64,000 nucleotides of DNA from a virus, in IMG/VR virus record IMGVR_UViG_3300032323_001214, positions 185,607 to 249,606 of that record; one strand, written 5' to 3'. Shown one piece after another: positions 1-64,000 of this stretch. Every line of letters begins with the position of its first letter. Position 1 is the first letter of the stretch. The notes under the pieces were generated by a model. The model saw nothing but the letters and a program-made list of their open reading frames with translations, did not search any database and had not been told where the DNA came from. The position numbers and the translations under genes are program-made.

Positions 1-1
1 A

Positions 2-31
2 TTTGATACAGTAGCAAACTTACTAAAATAA
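2..31 (+). CDS. C-terminal end of an upstream gene (partial)
   Basis: An open frame enters from the left edge and ends at a TAA at 29-31, directly before a terminator hairpin. Only about nine residues are visible (FDTVANLLK). The placement just upstream of a terminator fits a real gene end, but nothing can be said about its product. Confidence 0.3.
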   Translation, partial: FDTVANLLK

Positions 32-57
32 AAAAAGCGACTTAGGTCGCTTTTTTT
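29..57. terminator. Bidirectional intrinsic terminator
   Basis: Six-bp stem AGCGAC/GTCGCT (36-41 with 46-51), TTAG loop, A-tract on the left and seven T on the right, so it can act on both strands. It would end the rightward gene entering the window and the leftward Nudix gene, whose stop codon (42-44) lies in the loop. Confidence 0.85.
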
Positions 58-458
58 GTTAATGTGTTTAATTTATCTTGTACTACATCAAAATTAACTG
101 TACTGAATAATCCCGGATGTAATGGTTTGGGATATTGATTTCCACCCACCCAAGCATACCCGCAATGTTCTTCATTTAGTGTTGGTGTAAATTCTTCTGA
201 TACTTCACAGAAGAAAGTATGGTATGTAAATGTGTGATTTACAAATTTTTGTATGGGAATCAACTTAGCTTTCTTTGGAAAATATCCAATTTCTTCTTCA
301 CATTCTCTAGCAATTCCCTCAAGTAGTGTTTCATCTGATTCTATTTTACCACCTGGAATTCCCCAATTGCCCGGGTTCTTATTATCAGTTCGTAGTAAGT
401 AAAGGTAACGTTCTGTTTTTTTCGAATAAAAGAAAACACCACCGGACGTATTGTTCAT
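42..458 (-). CDS. Nudix hydrolase
   Basis: 138-aa protein of the Nudix family, which hydrolyses nucleoside diphosphates linked to another moiety (dNTP or ADPR sanitation, mRNA cap trimming). The Nudix box is intact at about residues 36-58: G-x5-E-x7-REUxEExGU appears as GGKIES..E..RECEEEIG. The length is normal for a single-domain Nudix enzyme. The T4 NudE protein is a family relative, but this one is not clearly an orthologue and the substrate is unknown. The start codon lies at the predicted +1 of a sigma-70-type promoter, so the mRNA should be leaderless. The gene ends inside a terminator hairpin. Confidence 0.9.
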   Translation of the reverse strand: MNNTSGGVFFYSKKTERYLYLLRTDNKNPGNWGIPGGKIESDETLLEGIARECEEEIGYFPKKAKLIPIQKFVNHTFTYHTFFCEVSEEFTPTLNEEHCGYAWVGGNQYPKPLHPGLFSTVNFDVVQDKLNTLTKKAT

Positions 459-464
459 TTTTAA

Positions 465-493
465 ATTATAACATTTAGTAAATTAAATTACAA
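465..493 (-). promoter_or_regulatory. Sigma-70-type early promoter, leaderless Nudix mRNA
   Basis: Read on the minus strand: -35 TTGTAA (493-488), 17-bp spacer, -10 TATAAT (470-465). The ATG begins at 458, seven bases after the last base of the -10 box, which is the expected +1. Confidence 0.6.
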
Positions 494-1847
494 TACTATA
501 ATCACCCTGTCCATACCAACCTTCCCAACTCTTCATCCAAATACCTTCAGTATATCGATACTGCACGTTAGTAGATAAATTAGTCACATATTGTATGTCT
601 GATAAATTAAAACTGTCAAATGCCACAGACCACGCACCTGAACTATATTCGATGATATCGTTTGCATTGGCTACCAGATCACCCCATGCAGTAGTAGTAT
701 CACCCGGACTTCCTATACTCTCAACAATCAAATATCTGCGACCGTTAACTGGTCCGGGTAATCCAGCATTGGGACCAGTAACTAACGGGTTTATCACACC
801 GTCAACCGGATCTAATGTATTTTGTGGTAGTGTGTCTGGATCGATAGTGTATATCAATAATCTATCATCAACTGGATCTGGTACAATAGTACCTACAATC
901 TCAGTATCCATATATGGGTTTTGTAACCATATCTGGCTAATACCGGGTCTTAATGTGCCGTACACGTTCAATAAACTGCTCCAATATAAACTTGTATTGG
1001 GGCTTGGTGGCAAATTCAAATCTTCATTATCAGGGTAAAAATCTTGATTAGCTGGTAATAACTGCAACGTGTTACCTAATAACAATAATTTATAACCATA
1101 TGGTGTAATCTTTTGACGAGTACCTAACAATAAATCATCATCTTGTATATCAGTGAGTGCTGTACCTCTGAATATACTTGCAATAATCTTTTGAATGACA
1201 CCAAACTTTTTAAGTTTAGCTGATGTGCTAATCCATATAGGCATGTAGAATTTCCAAGTTAACACATCGATCGGATTACCTGTGCCTTGTGGAATACTGC
1301 GACTACTGAAAGTTAATCCATCTTGATATACCACACTCAAACTAGTCCAATCAATGAAGTTATCAGTGGATTGAATTTCTAATGAAGGATTGAATAATGT
1401 TCCCAATTGTTCAATCAACTCTAATTTCTGATTGTAATTAGTAGTCCAAAAGTCAACAGTAATACGTAATGTATATGGTACTGGCATTAAACGTTCTACA
1501 GTAAATGCTTGTCCTTGTGTTTGTTCATAGCTTTGTGTATCAGCATTGTAAGCCCTCTGTCTAACGTTTATTCTATCAACAAACGTCGGGTCTTGTGTTC
1601 TTTTTTGATCATACTCTAAACCACTTATGTAGAATGTAATCAGAGGAGCACTTGGTAAGTTACTAGCGGTGTTATCAGCAAGGATAGTACTAGCTTGTCT
1701 ACTACTATCACCATACATAACAGGTACACGAACATAGATATCGTTACCTGCAGGGTCTTTGCCTTTAGTTACTTGCCAGTTGCTAAAGATTTTTGCAAAT
1801 TGAATTAAGAATCTGCGTATTTGATTATCGTAGAAAAATTGTGCCAT
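483..1847 (-). CDS. 15: Tail sheath stabilizer / tail completion protein (gp15-like)
   Basis: 454-aa protein. The N-terminus (FFYDNQIRRFLIQFAKIFSN, then IYVRVPVMYGD) matches the pattern of T4 gp15 (an FRR..LFSN..IRVP.TY layout). gp15 forms the hexameric terminator that caps the contracted sheath and tube and joins tail to head. T4 gp15 is about 270 residues; the extra length here is mostly C-terminal (after about residue 230), rich in Pro, Gly and Asp, and resembles the add-on modules of other structural proteins in this phage. It starts 3 nt after the gp14 stop codon with no clear Shine-Dalgarno sequence, so it is probably translationally coupled. Confidence 0.82.
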   Translation of the reverse strand: MAQFFYDNQIRRFLIQFAKIFSNWQVTKGKDPAGNDIYVRVPVMYGDSSRQASTILADNTASNLPSAPLITFYISGLEYDQKRTQDPTFVDRINVRQRAYNADTQSYEQTQGQAFTVERLMPVPYTLRITVDFWTTNYNQKLELIEQLGTLFNPSLEIQSTDNFIDWTSLSVVYQDGLTFSSRSIPQGTGNPIDVLTWKFYMPIWISTSAKLKKFGVIQKIIASIFRGTALTDIQDDDLLLGTRQKITPYGYKLLLLGNTLQLLPANQDFYPDNEDLNLPPSPNTSLYWSSLLNVYGTLRPGISQIWLQNPYMDTEIVGTIVPDPVDDRLLIYTIDPDTLPQNTLDPVDGVINPLVTGPNAGLPGPVNGRRYLIVESIGSPGDTTTAWGDLVANANDIIEYSSGAWSVAFDSFNLSDIQYVTNLSTNVQYRYTEGIWMKSWEGWYGQGDYSIVI

Positions 1848-1850
1848 GTG

Positions 1851-3560
1851 TTAAGTTACCGGTGGTATTGGGTCTGGTGCTATTGTTAATATTGAAGACA
1901 ACGGTTGTGCTTGTGTAGTCGTAGTGCCGTCTGTCAATACAGTAACATTACTGTTATTTATGAAGCTAGAAGTCTGTGACAAATCTCCTGACGTAAATCC
2001 AGTCTGCGTTCTTACATTTTCTGATATACGAACCCACAGTCTTCCGTCCCAGCGATATAATATATTAGGAAGATAATCAATCCGTAAGAAGTAATCACCC
2101 ACTTGAGGATTTTGCGGGAACACTATACCTGCCCCTGTAGGTAATCCGTTAGGAGCAGTACCGTCACCATCTAAATATCCCATTGTATAACCGAATGTTC
2201 TAGGTGTACTACGTGCGATAAATTGGTATGCCGGATCACAGTCTGCTCTAAAGTCCATTTGAGTAGAAATAGTTCCAGTGAAACCTGGCAATTCTGGATT
2301 TTGGTCTGCTGTAGCATAAGTATTATCCGCAGTACCATATGGACCAGTTATTGCGCCTAGTGAATTGACAACTAGTACTCTGTCTCCCTCAACAGGGCCC
2401 GAGCCAGTACCTATTCTAGTGGGCGCCAGTTGCATTGTTTCTAAATTTATTGACTGATATGATTGTAGTTCTGGTATCCCAGTATCTGCTGTCATATCCC
2501 AAATGCTCATTGCAACTTCTCTGCTAATTCTAATAGCCGGGCTAGGATTTTTATAGTTTGGATTACGCATCATTACGACCGTGCCCACAGCCGGAATAGG
2601 CGCGCCACTTGAACTAATATTGATATTGATAGGAGGAGCAGGCTGATTGTACTTTCCTGACAACTCAGTATTAGTTTCATATTCTCCGTAAGTAGGTACT
2701 ACATATAAATTAGAACGATCATAACCTGCTTTAGGAACAAGGCGCCTGGCTTCTTCTAGAATTGCATTATTGACTTGTATATTTTTATTATAGGTTGCCA
2801 TAATATCTTTGAGATTCTGATTTGGATCGAGTTCCCAATAAGTATCATCAGGCGGCGCTATACCTATAGGTACTTCAATTTTACTAGTATAGTTTTTATC
2901 ACCATAGCTAATAACATAACCCGGCGGATATGTTTTAGTACTATCCCATAATCCTAAATAATTATCTTGGTTAATGGGTTCTTGTAATATCTGGCTAAAT
3001 TCTTGACTATCAACTAATGGCTCGCATTTAATACGCCACAAGTGTGGATACCATGTTTGACTAAAACCTTCACTTGCATAATTCGAATCAGTAACTTGAT
3101 AAAATCGTTTTAATGCAACCGGAATAGTATCTCTTAATGGATTGTAATCGACCAAGTGAGGTAATTCTAATACATCGCCTACCATTAGTTTACGACCCAT
3201 TATATCAATCATATCATTATAGTGAACCACTATGAAAATAATATCATTATTTAAAAATAATCCAAACTGTGATAAATCAAAATCTAAATTCTGTACATTA
3301 TAATGTCCGCGCAAACGGTAAATATTCGTATCGTATACTCTATCCCTATTTTCTAAAAATAACAAATCTTGAATATTTTCAGGTCGCAATACATCATACT
3401 GCGGTTGAGTATAATCCACTGACGGAGTAGCTGCACTAGGACCTAAATATTTGTGAATATATAAATCCGTCCCACCTACAGTTAATTGCTCCGATATTGT
3501 TCTATCGAAGAAACGATAATCGTTTTGTTTATTTGGACGGTATAAGGATAATCTTGGCAT
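1851..3560 (-). CDS. 14: Neck protein (gp14-like)
   Basis: 569-aa protein. Its first 220 residues look like T4 neck protein gp14 (motifs IQDLLFLENRDRVYD, DLSQFGLFLNND, VGDVLELPHLVDYNPL). gp14 helps close the filled head and joins it to the tail. The family is about 250-300 aa; the remaining 300 residues are an insertion or extension with Trp/Tyr-Gly-Pro patterns (W..TKTYPPGYVISYGDKNYTS) seen in phage decoration or carbohydrate-binding modules. It is the first gene of a leftward late unit gp14-gp15. The ATG lies six bases after a GATAAATA promoter, so the mRNA is probably leaderless. Confidence 0.78.
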   Translation of the reverse strand: MPRLSLYRPNKQNDYRFFDRTISEQLTVGGTDLYIHKYLGPSAATPSVDYTQPQYDVLRPENIQDLLFLENRDRVYDTNIYRLRGHYNVQNLDFDLSQFGLFLNNDIIFIVVHYNDMIDIMGRKLMVGDVLELPHLVDYNPLRDTIPVALKRFYQVTDSNYASEGFSQTWYPHLWRIKCEPLVDSQEFSQILQEPINQDNYLGLWDSTKTYPPGYVISYGDKNYTSKIEVPIGIAPPDDTYWELDPNQNLKDIMATYNKNIQVNNAILEEARRLVPKAGYDRSNLYVVPTYGEYETNTELSGKYNQPAPPININISSSGAPIPAVGTVVMMRNPNYKNPSPAIRISREVAMSIWDMTADTGIPELQSYQSINLETMQLAPTRIGTGSGPVEGDRVLVVNSLGAITGPYGTADNTYATADQNPELPGFTGTISTQMDFRADCDPAYQFIARSTPRTFGYTMGYLDGDGTAPNGLPTGAGIVFPQNPQVGDYFLRIDYLPNILYRWDGRLWVRISENVRTQTGFTSGDLSQTSSFINNSNVTVLTDGTTTTQAQPLSSILTIAPDPIPPVT

Positions 3561-3565
3561 AATAG

Positions 3566-3573
3566 TATTTATC
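3566..3573 (-). promoter_or_regulatory. T4-type late promoter for gp14-gp15
   Basis: On the minus strand GATAAATACTATT is followed at once by ATG. It matches the T4 late consensus TATAAATACTATT at 12 of 13 positions. With T4 spacing, transcription would start at the A of the start codon. Confidence 0.8.
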
Positions 3574-3600
3574 GCAATGTACTTTGGTTAAATACCGCGG

Positions 3601-3629
3601 TTGACAATAAATATGGGCTGTGTTATAAT
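3601..3629 (+). promoter_or_regulatory. Consensus sigma-70 promoter
   Basis: TTGACA (3601-3606), exactly 17 bp, TATAAT (3624-3629). The predicted +1 is near 3636, giving a 20-nt leader with Shine-Dalgarno AAAGGAG (about 3643-3649) before the ATG at 3657. Confidence 0.9.
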
Positions 3630-3656
3630 GACTAAATCATAGTAAAGGAGTGCCTG

Positions 3657-4814
3657 ATGGCAACACGTAAACGCAATTCAGAAGACCACAGTCAAGTTAA
3701 AGCATTGAATCCACGTGATGTGGATGTGCAATATTACGGTGAAGAACCGTTGTTTGTACTACAACCAGACGAAGATAGACGTAGGGTCGCACTAATGCGT
3801 TCGTTCACTTGGTACAATCGTTTCTATGGCAAGAAAGATGCTAAAGAACTTATGTGCCAATTTCTTGATTTGAATGGCAGACCCAATGACGCAAAAATTA
3901 TGCGTAAGATTCACGAAAATGAATTTTTAATGACATTGTGCTGGCTTGCCCGTATGAAATTGCGTGGACTTTCACTAACCGAGCATGAAGAACTAACACT
4001 TGAAAATGAGATCGGACGGTTGTTGAAGATTGTACACAAACCTGAAGAAATTAAGGTGGAGATTGATACACCTGCAAGACCTAATATTCAGGATATTTTG
4101 CGTGATAAAGCAAAAGATGCTGCCGGTGAACTTGAAGGAATGTTTGATGAATTTATTCTCAATGGCAAATCAAGCTTAAAAACAATGGATGTAGTTGCAA
4201 AGTTTAATGTCATGCCACAGCATATCAGTTTGATTACTGATATTTGGAAAAGGAAACAAAGCGAATTTGAAGAATTGCAAAAAGGGCTTGATAAGCAATT
4301 GAATGAAGGCTATAATCATTTGACAAAAATTCAAGTGCGTAATATCATCAAATACATTGAAAATGTATTGGCTGATTTGAATGCATATATTTCAGTTAAG
4401 AAAGCCTCCAAAGCTCCTCGTCAACGTAAAGCAGTACCCGTTGAAAAGATTGTGGCTAAGCTTAAGTATCTGAAAACATTTAAGGATACTATTACTAAAC
4501 TTGATTTGATTAGTATCAGTCCTGTGAAACTACATGGTGCAAGTGAAGCATGGGTTTATGATACTGCAAAACGCAAATTGCATCACTATATTGCCGATGA
4601 CTACAGTAAAGCATTTACTGTTAAAGGTAATACATTGCTAGGATTTGACACAACAAAGTCAGAGATTAAAACATTGCGTAAACCCGCAGAACAATTGAAA
4701 GAAGTAATGGGTAGCAAACCGGCCGCTCGTAAATATTTCAATGATATTAAAGCAGTCGCTACAACACCAAACGGCCGCTTCAATGAAGGTATGATTATTT
4801 TGAAAGCATTTTAA
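3657..4814 (+). CDS. Conserved-looking phage protein of unknown function
   Basis: 385 aa, soluble, highly charged, no signal peptide or membrane segment. I do not recognise a domain. Visible features: a basic patch KKASKAPRQRKAVPVEKIV near residues 245-265, helical Lys/Glu-rich segments on both sides, and a C-terminal part with DTAKRKLHHYIADDY. The basic helical character would suit nucleic-acid binding, but this is only an impression. It is the first gene of an early unit driven by a consensus sigma-70 promoter and overlaps the MazG-like gene by one base. Host take-over or nucleotide metabolism would fit the position. Confidence 0.85.
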   Translation: MATRKRNSEDHSQVKALNPRDVDVQYYGEEPLFVLQPDEDRRRVALMRSFTWYNRFYGKKDAKELMCQFLDLNGRPNDAKIMRKIHENEFLMTLCWLARMKLRGLSLTEHEELTLENEIGRLLKIVHKPEEIKVEIDTPARPNIQDILRDKAKDAAGELEGMFDEFILNGKSSLKTMDVVAKFNVMPQHISLITDIWKRKQSEFEELQKGLDKQLNEGYNHLTKIQVRNIIKYIENVLADLNAYISVKKASKAPRQRKAVPVEKIVAKLKYLKTFKDTITKLDLISISPVKLHGASEAWVYDTAKRKLHHYIADDYSKAFTVKGNTLLGFDTTKSEIKTLRKPAEQLKEVMGSKPAARKYFNDIKAVATTPNGRFNEGMIILKAF

Positions 4815-5233
4815 TGAGTAATATTGATTTAAACAAATACAAAAATTTTGTAGAAGCTGTAACAAGCAAAGCAAGTAATGACTTGACTACATTTATGAAC
4901 CGTTGTGATGAACTTGACGGTAATGACGGGGGTCCTGATATCAACGTTCCACTATTGCTTACGGCTTGTCTAGGATTAGCGGCTGAAGGTGGCGAGTTTA
5001 TCGAAGTGCCCAAAAAGATGTTTTTTCAGGGTAAACCACTGACAGAAGCTGAGGTCTTTCACTTGAAACGTGAACTCGGTGATGTTATGTGGTATTGGAT
5101 TAATGCTTGTCGTGCATTGAATCTTGATCCTAATGAAGTAATTGATGAGAATGTGCGTAAACTAGAAAGTCGATATCCCGGTGGCAGTTTCGATGCTCAT
5201 TATAGTGAGAATCGAAAAAAAGGTGATATATGA
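4814..5233 (+). CDS. mazG: MazG-like NTP pyrophosphohydrolase
   Basis: 139 aa, within the usual size of a single MazG/all-alpha NTP-PPase domain. These enzymes cleave (d)NTPs to NMP and PPi; in aquatic phages they have been proposed to alter alarmone or dNTP levels. The metal-binding pattern is visible: an EGGEF-IE segment near residues 57-63 and E-LGDVMWYWINA near 90-103, the ExxE...ExxD layout of the family. The ATG overlaps the previous stop codon (TAATG) and the end overlaps the next start by 4 nt, so the three genes form a translationally coupled early operon. Confidence 0.8.
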   Translation: MSNIDLNKYKNFVEAVTSKASNDLTTFMNRCDELDGNDGGPDINVPLLLTACLGLAAEGGEFIEVPKKMFFQGKPLTEAEVFHLKRELGDVMWYWINACRALNLDPNEVIDENVRKLESRYPGGSFDAHYSENRKKGDI

Positions 5234-6102
5234 AGGGTCAAAAAATAGTTTTTTCATCTTTGGGAAACACTCAGTACCCTCATTTTAACTATGAAGAATA
5301 CGGGGTAAAGGGATTTGGTAAATTGCGATCCCCTATCATTTCTATGGATCAGTATATTGATCATAGTCAAGATACCGAACTACACATTGAATGTTGTAAA
5401 GGACTTGCACTAACAAATGATTATAAGATGGGAATGGTATATGGTGATTTAATACCTGAGGAAGAAGCAAAGCACAATAATCATACTAGCTGGACAAATA
5501 CATTAAATAATCTTGAAAAAATTGACCCAACCGGAATCCATCACAAAGCATTACTCGAAGTCGCTGAAAGAGCGGGACCTGGTAAAGAAATGCAAGCAAT
5601 GTATAAGTATGCTTATTTTGCTTTAGGTTCAGTCATACCTTGGTTTTTTGCCTGCTACTTAAAGCAAGGTGGGTTCAGTGATAAGAGCAAAGGTAATGAA
5701 AACTGGACACCTGCCGCGGCATATTTTCCTAAATTACTTAAATATATCGAAACGTTACCCTTTAAGGAAATAGGAAGAATAATGTTTTTTACAACCTATC
5801 CTAAATCAGGGGTTGCAGTACACAGAGATAGTATAGTTACAGAGCACAAGGATCATAATATAAACTTGTTTTTTGATGGTGGCTGGAGACCTAGTTTTAT
5901 ATGGGACGAAAAAACTAAAGAAAAACATTATCTTGCGTCTGGCTCTCGCAGTTATTTCTTTAATAATAGAGATTATCACGGTGTAGATCCTGAACCAGTT
6001 TTTAGATATACCTTGAGAATTGATGGAACCTTTACTGATGAAATGTGTGAGAAATTGAATCTTGAGGATGGTTATACTTGGAAATGGTCATATGAAGAAT
6101 GA
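5230..6102 (+). CDS. 2-oxoglutarate/Fe(II)-dependent oxygenase (Asp/Asn hydroxylase-like)
   Basis: 290 aa. The C-terminal half carries a plausible facial-triad layout: HRDS near residues 198-201 (HxD), a distal His in NNRDYHGVD near 256, and Arg in YTLRIDG near 270 that could bind the 2-oxoglutarate carboxylate. A strand-rich segment with FFTTYPKSGVAVHRDS and SGSRSYFFNNRDYH is typical of the double-stranded beta-helix fold of aspartyl/asparaginyl beta-hydroxylase relatives. Substrate (protein, base or small molecule) unknown. Last gene of the early unit; a late promoter follows directly. Confidence 0.6.
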   Translation: MKGQKIVFSSLGNTQYPHFNYEEYGVKGFGKLRSPIISMDQYIDHSQDTELHIECCKGLALTNDYKMGMVYGDLIPEEEAKHNNHTSWTNTLNNLEKIDPTGIHHKALLEVAERAGPGKEMQAMYKYAYFALGSVIPWFFACYLKQGGFSDKSKGNENWTPAAAYFPKLLKYIETLPFKEIGRIMFFTTYPKSGVAVHRDSIVTEHKDHNINLFFDGGWRPSFIWDEKTKEKHYLASGSRSYFFNNRDYHGVDPEPVFRYTLRIDGTFTDEMCEKLNLEDGYTWKWSYEE

Positions 6103-6113
6103 TTTTGTTTCCC

Positions 6114-6121
6114 GATAAATA
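6114..6121 (+). promoter_or_regulatory. T4-type late promoter with inverted repeat
   Basis: GATAAATA upstream of gp13, embedded in GATAAATACATTATC, whose ends are inverted repeats (GATAA/TTATC). A short leader with AGGA leads to the ATG at 6140. Confidence 0.75.
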
Positions 6122-6139
6122 CATTATCAGGAAACTAAT

Positions 6140-6943
6140 ATGACAACAGCGACAAATCAAACAGCAAGTGTTCTTGCAACGCCGTCAGGCCTTACACTAG
6201 ACGAATTAAAACAAGCAATCTTTAACAATGTAAGATTACGTCTAGGTGATGGTATAATTGATTTAGAATTAGACCCTCAACATTATGAGGCAGCATATAA
6301 CTATGCTATCAAAATATATCGTCAAAGAGCACAAAATGCTACCTCGGAATCGTACACCTTATTTACGGTGGAAAAGAACGTAGATACATATACATTACCT
6401 CAAGAGTTTATTAACGTTAGGTGTCTATATAGAAGAACTGTTGGTTTAGAGACCGGTCCTGGCTCAAGTAGTTTCGACCCATTTTCAAGTGCTATTCTTA
6501 ATACATACCTATTAAATTATAATGTAGCCGGAGGATTAGCAACATATGACTTTTATGCAGGTTATGTTGAACTATCAGCTAGAATGTTTGGCGGATACTT
6601 AACCTACACTTTTGATCCTGTTACAAAAGTCATGCGTATCGTAAGAGACTTTAAAGGTAGCGGAGAGAAGGTTTTAATTTGGGCTGATGTACAAAAACCA
6701 GAATCAGTTTTGTTACAAGATCCGGGTTCGGGTGTTTGGATAGGTGATTGGATTTATGCTACTCTAAAAGGTATTATAGGTGAGGCCCGTGAAAAGTTTG
6801 CTACTATTGCAGGACCTGGTGGCGGCACTAGTTTGAACGGTTCAGCTATGAAGGCAGAATCAAAAGCACTTCAAGAAGGACTTATTGAAGAATTAAAACG
6901 ATATATTGATTATTCACAGCCTCTAACTTGGGTTCAGGGATAA
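6140..6943 (+). CDS. 13: Neck protein (gp13-like)
   Basis: 267 aa, close to the family size (T4 gp13 is about 309). The N-terminal helical part (LDELKQAIFNNVRLRLGDG, then HYEAAYNYAIKIYRQRA) and the C-terminal helices (EEL.RYIDYS) follow the pattern of head-completion neck proteins of T4-type phages, which with gp14 form the gateway between portal and tail. gp14 and gp15 are encoded nearby on the opposite strand. The start is chosen from the AGGA Shine-Dalgarno sequence and the late promoter. The assignment to gp13 rests on context and overall pattern rather than a diagnostic motif. Confidence 0.65.
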   Translation: MTTATNQTASVLATPSGLTLDELKQAIFNNVRLRLGDGIIDLELDPQHYEAAYNYAIKIYRQRAQNATSESYTLFTVEKNVDTYTLPQEFINVRCLYRRTVGLETGPGSSSFDPFSSAILNTYLLNYNVAGGLATYDFYAGYVELSARMFGGYLTYTFDPVTKVMRIVRDFKGSGEKVLIWADVQKPESVLLQDPGSGVWIGDWIYATLKGIIGEAREKFATIAGPGGGTSLNGSAMKAESKALQEGLIEELKRYIDYSQPLTWVQG

Positions 6944-6944
6944 A

Positions 6945-7328
6945 ATGAAGATTAGCGAATTACTAGAATCGTACAGAGATACAACATTACCTTTAGGTAA
7001 GTATAGAGGCCCATACGATCCTAGGACAATGCAACATTATTCTGATGAACATATCGATTCATCCGAGTTAACTGATATTGTCGAAGAACTAATAGACGAC
7101 GGCTACGAGCCAGAAGTTGTGAGAATGGATCCAAAAAATCTCACTGCAACACAAGACTGGTTAAGTGATTATGGTAGTGATGAAGCAATGTTCCCTGAGT
7201 ACACAGACAGACCAGTGGTTCTGAGAGATGGTCAGCATTTCTATATACTAGATGGGCATCATAGAGTAGCATCAGCATTAAAAGCTAACAAACCGGTAAC
7301 TGTCTATCTGTTTAACGAATTAGATTGA
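6945..7328 (+). CDS. ParB/Srx-like domain protein with capsid-targeting-like N-terminus
   Basis: 127 aa. The C-terminal half contains RDGQHFYILDGHHRVASALK, the (D/E)GxHR motif of the ParB-N/sulfiredoxin-like fold that binds or hydrolyses nucleotides (CTPase, nuclease or kinase variants exist). The N-terminus MKISELLESYRD resembles the capsid targeting peptide of T4 internal proteins (MKTYQEFIAE, cut after [LI]-x-E), so the protein may be packaged in the head. It starts 2 nt after the gp13 stop codon and is followed by a strong terminator. Confidence 0.7.
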   Translation: MKISELLESYRDTTLPLGKYRGPYDPRTMQHYSDEHIDSSELTDIVEELIDDGYEPEVVRMDPKNLTATQDWLSDYGSDEAMFPEYTDRPVVLRDGQHFYILDGHHRVASALKANKPVTVYLFNELD

Positions 7329-7352
7329 ACCTTATAGCTTTTCTTTTTCACA

Positions 7353-7387
7353 CTCCTGTAGTATACTAAGTACTACGGGAGTTTTTT
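7353..7387 (+). terminator. Intrinsic terminator whose stem carries the next gene's Shine-Dalgarno
   Basis: Eleven-bp stem (7353-7363 with 7371-7381, one G-T wobble), 7-nt loop, six T. The GGGAG of the 3' arm (7377-7381) is also the only ribosome-binding site for the ATG at 7388, so read-through RNA would hide that site. A TATACT in the ascending stem and loop (7362-7367) could be a -10 element for an internal start, but no matching -35 was seen. Confidence 0.8.
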
Positions 7388-8020
7388 ATGATTATAGGAA
7401 TTACGGGACTAATTTCGAGCGGTAAAGATACAATCGCTGATTATCTTTGCACATTTCATGGATTTAAACGATTGAGTTTTGCGGCTAGTCTTAAAGATGC
7501 AGTGTCAAGTGTATTTGGTTGGGATAGAGAATTATTAGAAGGCTCTACTAAAACTAGCAGAGAATGGCGGGAACAAACTGACTCTTGGTGGAGTACACGT
7601 TTGCAAATGGAAATCACACCTAGGCGTGTTCTGCAATACTGGGGTACAGAAGTGTTCAGAAATCACTTTCATACTGATATCTGGGTTGCAAGTGTAGAGA
7701 ACAAACTACGTCAAAGTACCGATAATATTGTCATCACTGATTGTCGTTTTGCCAATGAAGTTAATGCTATTAAACGAGTAGGTGGAATCACTGCAAGAGT
7801 TGAGCGGGGAAATAAACCCGAGTGGTATGATGCGGCAGTTTCGTTTAACAAAGGTGAATTTGGAAATATGACTTGGTCTTTAAGCAAGTCTAAATTAGAT
7901 AAATTGGGTGTTCATGCTAGCGAATACTCAAGTGTGGGCTTGTCCTACGATCATTATATCGACAATAACAAAACTATTGATGACTTACATAAACAAGTTG
8001 AATCAATAATCAACTTGTAA
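7388..8020 (+). CDS. 1: Deoxynucleoside monophosphate kinase (T4 gp1-like)
   Basis: 210 aa. dNMP kinase phosphorylates dNMPs to dNDPs for phage DNA synthesis. The P-loop GLISSGKDT is at residues 6-14 and is followed by a LSFAASLKDAVSSVFGW segment typical of the gp1 family; a later ITDCRFANEV (about residues 117-126) fits the Walker-B/lid region. T4 gp1 is 241 aa, so the length is plausible. The gene follows a terminator and ends convergently with the HNH gene, overlapping it by 18 bp. Confidence 0.85.
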   Translation: MIIGITGLISSGKDTIADYLCTFHGFKRLSFAASLKDAVSSVFGWDRELLEGSTKTSREWREQTDSWWSTRLQMEITPRRVLQYWGTEVFRNHFHTDIWVASVENKLRQSTDNIVITDCRFANEVNAIKRVGGITARVERGNKPEWYDAAVSFNKGEFGNMTWSLSKSKLDKLGVHASEYSSVGLSYDHYIDNNKTIDDLHKQVESIINL

Positions 8021-8350
8021 ATCCCCACGTTTCCAAGTAACTTCTTTCTTTTTAACAACTTCAACACAGTTAAGACATATACTACGTAGGTTAGTCATCT
8101 TACAGTTATCTAGATCACCGTCTATATGATATACTGTAATTTGACTAGACAATGTGCTATGAAATCCACATAAATCACATGTGGATTTTTTTTTGTATCC
8201 CGCAGTTTTCCATCTAGGACTTCTGGGTTTTAGTTTTTTCTTTTTACGACCACATTCATCACACATACTACGATAGTGTGTTACACCTTCACGGATATAA
8301 TTCACTGCACATTGATTTTTTCCACATGTTGAACAGATAGGTCTTGGCAT
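8003..8350 (-). CDS. Small HNH endonuclease with zinc knuckles
   Basis: 115 aa. Two Cys pairs at the N-terminus (CSTCGKNQC and CDECG), a third CDLCG, and an HNH core HIDGDLDN...NLRSICLNC at about residues 75-95 describe a zinc-ribbon HNH nuclease, the kind found as freestanding homing endonucleases or as recombination nucleases (gp49/Endo VII relatives) in T4-type phages. It is the only minus-strand gene between dNMP kinase and the sheath gene, which fits insertion of a mobile nuclease. A CTAAATA element lies three bases upstream of its ATG. Confidence 0.75.
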   Translation of the reverse strand: MPRPICSTCGKNQCAVNYIREGVTHYRSMCDECGRKKKKLKPRSPRWKTAGYKKKSTCDLCGFHSTLSSQITVYHIDGDLDNCKMTNLRSICLNCVEVVKKKEVTWKRGDLQVDY

Positions 8351-8471
8351 CTATTATTTAGTAGGGACCTTCGAAGGTACGCTAAACCAGTCTTTTTTGA
8401 TTTTTTTACTAAATAATAATATGCATTTTTAGGTGGTAAACCTCATAATTTTACAATAAAGGAAAAATAAA
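8351..8471 (+). promoter_or_regulatory. Divergent intergenic region before tail sheath gene
   Basis: 121 bp between the minus-strand HNH gene and gp18. A CTAAATAA element at 8409-8416 is a one-base variant of the late GATAAATA motif and would give a leader of about 50 nt. ACAATAAAGGA supplies the Shine-Dalgarno site for ATG 8472. On the other strand CTAAATAG lies just before the HNH start. Confidence 0.5.
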
Positions 8472-11400
8472 ATGGCACTAACATCTCCAGGCGTAGAAGT
8501 AACGATTACAGACCAAAGTCAGTATTTACCCGCGCCTACAAATTCCGTCCCTCTTGTAGTATTAGCAACAGCACAAAATAAAGCCGATGCTAGTGGTACA
8601 GGGGTTGCAGCCGCTACAACAGCAGCGAATGCAAATAAATTATATCAAGTAACAAGTCAACGTGATCTAGTAAACCTGTACGGTACACCATTCTTCTATA
8701 CAACAGCAAATGGTACACCAATTCAAGGATATGAACTAAACGAATATGGACTATTAGCCGCATACAGCTTGTTGGGAGTTACAAATCGTTGTTACGTTTT
8801 ACGTGCTGATATCGATTTAGCAAGTTTAGTGGGTCAAACAGGACGTCCGACTGGATTACCCGCAAATAATACATATTGGTTAGATACTACTACCTCTACA
8901 TGGGGTATCTATGAATTTAACGCAACTACTGGCGACTTTACGTTACAAACACCTATTGTTATAACTGATGCTAATGATTTGTTAAGTGGCGTTCCTTTAG
9001 CAAGTATCGGTAATATTGGTGATTATGCAGTTGATGCGACACAAATTACCACAGACCCTACAGATACTAGTCGAACATATTGGTATAAAAGTTCTAATAA
9101 CGCTTGGATAATTTTAGGTGCAGGAGACTGGAGAAGAGATATACCTACAGTACAAGGTTCAACATCTAATCCTACTTTAACTACAGGCGAGTCATTTACT
9201 ATAAATGTATCAGATGCATGGTCTACCGTTGTTGTTGTACCTTCAGCTCCTAATAATACTGTAGAAGGTATTGCTAGTGTAATTAATACACCTAACTTTT
9301 CAACTATAAGTGCTGAAGTGCGTAATGGAAAATTATGTCTATTTAGTAATCAATTATTGAGCACACCAGCGTCTATCACATTATCAGAAACATCTGGTAC
9401 ACCATTGGCAGATATGGGTATTAGTACAGGTATTTACTACCAACCAGTATTGCAATATGGCACTAGTGCTCAAATGCCATTATGGACATCAAGTCAAACA
9501 TTTCCTAGACCAACAGGATCTGTATGGATTAAAGTTGGTGCAGCTGGTAATGGATTGAATCCAAAAATATCTCGTTTCAATTCAACCACAGCAGCGTGGC
9601 AATTAAAGAACACTACATTGAGTACATCAGACTGGACTATGACAAGTCAGTTAGATTCAAGTGGTGGTCAAGCTATTCCTGCAGGATCAATATATGGTCA
9701 ATATTCCTATGACGGTACAACAAGCAGTTCTCCGTTGTATTTTTGGGAAAGAATTGCAACTGGACCAACTATTATTACTGGCAGCGCTACATCACCTGCA
9801 TTCAATAGTGGTCCATACTATATGAATGTATTTGTCAGTATACCCGGTTCAACTACAGTGAGCAGTGCGTATAATTTCACATTAGCAGATAACACAGATG
9901 CTATTGATTTTGTAACAGCATGGGCAGCAACAGGTATTCCATATACAACGGCAGCAGTTAACTCTGACGGTGCGATTGTGTTGACTCACACTGAAGGCGG
10001 TGAAATTCTTTTAGATGATACTGTAAATTCATCATTTGTTTCAACAGGTGTGTCTAGCGGACTAGTAACTACTGCTGGTTTTAATATTGGTGTTACTACG
10101 GGTGTAAAATTTGGACCTTCAGTAACCGCAACTTTTACTTCTGCACCACAAACCACGACAACTGGAGTTGGTAGTGGGGCAACATTTAATATAATTTCAC
10201 GATTGAACACGTACATTTTGGGTGGGACAGCTAATCGTGGTGTAACCAGTGGTGGTAGTGGATATGTTGTTGGTGACGCCATAGTTATTGCAGGTACTAG
10301 CTTAGGCGGAACAAGCCCAGCAAATAACTTAGAGGTAAGAGTAACAGCAGTTTCATCTGGTGCAGTAACAGCAGTTACTCTAACAGATGTTGATAGTCAA
10401 CCTAATTCAAAATTCATGACTCAATTGAGTAATTGGGTAGAATTCACATACGAATCAAATGAAGGTGAGCCTGCAGTTGAACCAGTTGATAATACAAATT
10501 GGTTCTGGAGCGTTACTAATCAAGTTGACATTATGGTTCAAAAAGGTAACGCATGGATTGGTTATAGAAATACAGCATATGATTCATCTGGTTTCCCTGC
10601 TGCTAGTGGATCAAATACTACTGATCCAAACGGTCCTATAATCTCGGCAACTGCTCCAACAACGCAAAGCGATGGTACTTCATTGACATACGGTGATATT
10701 TGGATTGATACTACCGACCTAGAAAACTACCCAGTTATATATCGCTGGCAGTTGTCAAGTGGTGTAGATCAGTGGGTGTTAATTAACAATACTGATCAAG
10801 TTAGTTCCACAGGTGTACTGTTTGCAGATGCACGTTGGGCTACATCAGGTTCAGTAAACGTTACAGACGATCCTATTCCAACAATCGTGAGTTTATTGTC
10901 AAGTAACTATCTTGACTTAGACGCACCTAGTCCAACTCTATATCCTCAAGGTATGTTACTGTTTAATACACGCCGTTCAGGTTATAACGTTAAACAATTC
11001 CGCACTAACTATTTTAATGCAACAAGTTTCCCCGGTGAGTCATTGCCTAATGAGACAAATGCATGGGTAACAGTAAGTGGTAATCAGTCAGACGGTTCTC
11101 CTTATATGGGCCGCAAAGCACAACGTGCTATGGTAGTACAAGCATTACGTTCATCAATTGACACTAATACTGCAATTCGTGATGAAGATAACTTCTTCAA
11201 CTTGATGGCATCACCTAACTATCCAGAAATGCAACCTAACATGATTGTATTGAATGCTGATCGCGGTGAAACAGCTTACATTATTGGTGATACCCCAATG
11301 GGTCTACCTGATAATGCAACTGACATTCAAGCATGGGCAAATAATGATGCAGGTGCAACAAGCACAGGTGAAGATGGTCTAGTGACACGTAACACTTATT

Positions 11401-12050
11401 TAGGTCTATTCTATCCAAGTGGTATCGCTAATGACTTGTCAGGTAACGAAGTTGCGGTGCCGGCTTCACATATGATGCTACGCACATTCTTACGTAATGA
11501 CACTATCGCTTATCCTTGGTTAGCGGCTGCAGGTACACGTAGAGGTACAATTGACAATGCATTGAACATTGGTTATCTAGATCGTACAACAGGTGAATTC
11601 CAGACAATTAAAACACGTTTAGGTATTCGTGATGTTCTATACGTTAACTTCATTAACCCACTAGTGTTCTTCAGTGGTGTAGGTTTGTTGAACTATGGCA
11701 ACAAGACAAGTTTCAACTCTAGCTCTGCATTAGACAGAACCAACGTTGCACGACTAATTGCTTATATTCGTAGACAGTTAACATTGGCAGCACGTCCGTT
11801 TGTATTCGAACCTAATGATTCGTTAACAAGACAAGAAATTGCTGGTGTTGTTGAAACATTATTAGTTGACCTAGTTGCAAAACGTGGTATCTACGATTAT
11901 CTAGTAGTTTGTGATGATTCAAACAACACACCTGCTAGAATTGATAGAAATGAACTTTGGATTGATGTTGCAGTTGAGCCAGTTAAGGCTGCTGAATTCA
12001 TTTACATCCCCGTTCGTGTTCTAAACACAGGAGAATTATCTGGAGCATAA
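8472..12050 (+). CDS. 18: Tail sheath protein (gp18-like), unusually large
   Basis: 1192 aa, compared with 659 in T4. gp18 forms the contractile sheath that drives the tube through the cell envelope. The N-terminus (MALTSPGVEVTITDQSQYLP) and the C-terminal 340 residues (RSSIDTNTAIRDEDNFFNLM, ..IRRQLTLAARPFVFEPND.., ..AEFIYIPVRVLNTGELSG) are classic gp18 polymerisation core. Between about residues 130 and 830 lies a very large insertion, rich in Thr, Ser and Gly, with repeated W/Y-containing modules (NTYWLDTTTSTW; ADARWATSG). It probably forms surface domains projecting from the sheath. Followed by a strong hairpin. Confidence 0.93.
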   Translation: MALTSPGVEVTITDQSQYLPAPTNSVPLVVLATAQNKADASGTGVAAATTAANANKLYQVTSQRDLVNLYGTPFFYTTANGTPIQGYELNEYGLLAAYSLLGVTNRCYVLRADIDLASLVGQTGRPTGLPANNTYWLDTTTSTWGIYEFNATTGDFTLQTPIVITDANDLLSGVPLASIGNIGDYAVDATQITTDPTDTSRTYWYKSSNNAWIILGAGDWRRDIPTVQGSTSNPTLTTGESFTINVSDAWSTVVVVPSAPNNTVEGIASVINTPNFSTISAEVRNGKLCLFSNQLLSTPASITLSETSGTPLADMGISTGIYYQPVLQYGTSAQMPLWTSSQTFPRPTGSVWIKVGAAGNGLNPKISRFNSTTAAWQLKNTTLSTSDWTMTSQLDSSGGQAIPAGSIYGQYSYDGTTSSSPLYFWERIATGPTIITGSATSPAFNSGPYYMNVFVSIPGSTTVSSAYNFTLADNTDAIDFVTAWAATGIPYTTAAVNSDGAIVLTHTEGGEILLDDTVNSSFVSTGVSSGLVTTAGFNIGVTTGVKFGPSVTATFTSAPQTTTTGVGSGATFNIISRLNTYILGGTANRGVTSGGSGYVVGDAIVIAGTSLGGTSPANNLEVRVTAVSSGAVTAVTLTDVDSQPNSKFMTQLSNWVEFTYESNEGEPAVEPVDNTNWFWSVTNQVDIMVQKGNAWIGYRNTAYDSSGFPAASGSNTTDPNGPIISATAPTTQSDGTSLTYGDIWIDTTDLENYPVIYRWQLSSGVDQWVLINNTDQVSSTGVLFADARWATSGSVNVTDDPIPTIVSLLSSNYLDLDAPSPTLYPQGMLLFNTRRSGYNVKQFRTNYFNATSFPGESLPNETNAWVTVSGNQSDGSPYMGRKAQRAMVVQALRSSIDTNTAIRDEDNFFNLMASPNYPEMQPNMIVLNADRGETAYIIGDTPMGLPDNATDIQAWANNDAGATSTGEDGLVTRNTYLGLFYPSGIANDLSGNEVAVPASHMMLRTFLRNDTIAYPWLAAAGTRRGTIDNALNIGYLDRTTGEFQTIKTRLGIRDVLYVNFINPLVFFSGVGLLNYGNKTSFNSSSALDRTNVARLIAYIRRQLTLAARPFVFEPNDSLTRQEIAGVVETLLVDLVAKRGIYDYLVVCDDSNNTPARIDRNELWIDVAVEPVKAAEFIYIPVRVLNTGELSGA

Positions 12051-12053
12051 ATT

Positions 12054-12073
12054 GATACCCCTTCGGGGGTATC
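12054..12073 (+). terminator. Stable UUCG hairpin after sheath gene
   Basis: Eight-bp stem GATACCCC/GGGGTATC with a TTCG tetraloop and no T-run. It could stabilise the 3' end of the abundant gp18 mRNA or attenuate transcription before the tube gene's own promoter. Confidence 0.7.
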
Positions 12074-12081
12074 AAGCGAAA

Positions 12082-12089
12082 GATAAATA
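12082..12089 (+). promoter_or_regulatory. T4-type late promoter for tail tube gene
   Basis: GATAAATA, 23 bp before the gp19 ATG. The leader contains ATAGGAG as Shine-Dalgarno site. Confidence 0.75.
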
Positions 12090-12111
12090 AAGATAATAGG
12101 AGAAATATAAA

Positions 12112-12756
12112 ATGGCAACAGCCTCACAATCATTGTTCAACATGACCGTAGCGTCAGATAACGCTGGTGGAAATCAGGGCTTGTTAATGCCCAAACTACA
12201 ATATAGATTTAGAGTTAATTTTTTAAATTTAGGTATTGGTCAAACTATCGAACTTACTAAACAGGTCGTTGACATTTCACGTCCTCAAGTAAGTTTTGGT
12301 GAAATCACATTACCAGTTTACAACTCTACTATGTATTTGGCAGGTCGTCACGAGTGGCAACCATTGACAGTTAACATCAGAGATGATGCAGGTGGACAGG
12401 TTTCAAAACTAGTAGGTCAACAATTGCAGAAGCAATTAGACTTTGTTGAGCAAGCATCAGCGGCTACTGGTCAAGATTATAAGTTCCAAACAAACATCGA
12501 AATTTTAGACGGTGGTAACGGCACTGCTGTTCCTACTGTACTAGAAACATGGGAATGCTACGGATGTTTCATTCAACAAGCAAACTATAATACATTGAAT
12601 TATGGAACAAATGATGTTGTTACAATTTCGTTGACATTACGATATGACAATGCAATTCAATCTCCATTAAGTTCTGGTGTTGGAACATCTGTTGGTCGTG
12701 CATTATCTGGATCAACAGGCTTGACTACAGGTATTGGCTCTAACCAGAACGTATAA
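12112..12756 (+). CDS. 19: Tail tube protein (gp19-like)
   Basis: 214 aa. gp19 hexamers stack into the tube inside the sheath (T4 gp19 is 163 aa). The pattern RFRVNFLNLG..ELTKQVVDISRPQVSFGEI, AGRHEWQPLTVNIRDD and WECYGCFIQQANYNTLNYG is that of marine T4-type tube proteins. It directly follows the sheath gene, as in T4, and has its own late promoter, as expected for a highly expressed structural gene. The C-terminal 25 residues (GVGTSVGRALSGSTG) are a flexible Gly/Ser tail. Confidence 0.9.
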   Translation: MATASQSLFNMTVASDNAGGNQGLLMPKLQYRFRVNFLNLGIGQTIELTKQVVDISRPQVSFGEITLPVYNSTMYLAGRHEWQPLTVNIRDDAGGQVSKLVGQQLQKQLDFVEQASAATGQDYKFQTNIEILDGGNGTAVPTVLETWECYGCFIQQANYNTLNYGTNDVVTISLTLRYDNAIQSPLSSGVGTSVGRALSGSTGLTTGIGSNQNV

Positions 12757-12767
12757 GTTATTAACTT

Positions 12768-13967
12768 ATGAGTTTAGGTAACTGGGGAGTAAACCAATTA
12801 CGTGACGCTGCCGGAGCATTCTTCGGCAGCGATTACCTACGTGATTACACACATGCTAGTAAAACGTTTAGACCTAATTCATACCAATATGCACCTAAGT
12901 TTAAGTTTTTATTTCATGTATATTTTGAAATAAATGAAAATGCGTATTCAAAGGGTTTATCTACTGGTGCAAATTTTGGTCTTGCTGTAAAACAAGTAAA
13001 ATTACCTAGTTACACTTTTACTACACATGAAATGAATCAGTACAATAGAAAGCGTATTGTACAAACTAAAATTAAATATGATCCCATTGATATTAATTTC
13101 CACGATGATAACGGAAATTTAATTAGGGATATGTGGTATAACTATTACACATACTATTATAAAGACGCAACTAAGCCTATTACTCTCAATGCCGGAAGAC
13201 AAACATTGTCGGATGAAGAGATTGTTGCAAGAAATAATACAACAAACTATAATGAGCGAAACATATATAAACCATCAATCACTGGTGATGATGATTGGGG
13301 ATATATTGGAGAAACATCAAAAACTGTTCAAACTAATACACAAGCTGCCATAGGCGCTACTAAAGTACCCTTCTTTAAAAATATTACTGTATTTGGCTTT
13401 AATCAACATAATTTTGTAGCATACACATTAATTAATCCTATCATCACCAACTTTAGTCATGATACATACGACTATGCTCAGGGTAATGGTACTATGGAAA
13501 ATCAAATGACGATTGACTATGAAACCGTAAAATATTTTGACGGCGCTATTGATGGTAGAGCACCCGGTAATATTGTCAAAGGATTTGGCAATGAAGCCAA
13601 TTATGATAGAACTCCTAGTCCTATTGCAAGAGCCGGTTCACAAGGTACTATATTAGGTCAAGGCGGTTTAGTTGATAGTGTGGGTGGGTTTGTTAAAGAT
13701 TTAACAGATGGAAATATTTTAAGCGCAATACAAAAGGGTGGTGTTACTTATAACACGTTTAAAAACATTAATTTAAGACAACTTGCTAAATCAGAAGTTA
13801 TTGCGGCTGCAACAAATTCAATACAACAGACACCTAATAGGAATTTAAACTTTCAGTTTCCTGCATTTGGGCAAACAACAAACTTATTTGGTACTGCTGG
13901 TGCACCCAATAGTTCTAAACAGAACCCTACTGTTATCATAAATAATATACCGGGTAATGGAGTATAA
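12768..13967 (+). CDS. Tube-like structural protein (baseplate tube initiator or tube paralogue)
   Basis: 399 aa. The first 130 residues (PKFKFLFHVYFEIN, GLAVKQVKLPSYTFTTHEMN, YNRKRIVQTKIKYDPIDINF) follow the same fold pattern as the adjacent gp19, so this is a tube-domain protein. In T4 the proteins that cap the baseplate and nucleate the tube (gp48, gp54) have tube-like domains and a similar length. The second half is less structured and ends with a Gly/Pro/Asn-rich tail. It lies 11 bp after gp19 with no Shine-Dalgarno beyond a weak TTAACTT, so it is probably co-translated. gp48 versus gp54 cannot be decided. Confidence 0.65.
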   Translation: MSLGNWGVNQLRDAAGAFFGSDYLRDYTHASKTFRPNSYQYAPKFKFLFHVYFEINENAYSKGLSTGANFGLAVKQVKLPSYTFTTHEMNQYNRKRIVQTKIKYDPIDINFHDDNGNLIRDMWYNYYTYYYKDATKPITLNAGRQTLSDEEIVARNNTTNYNERNIYKPSITGDDDWGYIGETSKTVQTNTQAAIGATKVPFFKNITVFGFNQHNFVAYTLINPIITNFSHDTYDYAQGNGTMENQMTIDYETVKYFDGAIDGRAPGNIVKGFGNEANYDRTPSPIARAGSQGTILGQGGLVDSVGGFVKDLTDGNILSAIQKGGVTYNTFKNINLRQLAKSEVIAAATNSIQQTPNRNLNFQFPAFGQTTNLFGTAGAPNSSKQNPTVIINNIPGNGV

Positions 13968-13968
13968 C

Positions 13969-14331
13969 ATGGCAATAAGTATAGATAACAATTTAAATTC
14001 ATTAGATCAAACAGTAAGAATCTTTGATAACTTTTATAATTTTAATTTAGTAGTACCCTCTAATCAGTATGATATTGTGCGTTCATATTTTGTTGAAACG
14101 TGTGATACTAAAACAATTGCAGATAATTTTACAACATTCTTTTTTAAAATTGCGCAAGATACAGGTATACCTGCTACCACATTGTTAGAAAGCATTCAAG
14201 GTCAAACTAAACTTGACATGAATAGAACTATCGCTTATTACTTGAATAGTTTTAAATCTAAGTCTGCACTATATGGTATCAGCTTTATACCACAGCCCAA
14301 TCTTCCAGTCGCACGTAACATAGTGCTTTAA
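13969..14331 (+). CDS. Small virion or tail-assembly protein, unknown
   Basis: 120 aa from the ATG at 13969, chosen over an in-frame ATG at 13957 because GGAG at 13959-13962 is correctly spaced for it and the preceding gene ends at 13967. All-alpha, acidic, no membrane segment (VRIFDNFYNFNLVVPSNQYD near the N-terminus). Its position between a tube-like gene and gp4 suggests a structural or assembly role. I do not recognise the family. Confidence 0.75.
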   Translation: MAISIDNNLNSLDQTVRIFDNFYNFNLVVPSNQYDIVRSYFVETCDTKTIADNFTTFFFKIAQDTGIPATTLLESIQGQTKLDMNRTIAYYLNSFKSKSALYGISFIPQPNLPVARNIVL

Positions 14332-14334
14332 TAT

Positions 14335-14781
14335 ATGGCTAAGTGGGCACAAGGTAATTTCACTCCATCTAACCCACAGAAATATGTAGGTAAGCACACA
14401 CCTAGATATCGTTCAGGCTGGGAGTTGACCTTTATGCAATTTTGTGATAATAACAAACATATTATGTACTGGGCTAGTGAAGCTATAGCTATACCTTATA
14501 AAAACCCCTTTACAGGAAAACCTACTAGATATATACCTGATTTCTTTGTAGTATATCAAAACAAGTACGGTAAACAAATAGCAGAAGTAGTAGAGATTAA
14601 ACCTAAAAAACAAAGTATCATTGAAAGCAAAGTAGCAAACGCCAAAGATAGAATGGTAGTAGCATTAAATCATGCTAAATGGCAGGCTGCAATGGCCTAC
14701 TGTAAAAGTCAAGGATATACTTTTCGTGTGTTGACGGAGGAAGATATTTTTTACAATGGAAAACCAAAGAATAAAAGATAA
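14335..14781 (+). CDS. 4: Head completion nuclease (gp4-like)
   Basis: 148 aa, close to T4 gp4 (150 aa). gp4 trims or protects packaged DNA ends before tail joining. The N-terminus WAQGNFTPSNPQKYVG followed by YRSGWELTFMQFCD and the nuclease-like IPDFFVVYQNK...EVVEIKPKKQ (D...E-x-K, a PD-(D/E)xK-type core) are diagnostic of this family and of Tn7 TnsA-like nucleases. The stop codon is followed at once by a late promoter that belongs to the inserted HNH gene. Confidence 0.9.
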   Translation: MAKWAQGNFTPSNPQKYVGKHTPRYRSGWELTFMQFCDNNKHIMYWASEAIAIPYKNPFTGKPTRYIPDFFVVYQNKYGKQIAEVVEIKPKKQSIIESKVANAKDRMVVALNHAKWQAAMAYCKSQGYTFRVLTEEDIFYNGKPKNKR

Positions 14782-14784
14782 ATA
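14777..14784 (+). promoter_or_regulatory. T4-type late promoter for HNH homing endonuclease
   Basis: GATAAATA overlapping the end of gp4. The predicted start (about 14790) coincides with the first base of the conserved hairpin leader. Confidence 0.7.
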
Positions 14785-14788
14785 AAAG

Positions 14789-14845
14789 TGTAGTTCGCGG
14801 ACCTGAGAAATCCCAACTACTCTAATGCCGAGGAGGGCACCAGCA
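14789..14845 (+). ncRNA. Conserved hairpin leader of homing endonuclease mRNA (copy A)
   Basis: Outer stem GTAGTT/AACTAC, an asymmetric internal loop (CGC on the 5' side, C on the 3' side), inner stem GGA/TCC, then the single-stranded box TCTAATGC, a purine-rich Shine-Dalgarno (GAGGAGGG) and the ATG. The same architecture occurs at 38722-38777 with three compensatory pair changes in the outer stem and identical CGCGG, CCC and TCTAATGC. The element starts at the predicted 5' end of the late transcript. Confidence 0.65.
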
Positions 14846-15544
14846 ATGATATTTATCAATAACAAATATACCACGTGGTATAATTCTATAATCAATAAAG
14901 CCAAAGATAGAACAATTAACGGCTACACAGAAAAACATCACATTATACCCAGTTCATTGGGCGGAAGTAATGGCACCGATAATTTGGTAAAATTAACACC
15001 TAGAGAACATTTTGTTTGTCATTTATTATTAACTAAGATGACAACATGTAATGCTAGGTACAAAATGAATTTTGCTCTATATATGTTGGCAAACATTAAA
15101 AACATAGGTGAAGGTAGATATATTCCTAATAGTAGAATGTACGATTTGGCTAGAAGATTATATAAAGAAACATTAGACAATTATTGGACAGATAAAAAAC
15201 GAAAAGAACATGCAGACAAAATAAGACCAACATCTGTGGGTAGAAAACTAAAAGAATCGTCAAAAGAAAAACTTAGGAATAAAGAATGGACAGAAAAAGC
15301 ACTTAAAAATCGCCTCAACAACTGTTTAAAATCAGCAGCAGCCAGAAAAGGTTCTAAATGGTCTGACGACCGCAAGGAACAAAAGTTTGAACAATATATA
15401 GAAAAAAACAAGCATCTATTTCCTCAAGTGTTCTCCTTATCTGACTCAGGTATTAACACACGACAAATATCTATCAAACTACAAATTTCATGGGATAGAG
15501 TAAAATACATTTTGGACAACAGAGACCGAATAAATAACATATGA
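14846..15544 (+). CDS. HNH homing endonuclease (freestanding)
   Basis: 232 aa from the ATG at 14846, preceded by GAGGAGGG. An in-frame ATG at 14825 lies within the structured leader and is unlikely. The HNH core is EKHHIIPSSLGGSNGTDNLV..LTPREHFVCHLLL near residues 30-65, typical of phage group I-type or freestanding homing nucleases. The C-terminal half is basic (KRKEHADKIRPTS.., KLKESSKEKLRNKEW), matching NUMOD-like DNA-binding repeats, and ends with a helix-turn-helix-like segment (GINTRQISIKLQISWDRVKY). It sits between gp4 and the gp16-like gene and overlaps the latter by 4 nt, so it may be an insertion that kept the downstream start. Confidence 0.85.
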   Translation: MIFINNKYTTWYNSIINKAKDRTINGYTEKHHIIPSSLGGSNGTDNLVKLTPREHFVCHLLLTKMTTCNARYKMNFALYMLANIKNIGEGRYIPNSRMYDLARRLYKETLDNYWTDKKRKEHADKIRPTSVGRKLKESSKEKLRNKEWTEKALKNRLNNCLKSAAARKGSKWSDDRKEQKFEQYIEKNKHLFPQVFSLSDSGINTRQISIKLQISWDRVKYILDNRDRINNI

Positions 15545-16026
15545 CCAAAAAACTACAAGAACTGTTTGAAATGCCACTATCTGAAGATGAGATGGGGTTG
15601 ACTGTGCCTATTCCTGCTGACGCACAAGAAATAACAACTGATGCATTGACCAATCTAGAAAAGATTGAGAACGCATTACCGCAAGTTCGTGGATTAGAAT
15701 CAGCAGACATTGAGATGGATGGATTAGCTGACTTAGCTACCAACAGTTATAAAGACCTTATGGAATTGGGTATGCAAGTAGATAGTAGATTTAGTAGCGA
15801 AATATTTGGTGTCGCTGGTACTATGCTGGGACATGCTATCACAGCAAAGACTGCTAAATTAAACAAAAAGTTAAAGATGATTGAATTACAACTTAAAAAA
15901 GCTACATTAGATCAAAAAAATATGGCTAAAACAGAAGAAATTGAAGCCACTCCTTTGGGAGAAGGTAAGAGTTTAGACCGTAATGAGTTGCTTAAGATGT
16001 TGGCAGCTAAAACAGATGATAAATGA
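15541..16026 (+). CDS. 16: Small terminase subunit (gp16-like, putative)
   Basis: 161 aa, similar to T4 gp16 (164 aa), which recognises DNA and regulates the packaging motor. The central region pairs an acidic segment (ADIEMDGLADLATNSYKD) with two long helices (ELGMQVDSRFSSEIFGVAGT, ITAKTAKLNKKLKMIELQLK), the coiled-coil oligomerisation pattern of gp16 (in T4 DDYGVVRRNMHFQQQ.. then a helical core). The assignment is by layout and neighbourhood (gp4 before it, structural genes around it). The N-terminus MTKKLQELFEMPLSE also ends in a hydrophobic-x-E peptide. Confidence 0.6.
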   Translation: MTKKLQELFEMPLSEDEMGLTVPIPADAQEITTDALTNLEKIENALPQVRGLESADIEMDGLADLATNSYKDLMELGMQVDSRFSSEIFGVAGTMLGHAITAKTAKLNKKLKMIELQLKKATLDQKNMAKTEEIEATPLGEGKSLDRNELLKMLAAKTDDK

Positions 16027-16032
16027 TAAATA
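16025..16032 (+). promoter_or_regulatory. T4-type late promoter
   Basis: GATAAATA at the stop codon of the gp16-like gene, 20 bp before the ATG at 16052. The leader carries AGGAATAAG as ribosome-binding site. Confidence 0.75.
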
Positions 16033-16051
16033 CAGAATACAGGAATAAGAA

Positions 16052-16672
16052 ATGAAGAGCCTAAAACAATACATTGCAGAAAGTGTACATACTTACAATT
16101 ACACTATCAAAATTGCTGGTGACGTGGATAAGAACTGGTTGGACATGTTTAAGTATAATCTTAACAAGTTTGATCCTATACGTATCAGTGAGCCTACAAA
16201 AACACCTATTCAAAAAGATCCATATGGATTTCCTAATTTAGCAAATCAGGCTATAACTATCATTAAGGCAGACTTTCGCTATCCAGCTACAGAGCCAATG
16301 ATTCAGCAGATTGCTCAATTACTAGGTTATAATGTAGATATGGTCAGAGTAATCAGTACAAAGTATGATGACAGTATAAACAGCGAAGTCGAAGGCTATG
16401 CTAATCAAATGAAAAATAGTCCAGTTCTTACACATGAAGAAATGGAAGAACAACCAGGAGCTAAAGAAGCTTCTAAAGCATATGGTGATAGTTATTTGAA
16501 TAGTATTAAGGATCAAACTAAAGATAGTAAGATCAATATTCCTTATGAAGCCAAGAAGACTCCGGATGCGTTTGACCCCTTCAAAATCATTCCACAAGAT
16601 CAAGCTGGTGCCAAAAGTCCAATGAGCACTATAATAAGACAGCCTAAGCCTGCAACTGGCGCAAGTAAATAA
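16052..16672 (+). CDS. Putative capsid core / internal protein with T4-like targeting peptide
   Basis: 206 aa. The N-terminus MKSLKQYIAESVHTYN is strikingly close to the capsid targeting sequence of T4 internal protein III (MKTYQEFIAE, cut by gp21 after I-A-E). The following domain (NYTIKIAGDVDKNWLDMFKY) is about 100 residues with beta-alpha character; the C-terminal third is low-complexity, Lys/Asp/Pro rich. I infer that it enters the prohead and loses its first ten residues. A scaffold or core component (gp67/gp68 type) is the main alternative. It has its own late promoter and is followed by a second CTS-type gene in the same unit. Confidence 0.75.
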   Translation: MKSLKQYIAESVHTYNYTIKIAGDVDKNWLDMFKYNLNKFDPIRISEPTKTPIQKDPYGFPNLANQAITIIKADFRYPATEPMIQQIAQLLGYNVDMVRVISTKYDDSINSEVEGYANQMKNSPVLTHEEMEEQPGAKEASKAYGDSYLNSIKDQTKDSKINIPYEAKKTPDAFDPFKIIPQDQAGAKSPMSTIIRQPKPATGASK

Positions 16673-16688
16673 TTAAAAGGAACACAAA

Positions 16689-19298
16689 ATGGATTTCAAA
16701 AGTTTATTATCACAACTAGACCAGTTGAACGAAGCAGAAAGTACAGTACATAAAGGTACGTATGGTACAAGTTATGGCAAAGAAGATGTTCGTGACCAGT
16801 ATGGTCATAAAATCGGCAAACAAGATAAAGGCGCTGAAACGAAAAAAGATGCACCTAAGAAAGGTCGCGGCCGCCCTAAGAAAGGTGCTGATGATTCCGG
16901 TGAAGTTAAGAGTTATGACTTCAGTGCATTTGGTATTAACAAAGGCAAAGATGTTAAATTACCAGCACATGACAAAAAGAAAACTACTAAACATAGTTTG
17001 AAAGAATATCTTGACCAATTAGAAAGTGCATTGAACGAAGCTGAACAGATTCAAATCAAACCAGCAAGTCAAATGCCTAAAAAGCCTGGTCAAACATCAC
17101 AGCCTGGTCAACAACAAGGTCAGCAAGCACAGAACACACACGTTATTTCCCAGGGTGATAAGACATTAGGTACAGTTAATAACCCACAATTAGCACAACA
17201 GATTAAACAATCTATTGGCAAAGGTGAAATGACTTTGATGCCTGACCAACAAATGAAAGAAGGCGCTGGATACGATGGTTCAGAGCCATTGGATCTCAGC
17301 AAGAATCCATCTGTTAAGGATGTGTTCAAACGTGCTTTGTATATCTATGATTTCGAAGGCTACGGCAACAACATGGACTACAGCGAAGATGATGCTATTG
17401 ACCAGTATGTTGCTAAAAACTTTGGTCTAGATGTACTGGATCAATTGACTAATGCAAGAACTCAAAGTTACTTTGGTAGAGCCGACGGCAAAGGACCCGG
17501 CGGTGGTGGCAGAACTAGCAACCTAGGCACATCCAGTGCTCCAGGTGGTAACTTCCGCACAACTAAGGCTGGTGTAATGAACAAGCAAGATGCTAAGACC
17601 ATGAAAAGTCGTGTAGCTGACAGATTAGGACGTCACCCTGAACCAAATTTACCAGAAGGAGATATCGGTAAACATAACAATGCCACTACAGGTTTTGATG
17701 CATTAGTTAAAAAACTAACACCTAAATATGGTGTTGAAGCCGCAAAGCGTATTGCTGGTGCTCAGTTAAAGAAAATACGTGAAGCAGATATGCCACCTAA
17801 TGATAGTTTAGCTAGTCCGTTGTCTTTAGAAGAGGGCAAGAAGACTATTAAGAAAGATGACAAAGCTGAAAAAGCTGGTAAAAAAGTTACTAAAGACTTA
17901 GAATACGATATGAATCATAAAGGTAAAGATGATGCTAAAGCTGAAAAAGCTGGCAAAAAAGTTACTAAAGACATTGAGTATGATGAGAAGAAAAAAGTCA
18001 AAGAAGATAAAAAGCCTGACGCAAACAAAAATGGTATTCCTGACTATGCTGAAGACGGCAAAGGCAAAAACGATTTGAAGAAAAAGAAAGTTAAAGAAGG
18101 TATGGATCATAGACTAAAGGCAGCCCGCCATATGGGTAAAGCACATGCTCTTACTAAAGAAGGCTATAATTGCCGTTACGATGACATGGAAGAATCAAGA
18201 CAATATCATGAAGGCTACAAAGAAGGTCTAGATGAGTGCTATGGTCAAATGCCAGTACAAGGTTATGTTGGTGAAGCAAATCCTCCAGCAACAGTTCCTG
18301 GCATGGCAAATCAAGCTATGCGTGAGCCTGCTATGGAAGACGATATGTACGAAATGGATAAGACCGCGTACATGAAGCAACAAGCAATGAAGACTCCAGG
18401 TGACACATTTAAGGCATTTGGTCAAACTTTCAAAGATAAAGAAGTATTAGAAAGTCCATTCGCTTTTGAAGCATTAGAGCAACAACTAAATGCATTACTA
18501 GAAAGTAAAGAAGAAGTTGCTGAAGGCATGACTGTTTCTATCAGTAAAGGTCAACAAGGTTCACCTGATTCAGTAACTGTATCAGCACAAGACAGTGAAG
18601 CCGATCAGTTGTTATCAGTAATCAAGCAAGCCGGTTTAGGCTTGTTTGGTGGCGAAGAAACAAATGGTTATGGTGCCACACAAGGTGATGCCCCACAACA
18701 TGGTGGTTTAGATGTTGTTGGTGACCATGACGGTATGATGGCATTGATTAAGAAAGTTACAGGCGGCGAAGCAGGTAACGGCGACTACGCTGACGAAGAA
18801 GGTCATGACGACCATGATCATAATGAGCCATGTGAAACATGCGGTTCTAGTGATTGCGGATGCGATGATAAAGAAATGGTTGGTGAAGTAGAATCAGAAG
18901 ACCAAATGGAATATGAAGTCGCTGAAGAAATCGATCCTAATAACAGCGACGAAGCGAATGAAGTCAACAGTGACGCTGTTCGTGATGCTGCTCTTGCAAC
19001 TGCTGCCAGCACAAACGAAGAAGAAATTCATGAAGACGAGGCTGAAGCTGAAGCAGAAAATGCTGAAGTTGATTTGAATGAGTGGGCTAATGACGCCGGT
19101 AAAAACGGCACAGACACATCATTTGAACAAGATATTGACTTTATGACTAAAGTTATTTCTGGTGGATTGAACAAGCAGAAGTCTACAGGACAATCTACGA
19201 TCCCAGTAGTATCAACTCAATTAAATCGTTTAGGCAATCCTATGCAAGAATCAGTTGATTTGCTTCACGATTGGAAGAAACTAAGCGGTATTAAGTAA
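16689..19298 (+). CDS. Large modular internal-protein candidate (AT-hook, Ca-loop, Cys cluster)
   Basis: 869 aa, very charged. N-terminus MDFKSLLSQLDQLNEAEST ends in L-N-E|A, and similar sites recur (SLKEYLDQLESALNE|AEQ, LEQQLNALLE|SKEEVAE|GM). An AT-hook, KKGRGRPKKG, is at about residues 57-66. A repeated Lys-rich module AEKAGKKVTKD occurs twice near residues 397-430. DANKNGIPDYAEDGKG near 445 is a DxNxNGIxDxxE calcium loop. A His/Cys cluster HDDHDHNEPCETCGSSDCGC is near 705. This looks like a head-packaged DNA-binding polyprotein to be cut by the prohead protease. Shine-Dalgarno AAAGGA precedes the ATG; a terminator follows. Confidence 0.75.
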   Translation: MDFKSLLSQLDQLNEAESTVHKGTYGTSYGKEDVRDQYGHKIGKQDKGAETKKDAPKKGRGRPKKGADDSGEVKSYDFSAFGINKGKDVKLPAHDKKKTTKHSLKEYLDQLESALNEAEQIQIKPASQMPKKPGQTSQPGQQQGQQAQNTHVISQGDKTLGTVNNPQLAQQIKQSIGKGEMTLMPDQQMKEGAGYDGSEPLDLSKNPSVKDVFKRALYIYDFEGYGNNMDYSEDDAIDQYVAKNFGLDVLDQLTNARTQSYFGRADGKGPGGGGRTSNLGTSSAPGGNFRTTKAGVMNKQDAKTMKSRVADRLGRHPEPNLPEGDIGKHNNATTGFDALVKKLTPKYGVEAAKRIAGAQLKKIREADMPPNDSLASPLSLEEGKKTIKKDDKAEKAGKKVTKDLEYDMNHKGKDDAKAEKAGKKVTKDIEYDEKKKVKEDKKPDANKNGIPDYAEDGKGKNDLKKKKVKEGMDHRLKAARHMGKAHALTKEGYNCRYDDMEESRQYHEGYKEGLDECYGQMPVQGYVGEANPPATVPGMANQAMREPAMEDDMYEMDKTAYMKQQAMKTPGDTFKAFGQTFKDKEVLESPFAFEALEQQLNALLESKEEVAEGMTVSISKGQQGSPDSVTVSAQDSEADQLLSVIKQAGLGLFGGEETNGYGATQGDAPQHGGLDVVGDHDGMMALIKKVTGGEAGNGDYADEEGHDDHDHNEPCETCGSSDCGCDDKEMVGEVESEDQMEYEVAEEIDPNNSDEANEVNSDAVRDAALATAASTNEEEIHEDEAEAEAENAEVDLNEWANDAGKNGTDTSFEQDIDFMTKVISGGLNKQKSTGQSTIPVVSTQLNRLGNPMQESVDLLHDWKKLSGIK

Positions 19299-19312
19299 TA
19301 TTATACTGTATA

Positions 19313-19340
19313 AAATACCCGACTAGTCGGGTATTTTTTT
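19313..19340 (+). terminator. Intrinsic terminator
   Basis: Long perfect inverted repeat AAATACCCGAC/GTCGGGTATTT (central CTAG) ending in a seven-T run, after the 869-aa gene. Confidence 0.9.
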
Positions 19341-19364
19341 GGCTATCGCCTTTGTAAAAAGAAC

Positions 19365-19372
19365 GATAAATA
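19365..19372 (+). promoter_or_regulatory. T4-type late promoter for GIY-YIG gene
   Basis: GATAAATA 18 bp before the ATG at 19391; AAGG at 19379-19382 serves as weak Shine-Dalgarno. Unlike the other two endonuclease genes with a late promoter, no conserved hairpin leader is present. Confidence 0.7.
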
Positions 19373-19390
19373 CTAGATAAGGTGATTTTT

Positions 19391-19954
19391 ATGTTTTATG
19401 TATATGCGTATTTGAGAGAAGATGGTAGTCCTTATTACATAGGAAAAGGAAAGAACAATCGTGCTTGGAAAAAAGGGAAGGGAGAAATCTCCCCACCTAA
19501 AGATATTTCTATGATAGTTATCATGGAAACTGGTTTGTCTGAATTGGGCGCACTAGCTATAGAAAGAAGAATGATTAAGTGGTATGGTAGAAAAGATTTA
19601 GGAACAGGAATTCTTCATAATAAGACAGAAGGCGGTGACGGAGTTTCAGGTGCTCGACAAACAAAAGAACATATACAAAAGCGTATAATTTCAAGTAAAG
19701 GAAAACCGATGGGCATGACGGGCAAGAAACATACAGCAGAATCCAATCACAAAAGAAGTGTTGCTATGTTAGGAAAAAATATCGGGCCACAATCAGCAGA
19801 ACACCGCCTTGCTAGTGGGTTAGCTAAAAGGGGAATGAAATATAAACCACAAGAAATTCTACAATGTTCTTATTGTAATAAATTAGGTGGCGCCGCAAAT
19901 ATGAAAAGATATCATATGGAAAATTGTAAATTAATAAAAGAGGAATATGTATGA
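19391..19954 (+). CDS. GIY-YIG homing endonuclease
   Basis: 187 aa from the ATG at 19391; an upstream GTG at 19382 would overlap the AAGG site. The catalytic domain is visible as [19 protein letters not shown] (GIY-YIG variant YVY...YYIGKG), then Arg in NNRAWKK, and Glu in [14 protein letters not shown]. The C-terminal half holds NUMOD-type repeats ([18 protein letters not shown]) and a possible zinc finger (CSYCNKLGG...H..NC). It is a clear paralogue of the enzyme at 38778-39311. It precedes the fibre gene with a 4-nt overlap, so it was probably inserted between tail genes. Confidence 0.88.
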
Positions 19955-22923
19955 GCCAACAAAATATTGACTTTGGTACATTTCCTGATGATCCTGATGC
20001 CGATGCTATAAGAACAGCGTTTCAAAAAGTACAGAATAATTTCAGTGAATTATACACAGTTACATCGGATTCATCAGTAACGTCAGTAAACAGATCCTCA
20101 GGTTCTGGAATAACAGTTAACGCTCCTACGGGAAATGTAGTAGTTAGTGCAAACGTGTATAGGGTAGAAGTTTCTACATCTACACTAAGTATAGGTATAG
20201 GTGCAAACAATTTGCCATCCCCTGCACTATATACGTCCGGTTCACAAACACTAGTTATTGACTTACCGGCTAATATTACAACAAATAATCTTACAACTAT
20301 AGGTAATGCAAATATCGGTGGATATGCAAATGTGTTAGGTAATGTCACTGGTGGTAATTTAAACACAAGTGGTGTAGTGTCTGCTACAGGTAACATAACT
20401 GGTGGTAATTTAAACACAAGTGGTGTCGTGTCTGCTATTGGTAATATTACTGGCGGAAACCTAACAACCGTCGGGGCATTAAGTGTGACCGGTAACGCTA
20501 ACGTAGGAAACATAGGTGCTACTACTGGTGTATTTACAGGAAATATAACTTCTCTTAATGCAAATTTGGGCAATTCTGTATCAGCAAACTATTTTGTAGG
20601 TGATGGTAGTTTATTAACAAACGTCATCCCTACTGCAGGCCCTGTAATTTCAAATGGTACAAGTTATGTTAATGTGGCAACATCCGGTGGCAATATTGTA
20701 TCTAATGTTGCAGGAGCTACAATTTTAACGTTATCTGCATCTGGTTCAAATTTAACAGGCTATTCCAATGTAACAGGTAATATATCTGCATCCAATGCAA
20801 GCTTGGGTAATTCAGTAACTGCAAATTATTTTTTAGGAAATCTTTATGGTGCAGCCAACACTGCGGCAACGGTAACGTCGGCTACACAATCTAATATAAC
20901 AAGCGTTGGTACATTAACATCATTAGGTGTTAATGGAACTATTACTGCTGTTGCCGTCACTGCTAATACAGGTATATTTACTGGTAATGGTAGTGGATTG
21001 AGTGCAATAGCAGGTGCTAATGTTTTGGGGTTTGTTTCAAACGCTAATGTTGCTAATACTGCATATGCTGTAGCAGGTGCTAACGTTAGTGGTCAAGTAG
21101 GCTTTGCCGCAACAGCGAATGCTGTAGCAGGAGCCAATGTAAGTGGTGAAGTAAGCTTTGCCGCAACAGCGAATGCTGTAGCAGGAGCCAATGTAAGTGG
21201 TACTGTTGCTAATGCATCCCATTCAGCTACTGCAAACACTGTAACAACTGCGGCACAACCCAACATCACTAGTACAGGCACATTAATAAGTCTAGATGTT
21301 ACCGGAAACGTAACTGCGGGTAATATATATGCTAACGCAGGTACTATTGGTGCTAATCTGTTAACAGGTACATTAACAACTAATATCCAACCAAACATTA
21401 CACAAGTAGGAACACTAGTAGCACTAAACGTTACCGGTAATGCTGTAGTAGGAAATGTATATGCAAATAGTGGTACTATACAAGCAAACAATTTTGTAGG
21501 TAATGGTGCTGGACTAACAAATATATCAGTGAGTGCGGGAAGTTATATTGAAAACGGCAGTAGCAATATTTCTATTTCTGCGAATAGTAATGCATCATTT
21601 AATATTGCAGGTAACGCAAATGTTATGGTAGTTACTGATACTGGTGCAAACATTAATGGTTATGCTAATGTGTCAGGGAATATTACCGCAGGTAATGTAA
21701 CTGCTACTGGATTAACAGGCGCACTAATAACATCAACTCAATCTAATGTAACATCACTGGGCACACTAACTGGTTTAACAGTAAATGGTATAAGTAATCT
21801 AGGTCCTAATAGCAACGTCACCATTACAGGTGGCGTAGCAAATGCATTCTTGAAAACCAATGGTAGTGGAAGTTTGTCATGGGATACTGCTACATTAGTA
21901 CCGGCTCAAGGGTCCAATACACAAGTTATATTCAATGATGGTGGTTCTACATATGCTGGAAATGCAAATCTAGCATTCAATAAGACAACTGGTGCATTAA
22001 CAGTAGGTGGAAACGTAAACGCAGGAAATGTATCAGGCGGAAATACGGTTACCGCAAACTTTTTACAAGGTGTAATAACCACTGCTTCACAACCCAATAT
22101 AACTGAAGTAGGTTCATTGGGTTATTTAATTGTGTCAGGTAACTTAAATGCAGGCAATATAGTTGGTAATGGTAGTAATCTAACTGAATTGAATGCAAAT
22201 AATATATCAAGTGGTACCTTAGCACAAGCAAGACTTGCAAATAGTTCTCTTACTATTAATGGTTCTAGTATATCATTGGGTGGTTCCGGTACTGTAACCG
22301 CTAACACTACTCAAACATTGACTCTAGGTTCATTCTTAACTGGGACAAGTTTCAACGGTGGCACCGCAGTAACAGCCGCTGTAGATGCTACATCGGCAAA
22401 TACAGCAAGTAAAGTTGTTGCACGTGATTCAAGTGGTAACTTTAGTGCAGGTACAATTACAGCAACATTAAGTGGTGCGGCAACAAGTGCTACTACGGCG
22501 GGTACTGTAACAACAGCAGCACAACCTAACATTACTAGTGTTGGCACTCTATCAAGTTTAGCAGTAACCGGTAACGTTACAATGGCTAATAGTGTTGCAT
22601 CAACATTTACCATAACAGGTGTTACTACAGGTATTACTGCGGCTGGCACTGTTCAAGCAAACGCAACTGCCTTGACTAGAGCAATGAACGTTGTATCAAC
22701 TGTACCATCAGGTACTGGTGTAATATTACCTACAGCAGTTGCAGGTATGGTGGTCTACATTACAAATACTAATGCAAACAGTGTATTCGTTTACCCAGGA
22801 TCAGGTGCACAAATCAATTTGTTAGGAACTAACAATGCGTTCTCTCTTACTTCAAACGCAACAATAACATTTATAGCGCCTACAACAACTCAATGGTACA
22901 CACCAAGTGCCACATATGTATAA
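19951..22923 (+). CDS. Repetitive virion fibre protein
   Basis: 990 aa. N-terminus [27 protein letters not shown] is a head of the type shared by tail-associated proteins of aquatic T4-like phages. The body is Asn/Gly/Thr/Val-rich with many [11 protein letters not shown]- and AVAGANVSG-type repeats, suggesting a long beta-helical trimeric fibre. The C-terminus (about residues 890-990; [20 protein letters not shown], then [16 protein letters not shown]) forms a compact tip-like domain. It starts 1-4 nt inside the GIY-YIG gene end and is followed by the endolysin gene. Receptor binding is inferred from its architecture. Confidence 0.8.
20338..20465 (+). repeat. 51-bp in-frame tandem repeat in fibre gene
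   Basis: Two near-identical 51-bp units (20338-20388 and 20389-20439) and a partial third, each coding 17 residues ([15 protein letters not shown]). In-phase length keeps the reading frame; probably repeat-number variation of a fibre shaft. Confidence 0.85.
21067..21200 (+). repeat. 54-bp in-frame tandem repeat in fibre gene
   Basis: Units at 21067-21120, 21121-21174 and a partial third from 21175, each coding [16 protein letters not shown] (18 residues). The second and third units are almost identical at DNA level, indicating recent duplication. Confidence 0.85.
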
Positions 22924-22932
22924 GGAAATCAA

Positions 22933-23556
22933 ATGGTAACTATAGAATTATTAACAGCAATATGCCCAAAGACAAAACGCTCTATCTTAGAGGGTTATAT
23001 TGAGCCACTAAACACAGTAGCAGAATACTATGAGATGTTTGAGAATCCACGTAGAGTCGCAGGTTTCTTAGCACAGATTGCACACGAAAGCGGTGGCTTT
23101 ACTGCTGTAGTTGAAAATTTAAACTACAGTGCTAAAGGATTACTGGGAACATTTAAAAAATACTTTCCTACAGAAGAACTAGCAAAACAATATGAACGCA
23201 AACCAGAAATGATTGCAAATCGTGTTTATGCCAATCGTATGAAGAATGGTGATGAGAATAGTGGTGATGGATTTAGATTTAGAGGCCGTGGATTAATTCA
23301 ATTGACCGGTCGTGATAACTATACACGTTTTGCAGAAGCATTAGATATGAGTATTGAAGATACTGTAAAATATCTAGAAACACCAAATGGTGCTGTTGCT
23401 AGTGCTGGTTGGTTCTGGGACAACAATAAACTAAATCAGTTCTGTGATAAGGATGATTTTATTACATTAACAAAACGTATTAATGGCGGTACAATTGGTT
23501 TAGCAGATAGACAACATCATTATCACTTGGCATTACAACAATTAGGCGCACACTAA
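22933..23556 (+). CDS. Endolysin, glycoside hydrolase family 19
   Basis: 207 aa, a single GH19 (chitinase/lysozyme-like) domain that cleaves peptidoglycan glycan strands. The catalytic Glu lies in AQIAHESGGFTAVVENLNY (about residue 52), and the family signature FRGRGLIQLTGRDNY is at about 115-130. It has no signal peptide, so it would need the holin encoded at 34266-34886 for release; alternatively, being among the tail genes, it may be a virion-associated lysin. AAGGAAATCAA precedes the ATG. Confidence 0.92.
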   Translation: MVTIELLTAICPKTKRSILEGYIEPLNTVAEYYEMFENPRRVAGFLAQIAHESGGFTAVVENLNYSAKGLLGTFKKYFPTEELAKQYERKPEMIANRVYANRMKNGDENSGDGFRFRGRGLIQLTGRDNYTRFAEALDMSIEDTVKYLETPNGAVASAGWFWDNNKLNQFCDKDDFITLTKRINGGTIGLADRQHHYHLALQQLGAH

Positions 23557-23557
23557 T

Positions 23558-26050
23558 ATGGCACAACCGATTTGGAACACCTCAGCAGGAAGTTTAGGTT
23601 CGTATCCTAGTCAAATAGCAATGGCTATTCAATTATCTGCTTCTGCGGTATTACCGGCAACATCGGTGCAATATGCTTTGTTAAGCGGTACACTTCCTTC
23701 TGGTATATCAATTGATTCTGAAGGACTTATATACGGAACGCCAACGTTAGTAACACAAGACACAGTAACAACATTCACTGTGCGAGTTACTGATAATCTA
23801 TCTAACATACGTGATAGAACATTTTCTATTAATGTGTCCGGAACTGCTATTCCCCAATTTGTGACCCCAGAAGGCAATATATTAACAACACAGGATAGCA
23901 TCTGGATAGATTTACCTATTGCATACTCGAATCCAGAATCATCGAACCCAGTTATAATTGAAGTTCGTGAAGGAACATTACCACCGGGTTTAGAAATTAA
24001 TGAAGAGGGTATAATTAGGGGTTATGCACAGCCACCTTTAGTTAACATTACATTAAGCCCGGTTACAACAAATGCAACATTAACTCAGAGTGGAACTAAT
24101 TTAATTACATGTACTAGTACTAATTCTTTTACAGTAGGTAGACCTGTTGTATTTTCAGGTGCCACTTTTGGTGATATTGCAGAAGGAACTACCTACTATA
24201 TTAAAACAATAAACAGTACAACTACATTTACTATTACAACAACTCAAAATGGTTCAGTATTTCCTTTAGTGAATGCATCAGGATCTATGGGTGTAACATT
24301 ACCTGCAATATCTCAAGGTGCCCCTACTATCAGAACATATTCATTTACACTGAGACTATTCAGTCCGTTGGGTAGCGATATTGCATCATATTCAATGACT
24401 GTAGTAAATCAAAACACACCGGTGGGTCAAGGCGGCCCGGGCAAGTTACAAAATACTAGAATACCTACTATTTTAAATACAAGACCATTGACTTATAATC
24501 TCAATGATACTGATCCATACTATGGATATTATATTTTACCACCAGTGAGTCCTACAGTTAGCGCACCATTAGGGACATTCATAAGTGGTGATTATTTTGC
24601 ATTTAAAGTAATCGGTTATGACTTTGATGGTAATGTCTTATCTTATTCTTTTTCAGGCTTACCAAGTGAACTTACAGGTGATATTAATACTGGCTGGATT
24701 ACCGGCACTCCCACATTGACTACTCCTGGCATTAGCAATTATAGTTTTAGAGTTACTGTTTGGAAAGCAAGTAACCCTACTATTACTACACAGAATTTTA
24801 ATTTCACTTTTAATCTAAGCAAAGAAATAACAGGTAATATTATTTGGAACACCTTATCTGACTTGGGAACTATATTTAACGGTACTATTAGTACATTAGG
24901 TGTGAGTGCCACGTCCGATGTTCCTTTATCGTATAGAATCACTAGTGGGGCGTTGCCTCCTAATCTTACATTACTAGAAAATGGTCAAGTAACAGGACGT
25001 GTTGCAGACCAACCCACATCAACATTTTTAGAACAAAATGACTCTACTGAATTTACTTTTACTATACAAGCGTATTCGAATGAATATCCAATAGTGGAAT
25101 CTAGTAAAACATTTACACTAACTGTGTTGCAGGAATATAGTCAGCCTACGGATACATTATATATTAAAGCGACACCTAGTATATCTGATAGACAGTTACT
25201 AGAAACATTGTTATTGAACAACACAATCATTCCGGAAAATTATTTGTTCAGACCAAATGATGTGTATTTTGGAAAAGCTACAAGTGTTGTATATGAACAT
25301 GCATACGGTATATATTCTAATTCAATACAAGAATATCTATTAGCAGTTACACAAAATCACTATTGGAGAAATATCACATTAGGTGAAATTAAAACTGCTG
25401 TAGCAAAAAACAGTGCTGGAGAAATTGTGTACGAAGTAGTATACAGTGAAGTTATAGACAATTTAGTTAATCCTGCAGGTACAAGTGTGAGTCAAGAGAT
25501 TGTCTGGCCGCGTGATATTGATTTAAATTTAGGTCCATGGTATACAAGTATAACTGACATTTATACAAGTTATGCGAATGTATTAGGACAAGAGTACTAT
25601 ACTAGTTTGAGTTCAGGTACCGCTAGATATCTATACCCAAACAGTTTATTCAATATGCGTAATCGGGTAGCACAAGTATTGGGTCAAGAGTTTGACAGCA
25701 GATTATTACCATTGTGGATGACAAGCCAGCAAAGTAATGGTAGCACATTGGGTTACACACAAGCTTGGGTAATTGCATATACAAAACCAGGATATGCTGA
25801 AACTATTAAGAACAATATTAATACACTTTGGGTAGACCAATTTGGTAATAATTATAGACTAAATCAAATTAATTTCAACATCGATAGATTTACTGTAGAC
25901 AAGAGTGCAACATATAACTATGATACAAACACTCAACCAGCATCTTGGACTGGATTACCTAGCGGTACACCTGTCCCCTCTCCATTGGATAGTAAAGATT
26001 TCTATGTGTTATTCCCGAGACAAACAATTTTACCCGACGAGTCTCAGTAA
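23558..26050 (+). CDS. Tail fibre / adhesin with Ig-like (He_PIG) repeats
   Basis: 830 aa. At least three putative Ig domains of the He_PIG/cadherin-like class are seen (YALLSGTLPSGISIDSEGLI.GTP; LPPGLEINEEGIIRGY; YRITSGALPPNLTLLENGQV). The central part also has a beta-rich module (VGRPVVFSGATFGDIAEGTTYY) that recurs in the next protein. The last 300 residues are unlike these and may form the attachment or tip domain. It follows the endolysin by 1 nt and is followed by a further fibre-type gene. Adsorption to surface glycans is inferred. Confidence 0.75.
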   Translation: MAQPIWNTSAGSLGSYPSQIAMAIQLSASAVLPATSVQYALLSGTLPSGISIDSEGLIYGTPTLVTQDTVTTFTVRVTDNLSNIRDRTFSINVSGTAIPQFVTPEGNILTTQDSIWIDLPIAYSNPESSNPVIIEVREGTLPPGLEINEEGIIRGYAQPPLVNITLSPVTTNATLTQSGTNLITCTSTNSFTVGRPVVFSGATFGDIAEGTTYYIKTINSTTTFTITTTQNGSVFPLVNASGSMGVTLPAISQGAPTIRTYSFTLRLFSPLGSDIASYSMTVVNQNTPVGQGGPGKLQNTRIPTILNTRPLTYNLNDTDPYYGYYILPPVSPTVSAPLGTFISGDYFAFKVIGYDFDGNVLSYSFSGLPSELTGDINTGWITGTPTLTTPGISNYSFRVTVWKASNPTITTQNFNFTFNLSKEITGNIIWNTLSDLGTIFNGTISTLGVSATSDVPLSYRITSGALPPNLTLLENGQVTGRVADQPTSTFLEQNDSTEFTFTIQAYSNEYPIVESSKTFTLTVLQEYSQPTDTLYIKATPSISDRQLLETLLLNNTIIPENYLFRPNDVYFGKATSVVYEHAYGIYSNSIQEYLLAVTQNHYWRNITLGEIKTAVAKNSAGEIVYEVVYSEVIDNLVNPAGTSVSQEIVWPRDIDLNLGPWYTSITDIYTSYANVLGQEYYTSLSSGTARYLYPNSLFNMRNRVAQVLGQEFDSRLLPLWMTSQQSNGSTLGYTQAWVIAYTKPGYAETIKNNINTLWVDQFGNNYRLNQINFNIDRFTVDKSATYNYDTNTQPASWTGLPSGTPVPSPLDSKDFYVLFPRQTILPDESQ

Positions 26051-26052
26051 TA

Positions 26053-26060
26053 CTAAATAT
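26053..26060 (+). promoter_or_regulatory. Late-promoter variant CTAAATAT
   Basis: A one-step variant of GATAAATA just after the stop codon of the Ig-repeat gene, 19 bp before the ATG at 26080. Confidence 0.45.
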
Positions 26061-26079
26061 ATGACGGAACATTAAAAAT

Positions 26080-28533
26080 ATGACAAGCGCAATAAACACA
26101 AACGGAATTAATGTAAACTATCCAGTACCCGGAGTTAATAATAACTCACAGGGTTTTAGAGATAATTTTACTGCCATCAGAACTAACTTAAACACTACTG
26201 CTACTGAGATAACAGACTTGCAAAATAAAGTTGTCGTCAAGCAAGCACTAGATGGTACTGTGATTAATAATGATATGGCTAATGCAGTCATTAGCAACGC
26301 AGTAACACGCAGTTTTAGGGCAAGTACTTATAATTTGGGTAACGCACTAAGTGGTACCGTATTAGTAGATGTATCATTGGGTGATGTACAATACGGAACT
26401 ATTGCTGGTAATACGATATTATCATTCGGTGGCTGGGCACCTAGTGGCACACAAAGTTCACTTGAACTAGTATTAGGATTTTCCAATGCACAAGCAGTAG
26501 TTAGTTTCCCCACTACCGTAATAAACAACGCAGATTATGGTTCTACTACTATCGAGAATTATAGTTCTGGTGGAAGCTTTTTAACAGTAACTGTACCATA
26601 CGGAGTCACACAACTAGGTTTTGATTTGTCCACTCTTGATTGCGGTAATTCAATTTATATTGCACCAACAAATCGTCCTAGACAATCAACACAGATATTC
26701 AATCGCACACCTCCGCCAACAGGCCAGCAAGGTGATGTTCAAGGTGCGTTCGCTATTGATCCATTACAAACAGCACAACCAACAACTTGTACTGCGACTG
26801 AAGGTACGTTTGAAATAATTACATGTAATAGTACCGCAGGTTTCTACTTAGATATGCCTATTGTATTTACTGGAAACGTGTTCGGTGGTATTACTGCTGG
26901 TACAACATATTATGTTAGAGTTATACCTTCAAGTACTACGTTTACTATATCTGCGTCTCCGGGTACTGTTTCAGGACCTAGTGCCGCAGTAAATTTAAGC
27001 ACCGCATCAGGTACAATGATTGCATCGCCGGTGCAATATCTATATGCTTCTACAGGTAATTACAATGGTAACATTGTTAGTAAGACAGCAACTAGTACTA
27101 CAGCTTCTTCAAATACACAAGCTGTAACATCAGTTGCGTCAACTGGTAATTTAATAACAGTTACTAGTACAGCAAATTATGCATTGAATGATCCTATTGT
27201 ATTTTCTGGCACAACGGGCGCACAGAATTCATTCATAACTTTCAACTTAGCAAACACTATTCAAATTAGTAGTGTCGCTGACTTTACAGTAGGTATGCCT
27301 GTCACATTTTTAGGCACTATTTGGGAAGGAAACTTAAATCAGGGAAATACTTTCTATGTGAATACTGTTCAACCTACAGTAACTGCAGGATTGATACAAA
27401 TACAAGGTCAATACACAATTGCAACGGCTGGAACAACTAACTTCACATTATTGGGAGCCGCAAACAATAACGTAGGTACTTCGTTCACTGCTACCGCAAA
27501 CGGATTATACACGTCAGGTAATTTTGTTATAGGACAACCATATACTATTGCTACTTCGGGTACTACTAACTTTGTAGCGTTAGGGTCAGCAAGTAATACT
27601 GCAGGCACCACATTTACGGCTACAGGTACAGGTTTAGTTAGCTCTGGTAGTTTTGTGGTAGGTGCAAGCTATACTATTGTTACTCCCGGCACAACAGATT
27701 TTACGTTATTAGGAGCCTCAAATAGTTTAGCAAATACAACATTTACGGCTACTGGAAACGGATTAATAACTGCAGGTAGTTTTGTGACTACAAAATCATA
27801 TACTATTGTTAGTGCAGGGTCAACTAACTTCACATTAATTGGAGCTGCTAATAACAATCCAGGCACTACTTTTGTTGCAACAGGGGCAGGTACTGGTACT
27901 GGAACTGCTAATCAAGGAAATGGTACAGCGGCACAAGGAACTGGAACTGCTGTACAAGGAACTGGCACAGCAGTGGCATCTGGTCAATTCACTGTAGCAA
28001 GTACTTACGGTGGTGCAAATATTGATTTAGCAGGCAATGTTAGTGGTACGCCAATGGTAGTTAGATATGGCGGCGTAATGTCAACTTATGCTAATGGTAA
28101 TATTACTAGTAATATTATATCAGGTACTACTTACTATGTTCAAAGCATTGCGTCAGGTACTACACTCACTATCTCTGCTACACCAGATGGTGCACCAATT
28201 CAATTGTTTAATGCTACTGGTCCAGCGTCAGGTCCTCAGTCTATGAATGCCACTGTGACAACAAATTTTACCATTACTGTCAACAATACTAATTCGTTAG
28301 TAGTGAATGATGCTATCATCTTTACTGGAAACGTATTTGGTAATATAACTGCAAATGTTCCATACTATATAAGTAGCATTGACACTGGAAATTCACAAAT
28401 AACGATATCAAGTACACGTTACAATGGTATTGCTGGACAAATTAAACCTTTAACTACAGCTAGTGGTTCTATGACTGCAAACAGCATTCAGGGAACTAAT
28501 ATTTGGAAAAGATTACCACTCAACAGTTGGTAA
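26080..28533 (+). CDS. Fibre-type virion protein with 42-residue repeats
   Basis: 817 aa. N-terminus INTNGINVNYPVPGVNNNSQ followed by GFRDNFTAIRTNLNTTATEI is the attachment head common to tail fibres of aquatic T4-like phages. Two copies of a beta module (LDMPIVFTGNVFGGITAGTTYYV and VNDAIIFTGNVFGNITANVPYY) flank a block of four 42-residue repeats (YTI-x-GTTNFTLLGA..NTFTATGNGL) and a short GTGTA-QG repeat. A role as long fibre or whisker is inferred. Probably driven by the CTAAATAT element. No chaperone gene was recognised beside it. Confidence 0.75.
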   Translation: MTSAINTNGINVNYPVPGVNNNSQGFRDNFTAIRTNLNTTATEITDLQNKVVVKQALDGTVINNDMANAVISNAVTRSFRASTYNLGNALSGTVLVDVSLGDVQYGTIAGNTILSFGGWAPSGTQSSLELVLGFSNAQAVVSFPTTVINNADYGSTTIENYSSGGSFLTVTVPYGVTQLGFDLSTLDCGNSIYIAPTNRPRQSTQIFNRTPPPTGQQGDVQGAFAIDPLQTAQPTTCTATEGTFEIITCNSTAGFYLDMPIVFTGNVFGGITAGTTYYVRVIPSSTTFTISASPGTVSGPSAAVNLSTASGTMIASPVQYLYASTGNYNGNIVSKTATSTTASSNTQAVTSVASTGNLITVTSTANYALNDPIVFSGTTGAQNSFITFNLANTIQISSVADFTVGMPVTFLGTIWEGNLNQGNTFYVNTVQPTVTAGLIQIQGQYTIATAGTTNFTLLGAANNNVGTSFTATANGLYTSGNFVIGQPYTIATSGTTNFVALGSASNTAGTTFTATGTGLVSSGSFVVGASYTIVTPGTTDFTLLGASNSLANTTFTATGNGLITAGSFVTTKSYTIVSAGSTNFTLIGAANNNPGTTFVATGAGTGTGTANQGNGTAAQGTGTAVQGTGTAVASGQFTVASTYGGANIDLAGNVSGTPMVVRYGGVMSTYANGNITSNIISGTTYYVQSIASGTTLTISATPDGAPIQLFNATGPASGPQSMNATVTTNFTITVNNTNSLVVNDAIIFTGNVFGNITANVPYYISSIDTGNSQITISSTRYNGIAGQIKPLTTASGSMTANSIQGTNIWKRLPLNSW
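27409..27970 (+). repeat. Four ~126-bp repeats plus GTGTA-type microrepeats
   Basis: Units begin near 27410, 27538, 27667 and 27793, each starting with a TAYACWATTG-type segment (YTI) and coding GTTNFTLLGA. They end in a run of short (GGAACTGCTGTACAAG)-like repeats at 27897-27970. The phase is kept; units diverge by about a third, so they are older than the repeats at 21067. Confidence 0.8.
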
Positions 28534-28540
28534 ATAAATA
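28533..28540 (+). promoter_or_regulatory. Late-promoter variant AATAAATA, leaderless start
   Basis: AATAAATAC ends seven bases before the ATG at 28547, so the predicted +1 is at or one base before the start codon. Confidence 0.5.
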
Positions 28541-28546
28541 CATTGG

Positions 28547-28777
28547 ATGGAACATCCTTTTATTAACGATTTATCTGATAAGTCACTTGAAGATTTGCAA
28601 AATGCTATCAGTGACTTAATGGGTAAACTCAACTTTGCACATAGAACCGGCAACGGAGCACTCATTCATCAACTCTATATGGTTATTGATAGCTATAAGA
28701 AAGAGTATAACAAAAAGATGGATGAGTTAATTGCCAAACAAAATATGAGCAACAAAATTAACATTCAAAAAGACTAA
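28547..28777 (+). CDS. Small helical protein, unknown
   Basis: 76 aa with the pattern DLSDKSLEDLQNAISDLMGK..FAHRTGN, i.e. an N-terminal acidic helix and a Lys-rich C-terminal helix, probably a coiled coil. No recognisable enzyme motif. It heads a run of small late or middle genes and lies 1 nt before the next gene. There is no Shine-Dalgarno site; start position next to the late-promoter element suggests a leaderless mRNA. Confidence 0.75.
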   Translation: MEHPFINDLSDKSLEDLQNAISDLMGKLNFAHRTGNGALIHQLYMVIDSYKKEYNKKMDELIAKQNMSNKINIQKD

Positions 28778-28778
28778 C

Positions 28779-29378
28779 ATGGCAACTAGAATCCAACGTG
28801 ACTTCACATTCCAAGCAGGCGTATATTTTCAAGAACAATTTTATATGAACGTATATGACATGACATTATCAATGTCAGTTGAAACAGATAATTTATATGA
28901 ACAAAATATTGCTATTAATAGAATCAAATGTTTTTTGGCTGAATGTTTAGAGAACAGCATATTTGTACAAGATAGTGAGAAAAAGGTCATTGACAAATAT
29001 CGTGCGGCCGATCTGAAAGTATCATCACTACCAGAAGAACCATATGATCAAATTATATGTTTGGCATTGATATGCAAATTAAATGCAATTCTTGAAGGTA
29101 GATTAGTTGTCGATGAAATTGAATTTGGATCAGAATTAAGTGACGAAGTTAGATTCACACACTATATTGATGACTCAATTGGACCTTTTGAAAAAGAAGG
29201 CTGGTGGCGTGATTCAGGTACATCTATAAATGACTTCAACAAACTTAATAAAAAAGACAAAATTGTTAAGCTAGTAAAGAATGGGAATAGTGATTGGGCC
29301 GAATTTGGTTTATTGTGGAAAGATAAATCAAAAAAGGACACACCCGAAATTATCTTTACCACAGATATTGACAAGTAA
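28779..29378 (+). CDS. Protein of unknown function
   Basis: 199 aa, soluble, mildly acidic; I recognise no domain. The N-terminal 130 residues are helical (NIAINRIKCFLAECLENSIF.., QIICLALICKLNAILEGRLV..) and the C-terminal part carries two Trp-rich stretches (EKEGWWRDSG, NSDWAEFGLLWKD). The position before replication genes could suggest a DNA-metabolism role, but gp62 (missing here) cannot be matched. The -35 box of the next gene's promoter overlaps its last codons. Confidence 0.8.
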   Translation: MATRIQRDFTFQAGVYFQEQFYMNVYDMTLSMSVETDNLYEQNIAINRIKCFLAECLENSIFVQDSEKKVIDKYRAADLKVSSLPEEPYDQIICLALICKLNAILEGRLVVDEIEFGSELSDEVRFTHYIDDSIGPFEKEGWWRDSGTSINDFNKLNKKDKIVKLVKNGNSDWAEFGLLWKDKSKKDTPEIIFTTDIDK

Positions 29379-29396
29379 CAATTTACATGTCATAAT
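29368..29396 (+). promoter_or_regulatory. Sigma-70 promoter, leaderless downstream gene
   Basis: TTGACA (29368-29373), 17 bp, CATAAT (29391-29396). The ATG at 29403 is exactly seven bases after the -10 box, the expected +1. Confidence 0.75.
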
Positions 29397-29402
29397 GTAC
29401 AA

Positions 29403-29912
29403 ATGAAGACTGATTTGTACGGGCAACTTATTTTCACAGAACAAGACCTATGTGATTTATATATGTGCGATCCCACACGCACAATGAAGAATACCCTTGT
29501 GGAAACAGCAATAGAATTCAACGGATTCTTATCACTAGAAAACCTACCCGAACTTAAAACATACCAATCACCTAACTTGTCTATTGAGGACTTTGACCAA
29601 ATCAATCAAGACAAATGGTTAATGCCCAAAGAATATTATGACTTAGATATTGCTAAATGGGTACTAGATCAATGCCAGGGTGAAGCTGAACTACAACGTG
29701 CAGGTGATGAACTATTAAAATTTCATGATCGGGGAATATTTACTTTATTAAAGTATCTAAAATATCTAGTAGATACTATGCGCAAACATAATATAGTTTG
29801 GGGAGTAGGAAGAGGATCAAGCGTAGCAAGTTTTGTATTGTTTTTGATCGGTATTCATCGTATAAATAGTTTGTACTATGGTCTTTCCATAGATGAATTT
29901 TTAAAGGATTAA
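29403..29912 (+). CDS. DnaE-like (PolIII alpha) polymerase fragment protein
   Basis: 169 aa. The C-terminal 60 residues (VDTMRKHNIVWGVGRGSSVA, then SFVLFLIGIHRINSLYYGLS) closely follow the active-site entrance of bacterial DNA polymerase III alpha, where GPGRGS(A/G)AGSLVAY.LGIT..DP..Y.LLFERFLNP is diagnostic. The protein stops right where DnaE would continue to the catalytic Asp residues, so it cannot polymerise DNA alone. It could be a decoy or inhibitor of host PolIII, or a domesticated remnant. It has its own sigma-70 promoter and a predicted leaderless mRNA. Confidence 0.7.
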   Translation: MKTDLYGQLIFTEQDLCDLYMCDPTRTMKNTLVETAIEFNGFLSLENLPELKTYQSPNLSIEDFDQINQDKWLMPKEYYDLDIAKWVLDQCQGEAELQRAGDELLKFHDRGIFTLLKYLKYLVDTMRKHNIVWGVGRGSSVASFVLFLIGIHRINSLYYGLSIDEFLKD

Positions 29913-29915
29913 ATA

Positions 29916-30275
29916 ATGGCTAAATTTAGAACAGCAATGGGAAAAGTAGTTGACATGGCTGCATTGCAGTCACGTAATGAAAAAGTAAGAGCAGTTGGTA
30001 ACATGAAAGTAAACGCCCGCGGTGATACAATCGATGGTTACGGGAGAGTTATCAAACCTGTTACTACCAAAGTAAACGAAGCATATGCTAACACAGTAGG
30101 CAACAGATCATCCCACCAACTCAGATCAAAAAATAAACCAGAACCGGATAAGCCTAAAATTGATATCAGTGAATTGACCGAAATAGAAAAAGAATTAGAA
30201 GCATCATTTGAAGAAGATGCCGAAATCGAAGAAATCAAAGCACAAGAAACCAAAACAAAATCTACAAAAAAATAA
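29916..30275 (+). CDS. Small acidic-tailed conserved phage protein, unknown
   Basis: 119 aa. N-terminal half basic and Gly-containing (VRAVGNMKVNARGDTIDGYG), C-terminal half strongly acidic (ELEASFEEDAEIEEIKAQE) with a Lys tail. The N-terminal motif looks like a small family seen in many T4-type phages; no function is known to me. Starts 3 nt after the DnaE-like gene and overlaps the GroES-like gene by 1 nt (TAATG), so the genes are one translational unit. Confidence 0.8.
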   Translation: MAKFRTAMGKVVDMAALQSRNEKVRAVGNMKVNARGDTIDGYGRVIKPVTTKVNEAYANTVGNRSSHQLRSKNKPEPDKPKIDISELTEIEKELEASFEEDAEIEEIKAQETKTKSTKK

Positions 30276-30643
30276 TGAGCAAACCAGCATTTTCACCAAC
30301 AAAAGTTAATAAATTAACATATTTTAAGGATCATATCATTGTAAGTGATATGAAGTTTGAGGAACGTATCACTCAAGGTGGTATTATCTTAATGGACGAT
30401 GACAAGAAAAGTTCTGGCATCCGTCCCCGTTGGGCAAAGATATATGGACTAGGTCCTGATGTAAAAGATCCTGACTTACAAATCGGTAAGTATATTCTTA
30501 TCAGTCATGGACGTTGGACACGCGGTATTACAGTTGAAACGCCAGTGGGTAAAGTCACGTTGCGCAAAGTAGATCCTAATGATATACTACTTGTATCGGA
30601 CGAACCGATGGAAGATGAAACAATGAGTGATAAGGTATATTAA
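30275..30643 (+). CDS. GroES-like co-chaperonin (gp31 analogue)
   Basis: 122 aa. The layout KDHIIVSDMKFEERITQGGI, LMDDDKKSSG (mobile-loop position), RWAKIYGLGPDVKDPDLQIG and KYILISHGRWTRGI is that of a Cpn10 subunit. T4 uses its own gp31 to replace GroES when GroEL folds the major capsid protein; this protein probably has the same job. The mobile loop (about residues 35-42) is short and charged. Located among early/middle genes and close to DnaJ-like and ClpA-like genes, so the phage carries a broader proteostasis set. Confidence 0.75.
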   Translation: MSKPAFSPTKVNKLTYFKDHIIVSDMKFEERITQGGIILMDDDKKSSGIRPRWAKIYGLGPDVKDPDLQIGKYILISHGRWTRGITVETPVGKVTLRKVDPNDILLVSDEPMEDETMSDKVY

Positions 30644-30957
30644 TGAAATGGTTTTATAGATGGTTGGATAATAAAATTCAAAATTCTCGATATGAGGAAG
30701 ATGATGGACCTGCAACACTGAACAGTGTTCGCCCTAAAAGTCGTAGAGGAATAACAACAGTAAGAGAAAGTGATGACTTTGCAAGCGAGCCAATACAATT
30801 TAGAATGTATAAGGCAGCAGGTGGCTGGGCAATTGAGTTTAGACAATATGATAACAGAAATGATAGAATAGATACATCATTATATGTTGTCAGTGATGAA
30901 GAAGAACTTGGTAAACATATTTCACAAATTATTACTATGGAAGCGTTAAGGCGATGA
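30643..30957 (+). CDS. Small protein of unknown function
   Basis: 104 aa. Starts MKWFYRWLDNKIQNSRYEED, then a mixed alpha/beta region (FRMYKAAGGWAIEFRQYDNR) and SLYVVSDEEELGKHISQIIT. No known motif; the pattern of a GGW-x-IEFRQYD strand pair recalls small ssRNA/translation-repressor-like proteins but this is not evidence. Overlaps gp44 by 4 nt and the GroES-like gene by 1 nt. Confidence 0.8.
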   Translation: MKWFYRWLDNKIQNSRYEEDDGPATLNSVRPKSRRGITTVRESDDFASEPIQFRMYKAAGGWAIEFRQYDNRNDRIDTSLYVVSDEEELGKHISQIITMEALRR

Positions 30958-31883
30958 AGAATCAACTCTGGGTAGAAAAGTATCGTCCAGAAACAGTAGC
31001 AGACTATGTGTTTGTTGACGATAGGCAAAAGCAACAAGTAGAGGGTTGGATTAAGGATGAGTCTATCCCACACTTGCTATTATCAGGTGATCCGGGTACT
31101 GGTAAAACAACTCTTGCAAAAATACTAATTCATGAACTTGGTGTTGAAGAATATGATGTGCTAGAAATCAATGCTTCACGTGAGAATAGCGTTGACGTTG
31201 TTCGTAACAAGATTGTTAACTTTGTACAAACAATGCCCTTTGGTAACTTCAAAATTGTATTACTTGACGAAGCTGATTACTTGACACCAGCAGGTCAGGC
31301 TGCATTGCGTAATGATATGGAAGCATATCACATGACTGCACGATTCATCTTAACTTGTAACTATCAGCATAGAATCATTCCTGCATTGAAGTCACGATGC
31401 CATGAATTTCATATTACAAAAACAGATAAAACAGAGTTCACTGCGAGAGCGGCAACTGTGTTGGTAAATCAAAATGTTGATTTTGATTTAGATGTATTGG
31501 ATAATTATGTACGTGCTACATATCCAGACTTGCGTAAGTGTTTGAATCAATTGCAAGTTAATAGTAGCACTGGTAAACTTCTTGCACCACAAAGTGTGGG
31601 TTCTGGCGAAGATGAGATATTAGTTGAAGCGGTAAACTTATTCAAGAATGGTAAAATCCTTGAAGGAAGACAACAGTTAATGCAATATCTTGCACTTTAT
31701 CCTACACGCTTAGAAGATACCTATCGCTGGATGTATGAGAACTTAGATTTATGGGGAAGTACTCCTGAAAAGAGAGATGCTAGTATTATTATCATTCGTA
31801 ACGGAATGGCTAATCTAAGTCTTGTGGGAATTCCTGAGATTAGTTTGGCAGCAACTTTAGTAGAATTGACAAGTGAATTATGA
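30954..31883 (+). CDS. 44: Clamp loader ATPase (gp44)
   Basis: 309 aa (T4 gp44 is 319). The AAA+ ATPase loads the sliding clamp at primer-template junctions. Walker A GDPGTGKTT (about residues 46-54), Walker B IVLLDEAD (about 101-108), and sensor 1 ILTCNY (about 127-132) are intact, with the N-terminal WVEKYRPETVADYVF signature of RFC-type small subunits. It overlaps the following 90-aa gene by 4 nt. In T4 the partner gp62 follows; here no recognisable gp62 does. Confidence 0.95.
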   Translation: MKNQLWVEKYRPETVADYVFVDDRQKQQVEGWIKDESIPHLLLSGDPGTGKTTLAKILIHELGVEEYDVLEINASRENSVDVVRNKIVNFVQTMPFGNFKIVLLDEADYLTPAGQAALRNDMEAYHMTARFILTCNYQHRIIPALKSRCHEFHITKTDKTEFTARAATVLVNQNVDFDLDVLDNYVRATYPDLRKCLNQLQVNSSTGKLLAPQSVGSGEDEILVEAVNLFKNGKILEGRQQLMQYLALYPTRLEDTYRWMYENLDLWGSTPEKRDASIIIIRNGMANLSLVGIPEISLAATLVELTSEL

Positions 31884-32152
31884 GATATTTATTAATTACT
31901 TTTATGAGAAAGCCCGGGGGGCAGATTGATGAACAAGTTACTATTAGTAAACGTGTTAAAACCAGTGATTTACAAACAGTAAACGTGATCATAGACTACG
32001 CCAAAAAAACAGTTGACAAATGTGTCATTGAAGGTAAGGTAGTTGACACTGATTTTGATAGAATGAATGATTACTATAAAAAGATTTATCCTAATCTTAT
32101 TCAGCAATTAGAAAAAAATTCAACAATCGAAGCCAAAGCAAATGGGGCCTAA
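31880..32152 (+). CDS. Small protein in the gp62 position, unknown
   Basis: 90 aa. MRYLLITFMRKPGGQIDEQV followed by a helical C-terminus (VNVIIDYAKKTVDKCVIEGK, DYYKKIYPNLIQQLEKN). It takes the place of gp62 after gp44 but is half its length and shows no gp62 motif. A small translational-repressor-like or clamp-loader accessory role is possible but not supported. ATGA overlap with gp44; a terminator begins at its last codons. Confidence 0.8.
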   Translation: MRYLLITFMRKPGGQIDEQVTISKRVKTSDLQTVNVIIDYAKKTVDKCVIEGKVVDTDFDRMNDYYKKIYPNLIQQLEKNSTIEAKANGA

Positions 32153-32164
32153 GCCCCATTTTTT
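32141..32164 (+). terminator. Intrinsic terminator between convergent genes
   Basis: Eight-bp stem AATGGGGC/GCCCCATT, CTAA loop containing the stop codon, and a T-run. Ends the gp44 unit immediately before the convergent PhoH gene. Confidence 0.85.
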
Positions 32165-32975
32165 ATGCGTATAACTTAAGCACATGCTCAATGATTTTAT
32201 GTCGTTGAACATCTTTCAGTTCAAAGTAGCATAATTGCAACCCTGGGATCACCCCCTTCCTCAATCGATTTTGCAAGTCTAGTAGCCCATTGTCGGCTGT
32301 TTTTCTATCGGTTTGTTCAATGTCACCGGTAATTACAATCTTACTGTTGACTCCGATCCTAGTCATAATCATTTTGAGTTGACCGGGTGTTGCATTTTGT
32401 GCCTCATCTAATACTATCCAACTATTCTTAAAGTTTCTACCTCTACAGAATGCTAGGGGGGCAATTTCTACTATCTGTTCTTCTAGCATATGGGTAATCT
32501 CTGCTGTTGTATAATATTCACGTAGTACGTCCAGCAACGGTCTCGTCCATGGTTCCATTTTTTGATTAATGTCTCCTGGTAAGAATCCATGCTTTTCATC
32601 ATCCACTCCTACAGCAGGTCTAGTCAATATGATTCTATCACACTCCCCTGATCTCATAGCTTTAATTGCAGCCTGCATTGCTAGATAAGTTTTACCCGTA
32701 CCTGCAGGACCAGTGATTACCACAATATCAGTGGAATCATCAAGTAAGGCCATGATATATTTTTCTTGATTTAGGGATTTTGGAACAAGTTCAACAGGTC
32801 TTTTGTTTACCTTATGTTCCCGATGTGCTGAAAAATCTATTGTTTTTGACTCATGTGTGTAAAAAGTTTGTTCAGATTGTCTTTTTGTGTGTGAAAAACG
32901 TGTGTCTGGTGTACGTAATGCGCTAGTTTTTCTTTTGCTCAAGTTAATTCTCCTTTGTAGAGCGTGAGTGCTCAT
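32163..32975 (-). CDS. phoH: PhoH-like ATPase
   Basis: 270 aa. PhoH-type P-loop ATPase, very common in marine phages; a role in RNA metabolism (as in PhoH/YbeZ) is favoured, the phage function is unknown. Walker A GPAGTGKTYLA (about residue 97), Walker B WIVLDEAQN (about 188) and the downstream ITGDIEQ (about 215) are present. The first 80 residues are a variable basic extension (SKRKTSALRTPDTR). The ATG at 32975 has no clear Shine-Dalgarno site, whereas an in-frame TTG at 32942 is preceded by AAAGGAG at a good distance, so the true protein may be 259 aa. Confidence 0.88.
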   Translation of the reverse strand: MSTHALQRRINLSKRKTSALRTPDTRFSHTKRQSEQTFYTHESKTIDFSAHREHKVNKRPVELVPKSLNQEKYIMALLDDSTDIVVITGPAGTGKTYLAMQAAIKAMRSGECDRIILTRPAVGVDDEKHGFLPGDINQKMEPWTRPLLDVLREYYTTAEITHMLEEQIVEIAPLAFCRGRNFKNSWIVLDEAQNATPGQLKMIMTRIGVNSKIVITGDIEQTDRKTADNGLLDLQNRLRKGVIPGLQLCYFELKDVQRHKIIEHVLKLYA

Positions 32976-33068
32976 AACACTCAGAGATATTTAAGGTGAA
33001 ATATACCCTATATAGTAGTAGAGTTATTATGTAATGTTTGTGCATAAATATTAGGCTCTGCTTATTAT

Positions 33069-33097
33069 TTTTACAAACTACACAATCGTTTGTAAAA
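33069..33097. repeat. 10-bp inverted repeat in divergent intergenic region
   Basis: Perfect arms TTTTACAAAC/GTTTGTAAAA with a 9-nt spacer, just upstream of a GATAAATA promoter. It could be an operator, a terminator for leftward transcripts, or an activator site. The remaining intergenic DNA (32976-33068) shows only an AT-rich stretch and a weak TTAAATAT late-promoter-like element (94..87, minus strand) before phoH. Confidence 0.55.
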
Positions 33098-33098
33098 T

Positions 33099-33106
33099 GA
33101 TAAATA
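33099..33106 (+). promoter_or_regulatory. Palindromic T4-type late promoter, leaderless start
   Basis: GATAAATA within GATAAATACTTTATC, a near-perfect palindrome whose last base touches the ATG at 33114. The predicted +1 is at or within two bases of the start codon. Confidence 0.7.
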
Positions 33107-33113
33107 CTTTATC

Positions 33114-33719
33114 ATGGATATAAAAACAGCAGACAAATTTTTTCAAGACGTAGACTACGTTAGCATCATTGATACCGTTAAGGGTATTATGACTAGCGAT
33201 GGTTCTATGGCTACTTTACTTGATTACGAGCGTGTCCTAGACGAAGCAGATGTATATGCTTATAAGAACTGGGAATTAGGCGAACTCGTACAAGGACCAG
33301 ACGTAAAGAGATATACCGTATCATGTATCTTTATGTGGCCTTACAAACTAATGCCCGACCCTAGAGCTTGTAAAAGATTAGCTTCTATAGGATGCAAAAT
33401 TAAGTTTAAAAAAACTCACATCAAAGTACCAGTGGAAGTATTAGATTATGAAGATTTTGTTCCGGGCACACGTTATCCTAAGATGGCAAAAAGACACATA
33501 TGGCTTGTATACATTGAAATGCCTAAGGAATTAATGGATGAAATTCGTGAAGGTTCAATTGATTTAGCCGACCAAACTATTGACTTAGAAGAATTAAGTG
33601 ACTCATATGAAGAAGACTTAGATCAAGAAGATATCAAAGATGATGAATCTGCGGGAACAGATAATTCATCTGGTACAGGGTTAGGAGCCCCGGCATTAGG
33701 CACAACACCGGTAGCATAA
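33114..33719 (+). CDS. Virion-associated or regulatory protein, unknown
   Basis: 201 aa. N-terminal two thirds compact alpha/beta (RYTVSCIFMWPYKLMPDPRA, FKKTHIKVPVEVLDYEDFVP, RHIWLVYIEMPKEL), C-terminal third very acidic and Ser/Gly rich (EEDLDQEDIKDDESAGTDNS). No recognised motif. It forms a late pair with the following gene, which is also acidic and of similar size. The layout of paired acidic proteins before a holin suggests head or tail components, but nothing proves it. Confidence 0.8.
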   Translation: MDIKTADKFFQDVDYVSIIDTVKGIMTSDGSMATLLDYERVLDEADVYAYKNWELGELVQGPDVKRYTVSCIFMWPYKLMPDPRACKRLASIGCKIKFKKTHIKVPVEVLDYEDFVPGTRYPKMAKRHIWLVYIEMPKELMDEIREGSIDLADQTIDLEELSDSYEEDLDQEDIKDDESAGTDNSSGTGLGAPALGTTPVA

Positions 33720-33720
33720 T

Positions 33721-34263
33721 ATGACAAAGATACTTAATGAAGGTTTAGACTATCACGACTTAGAAGGACAAGTTGATCCAACTGTAACTGTGGATGAGTA
33801 TGCCGCGCACATGGGCAAAGATAGTGAAATTGTAACGTTGGCCTTTGTAACTCACAGTGAAGCTGCAGGTAATGATTTGGCTGATTGGTTCGAGCGTGGT
33901 TATGATTATGTACTTGATGCTGAAGTAAGCGACGGTGAAGTTAGCCCGGGAAAATATTTAGTATTTGTAGAAATGAATCGTAGAAGCACTGTACCTGAAA
34001 GAATTATTGAGCTTATTACTGATTTAGAAACGTTAACCGATTTACCACTCAAAGATTGGACAATCACTATTGATGATGAAGAATACGAAACCGATGAATC
34101 TATTCTAAAACAAAAAATCACTATAAGTCCGCACGAATATCGTAAAGACAAAGAAAAAGAAGAAGAATTAAATGAGATGCGAGAAATCGCAGGCTTATCA
34201 ACCAAACCTATTCATCAACAAGATGAGTATATAAGAAAAATAAAATCAATGGCAGGATTATAA
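33721..34263 (+). CDS. Acidic structural-type protein with CTS-like N-terminus
   Basis: 180 aa. Begins MTKILNEGLDYHD, with I-L-N-E|G as a possible prohead protease site. The core alternates strands and helices (EIVTLAFVTHSEAAGNDLAD, GKYLVFVEMNRRSTVPERII) and the C-terminus is a charged helix (EYRKDKEKEEELNEMREIAG). Residues 40-130 look like a small alpha/beta domain that might bind a partner, no catalytic motif seen. Lies 1 nt after its neighbour and 2 nt before the holin. Confidence 0.8.
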   Translation: MTKILNEGLDYHDLEGQVDPTVTVDEYAAHMGKDSEIVTLAFVTHSEAAGNDLADWFERGYDYVLDAEVSDGEVSPGKYLVFVEMNRRSTVPERIIELITDLETLTDLPLKDWTITIDDEEYETDESILKQKITISPHEYRKDKEKEEELNEMREIAGLSTKPIHQQDEYIRKIKSMAGL

Positions 34264-34265
34264 GC

Positions 34266-34886
34266 ATGGCAACTATATTACCTAAGAAAGCTGGTTTCGA
34301 ACAACCAATGGCACTAGATGACGATCATCATGCGGTTTTAGCCGCAGACCCGTCGATACAACAATTCCCTCAGGGTAGTAATTATGGGAGTAACAATGGT
34401 TTCAACTCACCATCAAGCGGGTCTTCAGCATTTGGCTCATCTTCAGCAGGAGGATTCGGTTCATCCAGTTCATTTGGTTCATCAGGATCGTTCTCAAGTC
34501 CAAACTTCAATCAACAATCAAGTTCAGGATTTGGCAGCACACAAAACGTTAATCAATCAAGTGGAAGTCAACCAGTTCTCACAGGAGCAGCACCAACAAA
34601 TGCCGCAAGTGGGGCAGATGTATTAGTAGCCAATGACAACACAGATTGGATAAACAAAAAATGGCGTCCTGCAATGGGCTGGTTGTACATGATAACCTGC
34701 TTCTTTGATTTTGTAGTATTTCCTATTCTTTGGTCACTATTACAGGCAATGAGCAAAGGTACTGTCACAAGTCAATGGCAACCACTAACATTACAAGGTG
34801 CTGGTCTTTACCACATAGCTATGGGTGCAGTTCTTGGTATCGCCGCATATGGTCGTACTAAAGAAAAGATTGAGGGTAAGTCATAA
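34266..34886 (+). CDS. Holin with long Ser/Gly-rich N-terminal domain
   Basis: 206 aa. Residues 134-205 hold two to three hydrophobic helices (KWRPAMGWLYMITCFFDFVV, FPILWSLLQAM, then LYHIAMGAVLGIAAYG) followed by RTKEKIEGK, the pattern of three-TM holins of the GTA/phage type, which open the membrane at lysis. The first 130 residues are a disordered, Ser/Gly/Phe/Gln-rich region (FGSSSSFGSSGSFSSP), unusual for a holin; it may delay pore formation or bind a partner. It lies 2 nt after the acidic gene and carries the next sigma-70 promoter after its stop. Confidence 0.7.
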   Translation: MATILPKKAGFEQPMALDDDHHAVLAADPSIQQFPQGSNYGSNNGFNSPSSGSSAFGSSSAGGFGSSSSFGSSGSFSSPNFNQQSSSGFGSTQNVNQSSGSQPVLTGAAPTNAASGADVLVANDNTDWINKKWRPAMGWLYMITCFFDFVVFPILWSLLQAMSKGTVTSQWQPLTLQGAGLYHIAMGAVLGIAAYGRTKEKIEGKS

Positions 34887-34887
34887 T

Positions 34888-34916
34888 TTGACAACTAACA
34901 CACAAAGTGTTATAAT
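34888..34916 (+). promoter_or_regulatory. Consensus sigma-70 promoter, leaderless dnaJ-like gene
   Basis: TTGACA (34888-34893), 17 bp, TATAAT (34911-34916), ATG at 34923 = predicted +1. Confidence 0.9.
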
Positions 34917-34922
34917 CATTGC

Positions 34923-35711
34923 ATGAACCATTATCAGACATTGGGGGTAGCTAAAAATGCTACCCCTGATGAAATCAAAAAAGCATATCGCAAATTAGCA
35001 AGTCAACATCACCCTGATAAAGGTGGAGACACCTCGACATTTCAAAAAATAGAAGAAGCATATCGTATTCTTTCTGACCCAAATCAACGTCAACAATACG
35101 ACAACCCTCAATCACAATTTCAAGGGTTCGGTGGTGATCCAAACTTTAACGGAGTTAATCTAGGGGACTTGTTCGCACAGATGTTTGGTCATGCAGGGCA
35201 TCCTCAACACAGGCCACAGCAACCCCATGTGTTTAGAACAGTGATACACATAACATTAGAACAAGCTTTTAATGGAGATACCCAAAATGTAAGACTACAA
35301 ACTCCAATGGGTACTCATGCAATAAATGTCAGTGTTCCCAAAGGTATACAGGATGGTGGACAAGTTCGGTATGAAAAGGTCATTGATGGAGCATCATTGA
35401 TGGTTGAATTCAGGATTCAACCGCATTTGAAATATGATAGAAAGCTTAATGATTTATATGCCAATCATTCTATTTCGGTATTGGATTTGATTGTAGGTAC
35501 TACTTTCGAATTTACTACATTATCTGGAAAAACCCTAGAGGTAAAAGTACCACCAAAAACGCAACCATTTATGCAATTAAAAATAGCAGGTCAAGGAATG
35601 CCTATTAATGGTACTACACAGTATGGAGACCAAATAATATTGCTAAAACCCTTCGTACCTGATATTATCAATACTGAAATAACTGAAAGCATTTTGCGTT
35701 CTAAACTATAA
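34923..35711 (+). CDS. DnaJ-like co-chaperone
   Basis: 262 aa. Complete J-domain at residues 1-62 (NHYQTLGVAKNATPDEIKKA, with the HPD motif in ASQHHPDKGG), then a Gln/Phe/Gly-rich linker and a DnaJ C-terminal substrate domain (FRTVIHITLEQAFNGDTQNV; LNDLYANHSISVLDLIVGTT; LKIAGQGMP). There is no zinc-finger, so it is a type II (CbpA-like) J-protein that would recruit host DnaK. An early sigma-70 promoter drives it as a leaderless mRNA. The next gene is a ClpA-like unfoldase, suggesting early remodelling or disposal of host proteins. Confidence 0.88.
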   Translation: MNHYQTLGVAKNATPDEIKKAYRKLASQHHPDKGGDTSTFQKIEEAYRILSDPNQRQQYDNPQSQFQGFGGDPNFNGVNLGDLFAQMFGHAGHPQHRPQQPHVFRTVIHITLEQAFNGDTQNVRLQTPMGTHAINVSVPKGIQDGGQVRYEKVIDGASLMVEFRIQPHLKYDRKLNDLYANHSISVLDLIVGTTFEFTTLSGKTLEVKVPPKTQPFMQLKIAGQGMPINGTTQYGDQIILLKPFVPDIINTEITESILRSKL

Positions 35712-35717
35712 TAAATA
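35710..35717 (+). promoter_or_regulatory. Late-promoter-like AATAAATA
   Basis: AATAAATATT overlaps the dnaJ-like stop codon, 22 bp before the GTG start of the ClpA-like gene; may give an additional late start. Confidence 0.4.
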
Positions 35718-35738
35718 TTTTTTTTACAAGGAAACAGC

Positions 35739-38006
35739 GTGAACAATTCACCCGAAATCGAAAGCATCATTGAAGAAGCCATTATTCAGGCAAAAGAGCG
35801 CAGACACCAGTATGTAACTATAGAGCATCTGTTACTGTCATTAATTACACATACTCCTTTCAAAAAATGTTTGGATGGTTTTGGTGCAGATACTGAAAAT
35901 TTAATTAAAGAAGTTGGTGCTTACCTAGATAGTCTACATGCAATTGTAGACAAAACATCTGAGGAAGTTCAACCAAGAAAAACTAATTCACTTGAGCGCA
36001 CAATGAATCGTAGCGTTACTCAGGTGTTGTTTACTGGGCGTAGACAAGTTACTACTATAGACCTGTATCTAAGTATTTCAAGCGAAGGTAATAGCCACGC
36101 ACATTACTATTTGCTAAAATATGGAATTAACAAATCTGAATTTGTTCAGCATTGGCAAAGACATTATAAGGGTGCAGAATTCACTGCTAAGTTATCTGAT
36201 AGCCAAGCTGACGAAATCCTCGAAGAATATACAACAAACTTAACACAACTTGCACGACAGGGCAAACTAGAACCGTTGATCGGTCGTAGTGTTGAAATTG
36301 ATGACATTGTTAATGTATTGGCTAAACGATTTAAGAGTAACGTATTGATGGTTGGTGATCCGGGCGTTGGTAAAACTGCTATTGCAGAAGGTATCGCACA
36401 AAAGATTGTCAATGCAGATGTACCTGAATTCTTAAATGACCATGAAGTCTATAGTCTTGAAGTAGGTGCTCTACTTGCAGGATCAAAATATCGCGGCGAC
36501 TTTGAAGAAAAAGTAAAACAAGTCATTGATGCATTGAATACCAAGAAGAAAGCTATCCTATTCATTGATGAAGCTCACACTATGCAGGGTGCAGGCTCTA
36601 GTAATACTGGTGGACCTGACTTTGCAAATATGATTAAGCCTGCAATTACTAAAGGTACATTGAAAGTTATCGCAAGTACAACTTGGGAAGAATTCTATGA
36701 GTCTTTTGAAAAGGATCGTGCATTGATGCGTAGATTCTATAAAATCTCTATTGATGAACCATCAAATGAAACTACTCAAAGAATCCTTAAAGGCTTGAGC
36801 ACACGTTTAAATGACTTCCATGACGTTAACATCACTGACGAAGCTATTGCATCTGCTGTAGAAAACGCTGCCCGTTACATTCACGATAGAAAGAATCCTG
36901 ATAAGAGTATTGATTTACTTGATGCAGCTTGTGCAAAGCAACGTGTTGCTGGTAATAAAGGAATAGACATTACTAAAGATTTGATCCATGAACAAGTAGA
37001 AAGATACACTGGTGTACCTGCTGACAAACTCAATGGTGATAATTTTTCTCGCATTAATGACCTTGAGTTGAACATCAAGGGGAAATTATATGGTCAAGAT
37101 GAAACAATTGAACAAGTTCTTGAAAGAGTATATGTAAGTTTTGCTGGGATTGGCAATGATAATAAGCCAACTGCTAGCTTTATCTTCTTGGGCCCAACAG
37201 GTACAGGTAAAACAGAATTGGCTAAGTTGTTGAGTAAGAACCTTGACATGCCATTGCTCAAGTACGACATGTCAGAATACGGTGAAAAGCATTCGGTGTC
37301 TAGCTTGATCGGTCCACCCCCTGGTTATGTTGGCTTCGGAGACAGTCAAGTTGGCGGTGGTAGATTGATTAGCGATTTGAGCAAGAATCCTCACAGTATC
37401 TTGTTGTTTGACGAAGTTGAAAAAGCACACCCTGATATCTTTAACATCTTCTTGCAAATGCTTGATGAAGGTCGCATTACAGGATCTAACGGAAAAGAAG
37501 TTAACTGTAAAAATACTATCATTATTATGACTAGTAATTTAGGTTCCAGTGATAGCGAAAGAAACAATATTGGTTTTGGTAATCAAGAAAAAACAGGTGA
37601 AGATGATAAAGCAATTAAAGAATTCTTCAAACCTGAATTCAGAAACCGTGTTGATTTAATTTGTAAATTCAAGAAACTTGATTTGTTGGCTATTAAAAAG
37701 ATTGTAGTCAAGTTCACTGAGGAACTTAAGAAAACACTGATGGACAAACATAATATTAGTTTGAACCTTACTGAGCCGGTAATAGAATACCTAGCTGAGA
37801 ATGGTTATGATAATAAAATGGGAGCACGTCCACTTGCTCGTAAAATTGATGAAATGATTCGAGTTCCTATCTCAAAGAAGATTCTTTTCGAACGCATAAA
37901 AAATGCAACTATCAATGTTACATTAGTAGACGATAAAATCGAGTTTAATTCGGTGCAAAAGCAAACAGCGAGAGTAGGCGAAGATGGGATTATTGAAATC
38001 AGTTGA
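35739..38006 (+). CDS. ClpA-like AAA+ unfoldase with ClpP-docking loop
   Basis: 755 aa (E. coli ClpA is 758). GTG start chosen from AAGGAAACAGC. Domain order: Clp-N (SIIEEAIIQAKERRHQYVTI at residues 8-27), D1 with Walker A GDPGVGKT (about 206) and Walker B AILFIDEAH (about 268), D2 with Walker A GPTGTGKT (about 486) and LLFDEVEKAHPDIF (about 555), then a C-terminal small domain. No ClpB middle coiled coil, so it is ClpA/C type. At about residues 611-613 an IGF tripeptide occupies the position of the IGL/IGF loop that inserts into ClpP. No ClpP gene is seen here, so host ClpP would be the partner. The next gene overlaps the end by 23 nt. Confidence 0.95.
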   Translation: MNNSPEIESIIEEAIIQAKERRHQYVTIEHLLLSLITHTPFKKCLDGFGADTENLIKEVGAYLDSLHAIVDKTSEEVQPRKTNSLERTMNRSVTQVLFTGRRQVTTIDLYLSISSEGNSHAHYYLLKYGINKSEFVQHWQRHYKGAEFTAKLSDSQADEILEEYTTNLTQLARQGKLEPLIGRSVEIDDIVNVLAKRFKSNVLMVGDPGVGKTAIAEGIAQKIVNADVPEFLNDHEVYSLEVGALLAGSKYRGDFEEKVKQVIDALNTKKKAILFIDEAHTMQGAGSSNTGGPDFANMIKPAITKGTLKVIASTTWEEFYESFEKDRALMRRFYKISIDEPSNETTQRILKGLSTRLNDFHDVNITDEAIASAVENAARYIHDRKNPDKSIDLLDAACAKQRVAGNKGIDITKDLIHEQVERYTGVPADKLNGDNFSRINDLELNIKGKLYGQDETIEQVLERVYVSFAGIGNDNKPTASFIFLGPTGTGKTELAKLLSKNLDMPLLKYDMSEYGEKHSVSSLIGPPPGYVGFGDSQVGGGRLISDLSKNPHSILLFDEVEKAHPDIFNIFLQMLDEGRITGSNGKEVNCKNTIIIMTSNLGSSDSERNNIGFGNQEKTGEDDKAIKEFFKPEFRNRVDLICKFKKLDLLAIKKIVVKFTEELKKTLMDKHNISLNLTEPVIEYLAENGYDNKMGARPLARKIDEMIRVPISKKILFERIKNATINVTLVDDKIEFNSVQKQTARVGEDGIIEIS

Positions 38007-38697
38007 TAATGTTCCCGGTATTGATTACTATGAATATCGGGACGAAGATTATTATAACAAGTACACTTTCAGAGTTCGTTTTACACTACCGGGAGCACGA
38101 TACACCTGGTATTGTAAAACCCCTGAAGACCTTGATAAACGTATTTCTTATTCTAATATTCGTCCTCAGGATAGAAATGTTGTGCTTACTAAACAGCAAA
38201 TCATCAAAAATTTTATTGCATGGAGAAACTTAAGGCGTAGGGAAAAAACTGCTACTATTCGTGTAGAACATAATACAGTAGCTGTTTTCAGCAATGATTT
38301 GCAAATGCTTAAGGATCTTGAAAAAATTGATCCTACATTAGAGTATGATTATACTCAGGTTCAGAAAGCAGAATATTCTGGTACAAAACATTTTGTCAAT
38401 GAACCTAAATATAAGTTTAGAATTTATTTGAAATCTAGGCGAGTAACTACTGATTTTGCTAAAGATTTATTGGATTTAATTAACAGAACTCCTGCATTAT
38501 ATCCTAGTGATGCTCTTAAAATTTGGTTGAAGGCAGCATCTAAACAAGGAAGTCAATCCAATTGGCGGTATCGTTACTGTAGTTCTAGTTATTCTATCAA
38601 CTATAATGACGAGTCTACTCTGAGTTATCTAGCATTAATGCATGGTGATATGCTTGGAAAACGTTATAAATTAGAAAAGCGTCCCGATCCTATCTAA
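37984..38697 (+). CDS. Protein of unknown function following ClpA-like gene
   Basis: 237 aa, Arg/Lys-rich, mixed alpha/beta (YYNKYTFRVRFTLPGARYTW, NFIAWRNLRRREKTATIRVE, EPKYKFRIYLKSRRVTTDFA). No known motif. The N-terminal and central strand patterns (KYTFRVRF and KYKFRIYL) suggest an internal duplication. It overlaps the 3' end of the ClpA-like gene by 23 nt, so the two are translationally coupled; a ClpA adaptor or a RegB-like RNA protein are possibilities, neither shown. Confidence 0.8.
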   Translation: MGLLKSVDNVPGIDYYEYRDEDYYNKYTFRVRFTLPGARYTWYCKTPEDLDKRISYSNIRPQDRNVVLTKQQIIKNFIAWRNLRRREKTATIRVEHNTVAVFSNDLQMLKDLEKIDPTLEYDYTQVQKAEYSGTKHFVNEPKYKFRIYLKSRRVTTDFAKDLLDLINRTPALYPSDALKIWLKAASKQGSQSNWRYRYCSSSYSINYNDESTLSYLALMHGDMLGKRYKLEKRPDPI

Positions 38698-38710
38698 AAT
38701 GATAAATGCT

Positions 38711-38718
38711 GATAAATA
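38711..38718 (+). promoter_or_regulatory. T4-type late promoter for GIY-YIG gene
   Basis: GATAAATA; a second near-copy GATAAATG precedes it at 38701. Predicted +1 near 38724, at the start of the hairpin leader. Confidence 0.7.
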
Positions 38719-38721
38719 AGT

Positions 38722-38777
38722 GTGAGTCGCGGCGCTACCAACGCCCACTCACTCTAATGCTACAAGGAGCAATCAGC
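38722..38777 (+). ncRNA. Conserved hairpin leader of homing endonuclease mRNA (copy B)
   Basis: Outer stem GTGAGT/ACTCAC (38722-38727 with 38747-38752), internal loop CGC/C, inner stem GGCG/CGCC with a 7-nt loop, followed by TCTAATGC, then AAGGAG and the ATG. Same plan as the copy at 14789, with three compensated pairs in the outer stem. Function unknown; candidates are RNA stability, translational timing or a homing-associated DNA site. Confidence 0.65.
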
Positions 38778-39311
38778 ATGAATATTTATAACAAATCTAA
38801 TCCTCCCTCAGGATTCTACGTATATGCCTACATAAGAGAAGATGGTACACCATACTATATCGGTAAAGGTATAGGTGATAGAGCATGGTATAAGTCGCCC
38901 ACTGAAATAGGCAAGCCTGCGGACCACAGCCGAATTATAATTATTGAGCAAAATCTTACTGAGTTAGGGTCATTAGCCATAGAACGCCAATTAATACGAT
39001 GGTATGGACGTAAAGATTTGGATACAGGAATACTACGAAATCTAACTGACGGTGGTGATGGAACTAGTGGGAACAAAAGAAGTGTTGAAACAATAGAAAA
39101 AATGAGAAGATCAATGCTTGGAAAAAATACCGGACCCCAATCATTGGAACATAAAACTAATGCCGCAAATGCCAGACGAGGTGTAAAACAAAGCCAAAAA
39201 CACATCCAAGCGAGGGTCAATGCTTGTAAAGGTAAACCCAGATCAGATGAAGTAAAGCTAAAAATTAGTATGAGTAAGACCGGTGTAAAAAGAAGCCAAA
39301 CTATGAAATAA
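38778..39311 (+). CDS. GIY-YIG homing endonuclease
   Basis: 177 aa from the ATG at 38778 (preceded by AAGGAG at 38764-38769); an in-frame ATG at 38706 lies upstream of the late promoter. Catalytic segment FYVYAYIREDGTPYYIGKG, Arg in GDRAWYK, Glu in LAIERQLIRWYGR. C-terminal Lys/Arg-rich NUMOD-like repeats (SVETIEKMRRSMLGKNTGPQ, RSDEVKLKISMSKTGVK). Clear paralogue of the enzyme at 19391-19954, about half identical by eye in the catalytic part. Freestanding; inserted between the ClpA-associated gene and a late structural island. Confidence 0.88.
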   Translation: MNIYNKSNPPSGFYVYAYIREDGTPYYIGKGIGDRAWYKSPTEIGKPADHSRIIIIEQNLTELGSLAIERQLIRWYGRKDLDTGILRNLTDGGDGTSGNKRSVETIEKMRRSMLGKNTGPQSLEHKTNAANARRGVKQSQKHIQARVNACKGKPRSDEVKLKISMSKTGVKRSQTMK

Positions 39312-39314
39312 TTA

Positions 39315-39322
39315 GATAAATA
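39315..39322 (+). promoter_or_regulatory. Palindromic T4-type late promoter
   Basis: GATAAATA within AGATAAATACATTATCT (inverted repeat AGATAA/TTATCT). Short leader with AAGGAAATAAA before the ATG at 39342. Confidence 0.78.
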
Positions 39323-39341
39323 CATTATCTAAGGAAATAAA

Positions 39342-39506
39342 ATGGCTAAAATCATTTCAGAAAATATAGTAATAACATTCAGTAAAATCGTCAAAGATAG
39401 CGAAGAAGGTAGTTCTGTCGCTTCCGCCGACGTTCAGGCAGCTTTAGAACAAGTAGCACAAGAATTAGTAGGTGATACAGTAGTTGTTGAGGTTGTTAAA
39501 GCATGA
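39342..39506 (+). CDS. Small protein with CTS-like N-terminus
   Basis: 54 aa, too short for many gene finders. Good Shine-Dalgarno AAGGA, late promoter upstream, and stop overlapping the next ATG (ATGA at 39503-39506). Starts MAKIISENIVITFSK, with I-S-E|N as a possible protease site, then a helix (SADVQAALEQVAQELVG) and a final strand (TVVVEVVKA). No known function. Confidence 0.75.
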   Translation: MAKIISENIVITFSKIVKDSEEGSSVASADVQAALEQVAQELVGDTVVVEVVKA

Positions 39507-39889
39507 GCCAAACTACAACATTAATACTATTGCCACAGACCACATATGATGGTGGTTCAAACAGTAATGTATATACAGTTACTGGTAATAGTCAGCCGGC
39601 TGCCGCATATTACTTAGGTAATAAAGGTTTGCAAACTGTTAATATTAATTTAACAGAAGTTACTGGTAACATTGAGATTGAAGCAAGTTTAGCAACTACG
39701 CCTAGCAATAGTGATTGGTTTAAGGTATATGAATTAGTAGCCAATGTAAATGCTCCTGCAAACTCTGCTCCTTTGATTGCAAGCAATGCAAGTATATATA
39801 CCAATATAGAAGGCAATTTTGTTTATATAAGAGCAAAAGTTAAAGATTTTGGTCATGGTATTGTTAATTTTGTAAAGTTAAGTTATTAA
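39503..39889 (+). CDS. Virion protein, beta-sandwich type
   Basis: 128 aa, Thr/Asn/Val-rich. The pattern QTVNINLTEVTGNIEIEASL..PSNSDWFKVYELV....NFVYIRAKVKDF is typical of a jelly-roll or Ig-like decoration/tail component. No signal peptide. Translationally coupled to the 54-aa gene and followed 12 nt later by a PGDYL-type protein, so probably a late structural gene. Confidence 0.75.
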   Translation: MSQTTTLILLPQTTYDGGSNSNVYTVTGNSQPAAAYYLGNKGLQTVNINLTEVTGNIEIEASLATTPSNSDWFKVYELVANVNAPANSAPLIASNASIYTNIEGNFVYIRAKVKDFGHGIVNFVKLSY

Positions 39890-39901
39890 GAGGAAAATAA
39901 A

Positions 39902-40423
39902 ATGAGTCCGGATCTTTTTAGAAAATATATAGATATTATAAATGAAAATGCAGTAGACATTACTCAAATTGCTAGTCAGTTAAAATTCTTACCAACAAAA
40001 AAGCAACCAAAGCAATATAAATTTGTTAAAGATGGGGTTCCTGGTAAAATGCCAGCAATGACTTATACTGTTTCAGCACAAGAACAACCTGTAGTTACTA
40101 TTACTAGTGATGGTAAAGAAACACAGAACGTTGCGGCTACAAACGATATTATTATGTCAGGGCCTAGTAGAGAAAATTATGTAGTTAAGGGTGCTAAATT
40201 TCCTAAACTATATGATGGTAATATGGGTGGTGTAGTCATTCCGGAACAAAGTCCTCGACTGGTAGCATTGTATACGGGTCAACAACCTATTACGTTTACT
40301 GCTCCTTGGGGAGAAAGTATGATAATGAAGCCAGGTGATTATTTAGTTAAAGACGGGGATGCTGGTTATTATCGTGTAGCAAAAGCTGAATACGAACAAA
40401 CCTACAATCCTCCGGGAAAATAA
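39902..40423 (+). CDS. PGDYL-domain protein with CTS-like N-terminus
   Basis: 173 aa. The C-terminal half reads TAPWGESMIMKPGDYLVKDG followed by YYRVAKAEYEQTY, which is the PGDYL family signature (a small domain of unknown function in bacteria and phages). N-terminus MSPDLFRKYIDIINENAVD contains I-I-N-E|N, a possible prohead-protease site after 15 residues. It lies in the late island next to other CTS-type genes and ends 1 nt before a nucleotidyltransferase gene. Enzymatic activity is not known. Confidence 0.7.
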   Translation: MSPDLFRKYIDIINENAVDITQIASQLKFLPTKKQPKQYKFVKDGVPGKMPAMTYTVSAQEQPVVTITSDGKETQNVAATNDIIMSGPSRENYVVKGAKFPKLYDGNMGGVVIPEQSPRLVALYTGQQPITFTAPWGESMIMKPGDYLVKDGDAGYYRVAKAEYEQTYNPPGK

Positions 40424-40424
40424 A

Positions 40425-41549
40425 ATGAAAAAGATTGTCATTATGCCGGGAGGCTTTCATCCTTTTCATGCAGGACATATGGCATTATACAATTCTGCTA
40501 AAAAAGCATTTCCTGATGCGGATGTGTATGTTGCTGCCTCTGATTATCAAAAAGATCGTCCATTCCCCTTTGCACTAAAAGAAAAATTAGCAAGGATCGC
40601 TGGGGTAGACGCTGGTCATTTTGTGCAAGTTAAAAGTCCATTTGAAGCAAGTGAAATAACTAGTAAATATGACCCTGATAATACTGTATTGATTTTTGTA
40701 AAAAGTCAAAAGAATGCTAAGAATGGTCCTGATCCTGAAGGTCCGTTTCCCGCAGAAGTTGATCCTACTACGGGTAAATTACCGCTAGTTACTAGAGGTC
40801 CTAGGAAAGGACAACCGGTAAGTAATAGATTGCAGTATTACAAAGGTAATGAAGATAACTTGCAGCCTATGAGTAAACACTCATATTTGGCTTATCTGCC
40901 TACAGTTGAGTTTGGACCTGGAATTACCAGTGCTAGTCAGATTCGTAAAGCATGGCCTACATTAAATGACAAACGCAAGACAGCAATGGTCATGAGTTTA
41001 TATCCAGCTGCTCAAAAGAATCAAAAACTTGCCGCTAACATCGTTGCTATGCTAGATCAGGTAATGGGTGTACAGCAAGATGTGGACGAGGCTAAGAAAA
41101 AGAGAAAGAAAAAATCTTCAAGATCAATGGGGGGCTATTTCTTCCCCGGCTATGCCTATTACGGTGGTAGCGGTGAATACGGAGATGGCGGAGGCGGTGG
41201 AGAAAGTGTGGAAGAAGGCTCTCAGTCAAAGGATGAGCTAATATGGACATTGAACAATTTTGACTATTACACTGACAACGGTAGTATTTATGTAAATGAT
41301 AACGGTGATAAGATTGCTCGTATCGGTTCTAATTGGAAACATCAAAGTGGTAAGATGGGTAGTGGAGCAGAAGAATTGAGTGCTTTTTTGAGTTCACTGC
41401 AAGAGGTGAACGAAGGCTTTGGAATCAACTATCCAGGCACATACGAACAAGAAAACAATATGTTCAAAGGTCAAGGCCAAAGACGTGTCGGAGACTTGAC
41501 TAATGAAACTAGTTTGTCCGAAAGCTTGGATTATCTAGAAGAAAAATAA
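40425..41549 (+). CDS. HxGH nucleotidyltransferase with modular C-terminus
   Basis: 374 aa. Residues 1-200 form a cytidylyl/adenylyltransferase-like domain: MPGGFHPFHAGHMALY (HxGH) and GITSASQIRKAW as the (I/S)SxxxxR motif. Such enzymes activate nucleotides, NMN or phosphorylated head groups; the substrate is unknown here. The C-terminal 170 residues are different: a Lys-rich stretch (EAKKKRKKKSSR), a Gly/Tyr-rich patch (YYGGSGEYGDGGGGG) and hydrophobic-x-E sites (VNE|GF, LSE|SLDYLE). It may be a virion-packaged enzyme. First of three HxGH enzymes in the window. Confidence 0.75.
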   Translation: MKKIVIMPGGFHPFHAGHMALYNSAKKAFPDADVYVAASDYQKDRPFPFALKEKLARIAGVDAGHFVQVKSPFEASEITSKYDPDNTVLIFVKSQKNAKNGPDPEGPFPAEVDPTTGKLPLVTRGPRKGQPVSNRLQYYKGNEDNLQPMSKHSYLAYLPTVEFGPGITSASQIRKAWPTLNDKRKTAMVMSLYPAAQKNQKLAANIVAMLDQVMGVQQDVDEAKKKRKKKSSRSMGGYFFPGYAYYGGSGEYGDGGGGGESVEEGSQSKDELIWTLNNFDYYTDNGSIYVNDNGDKIARIGSNWKHQSGKMGSGAEELSAFLSSLQEVNEGFGINYPGTYEQENNMFKGQGQRRVGDLTNETSLSESLDYLEEK

Positions 41550-41569
41550 TTTGACCCCTCTTAATTAGT

Positions 41570-41581
41570 GTAAATATTTAC
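41570..41581 (+). promoter_or_regulatory. Palindromic late-promoter-like GTAAATATTTAC
   Basis: A perfect 12-bp palindrome in the 50-bp gap before the glycosyltransferase gene; contains GTAAATAT, a late-promoter variant. ATTTAAGAGGACC provides the Shine-Dalgarno site. Confidence 0.4.
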
Positions 41582-41599
41582 ATCATTTAAGAGGACCAA

Positions 41600-42523
41600 A
41601 TGGCAACTAAAAAAACAACCACTAAAGCAACTAAAGCTACTACAGAAAAAACAGTACCAGTAGAAAAGGTACAGGAGATTGCGCAACAGGCAGCACAAAA
41701 TACACCTGAAGCACCTGCTGCAGGAACAGTTCAAGTTAATGTAGATTTTTTGCGCACTACTAAAGTACACATAGCAATGCCATGTTATGGCGGTATGCTA
41801 ACAGAATCAACATTCATGAGTTTCATCAAGTGGGCAAACACAGCCCGTCAGCTTGGTATCGATTGGACGTTAGAAACAATGGTCAATGAGTCATTGATTA
41901 GTCGTGCTCGTAACACACTAACTGCAAAGTTCTTGGACATGAAAGACGCAACTCACTTGTTCTTTGTTGACGCAGACATTGGATGGGAGCCATGGCACTT
42001 GTTAGTATTATTGAATCGTGATGTTGATGTTATCGGTGGACTATACCCAATGAAAACTATGCCCATCAAGTGGGTAGTTAACGGCTTTGAAGGTGCAGAA
42101 GAAGGACCAGATGGTCTACAAGAAGTATCTAAAGCAGGTACAGGTTTCTTGTTGATGAAGAAGCATGTATTTGAAAAGATGAATAGTCATCCTGCAGTTA
42201 AGCAGTATAAGAACGACATTGGATTAGATCCAAAGTATGACCAACACTTGAAGACTTACTTTGATACAGCAGTTCGCCAGAATCGTTACTACAGTGAAGA
42301 TTGGACATTCTGTGAAAACTGGCGTGACATGGGCGGTAAGATTTGGGTTGATAAACGTGTATTGTTGCGTCACTCAGGATCATATGTATTCTGCCAAGAA
42401 AATCAGCAGTACTTGATTGACAACATTGGACCAATGTATGTTAGAGAACAAGAAGCTAAGGCAGCGGCCGCTGCTCAAATCACACCCGGACCAGACGGTA
42501 ATGTGACATTGAAAGTCTCTTAA
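41600..42523 (+). CDS. GT-A-type glycosyltransferase
   Basis: 307 aa. After a Thr/Lys/Glu-rich disordered head (TTKATKATTEKTVPVEK) a GT2-like domain begins at about residue 52: HIAMPCYGGMLTESTFMSF, SRARNTLTAKFLD, then LFFVDADIGWEPWHLL with DAD as the metal-binding DxD motif, and VIGGLYPMKTMPIKWVVNG. Typical of phage glycosyltransferases of the anp1/GT2 group, acting on DNA bases, virion proteins or surface sugars. Ends in a terminator. Confidence 0.8.
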   Translation: MATKKTTTKATKATTEKTVPVEKVQEIAQQAAQNTPEAPAAGTVQVNVDFLRTTKVHIAMPCYGGMLTESTFMSFIKWANTARQLGIDWTLETMVNESLISRARNTLTAKFLDMKDATHLFFVDADIGWEPWHLLVLLNRDVDVIGGLYPMKTMPIKWVVNGFEGAEEGPDGLQEVSKAGTGFLLMKKHVFEKMNSHPAVKQYKNDIGLDPKYDQHLKTYFDTAVRQNRYYSEDWTFCENWRDMGGKIWVDKRVLLRHSGSYVFCQENQQYLIDNIGPMYVREQEAKAAAAAQITPGPDGNVTLKVS

Positions 42524-42530
42524 AAACAAG

Positions 42531-42550
42531 GCCCCGAAAGGGGCTTTTTT
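42531..42550 (+). terminator. Intrinsic terminator
   Basis: GCCCC-GAAA-GGGGC stem-loop with a GAAA tetraloop and six T, eight bases after the glycosyltransferase stop codon. Confidence 0.92.
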
Positions 42551-42560
42551 AATGGCTATA

Positions 42561-42567
42561 CTAAATA
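42561..42567 (+). promoter_or_regulatory. Late-promoter variant CTAAATA
   Basis: ACTAAATACAC between the terminator and the 30-aa gene; 19 bases before its ATG with AAAGGGAG between. Confidence 0.45.
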
Positions 42568-42586
42568 CACTAAAGGGAGATCAACT

Positions 42587-42679
42587 ATGTCCTGGTTCAA
42601 GCACAAGCCCCCAAAATATCCTCCATACAGAGAACCCGTCAAAGAACAAATTCCACAAAACAATCAGCCTAGTAAGTAA
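42587..42679 (+). CDS. 30-residue Pro-rich peptide
   Basis: MSWFKHKPPKYPPYREPVKE then IPQNNQPSK. It has a strong Shine-Dalgarno (AAAGGGAG, 7-nt spacing), its own terminator-to-promoter slot and lies between two independent transcription units, so it is likely translated. Pro/Lys-rich peptides of this kind occur near virion genes. Function unknown. Confidence 0.6.
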   Translation: MSWFKHKPPKYPPYREPVKEQIPQNNQPSK

Positions 42680-42684
42680 GTATT

Positions 42685-42692
42685 GATAAATA
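42685..42692 (+). promoter_or_regulatory. T4-type late promoter, leaderless start
   Basis: GATAAATACTTA followed by ATG; the start codon begins five bases after the element, at the predicted +1. Confidence 0.72.
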
Positions 42693-42696
42693 CTTA

Positions 42697-44427
42697 ATGA
42701 ACCTAAAAGAGCTAAATTCCTTCAAAATATCCGACGCCGTCACTTTCCATGACAAACTCAACCACAAGTTGTGGAATGGTACTAAGTTACGCCCAGAAGT
42801 CAAACAACAACTAGAAGCAATTGCAGATGATTTTCTGCAAGAGATGGGAATCCATGAGTTAGATGTGAGAGATATTACTATTTCAGGAAGTAATGCTGCA
42901 TATAGTTATACCGATCATAGTGATTTGGATTTGCATATATTAGTGAATGTAAATGATTTGCCTAGTAGTGATGTATATAAAGAATTGTTTCAAGCAAAAA
43001 AGACAATATATAATGATACACACAACATAACCATACGCAAAGTTCCGGTTGAATTATATGTACAAGACGCAAGTGAACCAGTTGTAAGTTTGGGGGAGTA
43101 CAGCATAAAAAATGATAGCTGGATTAAGATTCCTACAAAGCGTAGAAGCAACTTTGATCAAAATGCCACCAAAGCAAAATATAATAAGTTATTAGATATT
43201 GTTGAACGAGCAATAGAATCAAACAATTTAAACAAAATTCAAAAAGTATTAAAGAAGATTAAACAATATCGTCAAGCTGGTTTAGATAAAGGTGGCGAAT
43301 TTGGTCCTGAGAATCTAGCATATAAAGCACTACGTAGTCAGGGCTATATTACTAAACTGTACGATTTGCGTGATAAACTACACAGCAATCGTTTAAGCAT
43401 TGAAGGTATGTATTCTAATATGGATGAAGATTATGATCCCAATGGTCCTCCTCCTGGCCCTGAGTTCAAGCCTACAATGCCAGCTGGTACTGTCAAAGTA
43501 GATGTAAGTGATGTATATGACTGGTACAAGTTAGGTCAACATATTAGTAATATGAAAGGTCTAGGCAAACACGATTTTGGTAGTGGACCCCCTAGTACTA
43601 TATTGTCATTTGGTGACGAAGATACTGAACACAAATATATTGACGCATTACAGAAAACGGGCTTAACAACTACTGATATTGATCCAGTCGATCCTAAACA
43701 ACCTAAAGGTATGAAGCGCCAGAAAGTTGACCCTACATACAATGTTAACGAAACATTTAATAAACCTTATTCAATAACATGGGAAAAAAGTGAGTACGGC
43801 GATTACGATGCTCTGGCCACACTAGAAGATGGCACACACCTAAGCATAATGTTTGAGCACACTACTCCCTACGAAGTTGCTGTTTCTTTTTGGAGAAACA
43901 ACAGTCAAGAAGTCACAGGCGAAGGTGATGCACAACGAGTATTTGCTACAGTATTGTCTGCTATTCAACAGTTTTTAAAACAAGAGCAGCCGGCAAATAT
44001 AACTTTCTCAGCAGTGAAAGCAGATGATCCATCGGGCAGCAGATCCAAGCTTTACGACAAACTAGTTCAGCGTTATGCTAGCGCATGGGGATATCAGTCT
44101 CGCAGTTTTGACCATGATGACAAAGTAGAATTTGAATTATCTAAAATAAACAAGAATGTAAAAGAAGATGAAACAATGCAATATGCGGCTGAAAAAACAC
44201 CGCCAACAAATACATACGGTGGTTTAAGAGATAACCAATATCGAGGCAGTATCTCAGAAGCCTCAGGATACATTCCTAGCGAAAAAGAGAAAAATGACCC
44301 GCGTTTTAAGACGGCATTAACAGTAGATGTTAAGCCAGATAGTATAAAAAAGAACGCAAAAGCTTTTAGCTGGCTCACAGATAGAGCGGGCATTCCACCA
44401 ACATTAAAAGCTAGCGGCAAATTCTGA
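42697..44427 (+). CDS. Pol-beta-type nucleotidyltransferase, modular
   Basis: 576 aa. Residues 40-110 hold the Pol-beta-type (MNT) core: TISGSNAAYSYTDHSDLDLH (GS...DxD) and a third acidic residue further on. A helical module follows (ERAIESNNLNKIQKVLKKIK). A second domain (FSAVKADDPSGSRSKLYDKL..YASAWGYQSR) and a C-terminal module (SGYIPSEKEKNDPRF..TDRAGIPP) resemble widely shuffled phage modules; the latter is preceded by ISE|A, a possible prohead-protease site. The mRNA is predicted leaderless. It could modify tRNA, protein or nucleotides in the next host. Confidence 0.75.
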   Translation: MNLKELNSFKISDAVTFHDKLNHKLWNGTKLRPEVKQQLEAIADDFLQEMGIHELDVRDITISGSNAAYSYTDHSDLDLHILVNVNDLPSSDVYKELFQAKKTIYNDTHNITIRKVPVELYVQDASEPVVSLGEYSIKNDSWIKIPTKRRSNFDQNATKAKYNKLLDIVERAIESNNLNKIQKVLKKIKQYRQAGLDKGGEFGPENLAYKALRSQGYITKLYDLRDKLHSNRLSIEGMYSNMDEDYDPNGPPPGPEFKPTMPAGTVKVDVSDVYDWYKLGQHISNMKGLGKHDFGSGPPSTILSFGDEDTEHKYIDALQKTGLTTTDIDPVDPKQPKGMKRQKVDPTYNVNETFNKPYSITWEKSEYGDYDALATLEDGTHLSIMFEHTTPYEVAVSFWRNNSQEVTGEGDAQRVFATVLSAIQQFLKQEQPANITFSAVKADDPSGSRSKLYDKLVQRYASAWGYQSRSFDHDDKVEFELSKINKNVKEDETMQYAAEKTPPTNTYGGLRDNQYRGSISEASGYIPSEKEKNDPRFKTALTVDVKPDSIKKNAKAFSWLTDRAGIPPTLKASGKF

Positions 44428-44441
44428 TTGAGTAGTATTTT

Positions 44442-44449
44442 GATAAATA
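44442..44449 (+). promoter_or_regulatory. T4-type late promoter
   Basis: GATAAATA within TTGATAAATACTATATCAA, again partly palindromic. Leader of about 15 nt (ACGGAATTC) to ATG 44471. Confidence 0.75.
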
Positions 44450-44470
44450 CTATATCAAACGGAATTCATT

Positions 44471-45754
44471 ATGAAAATCACACAAATCATCAGCGAAACT
44501 ACTGCGGGCTGTGTTGCTACAGTAGCAATGCCAATGGGCGAAACACAAAAGCGTCCTAAAGTTTCAGGACTAGAGCCAGCGGACAAAGTAATGTTCGGTA
44601 AGTCAAAGAAAAAAGGACCCTATGGAAACAGCCTTAGCGAGGGCAAAATGAAAGACTTGTCTATGGATTTACGAGCAAGCAAAGATGGTTTATCTGATAT
44701 CGACTTTAAAAAGAAGTATGGAAAGACCAAAGAAGAAATGCGTAAATTAATGCAAGATGCACGTAAAGAACAAAAAGTTAATGAAGATGAACTAAGCGAA
44801 CAGGATCTAATACTAGTTCCCGGTCAAGGTCGTAAAATGAAAACTGGTTTCGTGCCACATGGTAAAAGTCGTCTTGACCATGAAGTTGAGATGGCTCGTA
44901 GTGATTTATTCAGTGCCGCACAAAATGCTCAAAAAGTCTATTCGATGATTAAACACACAAGTGAGGAAGAGGGTCTTGAAGGCTGGGTACAAGAAAAGAT
45001 TATCAAAGCCAATGATTACTTAAACACTATCCGTGAATACTTAGAAGGTAAGCAAGTGCAAGGTATGGCGGAAGACATGACACGCAGAGGATTCTTGCGC
45101 GGTCTCGGAGCCGCAGCAGCAGGGGCAGCTGGTATTGGTGCTGCCGGTAATGCTCAAGGTAAAGTGACCTTTGATAAAGACGGTAATCCAATAAAACCAC
45201 CAGACTGGAAGAACTTTCAGGGTTCAGCACCGGCTCAGGGTGCAAAGCCACTACCTGCAGATAATACTGCATCATCAACTGGTTCTGCTTCAGCCTCTTC
45301 TCAGACAGCTAGCGCAGGAAGCTCTCCTAGTTCTGCATCAAGAGCAGCCGCTAATCAAGCCAGTGCCGCGGCAGAAAAGATTAGATATACCAATCCTAAA
45401 TTTAATCAAGAATACGAGCGAATTGAAAAATTCTATCAACAAACTAAATCAAGCATATTGAATAACAAAAGATACAGTCCTAACCCTGATATTGCTAAAC
45501 GACAACACGCTGAATTTGTGAAAATGTTGATAGCAGCAGATACTGAATTTGCTCAAAAGACCAATGAGTTGATGAAAGAATACAGCCGCCTAAAAGAACA
45601 CGGCGTGGCGGAAGGTGCCAAAGTAGATAGAATGATTAAGCACATTACTAAATCTGAAAAGAAATTAGGCAAGAGTAAAGATGAAGCTGAGAACATAGCC
45701 TGGGCGACTGCTAATAAACGTGGCATGTTAGACAACAAGAACAAGAAAGCGTGA
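44471..45754 (+). CDS. CTS-type modular protein with internal twin-arginine motif
   Basis: 427 aa. N-terminus MKITQIISETTAG (I-S-E|T) resembles a capsid targeting peptide. Internal modules include a helical KYGKTKEEMRKLMQDARKEQ unit and a helical DHEVEMARSDLFSAAQNAQK unit. At about residue 200 a site-like GMAED is followed at once by MTRRGFLRGLGAAAAGAAGI, a perfect (S/T)RRxFLR plus hydrophobic Ala/Gly helix, i.e. a Tat export signal in mid-protein. After it come an Ala/Ser-rich linker, a helical domain, GVAEGAKVD, and a Lys-rich tail (KKLGKSKDEAENIAWATANK). It lies 1 nt before the next modular gene. Confidence 0.78.
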   Translation: MKITQIISETTAGCVATVAMPMGETQKRPKVSGLEPADKVMFGKSKKKGPYGNSLSEGKMKDLSMDLRASKDGLSDIDFKKKYGKTKEEMRKLMQDARKEQKVNEDELSEQDLILVPGQGRKMKTGFVPHGKSRLDHEVEMARSDLFSAAQNAQKVYSMIKHTSEEEGLEGWVQEKIIKANDYLNTIREYLEGKQVQGMAEDMTRRGFLRGLGAAAAGAAGIGAAGNAQGKVTFDKDGNPIKPPDWKNFQGSAPAQGAKPLPADNTASSTGSASASSQTASAGSSPSSASRAAANQASAAAEKIRYTNPKFNQEYERIEKFYQQTKSSILNNKRYSPNPDIAKRQHAEFVKMLIAADTEFAQKTNELMKEYSRLKEHGVAEGAKVDRMIKHITKSEKKLGKSKDEAENIAWATANKRGMLDNKNKKA

Positions 45755-45755
45755 T

Positions 45756-47576
45756 ATGAGCAATATTCTAAAAGGTTTAAATGAAAGGTATTTTAGTCGT
45801 GATGATCAAGACCAACAGAATGCCATGGATACACGCCGTAGAAGCGATTTGAGTGGCGAACGAAATGCTGGTCTTAATGAACCAGATGAATTACCTACTA
45901 TACCTCAACAAAGTCGCAATGGCGTTTATGAATACGATGTACCTACTGGTCAAGAAAAAATAGCACAAGAATTAGGATTACAACTGCATAAAGGTCATTG
46001 GTTCTCTCGTGTCCCGGTTCAAAAAGCAAATTTTCAATTTGGTCGTCCTCAATTTCATGAGATTCCAGCAAAAAATGTATATGAAGCAGAACAGGATTAC
46101 GGTCCTGAGTATCAAGATAAAGTAAAGCGTCTAGGTCAGATGGCTAAACAAGGTGAGCGTAAAACTGTTTGGGATCCTGTCAAGCGTGTGTACAAGACTG
46201 TTCCAGTAAATCCAGCTAAACAGCAAGGTGTGGCGGAAGAACAATTAGATGAAAAGTGCTGGGACACTCACAAGCAAGTTGGAATGAAAAACAAGGGCGG
46301 CAGAATGGTGCCTAACTGTGTTCCAAAAGAAAGCGTTGGGGAAGAGCAAGATATTACTGAAGAAAAATGTCCACACTGCGGTGGACCAATGTTCAGTGAA
46401 ATGATTATGAACGAGAAGAAAGATGCTTGCTACTACAAAGTTAAGAGCCGTTATAAAGTATGGCCAAGTGCTTATGCCAGTGGTGCATTAGTTAAGTGTC
46501 GTAAGAGTGGAGCAGACAGTTGGGGCGATGGTGGCAAGAAGAATGAAAGTTCTATACTAGAAGGTATTGAACAAGTAGATGAGAACTTACACAAGTGGTT
46601 CAAAGAGAAGTGGGTTCGTTTTGGTCCCGATGGTAAGATTCGTGGTGACTGTGCTAGAGGTGATGATAGTGAAGGTAAGCCAAAGTGTTTGCCACAAAGT
46701 AAAGCACACAGTCTAGGTAAGAAGGGTCGTGCAAGTGCTGCCTCACGTAAGCGCAGAGAAGATCCTAATCCAGAACGCCACGGTAAAGCAATCAATGTTA
46801 ACACTAAGAAAAAGTCAAATGAAGGTGTGGCGGAAGGCTCTACTTTTCCTGGCTCACTGAGTGGTCGTGAATGGTCAAAAGTTGGTAGACAAATAAAGTC
46901 ATCTCAGGGTCGTGATAGCAGTGTTACAAGTCCACATCAACGAAAAGATTGGTACAATCCAAAAGATCCAAGAAGTAGCAAACAGCAAAAATTGGACTAT
47001 TTAAAATCTATGAAGGCAAAGCAAGGTGTGGCGGAAGACCAACTTGATGAGATTAGTTCTACCACTGCAAAAAATGTATACAACAAGAGAGAACAAGAAC
47101 ACAAAGACCTAATGAACAAGACTTATGGCAATGCTCAAGATCCACAAGTTCGACAAGCTCAACAAAAACTTGCAAAAGCCGCAAAGTCCTATTTCAATCG
47201 TGGTGCCAAAAAAGGCGTAGAGGAAAGTTATGATTTGGACGCCTTCTCCGGGGTCAAGTTTCTTAATCCAGAGACAGGTAAAATGGGATCATTCTACTAT
47301 TGGTCTTCAATGGAAGGTAAGAACGAGGCGTACTCTATGATTACTAATAAAAAATTGGTGCCGGCCCACAATGACGGGACACCAATGACTTGGGATGAAT
47401 ACAAACAGGCTCTAGATGGTGGTAATCAAAGTGTGGCGGAAGAACAACTAGACGAAAAGTGGTCAACGAAATATAAAGACAGTATCAACTGTAGTAATCC
47501 TAAAGGATTTAGCCAAAAAGCACATTGTGCTGGTAAACAGAAAAATGAAAGTGCTGTTATGAAAGGTCTTAAATAA
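45756..47576 (+). CDS. Mosaic 'polyprotein' of small Cys/Lys modules joined by VAE/LDE linkers
   Basis: 606 aa. N-terminus MSNILKGLNERYF (L-N-E|R). Repeated linkers QGVAEEQLDEK, EGVAEGS, QGVAEDQLDEI, KGVEESYD and QSVAEEQLDEK separate distinct modules: CWDTHKQVGMKNKGGRMVPN, a zinc-ribbon-like CPHCGG unit with SRYKVWPSAYASGALVKCRK, a DUF5872-like WFKEKWVRFGPDGKIRGDC unit, a basic KKDWYNPKDPR-like stretch, and a last STKYKDSINCSNPKGFSQKA unit. Modules of this kind occur singly in other phage and virus proteins. The linkers fit prohead-protease sites ([LIV]-x-E), so I read it as a precursor of several injected miniproteins. Confidence 0.75.
   Translation: MSNILKGLNERYFSRDDQDQQNAMDTRRRSDLSGERNAGLNEPDELPTIPQQSRNGVYEYDVPTGQEKIAQELGLQLHKGHWFSRVPVQKANFQFGRPQFHEIPAKNVYEAEQDYGPEYQDKVKRLGQMAKQGERKTVWDPVKRVYKTVPVNPAKQQGVAEEQLDEKCWDTHKQVGMKNKGGRMVPNCVPKESVGEEQDITEEKCPHCGGPMFSEMIMNEKKDACYYKVKSRYKVWPSAYASGALVKCRKSGADSWGDGGKKNESSILEGIEQVDENLHKWFKEKWVRFGPDGKIRGDCARGDDSEGKPKCLPQSKAHSLGKKGRASAASRKRREDPNPERHGKAINVNTKKKSNEGVAEGSTFPGSLSGREWSKVGRQIKSSQGRDSSVTSPHQRKDWYNPKDPRSSKQQKLDYLKSMKAKQGVAEDQLDEISSTTAKNVYNKREQEHKDLMNKTYGNAQDPQVRQAQQKLAKAAKSYFNRGAKKGVEESYDLDAFSGVKFLNPETGKMGSFYYWSSMEGKNEAYSMITNKKLVPAHNDGTPMTWDEYKQALDGGNQSVAEEQLDEKWSTKYKDSINCSNPKGFSQKAHCAGKQKNESAVMKGLK
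46227..47442 (+). repeat. Recurrent GGTGTGGCGGAAG linker repeat
   Basis: The 13-bp string GGTGTGGCGGAAG occurs at 46227, 46824 and 47024, with AGTGTGGCGGAAG at 47430 and close relatives at 45064 and 45602 in the previous gene. All are in the same reading frame (GVAE). GCG is uncommon in this AT-rich genome, so near-perfect nucleotide identity suggests recent copying or selection at DNA level. Confidence 0.8.
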
Positions 47577-47619
47577 TGAGAGACTATGATTTTTATTGGA
47601 ACTTAAAAGGATACCCCAG

Positions 47620-48066
47620 ATGATATTAGCAGACGCATTGAAAACATTACTAGCTACTAGTTATGCATTCGTAATTAAAACTCAAAACTTTCATTGGAAT
47701 GTTGAAGGGCCAGACTTCCCTCAGTACCATGAATTCTTAGGTAATTTATACGAAGAAGTATATGGTAATGCTATTGACCAAACAGCAGAATTGATTCGTC
47801 AATTAGATAGTTATACACCCGGATCTATTAGTAGATTTGCAGAGTTAAGCCAGATACCAGATCAGATTAAAATTCCACGTGCTGAACTAATGATGGCAGA
47901 ATTGTATGATGATAATCAAAAGATTTTACAAATGTGGAAAGAATCATTTCATATAGCAGAACAAGCTGATGAACAAGGTATAGCTGATTTTATAGCAAGC
48001 CGCATTGACGCACATGGCAAACATGGATGGATGTTGCGTAGTATTTTGAAGAAAGCTCGGGCATAA
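47620..48066 (+). CDS. dps: Dps-like ferritin
   Basis: 148 aa from the ATG at 47620, chosen because AAAAGG at 47605-47610 is well placed; an upstream TTG (47596) would put the Shine-Dalgarno inside the gene. Dps dodecamers bind DNA and store iron, protecting from peroxide. The ferroxidase motif is seen: KTQNFHWNVEGPDFPQYHEF..NLYEEVYGNAIDQTAELIR (His, then Asp/Glu pairs). The length is typical. A Dps in a late gene island might protect packaged or injected DNA, or help to disable host defences that rely on oxidative damage. Confidence 0.88.
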   Translation: MILADALKTLLATSYAFVIKTQNFHWNVEGPDFPQYHEFLGNLYEEVYGNAIDQTAELIRQLDSYTPGSISRFAELSQIPDQIKIPRAELMMAELYDDNQKILQMWKESFHIAEQADEQGIADFIASRIDAHGKHGWMLRSILKKARA

Positions 48067-48069
48067 ATT

Positions 48070-48177
48070 TAGAGCAAACCGAACCCACCTTAGGGCCGGT
48101 GTCGCTATCGGTTAGAGCGCAAGCTCAGGCGTCAAAGGGGAGGCTGCTGCCCCATATATGAGTTACGCCAGACTCTA
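48070..48177 (+). ncRNA. GC-rich cloverleaf-like structured RNA candidate
   Basis: About 108 bp, clearly richer in G+C than its surroundings and without an open frame. Predicted stems: closing TAGAG/CTCTA (48070-48074 with 48173-48177); AACCGA/TCGGTT (48077-48082 with 48108-48113) around a small CCC/GGG hairpin; GAGC-GCAA-GCTC (48115-48126) with a GNRA loop; GGCGT/ACGCC (48128-48132 with 48165-48169) enclosing GGGG/CCCC (48137-48140 with 48150-48153). Together a four-way junction. It lacks a T-loop and anticodon arm, so it is not a normal tRNA. Confidence 0.5.
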
Positions 48178-48206
48178 TATAAAGTGAGCATTTATTTTAG
48201 AACATT

Positions 48207-48641
48207 ATGAAAAAAATTATAACAACAATTATGTTAGCACTCGCAACTACTGCATATGCACAAAAGGCTCCTCAGGGTGTAACATATGACGCAAATATAT
48301 TGAGAGTTAGTGATGGTGACACAATTGTAATCGCAGCTCCATTCTTACCACAACCTTTGAAACCAGAACTAGCTATTCGTATATACGGGGTTGATACTCC
48401 TGAAAAAGGATTTAGAGCAAAATGTCCTGCTGAAGATGCTAAAGGACAAGCTGCAAGTAAATTCACAAAAGATGCAGTAGCAGCCGCACAAAAACGCCAA
48501 GTAATACTATATGCATGGGATAAGTTTGGTGGGCGAGTATTAGGTGATATATTATTAAATGGACAAAGCCTTCGCACTATGTTGATTCAAAATGGATTTG
48601 CACGTGAATATTTTGGTGATGCAAAACAAAGTTGGTGCTAA
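48207..48641 (+). CDS. Secreted thermonuclease-like nuclease (SNase family)
   Basis: 144 aa. N-terminal signal peptide MKKIITTIMLALATTAYA with an AxA cleavage site, then a single SNase domain: VSDGDTIVI (metal-binding Asp), AIRIYGVDTPEKG (Arg and Glu region) and WDKFGGRVLGDIL (second Arg). Length fits the mature Staphylococcus enzyme. It would act in the periplasm, perhaps degrading DNA of superinfecting phages or recycling external DNA for nucleotides. No Shine-Dalgarno site is clear; the structured RNA candidate lies just upstream. Confidence 0.88.
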   Translation: MKKIITTIMLALATTAYAQKAPQGVTYDANILRVSDGDTIVIAAPFLPQPLKPELAIRIYGVDTPEKGFRAKCPAEDAKGQAASKFTKDAVAAAQKRQVILYAWDKFGGRVLGDILLNGQSLRTMLIQNGFAREYFGDAKQSWC

Positions 48642-48643
48642 AA

Positions 48644-48651
48644 GATAAATA
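48644..48651 (+). promoter_or_regulatory. T4-type late promoter
   Basis: GATAAATATAGTAT directly after the nuclease stop codon, 25 bp before ATG 48677. Confidence 0.7.
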
Positions 48652-48676
48652 TAGTATAAAAGCAACTTTTAATTAA

Positions 48677-49252
48677 ATGAGATTTAACGAAATACTATCA
48701 GAATCAGCAGTAAAACAACTAGCAAAAAAATTGCCTAGTTTAGAAAAACACGACTATAATACCATTGATAAACTAATGAAAACAGTAGCTAAACAACATA
48801 GTATCACTGGTAAAGCACTGCATGACCTTTTTGTTAAAAAATATAATAAAACTCCCGACGACTGGATTAAAAATAAATTAGATGAGAGCAACGTTGATAC
48901 AGAATTACAACAGGAAGTTGATAAATTCTGTAAATGGGCATGTAACAAACTATCTATTAAAGACGAACCCCATATTGAGTTGAGTATGGATACTGAAGAA
49001 GCGCAAACTAATCATCATACCGGCGGACACATAATGGGTGATGATAAGATTTGGGTGTATGCTAAAAATCGTAATTTAGTAGATATATTACGCACAGTAT
49101 TTCACGAATTGGTTCATGTTCGTCAGGGCGAACTAGATATGATTAATCCGGGTGATAGTTATCCGGGCAGTCCAATTGAGGTGATGGCTGACGCCTTGGC
49201 TGGTAAATATATCAAAATTTATGGTGAAAAGAACCATCATATCTTTCAATAA
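48677..49252 (+). CDS. Zinc metallopeptidase with CTS-like N-terminus
   Basis: 191 aa. N-terminus MRFNEILSESAVKQLAKK has I-L-S-E|S, a T4-like capsid targeting and cleavage peptide. The C-terminal domain holds the zincin motif TVFHELVHVRQGELD (HExxH, about residues 148-152) and a third ligand candidate Glu in GSPIEVMADALAGKYI (about 173). A His-rich segment NHHTGGHIMGDDKIWVY precedes it. This would be a protease carried in the capsid and delivered with the DNA, or acting during head assembly. Transcribed from its own late promoter. No similar sized host peptidase comes to mind. Confidence 0.78.
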   Translation: MRFNEILSESAVKQLAKKLPSLEKHDYNTIDKLMKTVAKQHSITGKALHDLFVKKYNKTPDDWIKNKLDESNVDTELQQEVDKFCKWACNKLSIKDEPHIELSMDTEEAQTNHHTGGHIMGDDKIWVYAKNRNLVDILRTVFHELVHVRQGELDMINPGDSYPGSPIEVMADALAGKYIKIYGEKNHHIFQ

Positions 49253-49263
49253 TAAACGATCTA

Positions 49264-49272
49264 TGCTATAAT
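49264..49272 (+). promoter_or_regulatory. Extended -10 promoter, leaderless TilS-like gene
   Basis: TGC-TATAAT (extended -10; hexamer 49267-49272) with only a weak -35. The ATG at 49279 is seven bases after the -10 box, the predicted +1. Confidence 0.6.
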
Positions 49273-49278
49273 GCATAG

Positions 49279-49875
49279 ATGATTAAACTCACTGTTCCCC
49301 TACCCAAACAAATCACAGTCGCATGTAGCGGTGGCGTAGATAGTATGGCAGTCGTTGACTTTCTTAAACGAAAGCACGAAGTAACGATTGCATATTTTAA
49401 TCATAGAACAGAACATGGTGAAAAAGCTGCCGAGTTTGTTTCTAGGTATTGCAGTGACAATAATATTGTTATGTTATATGGGTCACCTCGAAGAATGCGT
49501 GGTTCAAAAGAATCAATAGAAGAATACTGGCGTAGAGAACGCTATACTTTCCTTGAGGAATTGGGCCCAGTCATTACATGTCATCACTTAGACGATTGTG
49601 TTGAAACATATATTTGGTCAAGTTTACATGGCACACCCAAAGTTATTCCATTAACTCGCAACAACATATTACGCCCATTTTTAACTACTCGCAAAAGTGA
49701 ATTTATTCGTTGGTGTGAGCAACATAATGTTCCCTGGATCGAAGATGATTCAAACAAGAACACCAAATACACAAGAAATTATATTCGCAATGAAATGATG
49801 CCACATGTACTGAAAGTAAATCCGGGCATTCATACTTTGGTCAAAAAGATTGTAGAAGGTAAACAAAATACTTGA
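49279..49875 (+). CDS. TilS-like tRNA(Ile)-lysidine synthase
   Basis: 198 aa, i.e. the catalytic N-terminal domain only (bacterial TilS is 320-430 aa, but minimal forms exist). PP-loop CSGGVDSMAVVDFL at about residues 12-25, HHLDDCVETYIW near 97-108, RPFL near 136, and the TilS-specific WIEDDSNKNTKYTRNYIRNE near 153-172. TilS converts C34 of tRNA-Ile(CAU) to lysidine so that it reads AUA. In this AT-rich genome AUA codons are frequent, which gives a reason to carry it. An early, probably leaderless transcript. A QueC-type PP-loop enzyme was considered and is less likely. Confidence 0.85.
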   Translation: MIKLTVPLPKQITVACSGGVDSMAVVDFLKRKHEVTIAYFNHRTEHGEKAAEFVSRYCSDNNIVMLYGSPRRMRGSKESIEEYWRRERYTFLEELGPVITCHHLDDCVETYIWSSLHGTPKVIPLTRNNILRPFLTTRKSEFIRWCEQHNVPWIEDDSNKNTKYTRNYIRNEMMPHVLKVNPGIHTLVKKIVEGKQNT

Positions 49876-49900
49876 CTTTTCTACGCAGTACAAGTACACT
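49872..49900 (+). promoter_or_regulatory. Sigma-70 promoter for dsbA-like/gp43 unit
   Basis: TTGACT (49872-49877), 17 bp, TACACT (49895-49900), overlapping the tilS stop; leader with AAGGAGAA before ATG 49924. Confidence 0.7.
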
Positions 49901-49923
49901 AACTAATTATTTAAGGAGAACCT

Positions 49924-50190
49924 ATGTCAGATTACAACAGAACCTTTAATGGTGACGCAAAAATTAAACTAACACAATTAGTCAATGAGGGTATGACAAT
50001 CCTACATGAGATTGACACATTAAATGGTGGATTAAACGATACTATTAAAGCGGTTGCAGAAGAACTTGAAATCAAGGCTTCTACACTAAAGAAAGCAATT
50101 AAGATTGCACATAAAGCAAGTTTGGGTCAAACTAACAAAGACCACGATGAACTCAACACTATCTTGGAAACAGTCGGCAAAACTCTATGA
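49924..50190 (+). CDS. DsbA-like small DNA-binding protein (putative)
   Basis: 88 aa; T4 DsbA (dsDNA-binding, binds late promoters) is 89 aa. The helical core NEGMTILHEIDTLNGGLNDT followed by IKAVAEELEIKASTLKKAIK has the shape of a small helix-turn-helix protein of this kind. The match is by size, pattern and neighbourhood (directly before gp43, 4-nt overlap), not by a unique motif. Probably early/middle expression together with the polymerase. Confidence 0.55.
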   Translation: MSDYNRTFNGDAKIKLTQLVNEGMTILHEIDTLNGGLNDTIKAVAEELEIKASTLKKAIKIAHKASLGQTNKDHDELNTILETVGKTL

Positions 50191-52904
50191 GTTATGTTGA
50201 TGCTATTCACAGTAGGGATGAAGACCGTATCTACGTTGTAGAACGGGACACTAACGGCAAGCGTCAATACAAAGAATATCCTACTAACTACGTATTATAC
50301 TACCCTGACCCTAAGGGTAAACATCGTAGCATCTATGGTGAACCAGTTAGTCGTTTCAGTACACGCAAACGACAAGAGTTTGAAAAAGAAAAGCGTATTC
50401 ATTCTGGCAAGAAATTGTATGAGAGTGATATCAACGTAGTCTTTCGTTGCCTAAGCGAAAACTATCTTAAAGTCGATGCACCTAAACTTCACACTTGTTT
50501 CTTTGACATTGAAGTAGACTTTGATCCTGATAAAGGATTCAGTCCTACTAGCGATCCGTTCAATCCTGTTACAGCTATCAGTTGTTATTTAGATTGGCTT
50601 GATCAGTGTGTTACTCTAGTCATTGCTCCCAAGCATATGACACCAGAGACTGCCAATGAGATTGTAAATGAATTTGAAAACACAATGCTTTTCAAAACTG
50701 AGAAGGAAATGTTTGACGTTTTCTTTCAACTCATTGAAGATGCTGATGTATTGACTGGCTGGAACTCAGAGGGCTATGATATTCCCTATATGGTCAATCG
50801 TGTTACTAGAGTAATGAGTAAGGATGACACACGCAAGTTCTGCTTGATGGGTCAACTACCTAAAGCTAGAGAATACGAACGATTTGGTAAGAGTGAAACA
50901 ACTTATGACTTAGTAGGTCGTATTCACTTGGACTATCTACAATTGTACAAAAAGTATAACTATGAATCACGCCACAGTTATAAACTAGATTCTATCGGCG
51001 AGATGGAAGTTGGTGAAAACAAAACACAATATGAAGGTACTCTTGACCAGTTGTATAACAAAGACTTTAAAAAGTTCATTGAATACAACAGACAAGATAC
51101 TATGTTGTTGGTAAAGATTCATAACAAACTTAAGTTTTTAGAATTAGCTAATCAACTTGCACATGAGAACACAGTACTGCTCCCAACAGTTATGGGTTCA
51201 GTGGCAATGATTGAGATGGCAATTTTTAATGAGGCTCACGAACGTGGGTTAGTTGTTCCAGATAAAAAACGAAAGGTTGAAAATGAAGAAGAAGTCCAGC
51301 AGGCAGCAGGTGCCTTCGTTGCTACTCCGAAACGCGGTATGCACGAATGGGTCGGTGCAGTTGACATCAACTCGCTCTATCCCTCGGTTATTCGTGCCCT
51401 CAACATGGGAGGAGAAACAATCGTTGCACAAGTTAGACAGACCCTCACAGACCAGTACATGAAAGACAAAGGCTTACGCCTTGCTATGGAAAAGAAACGC
51501 TACAAAGATGGCGATGACGATGTTACTGGTGCTATCTTATGGGAAGGTTTGTTTAGTTGTTTAGAATACACAGCAATCATGTCACAAGAACGTGGCACAA
51601 TACTATGGGTAGACTATGAAGATGGTCGCAGTGTAGAAATGAGTGCGGCAGAAATATGGAAGATGATCTTTGATAGTCATAAGCCTTATATGCTAAGTGC
51701 TAATGGCACAATCTTTACTTATGAAAAAGAAGGTGTTGTTCCCGGTCTACTAACTCGTTGGTATACAGAACGTAAAAGTATTCAGAAACAAGCAAAAGAA
51801 GCGTATGGTACTGATATGTATGAGTACTATGATAAACGACAACTTGTTCGTAAGATTTTATTGAACTCTGCATATGGCGCACTGTTGAACGAACATTGTC
51901 GTTTCTATGATAAGCGTATAGGTCAAAGTGTTACATTGAGTGGTCGTCAGATTGTTAAACATATGATGAGTCAAATCAATCAAACTGTTGCAGGTGAGTA
52001 CACCCATGAAGGCGAAGCTATCGTATATGGGGACACTGACTCCTGTTATTTCTCTGCATATACTACACTAAAGCCGCAAATCGATAAGGGTGAATTACAC
52101 TGGGATAAAGATTTGTGCATTGGTTTATACGATAGTATTGCTGACGAAGCTAATAACAGTTTTCCACAATTCATGGAGAAGGCATTTCATGCTCCTCGCA
52201 AGAACGGTGAGATCATCAAAGCTGGTAGAGAACTGATCGGTGATCGTGCCATCTTTATCACTAAAAAGCGTTACGCTATTAACATTTTTGATAAAGAAGG
52301 TAAACGTAAGGACAAAGAAGGACAGCTAGGTGATATCAAAGCTATGGGTCTTGACTTGAAACGTGCAGATACACCTAAATATGTACAAGAGTTTTTATTG
52401 AATGTATTGAGCATGGTCATTCAGCAAGGTAAGGGTCGTGACGAAGTTATCGAGGCAATTAAAGACTTTAAACGTATCTTAACAGCACAAGACAGCTGGA
52501 CTAAAGGTTCTCCTAAGGGTGTAAACAAACTCACATACTATGGTGACTTAGAATCTAAGAGTGCAACAGGTCGTGCTAACATGCCCGGTCACGTTCGTGC
52601 GGCATTGAACTATAATTACTTGCGCAGAGTAAATGGAGATCAATATAGTCAAAAGATTATTGATGGTATGAAGGTTATTGTTTGTAAACTTAAATCTAAC
52701 GCATTGGGTTTTACAAGCATTGCTTATCCCGTTGATGAACTTAGATTACCAAAATGGTTTATAGAGTTACCATTCGATGATGCTGAAATGGAAAAGACAT
52801 TGGTCGATGAAAAAATTGATAACTTGTTGGGTGTACTAGGATGGGATATTCGTAGTAGTACAGATACTAACAGTACGTTTGATGATTTATTTAGTTTCGG
52901 TTAA
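50187..52904 (+). CDS. 43: DNA polymerase (gp43, family B)
   Basis: 905 aa (T4 gp43 is 898). Intact 3'-5' exonuclease (CFFDIEVDF near residue 110, GWNSEGYDIPY near 190, YNRQDTMLL near 300) and polymerase motifs DINSLYPSVIR (motif A, about 393), KILLNSAYGAL (motif B, about 553), YGDTDSCYFS (motif C, about 615), and KKRYAI (about 692). The C-terminal end FDDLFSFG is a likely clamp-binding peptide. No intron or split as seen in some T4 relatives. Regulatory gene regA was not found beside it. Confidence 0.97.
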   Translation: MSYVDAIHSRDEDRIYVVERDTNGKRQYKEYPTNYVLYYPDPKGKHRSIYGEPVSRFSTRKRQEFEKEKRIHSGKKLYESDINVVFRCLSENYLKVDAPKLHTCFFDIEVDFDPDKGFSPTSDPFNPVTAISCYLDWLDQCVTLVIAPKHMTPETANEIVNEFENTMLFKTEKEMFDVFFQLIEDADVLTGWNSEGYDIPYMVNRVTRVMSKDDTRKFCLMGQLPKAREYERFGKSETTYDLVGRIHLDYLQLYKKYNYESRHSYKLDSIGEMEVGENKTQYEGTLDQLYNKDFKKFIEYNRQDTMLLVKIHNKLKFLELANQLAHENTVLLPTVMGSVAMIEMAIFNEAHERGLVVPDKKRKVENEEEVQQAAGAFVATPKRGMHEWVGAVDINSLYPSVIRALNMGGETIVAQVRQTLTDQYMKDKGLRLAMEKKRYKDGDDDVTGAILWEGLFSCLEYTAIMSQERGTILWVDYEDGRSVEMSAAEIWKMIFDSHKPYMLSANGTIFTYEKEGVVPGLLTRWYTERKSIQKQAKEAYGTDMYEYYDKRQLVRKILLNSAYGALLNEHCRFYDKRIGQSVTLSGRQIVKHMMSQINQTVAGEYTHEGEAIVYGDTDSCYFSAYTTLKPQIDKGELHWDKDLCIGLYDSIADEANNSFPQFMEKAFHAPRKNGEIIKAGRELIGDRAIFITKKRYAINIFDKEGKRKDKEGQLGDIKAMGLDLKRADTPKYVQEFLLNVLSMVIQQGKGRDEVIEAIKDFKRILTAQDSWTKGSPKGVNKLTYYGDLESKSATGRANMPGHVRAALNYNYLRRVNGDQYSQKIIDGMKVIVCKLKSNALGFTSIAYPVDELRLPKWFIELPFDDAEMEKTLVDEKIDNLLGVLGWDIRSSTDTNSTFDDLFSFG

Positions 52905-52911
52905 ATTGATA

Positions 52912-52940
52912 TTGACATACGCAATAAACCCCATTATAAT
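52912..52940 (+). promoter_or_regulatory. Consensus sigma-70 promoter for sliding clamp
   Basis: TTGACA (52912-52917), 17 bp, TATAAT (52935-52940), predicted +1 near 52947, leader of about 35 nt with AAAGGAAAA before ATG 52982. Confidence 0.9.
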
Positions 52941-52981
52941 ACACACTATAACTACCTAAATAGTTCTAACAAAGGAAAAAC

Positions 52982-53713
52982 ATGAAAGATTATTTACAAG
53001 ATTTAATTCAACACACACAGGGTCTAGGTAATGTAGACTTGATTAAAGTCACTGGCACTGACCAAGAAACACAAATCAATGCAATCGCAGACGACAAATC
53101 TGTTATTGTAAGCGGTATTCTTGCGAGTCCTATCTCTGACTTCATTGGAGTATTTGGTATGCCTAACCTAGGCAAATTAAAAACTATTATAGGATTTGAT
53201 GATTACGACAAGGATGCTAAGATTAGCGTTGCTACTTCTAACAGAGATGGGGTAGATGTTCCTACTACGATTCACTTTGAAACTAAAGACGGTTCATTTG
53301 TTAATGACTATCGACTAATGAGCAAAGCAATTGTTGAAGAAAAAGTCAAAACCGTTACTTTCAAGGGAACAACATGGAATGTTGAATTTGAACCTACTAT
53401 TGCAGGCATTCAACGACTAAAGAAGCAAGCAAGTGCTAACAGTGAACAAGATCATTTTACAATGACTACTGTTAACGGTGACTTGAAGATTAACTTTGGT
53501 GACCCAAGTACTCACAGTGGTAACTTTGTATTTCACCCAACCGTCACTGGTTCGTTGAGTAAAACATGGAACTGGCCCGTTAAAGTATTCCTAGCTATTA
53601 TGGATCTGCCAGGTGATAAAACTGTGCGTGTTGCTGATGCAGGTGCAACTGAAATTACAGTTAACAGTGGTCTAGCAACATATCGTTATTTGCTTCCGGC
53701 TAATTCAAAATGA
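52982..53713 (+). CDS. 45: Sliding clamp (gp45)
   Basis: 243 aa (T4 gp45 is 228). gp45 trimers tether the polymerase and also activate late transcription with gp33 and gp55. Layout: N-terminal domain VIVSGILASPISDFIGVFGM..LGKLKTIIGFDDYDKDAKI, C-terminal domain with HFTMTTVNGDLKINFGDPST, both typical of T4-type clamps. A strong early promoter drives it, as expected, since it is needed in quantity. The next gene starts in its last codons (4-nt overlap). Confidence 0.85.
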   Translation: MKDYLQDLIQHTQGLGNVDLIKVTGTDQETQINAIADDKSVIVSGILASPISDFIGVFGMPNLGKLKTIIGFDDYDKDAKISVATSNRDGVDVPTTIHFETKDGSFVNDYRLMSKAIVEEKVKTVTFKGTTWNVEFEPTIAGIQRLKKQASANSEQDHFTMTTVNGDLKINFGDPSTHSGNFVFHPTVTGSLSKTWNWPVKVFLAIMDLPGDKTVRVADAGATEITVNSGLATYRYLLPANSK

Positions 53714-54078
53714 TTGATTATATCGTTGGTGGTGAGTACCTAAATGTTACTAGTAACAAAGGTGCTCAACCTTATATCAATATGTCTAGCAATCAGCCTA
53801 TGGTAGGAGCATTAAGTTATGATCCTAGTATTGGGCAGATGAAGGTCTACGATGGTAACAGCTGGATGAGTCTTGGAGGTGGTAGTGCTACTGTCAATAT
53901 GAGTCCAAACGCTATCACTATTCTCAAGTGGGCTGAAAAGAAAATGCTAGAAGAAGCTGAACGTGAACGATTAGCAGAAACTAATCCTACTATCAGAGAC
54001 TTAATGGATCAGATTAAGCAAAAAGAAGAACAAATCAAAATTGTTCAAACATTAATAAAAGAAGAAGAAAAAGTTTAA
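53710..54078 (+). CDS. Protein of unknown function between clamp and TGT-like gene
   Basis: 122 aa. N-terminal part beta-like with VGALSYDPSIGQMKVYDGNSWMSLGGG, a pattern seen in phage fibre or virion-associated proteins; C-terminal half a charged coiled coil (EKKMLEEAERERLAETNPTI, MDQIKQKEEQIKIVQTLIKE). Overlaps both neighbours by 1-4 nt, so it is co-translated with gp45 and the DpdA-like enzyme. No function recognised. Confidence 0.8.
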   Translation: MIDYIVGGEYLNVTSNKGAQPYINMSSNQPMVGALSYDPSIGQMKVYDGNSWMSLGGGSATVNMSPNAITILKWAEKKMLEEAERERLAETNPTIRDLMDQIKQKEEQIKIVQTLIKEEEKV

Positions 54079-55670
54079 TGGAACAAGTAAATCTATCAGC
54101 AAGTCACAATGACGATTGGGCATTGTTCTTACCAGCAGTCAGTAGTTTTTATATCTCCGGCTTAGGTAAGCAACGTAAAGGCGAACAATATTTTGATCCT
54201 GCACGTATTCCTGCAAAGTTTAATGGTGATGTAGAGAAACTAAACTTTCTTAATAGTAAGGAAGGTCTCTACTATTACAAGTGGGGATTGTACAGTGCTG
54301 GTCATGCTAACTTAGATACAACAGTTAATGATCCTAGTGAGAGTATCATTAGAGAACGTGAAGCTGGCACATTTATGTTGGGTGACAGTGGTGGATTTCA
54401 GATTCTTAAAGGTCAATGGCCAGCTGATTGGAAAGATCCTAACTGCCCACGTGCTATGGTAAAACGTAAAGCGGTGTTAAACTGGATGGACACATACATG
54501 GATTATGGTATGTGTTTAGATATCCCATCACAATCATTGAGTACGTTTCATATGAAGGATCCTAAAACCATAGAAAAGGATTCAGAGGGTAAACCAATAC
54601 CCGGCACTGGTAAAAGTCTTCATGGCATCAGTACGATTGAAGAAGCTATTGCCGCTACACATATTAATAACGAATACTTTATTAAGAACCGTAATGGCAA
54701 ATGCAAGTTCTTAAATGTGTTGCAAGGTCGTAATCACACACAAAGTGATGACTGGTATGAAGAAATGAAGAAGTATTGTGATCCAAATATCTACCCAGAT
54801 AATCATTTTAATGGTTGGGCATTCGGTGGACAAAACAAGATTGACGTACACTTGATGTTGCGTAGACTTGTTGACATTATCCACGACGGATTGTTAGTTG
54901 AAGGCAAGCATGATTTGGTTCACTGTTTGGGTGTATCTATCTTAGAGTATGCTGTACTCTTCACCGACATTCAAAAAGCTATTCGCAAATATCATAACCC
55001 AAAACTTAAAATCACATTTGACTGTGCAAGCCCATTCTTTAGTGCGGCTAAAGGTCTAGCATACTTTAACAACAGTATTGAACACGATAAGAAATGGTCA
55101 TACAGTATGGAAAAGACTGCTGAGAAAAAGAGTTATGCCAACGATAATCGTAAGTACAGTGATGGGGTATTAGCTGATGGTATACACAAAATATTTACCG
55201 ATAGTCCTGTAACTGACCTTATGACCATGAAGGACCTTTGCTATCGCGGTCAAGGATTCATCGGTCAACATGGTAAAGAAACAAAGACTAGTTGGGATAC
55301 ATTAAGTTATACACTAGTACAAAGTCACAATGTTTACACTCACTTAAGTGCTGTACAAGAAGCCAATCGTAAATATGAACAAGGTATCATGCCAAAAATG
55401 GTTATGAATCAGTTTGATGACGAACATTTCGGTGAAATTGTAGATAAGATATTTGCACAAAAAGATAGACAAAAGAGTATATCTATGATAGAATCTCATA
55501 GTAGCTTCTGGATGCAAATGAAATCAGGTAGTCAAGGTTTCAGTGGTAAAAAAGCAATGAATGCTATGACTATGTTTGACCAATTATTTGATATAAACAC
55601 AGATGAATCGGAAGTTGATGAAATCATTGAAGATAGTGACGATGAGATTTCCAAAGTACTAGGAGAATAA
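54078..55670 (+). CDS. dpdA: TGT-superfamily transglycosylase, DpdA-like
   Basis: 530 aa. TGT-family enzymes exchange guanine for a 7-deazaguanine. Key blocks: GDSGGFQ at residues 101-107 (general-base Asp, SDSGGFQ in TGT), LNVLQGRNH near 213, GWAFGGQ near 253, TFDCASP near 314 (the nucleophile-type Asp in FDC.xPTR), and SHNVYTHLSAVQEANR near 415. The Zn-binding Cys cluster of tRNA TGT (CxCxxC...H) is missing, as in DNA-acting DpdA-type members. FolE and QueD lie 3-8 kb downstream. DNA modification is inferred; a tRNA substrate cannot be excluded. Confidence 0.8.
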   Translation: MEQVNLSASHNDDWALFLPAVSSFYISGLGKQRKGEQYFDPARIPAKFNGDVEKLNFLNSKEGLYYYKWGLYSAGHANLDTTVNDPSESIIREREAGTFMLGDSGGFQILKGQWPADWKDPNCPRAMVKRKAVLNWMDTYMDYGMCLDIPSQSLSTFHMKDPKTIEKDSEGKPIPGTGKSLHGISTIEEAIAATHINNEYFIKNRNGKCKFLNVLQGRNHTQSDDWYEEMKKYCDPNIYPDNHFNGWAFGGQNKIDVHLMLRRLVDIIHDGLLVEGKHDLVHCLGVSILEYAVLFTDIQKAIRKYHNPKLKITFDCASPFFSAAKGLAYFNNSIEHDKKWSYSMEKTAEKKSYANDNRKYSDGVLADGIHKIFTDSPVTDLMTMKDLCYRGQGFIGQHGKETKTSWDTLSYTLVQSHNVYTHLSAVQEANRKYEQGIMPKMVMNQFDDEHFGEIVDKIFAQKDRQKSISMIESHSSFWMQMKSGSQGFSGKKAMNAMTMFDQLFDINTDESEVDEIIEDSDDEISKVLGE

Positions 55671-55671
55671 T

Positions 55672-55884
55672 ATGCCATATGAACAACGTATAAAGATATT
55701 AGAAGAATCGCATAGACTAGTTGATAATCAATTGTTCCAATTAGAGAAGTCAGGTAGCAAAGATTCTGCTAAAATAAAATCTCTACAAGAAATAAAAGAA
55801 AAGTACCTAAGCGAACTACGTGTCTTGCGTAGGGCGCAATGGGATCATGACCACGAAACAGTTAACTTTGATGACGACCGATGA
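55672..55884 (+). CDS. Small coiled-coil protein, unknown
   Basis: 70 aa, heptad-rich throughout (QRIKILEESHRLVDNQLFQL, KIKSLQEIKEKYLSELRVLR) with an acidic end. It begins 1 nt after the DpdA-like gene and overlaps the next by 4 nt. Possibly an adaptor or structural peptide; no family recognised with confidence. Confidence 0.8.
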   Translation: MPYEQRIKILEESHRLVDNQLFQLEKSGSKDSAKIKSLQEIKEKYLSELRVLRRAQWDHDHETVNFDDDR

Positions 55885-56336
55885 ACGAACAACACAATCA
55901 AGCAATTACGGAAAAACGAGTACGCATTAAGCATCATGCCAAGCGTATGATTTTTGTTACATTTCAAAAAGAGGGTATTCATATGTACCCAGCAGCGGCA
56001 ACAGATCCAGCACTTGCAACGGGTGATGAATATGATGTTAGCTTTTTAGGAACTCCACATCGCCATATCTTTCACTTTAACGTGGCGATTGAAGTATTTC
56101 ACAACGACAGGGATATTGAATTCATTCAATTTAAACGCTGGTTAGAGAATCTCTATAAAGGCGGTACACTTGAATTGAATTACAAGAGTTGTGAAATGAT
56201 TAGTGATGACCTCTATGAAGTTATTGCTACTCGCTATCCCGATCGTAACATTGAAATCACTGTCTCAGAAGATAATGAGAACGGTGCAACGATTTATTAC
56301 AACACAACCAAACCTTATCAACAACTAGCTATTTAA
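55881..56336 (+). CDS. Possible PTPS/QueD-fold protein
   Basis: 151 aa. An N-terminal His-rich segment (KRVRIKHHAKRMIFVTFQKE), then LGTPHRHIFHFNVAIEVFHN, IQFKRWLENLY, SCEMISDDLYEVIATRYPDR and IEITVSEDNENGATIYY. The order of an early HRHxFHF strand, a central helix and a final ExxExGATxYY strand resembles the pterin-synthase (PTPS/QueD) T-fold, but the usual HGH and catalytic triads are not clear. It lies in the operon with DpdA-like and FolE genes, which makes a role in 7-deazaguanine or folate chemistry possible. Confidence 0.55.
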   Translation: MNEQHNQAITEKRVRIKHHAKRMIFVTFQKEGIHMYPAAATDPALATGDEYDVSFLGTPHRHIFHFNVAIEVFHNDRDIEFIQFKRWLENLYKGGTLELNYKSCEMISDDLYEVIATRYPDRNIEITVSEDNENGATIYYNTTKPYQQLAI

Positions 56337-56348
56337 AGGATTATTAAA

Positions 56349-56558
56349 ATGGCAAAACAACAATTTCAACCTAACCCACGCCTCCGTCAAATTTTTGAAG
56401 ACTTGGAAAAGTATCTTGCATTCTGTCAAGACTTTGGTTATAAATTTGACGAAGCAGAAATGTACAACATGCGTAGTTACGTGTATCGTCAATATAATAA
56501 ATTTGCAACTGGCAAGGGTGCAAAAGATCAATGGGCAGAACTACTTGCACGACCATGA
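56349..56558 (+). CDS. Small conserved phage protein, unknown
   Basis: 69 aa. RLRQIFEDLEKYLAFCQDFG followed by DEAEMYNMRSYVYRQYNKFA is a compact helical protein of a kind frequently seen beside glycosyltransferase and replication genes in T4-type phages of aquatic bacteria. No known function. Stop overlaps the next ATG (ATGA at 56555-56558). Confidence 0.78.
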   Translation: MAKQQFQPNPRLRQIFEDLEKYLAFCQDFGYKFDEAEMYNMRSYVYRQYNKFATGKGAKDQWAELLARP

Positions 56559-57742
56559 GAAAATTATATTACATGGGTCTTGAACCCTACAAAGCAAGAT
56601 ATACTCTACAACTGCAAGAGTGGAATGTAGAAGTTTTCAAGCGTAGGAAAATCAAGTATGTAGTTGTACCCGGTGAGACACTAAGTAACGATCAAGCGAT
56701 TGTTACTGGGCAAGTATTAGATGCACATGGTCGTTCATATTTCGGTATGAGTCAAATGATGAATCTAGTTAAGATGATGAAAGCAGGGGAAGTTACCAGT
56801 GAAGATGTTATCTATTTTGAAGACATGTTTCAACCGGGCTTTGAAAGTTTGCCTTATATTCTTAATCAAGTTAGTGAAACACATCGCCCTAAAATATATG
56901 TCCGCTGTCTTGCGCAGTCAATCGATCCTGATGACTTTGTTCACGTTTGGGGGATGGCCAAGTGGATGGGTTCCTACGAGAAGATGGTCTGCGAAGCTGT
57001 TAGCCAGAGTGGTGGTGCGATCCTCGCGACTAATGAAGAAATGGTCATGAACATGAAGATTGCAGGTTGGGATGTACCAATCTACAATATCAGTGGTTTA
57101 GCATTTGGTAAGAGCGAAGTAATGAATAGAGTAAATAAAATTATTCCATTCCATGATCGCAAAAACCGAGTGGTATTTTCAGCACGATGGGATCAAGAAA
57201 AACAACCAGACTTCTATATGGATGTTATTGAGGGCTGGAATAAACGGCACCCAAACAACAATGTAGAATTTTGTATTTGCAGTGGTGCTAAACTACGTAG
57301 CAATAACGACAGTTACATGAAACGCACACATAATCTAGTTGAACGTGATCTATTGCGTATCTATGAGGATCTAGAAAAAGATGACTATTATGATATTGTC
57401 AATAATAGCCGTGTTGTGTTTAACTGTGCTTTACAAGATTGGGTGTCAAACACAGTATCAGAAGCAGATGCTCTTGGATGTAATGTATTGTATCCGGCGT
57501 ATCGTAGCTTCCCTGAAACGTTTGCTAACGATCCGGAAAGATTATACATTCCATGGTCTGTAACAGATGCATTGGATAAACTTGAAAAGTTATTGAAGAA
57601 ACCCCATACTGATATCGGAAAAATAAGTGATTACAACAACGGTACAATTGATCGTATTGTTGATATCCTTCAAGGCAATGGACAGAGTATGTTGAGAATG
57701 TCCACTGACTATAGAAAACATACTCGCAATTCTAAATTTTAA
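56555..57742 (+). CDS. GT-B-type glycosyltransferase
   Basis: 395 aa from the ATG at 56555 (ATGA coupling), rather than an in-frame ATG at 56531 inside the previous gene. Starts MRKLYYMGLEPYKARYTLQL. The C-terminal Rossmann domain shows RVVFSARWDQEKQPDFYMDV, the GT4-type donor site ...VSNTVSEADALGCNVLYPAY (E-x7-E-like Glu and Gly), and a following helix. DNA or surface glycosylation is possible; base modification by glucosylation (T4 alpha/beta-GT type) is one option because the DpdA-like gene is close. The acceptor is unknown. Confidence 0.75.
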   Translation: MRKLYYMGLEPYKARYTLQLQEWNVEVFKRRKIKYVVVPGETLSNDQAIVTGQVLDAHGRSYFGMSQMMNLVKMMKAGEVTSEDVIYFEDMFQPGFESLPYILNQVSETHRPKIYVRCLAQSIDPDDFVHVWGMAKWMGSYEKMVCEAVSQSGGAILATNEEMVMNMKIAGWDVPIYNISGLAFGKSEVMNRVNKIIPFHDRKNRVVFSARWDQEKQPDFYMDVIEGWNKRHPNNNVEFCICSGAKLRSNNDSYMKRTHNLVERDLLRIYEDLEKDDYYDIVNNSRVVFNCALQDWVSNTVSEADALGCNVLYPAYRSFPETFANDPERLYIPWSVTDALDKLEKLLKKPHTDIGKISDYNNGTIDRIVDILQGNGQSMLRMSTDYRKHTRNSKF

Positions 57743-57751
57743 GGAGAAAAT

Positions 57752-57946
57752 ATGAGCGCACATAATGATATTGAAACAAGTTTGGCAACATACAATGCTG
57801 AGAATGATAAGTTTAACAAAGGTAATGCGGCAGCAGGTACACGTGCCCGTAAAGCATTAGCAGAACTAGCAAAAGCAGTTAAAGCACGCCGTAATGAAAT
57901 TACAGCAGAAAAAGCCGCACGTGCAGAAGCAAAAACTAAGGCTTAA
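57752..57946 (+). CDS. Histone H1/Hc1-like small basic protein
   Basis: 64 aa. DKFNKGNAAAGTRARKALAE followed by LAKAVKARRNEITAEKAARA is the Lys/Ala/Arg repeat pattern of Hc1-type nucleoid proteins. It would bind DNA non-specifically. Good Shine-Dalgarno AAGGAGAAA. It is expressed in an early/middle block with modification genes, so host nucleoid take-over or phage DNA compaction are both possible. Confidence 0.65.
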   Translation: MSAHNDIETSLATYNAENDKFNKGNAAAGTRARKALAELAKAVKARRNEITAEKAARAEAKTKA

Positions 57947-57948
57947 TC

Positions 57949-58191
57949 ATGGCTCGCAAGAAGATTCAACTTGGAGAAGTGATCTCATTGCCTACATCAA
58001 TAGAAAAGGGTAGTCACTTAACTGTGACTACCTTTCCTGATGGTCGCACTGAATTAAAATGGGATGATGAAGCACTGCTTAGTGAAGTAAGAAATGCTAT
58101 ACTAAAAGCAGAAAGTGTTATGCCCGTGACGAATGAAGTCAAGCCTGCAGTTAAGGCTAAATCAAAAAAATCAGTTACTAAATCAAAGTGA
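57949..58191 (+). CDS. Small Lys-tailed protein, unknown
   Basis: 80 aa. A small beta-rich domain (LGEVISLPTSIEKGSHLTVT, FPDGRTELKWDDEALLSEVR) ends in a basic Lys/Ser tail (VKAKSKKSVTKSK). Lies 2 nt after the Hc1-like gene and ends at a late promoter. Binding of nucleic acid through the tail is plausible only. Confidence 0.78.
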   Translation: MARKKIQLGEVISLPTSIEKGSHLTVTTFPDGRTELKWDDEALLSEVRNAILKAESVMPVTNEVKPAVKAKSKKSVTKSK

Positions 58192-58220
58192 TAAATACTT
58201 GTGCTACACAACGGTAGCAC
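58190..58220 (+). promoter_or_regulatory. Late promoter with hairpin at transcript 5' end
   Basis: GATAAATA (58190-58197) is followed by a perfect GTGCTAC/GTAGCAC hairpin (58201-58207 with 58214-58220, loop ACAACG). The predicted +1 falls at its start, as with the homing-endonuclease leaders. AAAGGAAGG further on is the Shine-Dalgarno for ATG 58257. Confidence 0.7.
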
Positions 58221-58256
58221 AATGTCAAAACAAAACCATCACAAAGGAAGGTTATC

Positions 58257-58943
58257 ATGAGTTATAATAAAACAAAAACAGACCCAGAGTTGGGCAAACA
58301 AGTTCACTTACATTTATTGAACATGGGTGTAGAAACACCTATCGATGACACAATTTATTTGGGTGATCGCAAAGAAAGAATTGAAAAGATTGAAGGTCAT
58401 TTCAAAGCCATCATGGAAACAATGGGTCTTGATTTGTCCGATGATAGTCTAATTGAGACACCTAAACGTGTTGCTAAGATGTATATCAATGAAATCTTTT
58501 GGGGGCTTGACTATGAAGCGTTCCCTAAATGTACAACAGTTGACAACAAGATGCAATACAATGAAATGGTTGTAGAGCGTAATGTTAATGTTCAATCTAA
58601 CTGCGAACATCATTTTGTAGTCATTGACGGATTGGCTACTGTAGCTTATGTCCCTAAACAAAAAGTTTTAGGGCTTAGTAAGATTAACCGTATTGTAGAA
58701 TATTTCAGTAAGAGACCTCAAATTCAGGAACGCTTAACAGAGCAAATATTTCACACCTTACAGTTCATCCTTGATACAGAAGATGTTGCAGTTATGATTG
58801 ATGCACAACACTATTGTGTTAAGAGTCGTGGTGTAGAAGATACGGGTAGTAGCACAGTTACTTGTCGCTTAGGTGGCGGATTCAAAACAGATCCTGCGGC
58901 ACGTGCAGAGTTCTTGCAGATTGCCAACAAAGGCTGCAAATGA
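58257..58943 (+). CDS. folE: GTP cyclohydrolase I (FolE)
   Basis: 228 aa. FolE converts GTP to dihydroneopterin triphosphate, first step of folate and 7-deazaguanine synthesis. Intact zinc and catalytic motifs: VQSNCEHHFVVIDG (Cys-Glu-His-His, about residue 117) and AQHYCVKSRGVEDTGS (His and Cys, about 185). YVPKQKVLGLSKINRIVEYF is the standard dimer/active-site helix. With QueD and the DpdA-like protein in the window it points to 7-deazaguanine production; queE and queC have not been seen. The last bases overlap the next small gene (ATGA). Confidence 0.95.
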   Translation: MSYNKTKTDPELGKQVHLHLLNMGVETPIDDTIYLGDRKERIEKIEGHFKAIMETMGLDLSDDSLIETPKRVAKMYINEIFWGLDYEAFPKCTTVDNKMQYNEMVVERNVNVQSNCEHHFVVIDGLATVAYVPKQKVLGLSKINRIVEYFSKRPQIQERLTEQIFHTLQFILDTEDVAVMIDAQHYCVKSRGVEDTGSSTVTCRLGGGFKTDPAARAEFLQIANKGCK

Positions 58944-59071
58944 GTACTATACTTATTCTAGTTATAGTAGCTGTTATTGTGATTAGACTTAATCGTTTAC
59001 TTCCAAAGAGTAGTTGTACAGGTGATTGTAATCAAGGACGCAACTGTGACTGCAAATACAAACAACCTTAA
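58940..59071 (+). CDS. Small single-TM Cys-rich protein
   Basis: 43 aa from ATG 58940, which overlaps the folE stop (ATGA). A hydrophobic helix (STILILVIVAVIVIRL) is followed by a short tail SSCTGDCNQGRNCDCKYKQP with the CxGDCxQGRxCxC pattern, probably metal-binding or disulphide. Membrane-anchored zinc-knuckle peptide; similar peptides occur in many phages. Function unknown. Confidence 0.7.
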   Translation: MSTILILVIVAVIVIRLNRLLPKSSCTGDCNQGRNCDCKYKQP

Positions 59072-59072
59072 C

Positions 59073-59312
59073 ATGACAGCCAACGAGGCTAGGGCATTCA
59101 TTCGTAAAGTAATGGGCCCTACTCGAAGAATATTAGAAGGTAATGAGCGTGAACATATGCTTACTGTGTTCAGTTTAGTAGAGCCTATTAATGTTAGCAA
59201 CAACCAAAGGTCATTCACTGAAGAATATGAACATGCAGGTAAGAAATATGATGTTCATTATTTTGAAGACGAGACAATAGTAGAGGAAATATTGCCAGAT
59301 GATTTTCAATAG
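59073..59312 (+). CDS. Small protein of unknown function
   Basis: 79 aa if started at the ATG at 59073, just after the previous stop; a longer version from 59022 would overlap it by 50 nt. Contains NEARAFIRKVMGPTRRILEG and EEYEHAGKKYDVHYFEDE. Not recognised. The 3' end overlaps the next gene by 14 nt. Confidence 0.65.
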   Translation: MTANEARAFIRKVMGPTRRILEGNEREHMLTVFSLVEPINVSNNQRSFTEEYEHAGKKYDVHYFEDETIVEEILPDDFQ

Positions 59313-59766
59313 GATTAAAGAATTAAAACATCAAGGGCTAAGAATAGGTATAACTTTTAGTCAATTTGATTTATTACACGCAGGACATGTCGCAATGCTT
59401 AGTGAAGCTAAGAATCATTGCGACTATCTCATTTGTGGATTACAAAACAATGCTAGTTGGGATCGTCCTGAAAAGAATGCACCTATTCAAAGTATTGTAG
59501 AAAGACAAATTAGTTTATCTGCCGTTCGATTTGTAGATGAAATCATTATATACAACACAGAGAAGGATCTAGAAGATATTCTACTTACACTTCCAGTTGA
59601 TGTTCGTATACTAGGGGTAGAGTATATGGAAAAAGATTTTACGGGTCGTGCTATCTGTGAGAAGCGAGGTGTTGAATTAGTATTCAACGGACGTGACCAC
59701 AGTTTTAGTAGTTCAAGTCTACGCAAACGTGTAGCAGAAGCTGAACAAAATAAAAGGATACAGTGA
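59299..59766 (+). CDS. Cytidylyltransferase-like (HxGH) enzyme
   Basis: 155 aa, size of glycerol-3-phosphate or phosphocholine cytidylyltransferases. RIGITFSQFDLLHAGHVAML carries the HxGH motif, followed by NHCDYLICGLQNN and VERQISLSAVRFVDEIIIY; the terminal SSSSLRKRV is the SxxxxR motif. Such proteins make CDP-activated precursors or NAD-type dinucleotides. Member of a block of linked nucleotidyltransferase and kinase genes; the substrate remains open. Confidence 0.8.
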   Translation: MIFNRIKELKHQGLRIGITFSQFDLLHAGHVAMLSEAKNHCDYLICGLQNNASWDRPEKNAPIQSIVERQISLSAVRFVDEIIIYNTEKDLEDILLTLPVDVRILGVEYMEKDFTGRAICEKRGVELVFNGRDHSFSSSSLRKRVAEAEQNKRIQ

Positions 59767-60065
59767 TGAACAGCTATGATGACTTTCTGAATAGGTTTAG
59801 AGTTCGAAACGTACAAGTATCACGAGACTATGATTACAAAAATTTCAACTATAATTATAATCAGACTGCAAGTTATTACGCTGACCGTGAAGAACTTATC
59901 GATATGCAACTTTCACGAGATGGGTTTGAACAATTGGTCAATGTAGACCGTGAGTATGATTTACTAACCCAAAACCAGCGTGATGAAGCATGGATGCGTA
60001 GACAATACCCGGCGATCAAAGAAGCGTATGAAAAATATTTAATGTTATTGGAGTTATACAGATGA
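59766..60065 (+). CDS. Small Tyr/Asp-rich protein, unknown
   Basis: 99 aa from ATG 59766 (TGATG overlap); an earlier GTG at 59763 adds one residue. Rich in Tyr and Asp (SRDYDYKNFNYNYNQTASYY) followed by a helical end (QRDEAWMRRQYPAIKEAYEK). No domain recognised. Overlaps the next gene by 4 nt. Confidence 0.75.
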   Translation: MNSYDDFLNRFRVRNVQVSRDYDYKNFNYNYNQTASYYADREELIDMQLSRDGFEQLVNVDREYDLLTQNQRDEAWMRRQYPAIKEAYEKYLMLLELYR

Positions 60066-60853
60066 AACGAATTTTAATTATGGGCTTGCCGGGTGCAGGC
60101 AAAACTTATCTAGCACAACATGTACTAGAACATTTACAAAACGAAAAGAAAAAAGTGGGTTGGCTCAATGCCGATGATGTTCGTAAAAAATACAACGACT
60201 GGGATTTTACTGAAGCAGGACGCATACGTCAAAGTTTACGTATGCGTGAACTAGCAGATGCAATGACCGAGTATGATTATGTTATCTGTGACTTTGTTGC
60301 ACCATTAGTTGAAATGCGTAATAACTTCAAGGCAGATTGGACTGTATGGGTTGACACTATCGACAAAGGTCGATACGAAGATACCAACAAAGCCTTTATT
60401 CCACCAGAAGTCTATGATTTCAGAATCACAGAACAACACGGTGAAAAGTGGGGAGAGTTTATTGCTGCACACATTTTAGATGATAGACGCAGACCAGTAT
60501 TTGATTGGAAAAAAGAAACTGTTCAAATGCTAGGTCGTTGGCAACCATGGCATCAAGGACATCGTAAGTTGTTTGAACGTGCTATTGCTAAAACTGGGCA
60601 AGTTGTTATTCAAATCCGTGACTGTCAAGGATGGCAAGGAAGTAATCCATTTGCTATAGAACAAGTAAAGAATTTTATCAAACGTGATTTAGATATGTTA
60701 TATCAAGGTCAGTATGAGATTCAAATTGTTCCAAATATAGTAAATATTACATATGGACGTGATGTTGGATACAAGATTGAACAAGAAGTGTTTGATGATG
60801 CTACACATAGTATTAGTGCTACCAAAATTCGAAAACAACTGGGGATGCAATGA
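60062..60853 (+). CDS. APS-kinase-like / nucleotidyltransferase fusion
   Basis: 263 aa, two domains. N-terminal kinase (residues 1-145): MGLPGAGKTYLA P-loop, WLNADDVRKKYNDWDFTEAG as the LDGDxVR..L...F-type motif, IRQSLRMRELADAM, and WVDTIDKGRYEDTNKAF, matching adenylylsulfate kinase (makes PAPS). C-terminal domain (about 160-263): MLGRWQPWHQGHRKLFERAI with the HxGH motif, and SISATKIRKQLG as the SxxxxR motif. The order resembles a compact PAPS-synthase-like enzyme, but the second domain is NMNAT/cytidylyltransferase-like. It overlaps the sulfotransferase-like gene by 4 nt. Confidence 0.72.
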   Translation: MKRILIMGLPGAGKTYLAQHVLEHLQNEKKKVGWLNADDVRKKYNDWDFTEAGRIRQSLRMRELADAMTEYDYVICDFVAPLVEMRNNFKADWTVWVDTIDKGRYEDTNKAFIPPEVYDFRITEQHGEKWGEFIAAHILDDRRRPVFDWKKETVQMLGRWQPWHQGHRKLFERAIAKTGQVVIQIRDCQGWQGSNPFAIEQVKNFIKRDLDMLYQGQYEIQIVPNIVNITYGRDVGYKIEQEVFDDATHSISATKIRKQLGMQ

Positions 60854-61608
60854 TTGCTCATAGAATCTGTATTATTTGTTTACCTAGAACAGGTAGTCAG
60901 TTATGTGAACAATTAGCTAGTGAGGTAACCTCAGGAATTCAATTGGGTGAGTATTTTGAAAATTGGAATCGTAGCGAATACGTTATACATAATGATAATA
61001 TAAAATTAAAAAATTTTGTGAGTATAGCGTCAAGATTTAAATTGTTTGAAAATTTTCAGGAAAGACTTGATTTATTAAAAAACACAGATATAAATCAGCC
61101 ACTAACTCTGAGAATATTTTTAATGGATCATTATGATAAAACTACATTATCTAATATAATAATAGAACTAAAAAATATAGGTTTTGAATTTATCACATTG
61201 ACAAGAGATATAAAAGAACAATTACTAAGTTACATGATTGCCCGCACATATGAACAAAATATGCAAAATGTGTTTGATATTAATAGCGAAATAAATAAAC
61301 CTGTACATATTAATCTTAATCATTTGAATAGCGTGTTAAATCAAATTTATGTTAGTCATCTGTTATGGGAAAAAAATCTGTCTATACTATTACAAAATAT
61401 TGAATACCAAAAAGTAAAATATGAATCTATCTATTCGGACATGGAAAAAATCTATAATACAAAATTCAAATATTTGGGAGAAAAATCTATAAAAACTGAT
61501 CCATTTGATTTAATTACCAATAAAGAAGAAGTTATGCGTTTTTTATCAAATAAAATAAGCGGTCTTGGCGTCATTCCCGCTTTACAAACTCTGCCGCCTG
61601 TGCTATAA
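60850..61608 (+). CDS. Sulfotransferase-like protein
   Basis: 252 aa. CIICLPRTGSQLCEQLASEV near the N-terminus fits the 5'-phosphosulfate binding loop of PAPS-dependent sulfotransferases (P-loop PRTGS), and FITLTRDIKEQLLSYMIART near residue 110 fits the 3'-phosphate (R-x6-S) motif. The rest is AT-rich, Lys/Ile/Asn-rich and faster evolving than its neighbours. Acting on a sugar, lipid or tRNA is possible. Context with the APS-kinase-like gene directly upstream (4-nt overlap) supports a linked sulfation module. The queD promoter lies in its last codons. Confidence 0.65.
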   Translation: MIAHRICIICLPRTGSQLCEQLASEVTSGIQLGEYFENWNRSEYVIHNDNIKLKNFVSIASRFKLFENFQERLDLLKNTDINQPLTLRIFLMDHYDKTTLSNIIIELKNIGFEFITLTRDIKEQLLSYMIARTYEQNMQNVFDINSEINKPVHINLNHLNSVLNQIYVSHLLWEKNLSILLQNIEYQKVKYESIYSDMEKIYNTKFKYLGEKSIKTDPFDLITNKEEVMRFLSNKISGLGVIPALQTLPPVL

Positions 61609-61609
61609 T
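61581..61609 (+). promoter_or_regulatory. Sigma-70 promoter for queD
   Basis: TTTACA (61581-61586), 17 bp, TATAAT (61604-61609) with TGC extending the -10. Lies at the 3' end of the sulfotransferase-like gene; +1 near 61616, 11-nt leader with ATAGGAG before ATG 61627. Confidence 0.82.
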
Positions 61610-61626
61610 TAACATAGGAGAAAAAC

Positions 61627-62154
61627 ATGGCAAAATATCTTTCAACAAAAACTTACGGTAACGACAGGGGTCTGAGTTGCTGTTTTAGACAATGGCGAAG
61701 TACACATAGTCATTGCAGTTTGTTACATGGATACTCAATTGGTATCAAACTAATCTTTGAATCAGAAACACTAGACGACCGCAACTGGGTTATGGACTTT
61801 GGTGGACTCAAAGCATTTAAAGAATGGGCTGATTGGCAATTCGATCACACAATGGTCATCGCTAAAGATGATCCTGAGCGTGGTACGTTTATAGAACTAA
61901 ACAAAATACAAGGCGGCTTCAAAAACATGGGAATTATTGATCTACGTATTGTAGATGGCGTAGGATGTGAAAAATTTGCAGAACTAGTTTACAAAACTAT
62001 GAATGAAATCTTGGGTGCATACCAAGCAGGTATAGGTTGGATACATCCAGATGGTAGAATCTTTGAAGCACGTTATCCAGTGGGACAAGGTGTTCACCTA
62101 CGTTCAGCAGAAGTGTTTGAACATGCTGGTAACTCAGCAGTTTACGAAGGATAA
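61627..62154 (+). CDS. queD: 6-carboxytetrahydropterin synthase (QueD-like)
   Basis: 175 aa. QueD converts dihydroneopterin triphosphate to 6-carboxytetrahydropterin, second step of preQ0 synthesis. The start CCFRQWRSTHSHCSLLHGYS carries the Cys and zinc His ligands of the QueD subclass with an HGY in place of HGH; WQFDHTMVIAKDDP is the LDH-type motif, GCEKFAELVYKTMNE the helix with Cys/Glu, and EVFEHAGNSAVYEG the C-terminal Glu/His region. Early promoter. FolE lies 2.7 kb upstream. The DpdA-like gene supplies the last step; queE and queC remain unseen. Confidence 0.88.
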   Translation: MAKYLSTKTYGNDRGLSCCFRQWRSTHSHCSLLHGYSIGIKLIFESETLDDRNWVMDFGGLKAFKEWADWQFDHTMVIAKDDPERGTFIELNKIQGGFKNMGIIDLRIVDGVGCEKFAELVYKTMNEILGAYQAGIGWIHPDGRIFEARYPVGQGVHLRSAEVFEHAGNSAVYEG

Positions 62155-62155
62155 T

Positions 62156-62812
62156 ATGTTAGAAACAATTTGCGACACACTAGTTGAAGCATACAGACGC
62201 AACTGGATAACCAGTCGTGATGGCAATGTAAGTATTCGTCATCACGACCGTGATCACTTTTATATCACACCTAGTGGCGTCCGTAAGCAAACTATGCAAC
62301 CTGATCAGTTCAAGAAGATCAGCATTGACAAAAGTATACACAGTGGCTTTGGTTCTGCCGCTTTTAACTATAGCTGGCAAGACTTGCCGTATACCGATAT
62401 CAGTGCTAATCTAAAGCCTAGTGGAGAGATTCCATTGCATTTTGGACTTCAGCGTGAAATGGGTCAACATAAAAACGATGTTCGTGTAGTGGTACACTTG
62501 CATCCTACTTACTGTGTTGCCGCTATGCATCGCGGTATTGAATTGAGCAGTCTTGCCAATGACTTTCCTGAACTTAGTCGCTACACAAAAGTAGCGCCTA
62601 ACGTAGGAGATGTACCACCTATAAGTCAAGAACTTGCCGATCGGTGTCATGAAAATCTACAGTTAGATGATTGCGGTAATGTTAAATATGATATTGTCGG
62701 TATCAAGGGTCACGGAGTAGTTGCTATTGATACTAGTCCATGGCGAGCCTTTGAACATATTGAACGATTAGAACATATTTGTCAAATTGTATTGGCATCA
62801 GGAAAATATTAA
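62156..62812 (+). CDS. Class II aldolase/epimerase family protein
   Basis: 218 aa from ATG 62156; an earlier start at 62051 would overlap queD by 100 nt. The family (fuculose/ribulose-phosphate aldolase, MtnB dehydratase) uses zinc bound by His-x-His: VVVHLHPTYCVAAMHRG near residue 110 (HLH), an upstream catalytic Glu in SGEIPLHFGL (about 88), and a third His in IKGHGVVAIDTSPW (about 180). N-terminus LVEAYRRNWITSRDGNVSIR is standard. Sugar or methylthioribulose metabolism or nucleotide-sugar supply are possible; it looks acquired from a bacterium. Confidence 0.85.
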   Translation: MLETICDTLVEAYRRNWITSRDGNVSIRHHDRDHFYITPSGVRKQTMQPDQFKKISIDKSIHSGFGSAAFNYSWQDLPYTDISANLKPSGEIPLHFGLQREMGQHKNDVRVVVHLHPTYCVAAMHRGIELSSLANDFPELSRYTKVAPNVGDVPPISQELADRCHENLQLDDCGNVKYDIVGIKGHGVVAIDTSPWRAFEHIERLEHICQIVLASGKY

Positions 62813-62822
62813 GGAGAAAATT

Positions 62823-63512
62823 ATGATTGAAACAACTTATGAAAATGGAACGTCATATCGTTCTGCTAGTGAACTTAATTCAGCAATGGGTCGTGTCTAC
62901 GGGCATATGAGCCTTGCTGTTATTGTATCAATGTTTGTCAGTTACTTTGTGGGAACTAGCCCAGAGTTGCTGGCATTCTTTTTTACAGGCGTTATGAAGT
63001 GGATTGTGATATTTGCACCACTAGCGGCGATCTTTGGTGTTAGCTATGTACTAGGCAATAATCCCAGTAAGAGTGTAGCACAGTTATGCCTGCATGGATT
63101 TGCAGCATTGATGGGATTGAGTTTTGCTACAATATTTGCCATATTCAATATGGGCAGTATAGTTAGTGCATTTATGGGTGCTGCTATCTTGTTTGCTATA
63201 ATGAGTGTATATGGATACTTTACTAAACAAAGTTTAGACAGTGTTGGCAAGTTTATGTTTGTAGGATTAATTGCTATCATTATTGCCAGTATTGTTAACA
63301 TCTTTATTGGTAGTACTGTAATGCAAATGGTCATTAGTGCATTAGCTATTATTATCTTCCTTGGACTAACAGCTTATGATACGCAAAAGATTCGAGAAGA
63401 ACTCAGTGTAGAAGCCAGTGATGTTGCTGAAGTCCGTGGCGCACTAACATTGTATATGGACTTTATCAACTTGTTCATTAACCTGTTACAACTTTTTGGC
63501 GATAGAAAATAA
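62823..63512 (+). CDS. Bax inhibitor-1/YccA-family membrane protein
   Basis: 229 aa from ATG 62823 (AAGGAGAAAATT). Seven hydrophobic segments (about residues 23-45, 51-74, 78-97, 105-127, 130-148, 153-171, 176-200, then a final amphipathic end) and the C-terminal family signature LTAYDTQKIREEL with a conserved Asp are typical of the UPF0005/BI-1 family. Bacterial members (YccA, YbhL) modulate the FtsH protease and membrane ion leak. An N-terminal cytoplasmic head MIETTYENGTSYRSASELNS precedes the first helix. Possible anti-abortive-infection or FtsH-blocking role. Confidence 0.88.
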   Translation: MIETTYENGTSYRSASELNSAMGRVYGHMSLAVIVSMFVSYFVGTSPELLAFFFTGVMKWIVIFAPLAAIFGVSYVLGNNPSKSVAQLCLHGFAALMGLSFATIFAIFNMGSIVSAFMGAAILFAIMSVYGYFTKQSLDSVGKFMFVGLIAIIIASIVNIFIGSTVMQMVISALAIIIFLGLTAYDTQKIREELSVEASDVAEVRGALTLYMDFINLFINLLQLFGDRK

Positions 63513-64000
63513 TGAGTTTTTTAGTAGCAAATTTACCACCAGTAAAATGCTTTGTTCGTAGAGAATTTTTGTATGACTTTGAAAAAGGTCACGGCGAACT
63601 TGAACCTTGCTGGTGGATATCAATAAAATCTCAACGTAGCCAAGCATTTCGTATTGAATCGTATTTAAATCAATATGGTGCATTATATGACAAACTGCCA
63701 TTACACGCATATTGTTGGAAACCCATAGAAGGTGATCCGTATCCTCTAGACTTTTTACAACTATGGAACAGTATGTCTTATGATATCACTGTAATTAAAA
63801 AAGCAATGATTGCTAACATGAGATGTAAAATTAAAATGAAGGATGGATCTTGGTTAGAAGGTGAATATCTTTTTACTGTTGATTCTGCACATCCAGATTT
63901 TAATACAATAGATTGCGGTCATAGTGAAGACGTCGAGGATCACAAAAGTTTTAACTTTATCAAATGTGACAATGGGCAATTTGCCGCACAACCAAATAAC
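63512..64000 (+). CDS. Protein of unknown function (runs off the right edge)
   Basis: At least 163 residues from ATG 63512, which overlaps the previous stop (TAATG); the frame is open to the last base. Starts MSFLVANLPPVKCFVRREFL, with ELEPCWWISIKSQRSQAFRI, YGALYDKLPLHAYCWKPIEG and KMKDGSWLEGEYLFTVDSAH. The pattern of Trp-rich strands plus an RNA-like AMIANMRCK helix is not diagnostic. It may belong to the same operon as the BI-1 protein. Confidence 0.75.
   Translation, partial: MSFLVANLPPVKCFVRREFLYDFEKGHGELEPCWWISIKSQRSQAFRIESYLNQYGALYDKLPLHAYCWKPIEGDPYPLDFLQLWNSMSYDITVIKKAMIANMRCKIKMKDGSWLEGEYLFTVDSAHPDFNTIDCGHSEDVEDHKSFNFIKCDNGQFAAQPNN

Follow-up and report, generated by a model that had tools for sequence, protein, structure and literature searches.

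In phage T4, the prohead protease gp21 cleaves following L/I-X-E; the internal proteins carry N-terminal propeptides of 10–19 residues (capsid-targeting sequences, CTS) that direct them to the core, and both Alt and the internal proteins (IPs) are ejected (PMC9026906). For another described group, the polyvalent proteins, release by embedded zincin-like peptidases has been proposed (PMC5512222), and virions of the cyanophage S-SM1 contain gp21 together with 18 hypothetical proteins (S-SM1 virion data, PMC3037559). Most genes of giant environmental phages are unannotated. Here we compare with these systems a 606-aa mosaic polyprotein precursor, P0001, encoded at 45756–47576 (+ strand, as are all of its parts) of the window, that is, of the whole stretch of DNA analysed, which is the final 64 kb of virus record G000 (249,606 bases; 249.6 kb). 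We consider P0001 likely to be a capsid-targeted precursor of several small virion-internal proteins in a T4-like jumbo phage, with packaging, cleavage and ejection all being inferred. Shown at the level of sequence are its sites and their fixed register, the shuffling of its modules, the coinciding N-terminal site of stand-alone genes, the placement of signal peptides, and the genes for the protease and gp23.

The ORF is real, and [LIVM]xE motifs are in excess in its product (17, when 6.9 are expected from composition; for [LIV]xE, 16 against a predicted 5.7); the same composition test gave no excess of [LIV]xD, [LIV]xK or [FYW]xE. VAE is present at residues 159–161, 358–360, 425–427 and 560–562, and GVEE at 488–490. 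A QLDE tail accompanies three of the four VAE linkers (EEQLDEK, DQLDEI, EEQLDEK), the remaining one reading GVAEGS. In DNA, the four linkers read GGTGTGGCGGAAG or differ from it by one mismatch; as GGNGTGGCGGAAG, exact copies start at 46227, 46824 and 47025 and the copy with one mismatch at 47430, and the gene upstream of P0001 has an exact copy at 45602 and one with one mismatch at 45062. When up to two mismatches were allowed, the linker 13-mer had 6 matches against 1.2 expected, a number reached in none of 100 shuffles, and beyond P0001 and the upstream gene the exact 13-mer was absent from the whole 249.6 kb record. An earlier, sequence-only reading of this locus had proposed a 606-residue protein with recurring VAE/LDE linkers, an additional KGVEESYD, and linker DNA almost identical each time; all three claims held, the ORF and the motif counts agreeing with the first. 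Its claim of at least four linkers of the QGVAEEQLDEK type held in part, given that only three of the four carry the QLDE tail.

P0001 opens with a capsid-targeting-like N-terminus, MSNILKGLNE/ (45756–45785; a slash marks a predicted cut, here at an LxE site), for which the T4 CTS is a precedent (PMC9026906) and which resembles the starts of relatives' polyproteins (MSSILKGLNE/S, MSKILKGLNE/V, MSNILKGIINE/V). The segment that follows (45786–46238) closes at QGVAE/ and has matches in two relatives only. Linker DNA copy 1 (GGTGTGGCGGAAG; 46227–46239) and an LDE site (46245–46253) lead into module A (CWDTHKQVG..VPNCVPKESVGE/; 46254–46343), and the mini-module CPHCGG..MNE/ (46362–46415) comes next, which in the relatives L081 and L082 opens a gene behind a capsid-targeting peptide (MKI..IITE/SHN.CPHCGG). 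One entry of the earlier module list is in fact two modules, with the MNE/ site splitting CPHCGG from KKDACYYK... Module B (KKDACYYKVKSRYKVWPSAYASGALVKCRK; 46416–46562) is DUF5872-like (PF19197, E=2.5e-5) at 25.3 bits, under the curated cut-off of 27.5, which is exceeded in the relatives L013 and L018. What looks like an internal former N-terminus, ESSILEGIEQVDE/ (46545–46583; compare the gene starts of L041 and L050), precedes module C (NLHKWFKEKWVRFGPDGKIRGDCARG..; 46584–46835), which has a fixed-position E and extends as far as GVAE/. After linker copy 2 (46824–46836, an exact 13-mer match) lies module D (GSTFPGSLSGREWSKVGRQ..KQGVAE/; 46836–47036), found in L012 also between VAE linkers with other neighbours; after copy 3 (47025–47037) and its LDE site (47043–47051) lie module E (ISSTTAKNVYNKREQ..GVEE/; 47052–47225) and module F (SYDLDAFSGVKFLNPE..SVAE/; 47226–47441), both defined by the site listing; and copy 4, with its one mismatch (47430–47442), is followed by an LDE site (47448–47456) and by module G (KWSTKYKDSINCSNPKGFSQKAHCAGK) with the C-terminus (47457–47576). 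Modules A, B, C and G each have a conserved cysteine pair. None of these four matched a domain of known activity, and no peptidase family was among the domain matches of P0001. AlphaFold2 predictions (mean pLDDT 65 for module C and 63 for module B) were too low for a structure search, and when PDB sequences were searched with the module B profile, nothing beyond chance matches to zinc fingers came up. Because their function is unknown, the view that the four conserved Cys/Lys modules are effectors is unproven.

Scanning viral contigs yielded 80 relative loci, every one an IMG/VR record, and a scan of genome contigs found no cellular relative. The 72 distinct relative ORFs have their modules in many, freely varying orders (ABCG, CAB, CGAB, BAC and CAGB), in some cases on separate adjacent genes, and the relatives' domains include GNAT, LysM, TonB_C and PARP-like ones, i.e., disparate activities in one chain. 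We aligned 58 non-redundant polyproteins locally with one another and took the alignment ends as breakpoints; 62% of these homology edges lay within 10 aa of [LIV]xE, compared to 34% for control edges displaced within the same proteins (z 15.8). The controls [LIV]xD, [LIV]xK, [LIV]x[QN] and [FYW]xE showed no enrichment. Enrichment was also seen near E.[LIV] and, weakly, near [ST]xE and [KR]xE, in part because these overlap the linkers (VAEEQLDE). Since many contexts are homologous, the p-values overstate independence. The sequence-only reading had offered as its check that homologues should gain and lose modules between linkers, which was passed with reordering in addition, and as its refutation that linkers should lie off module boundaries in relatives, which is not so: they sit at boundaries, in fixed register.

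This register is strict. [LIVM]xE is at one fixed offset ahead of 41/41 distinct copies of module G, and ahead of 24 of 27 CWDTH-type and 28 of 28 CWKGYH-type copies of module A (xxE in 52/55 overall). A site precedes all 37 distinct copies of module B, at the fixed offset in 36 of them and two residues farther in the 37th. For module C, the P1 residue is Glu in 56/56 distinct copies, of which 44 have [LIVM]xE there and 12 have TDE or ADE. Module C also exists as stand-alone genes, which begin MRANEIITE/NLRKWFKEKW in L050 and MRANEFVNE/NLRKWFKEKW in L083, and in L041 the gene start ahead of it is MSSIFDGIGDEGVEQLDE/NLRKWF. The internal junction of P0001, ...SSILEGIEQVDE/NLHKWFKEKW (VDE/NLHKWF), falls at the same residue as the N-terminal site of stand-alone C, and because these sites coincide the B–C junction resembles a former N-terminus kept in a fusion. 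In L082, the CPHCGG and B modules likewise stand behind MKILEIITE/.

The phage has the genes that such sites would call for. G000 encodes a Peptidase_S77 at 57092–57562 of the record (PF03420, E=7.8e-29) and gp23 at 54042–55049 (PF07068, E=6.3e-99), and gp23 itself has the N-terminus ...KKQLLSE/SSAGTTTAG, about 10 residues ahead of the start of the Pfam match. Both genes are present in all three relative records larger than 300 kb; seven shorter relative records show neither, as would be expected if they are fragments. The sequence-only reading had called [LIV]-x-E the gp21 cleavage type, which these two genes support, with the difference that the T4 consensus has L or I: among sites of the P0001 family, LDE, ITE and LNE fit it, and VAE, VEE and VDE need V at P3. 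Valine at P3 departs from the published T4 consensus, yet it is found in 9 of 75 of the group's own N-terminal sites. Separately, an apparent GIY-YIG homing endonuclease-like ORF (L087, G000:56345–56996) has the scaffold gene on one side and the prohead protease gene on the other.

Capsid-targeting-like starts ending in [ILV]xE are on many genes around the polyprotein loci, with the group-wide motif M[RK]xx[EQ][FIL][ILV]xE, and the cargo behind them includes GNAT, Kinase-PolyVal-like, amidoligase and cell-wall hydrolase domains. When N-termini in the relatives' loci were scored with the pattern M[RK]x..[EQDNK][FIYLM]-P3-x-P1, the 75 distinct ones with P1=E had I (50), L (14), V (9) or F (2) at P3, i.e., I/L/V in 73/75, and this bias was gone when P1 was other than E. 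In the 352 kb relative G002, the motif is at 13/69 gene starts with MK or MR compared to 4/170 internal MK/MR (p=3e-5), and in G000 at 6/35 starts compared to 2/132 internal (p=0.001); across the whole of G000, [LI]xE alone shows no more than a weak excess in the first 16 residues, and the fuller motif is required. The start of P0001 fits a T4-type capsid-targeting peptide with a prohead protease site at its end, an inference made from sequence alone and without targeting data. Elsewhere in the window, two genes at 16052–19298 have targeting-like starts (MKSLKQYIAE/S and MDFKSLLSQLDQLNE/A), the latter encoding an 869-aa, charged, low-complexity protein with VAEG sites. Before the window, L091 (G000:131403–131762) encodes a 119-aa protein, MRIKELTESVNIPSVLYHATYRPLLKSIRQHGLGG..., behind a targeting-like peptide, resembling ADP-ribosyltransferase-type N-termini by eye.

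The upstream gene (44471–45754, + strand) is of the same kind as P0001, starting MKITQIISE/ and carrying its linker DNA at an MAE (45062–45074) and a VAE (45602–45614). Its MAE/ is followed by an internal TAT signal, DMTRRGFLRGLGAAAAGAAGIGAAGNAQG (MAE/DMTRRGFLRG; 45065–45160, + strand), matching TAT_signal PF10518 at residues 202–220 (E=0.0018). Not every [LIV]xE can be a boundary, because the motif also occurs within the coiled stretches of this gene. Across all polyprotein loci, we searched for TAT motifs (RRxFL and then an A/G-rich stretch); in 17 of the 18 distinct ones an [LIVM]xE ends within a few residues upstream, and the 18th has TDE, when on average 10% would be expected by chance in those proteins (tail probability 2e-16, overstated as some contexts are homologous). 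Sec-like matches were close behind [LIVM]xE in 16 of 20 cases (e.g., LDE/GWKEWLAGGALALGAMGAQA), among them that of L180, which opens a short ORF that looks unrelated; the other four, which lack a site, are unlike this module type, and one of them is a plain N-terminal signal. These internal signals are frequently deep in the chain, as far as residue 877. Behind them lie GH19 in L006 (PF00182, E=1e-16), LysM-like (by eye) plus GH19 in L211, L214 and L215, Hydrolase_2 in L054 (PF07486, E=6e-19), and TonB_C in L037, which is the TDE case. In three genes, GH19 stands behind a capsid-targeting peptide alone (L196 MRATEFISE/DISRRGFLGG; L198 MRASEIIAE/DLTRRGFLGA; L210 MRSYEFISE/IDRRGFLGA). The 846-aa ORF of L208 has a ParB-like domain (by eye) upstream of a DLEE/GWKDW signal and GH19, one precursor thus joining cytoplasmic-type and periplasmic-type cargo.

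Several other genes nearby deserve mention. A probable capsid-targeted protein is encoded at 48677–49252 (+ strand), with an MRFNEILSE/ start and an HELVH motif (zincin-type HELVHVRQGE), possibly a packaged metallopeptidase. Upstream of the polyprotein, a gene run at 39902–44427 includes PGDYG-like, phrog_1574 and Pol-beta-type nucleotidyltransferase-like genes and a cytidylyltransferase-like gene with VEE/VNE linkers at its C-terminus; these are possibly further packaged proteins. We sought a phage homologue of this cytidylyltransferase for a link to the S-SM1 virion protein T4-GC190, found only weak matches elsewhere, and do not claim the link. Very long ITAGNLxGGN-like repeat proteins, probably fibre or adhesin proteins, are encoded at 19951–22923 of the window and at G000:40175–52745.

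In the mechanism that we propose, the MSNILKGLNE peptide would draw P0001 into the prohead core, where the phage's own S77 (gp21-type) protease would cleave behind the [LIVM]xE glutamate at module junctions, freeing about 7–9 small modules that would stay inside the head until they were ejected into the next host along with the DNA. In the wider family, cleavage would uncover TAT or Sec signals on some modules, whose products could then leave the host cytoplasm by export and act on the cell wall; modules would be swapped by recombination at the linkers, of which near-identical DNA would be the trace. Export requires a cytoplasm after the cut, and as the protease acts in proheads the next host is its simplest site; cutting or export in the producing cell instead remains possible. 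A bolder reading, on which we could argue either side, is two-stage delivery, in which the head protease unmasks TAT/Sec signals and, following ejection, the new host's own secretion machinery exports the products, which then act on its cell wall; that the remaining modules act in the cytoplasm belongs to this reading and is just as finely balanced. As to the sequence-only proposal of a head-packed, multi-effector precursor cut into small proteins, it is supported, with packaging, cleavage and effector role unproven.

The DNA of the linkers bears on how modules are exchanged. Of 94 VAE linkers, 53 spell the motif GTGGCGGAA, when codon use would predict about 0.7%; the LDE, VDE, IEE, MNE and ISE boundaries use varied codons with [LIVM]xE kept. 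In the loci, GTGTGGCGGAAG has 117 distinct contexts, every one of which reads in the VAE frame; it is found neither on the opposite strand nor in reverse. For this reason we rejected the idea that it serves mainly as a signal in the DNA, such as a Chi-like site or a mobile element. Our best reading is that near-identical linker DNA stems from a common ancestor by way of recombination at the linkers, and that selection has preserved the amino acids. As an alternative, slow codons might serve to make translation pause between modules.

Could the linkers be recombination scars only, in an intact multidomain structural or DNA-binding protein of the head or neck? The shared spelling of VAE (GTGGCGGAA in 53/94) and the 117 contexts of GTGTGGCGGAAG, in VAE frame throughout, speak for this, as do the cyanophage T4-GC119 relatives, which are annotated 'structural protein', adjoin gp16 and have few linkers. 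We regard it as unlikely: non-VAE boundaries vary their codons but retain [LIVM]xE, stand-alone modules have a capsid-targeting-type site at the matching residue, and signal peptides placed internally behind sites would be useless unless the chain is cut. That the protein is never cut, being of polyvalent type with flexible acidic linkers whose likeness to [LIV]xE is compositional, draws on the commonness of E-rich linkers in general and on the weak breakpoint enrichment near [ST]xE and [KR]xE. We find this very unlikely, as [LIV]xE is enriched 1.69x in the polyproteins versus 1.19x in the genome's other proteins with no enrichment of [LIV]xD, and the register is fixed ahead of every module.

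A different objection accepts the cuts and assigns them to a host protease or to a place outside the head, with the pieces serving late infection (e.g., as exported lysis enzymes) instead of being injected. The cargo does include cell-wall hydrolases bearing TAT/Sec signals (GH19, Hydrolase_2), and in short genes like MRATEFISEDISRRGFLGG the first ten residues may be just a long signal n-region. However, the same N-terminal motif is on many signal-less genes (GNAT, kinase-like, amidoligase), the motif agrees with the T4 CTS pattern and with the phage's own protease, and a GH19 gene that lacks the motif exists separately in the window phage (22933–23556), making this explanation unlikely too. 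That gene encodes a GH19-type endolysin with neither a targeting nor a signal peptide and is probably an ordinary lysis enzyme.

If the precursor reading is true, T4-like phages would have a true polyprotein strategy, with combinatorial head cargo and a capsid protease acting in trans, and recombination at near-identical linkers would be a shuffling device. A simple rule (a capsid-targeting peptide plus [LIVM]xE boundaries) would then reveal injected proteins of giant environmental phages. Signals directly behind cut sites would be anatomical evidence for ejection into a living cytoplasm and then export, a route that to our knowledge is not described for any phage head protein and that we did not find in the full-text literature searched. 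Under the two-stage reading, if true, internal placement of the signals would stop premature export in the producing cell.

Among known systems, P0001 is like T4 IPI–IPIII and Alt in its short N-terminal (hydrophobic)xE peptide, in the S77 protease and gp23 encoded by the phage and in its varied cargo (PMC9026906). Unlike the T4 internal proteins, which undergo one propeptide cut (Alt also a C-terminal one), it has many predicted cuts and several cargo modules per chain, and P3 is often V. Repeated cutting of one chain by the prohead protease is known from the T4 core proteins gp22 and gp67 (PMC9026906); their fragments are mainly expelled scaffold debris, whereas the P0001-type pieces are conserved, shuffled modules, some of which in relatives have recognisable enzyme domains. 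The distant cyanophage relative T4-GC119 (e.g., S-SM1 SSM1_115) has modules A, B and C-like segments in common, and its genes adjoin gp16 in a virion gene cluster; unlike P0001, it has few repeated VAE/LDE linkers and no signal peptides that we could see, and it is annotated as hypothetical or structural. Like polyvalent proteins (Iyer et al. 2017, PMC5512222), P0001 is multidomain, mosaic and predicted to be injected with DNA, and the relatives' GNAT, Kinase-PolyVal (PF18762) and PF07486 cell-wall hydrolase are domain classes described there; unlike them, it has no peptidase domain and its sites match a separate head protease. We infer, from sequence alone, that proteins of the P0001 type would work like T4 internal proteins crossed with a polyvalent protein.
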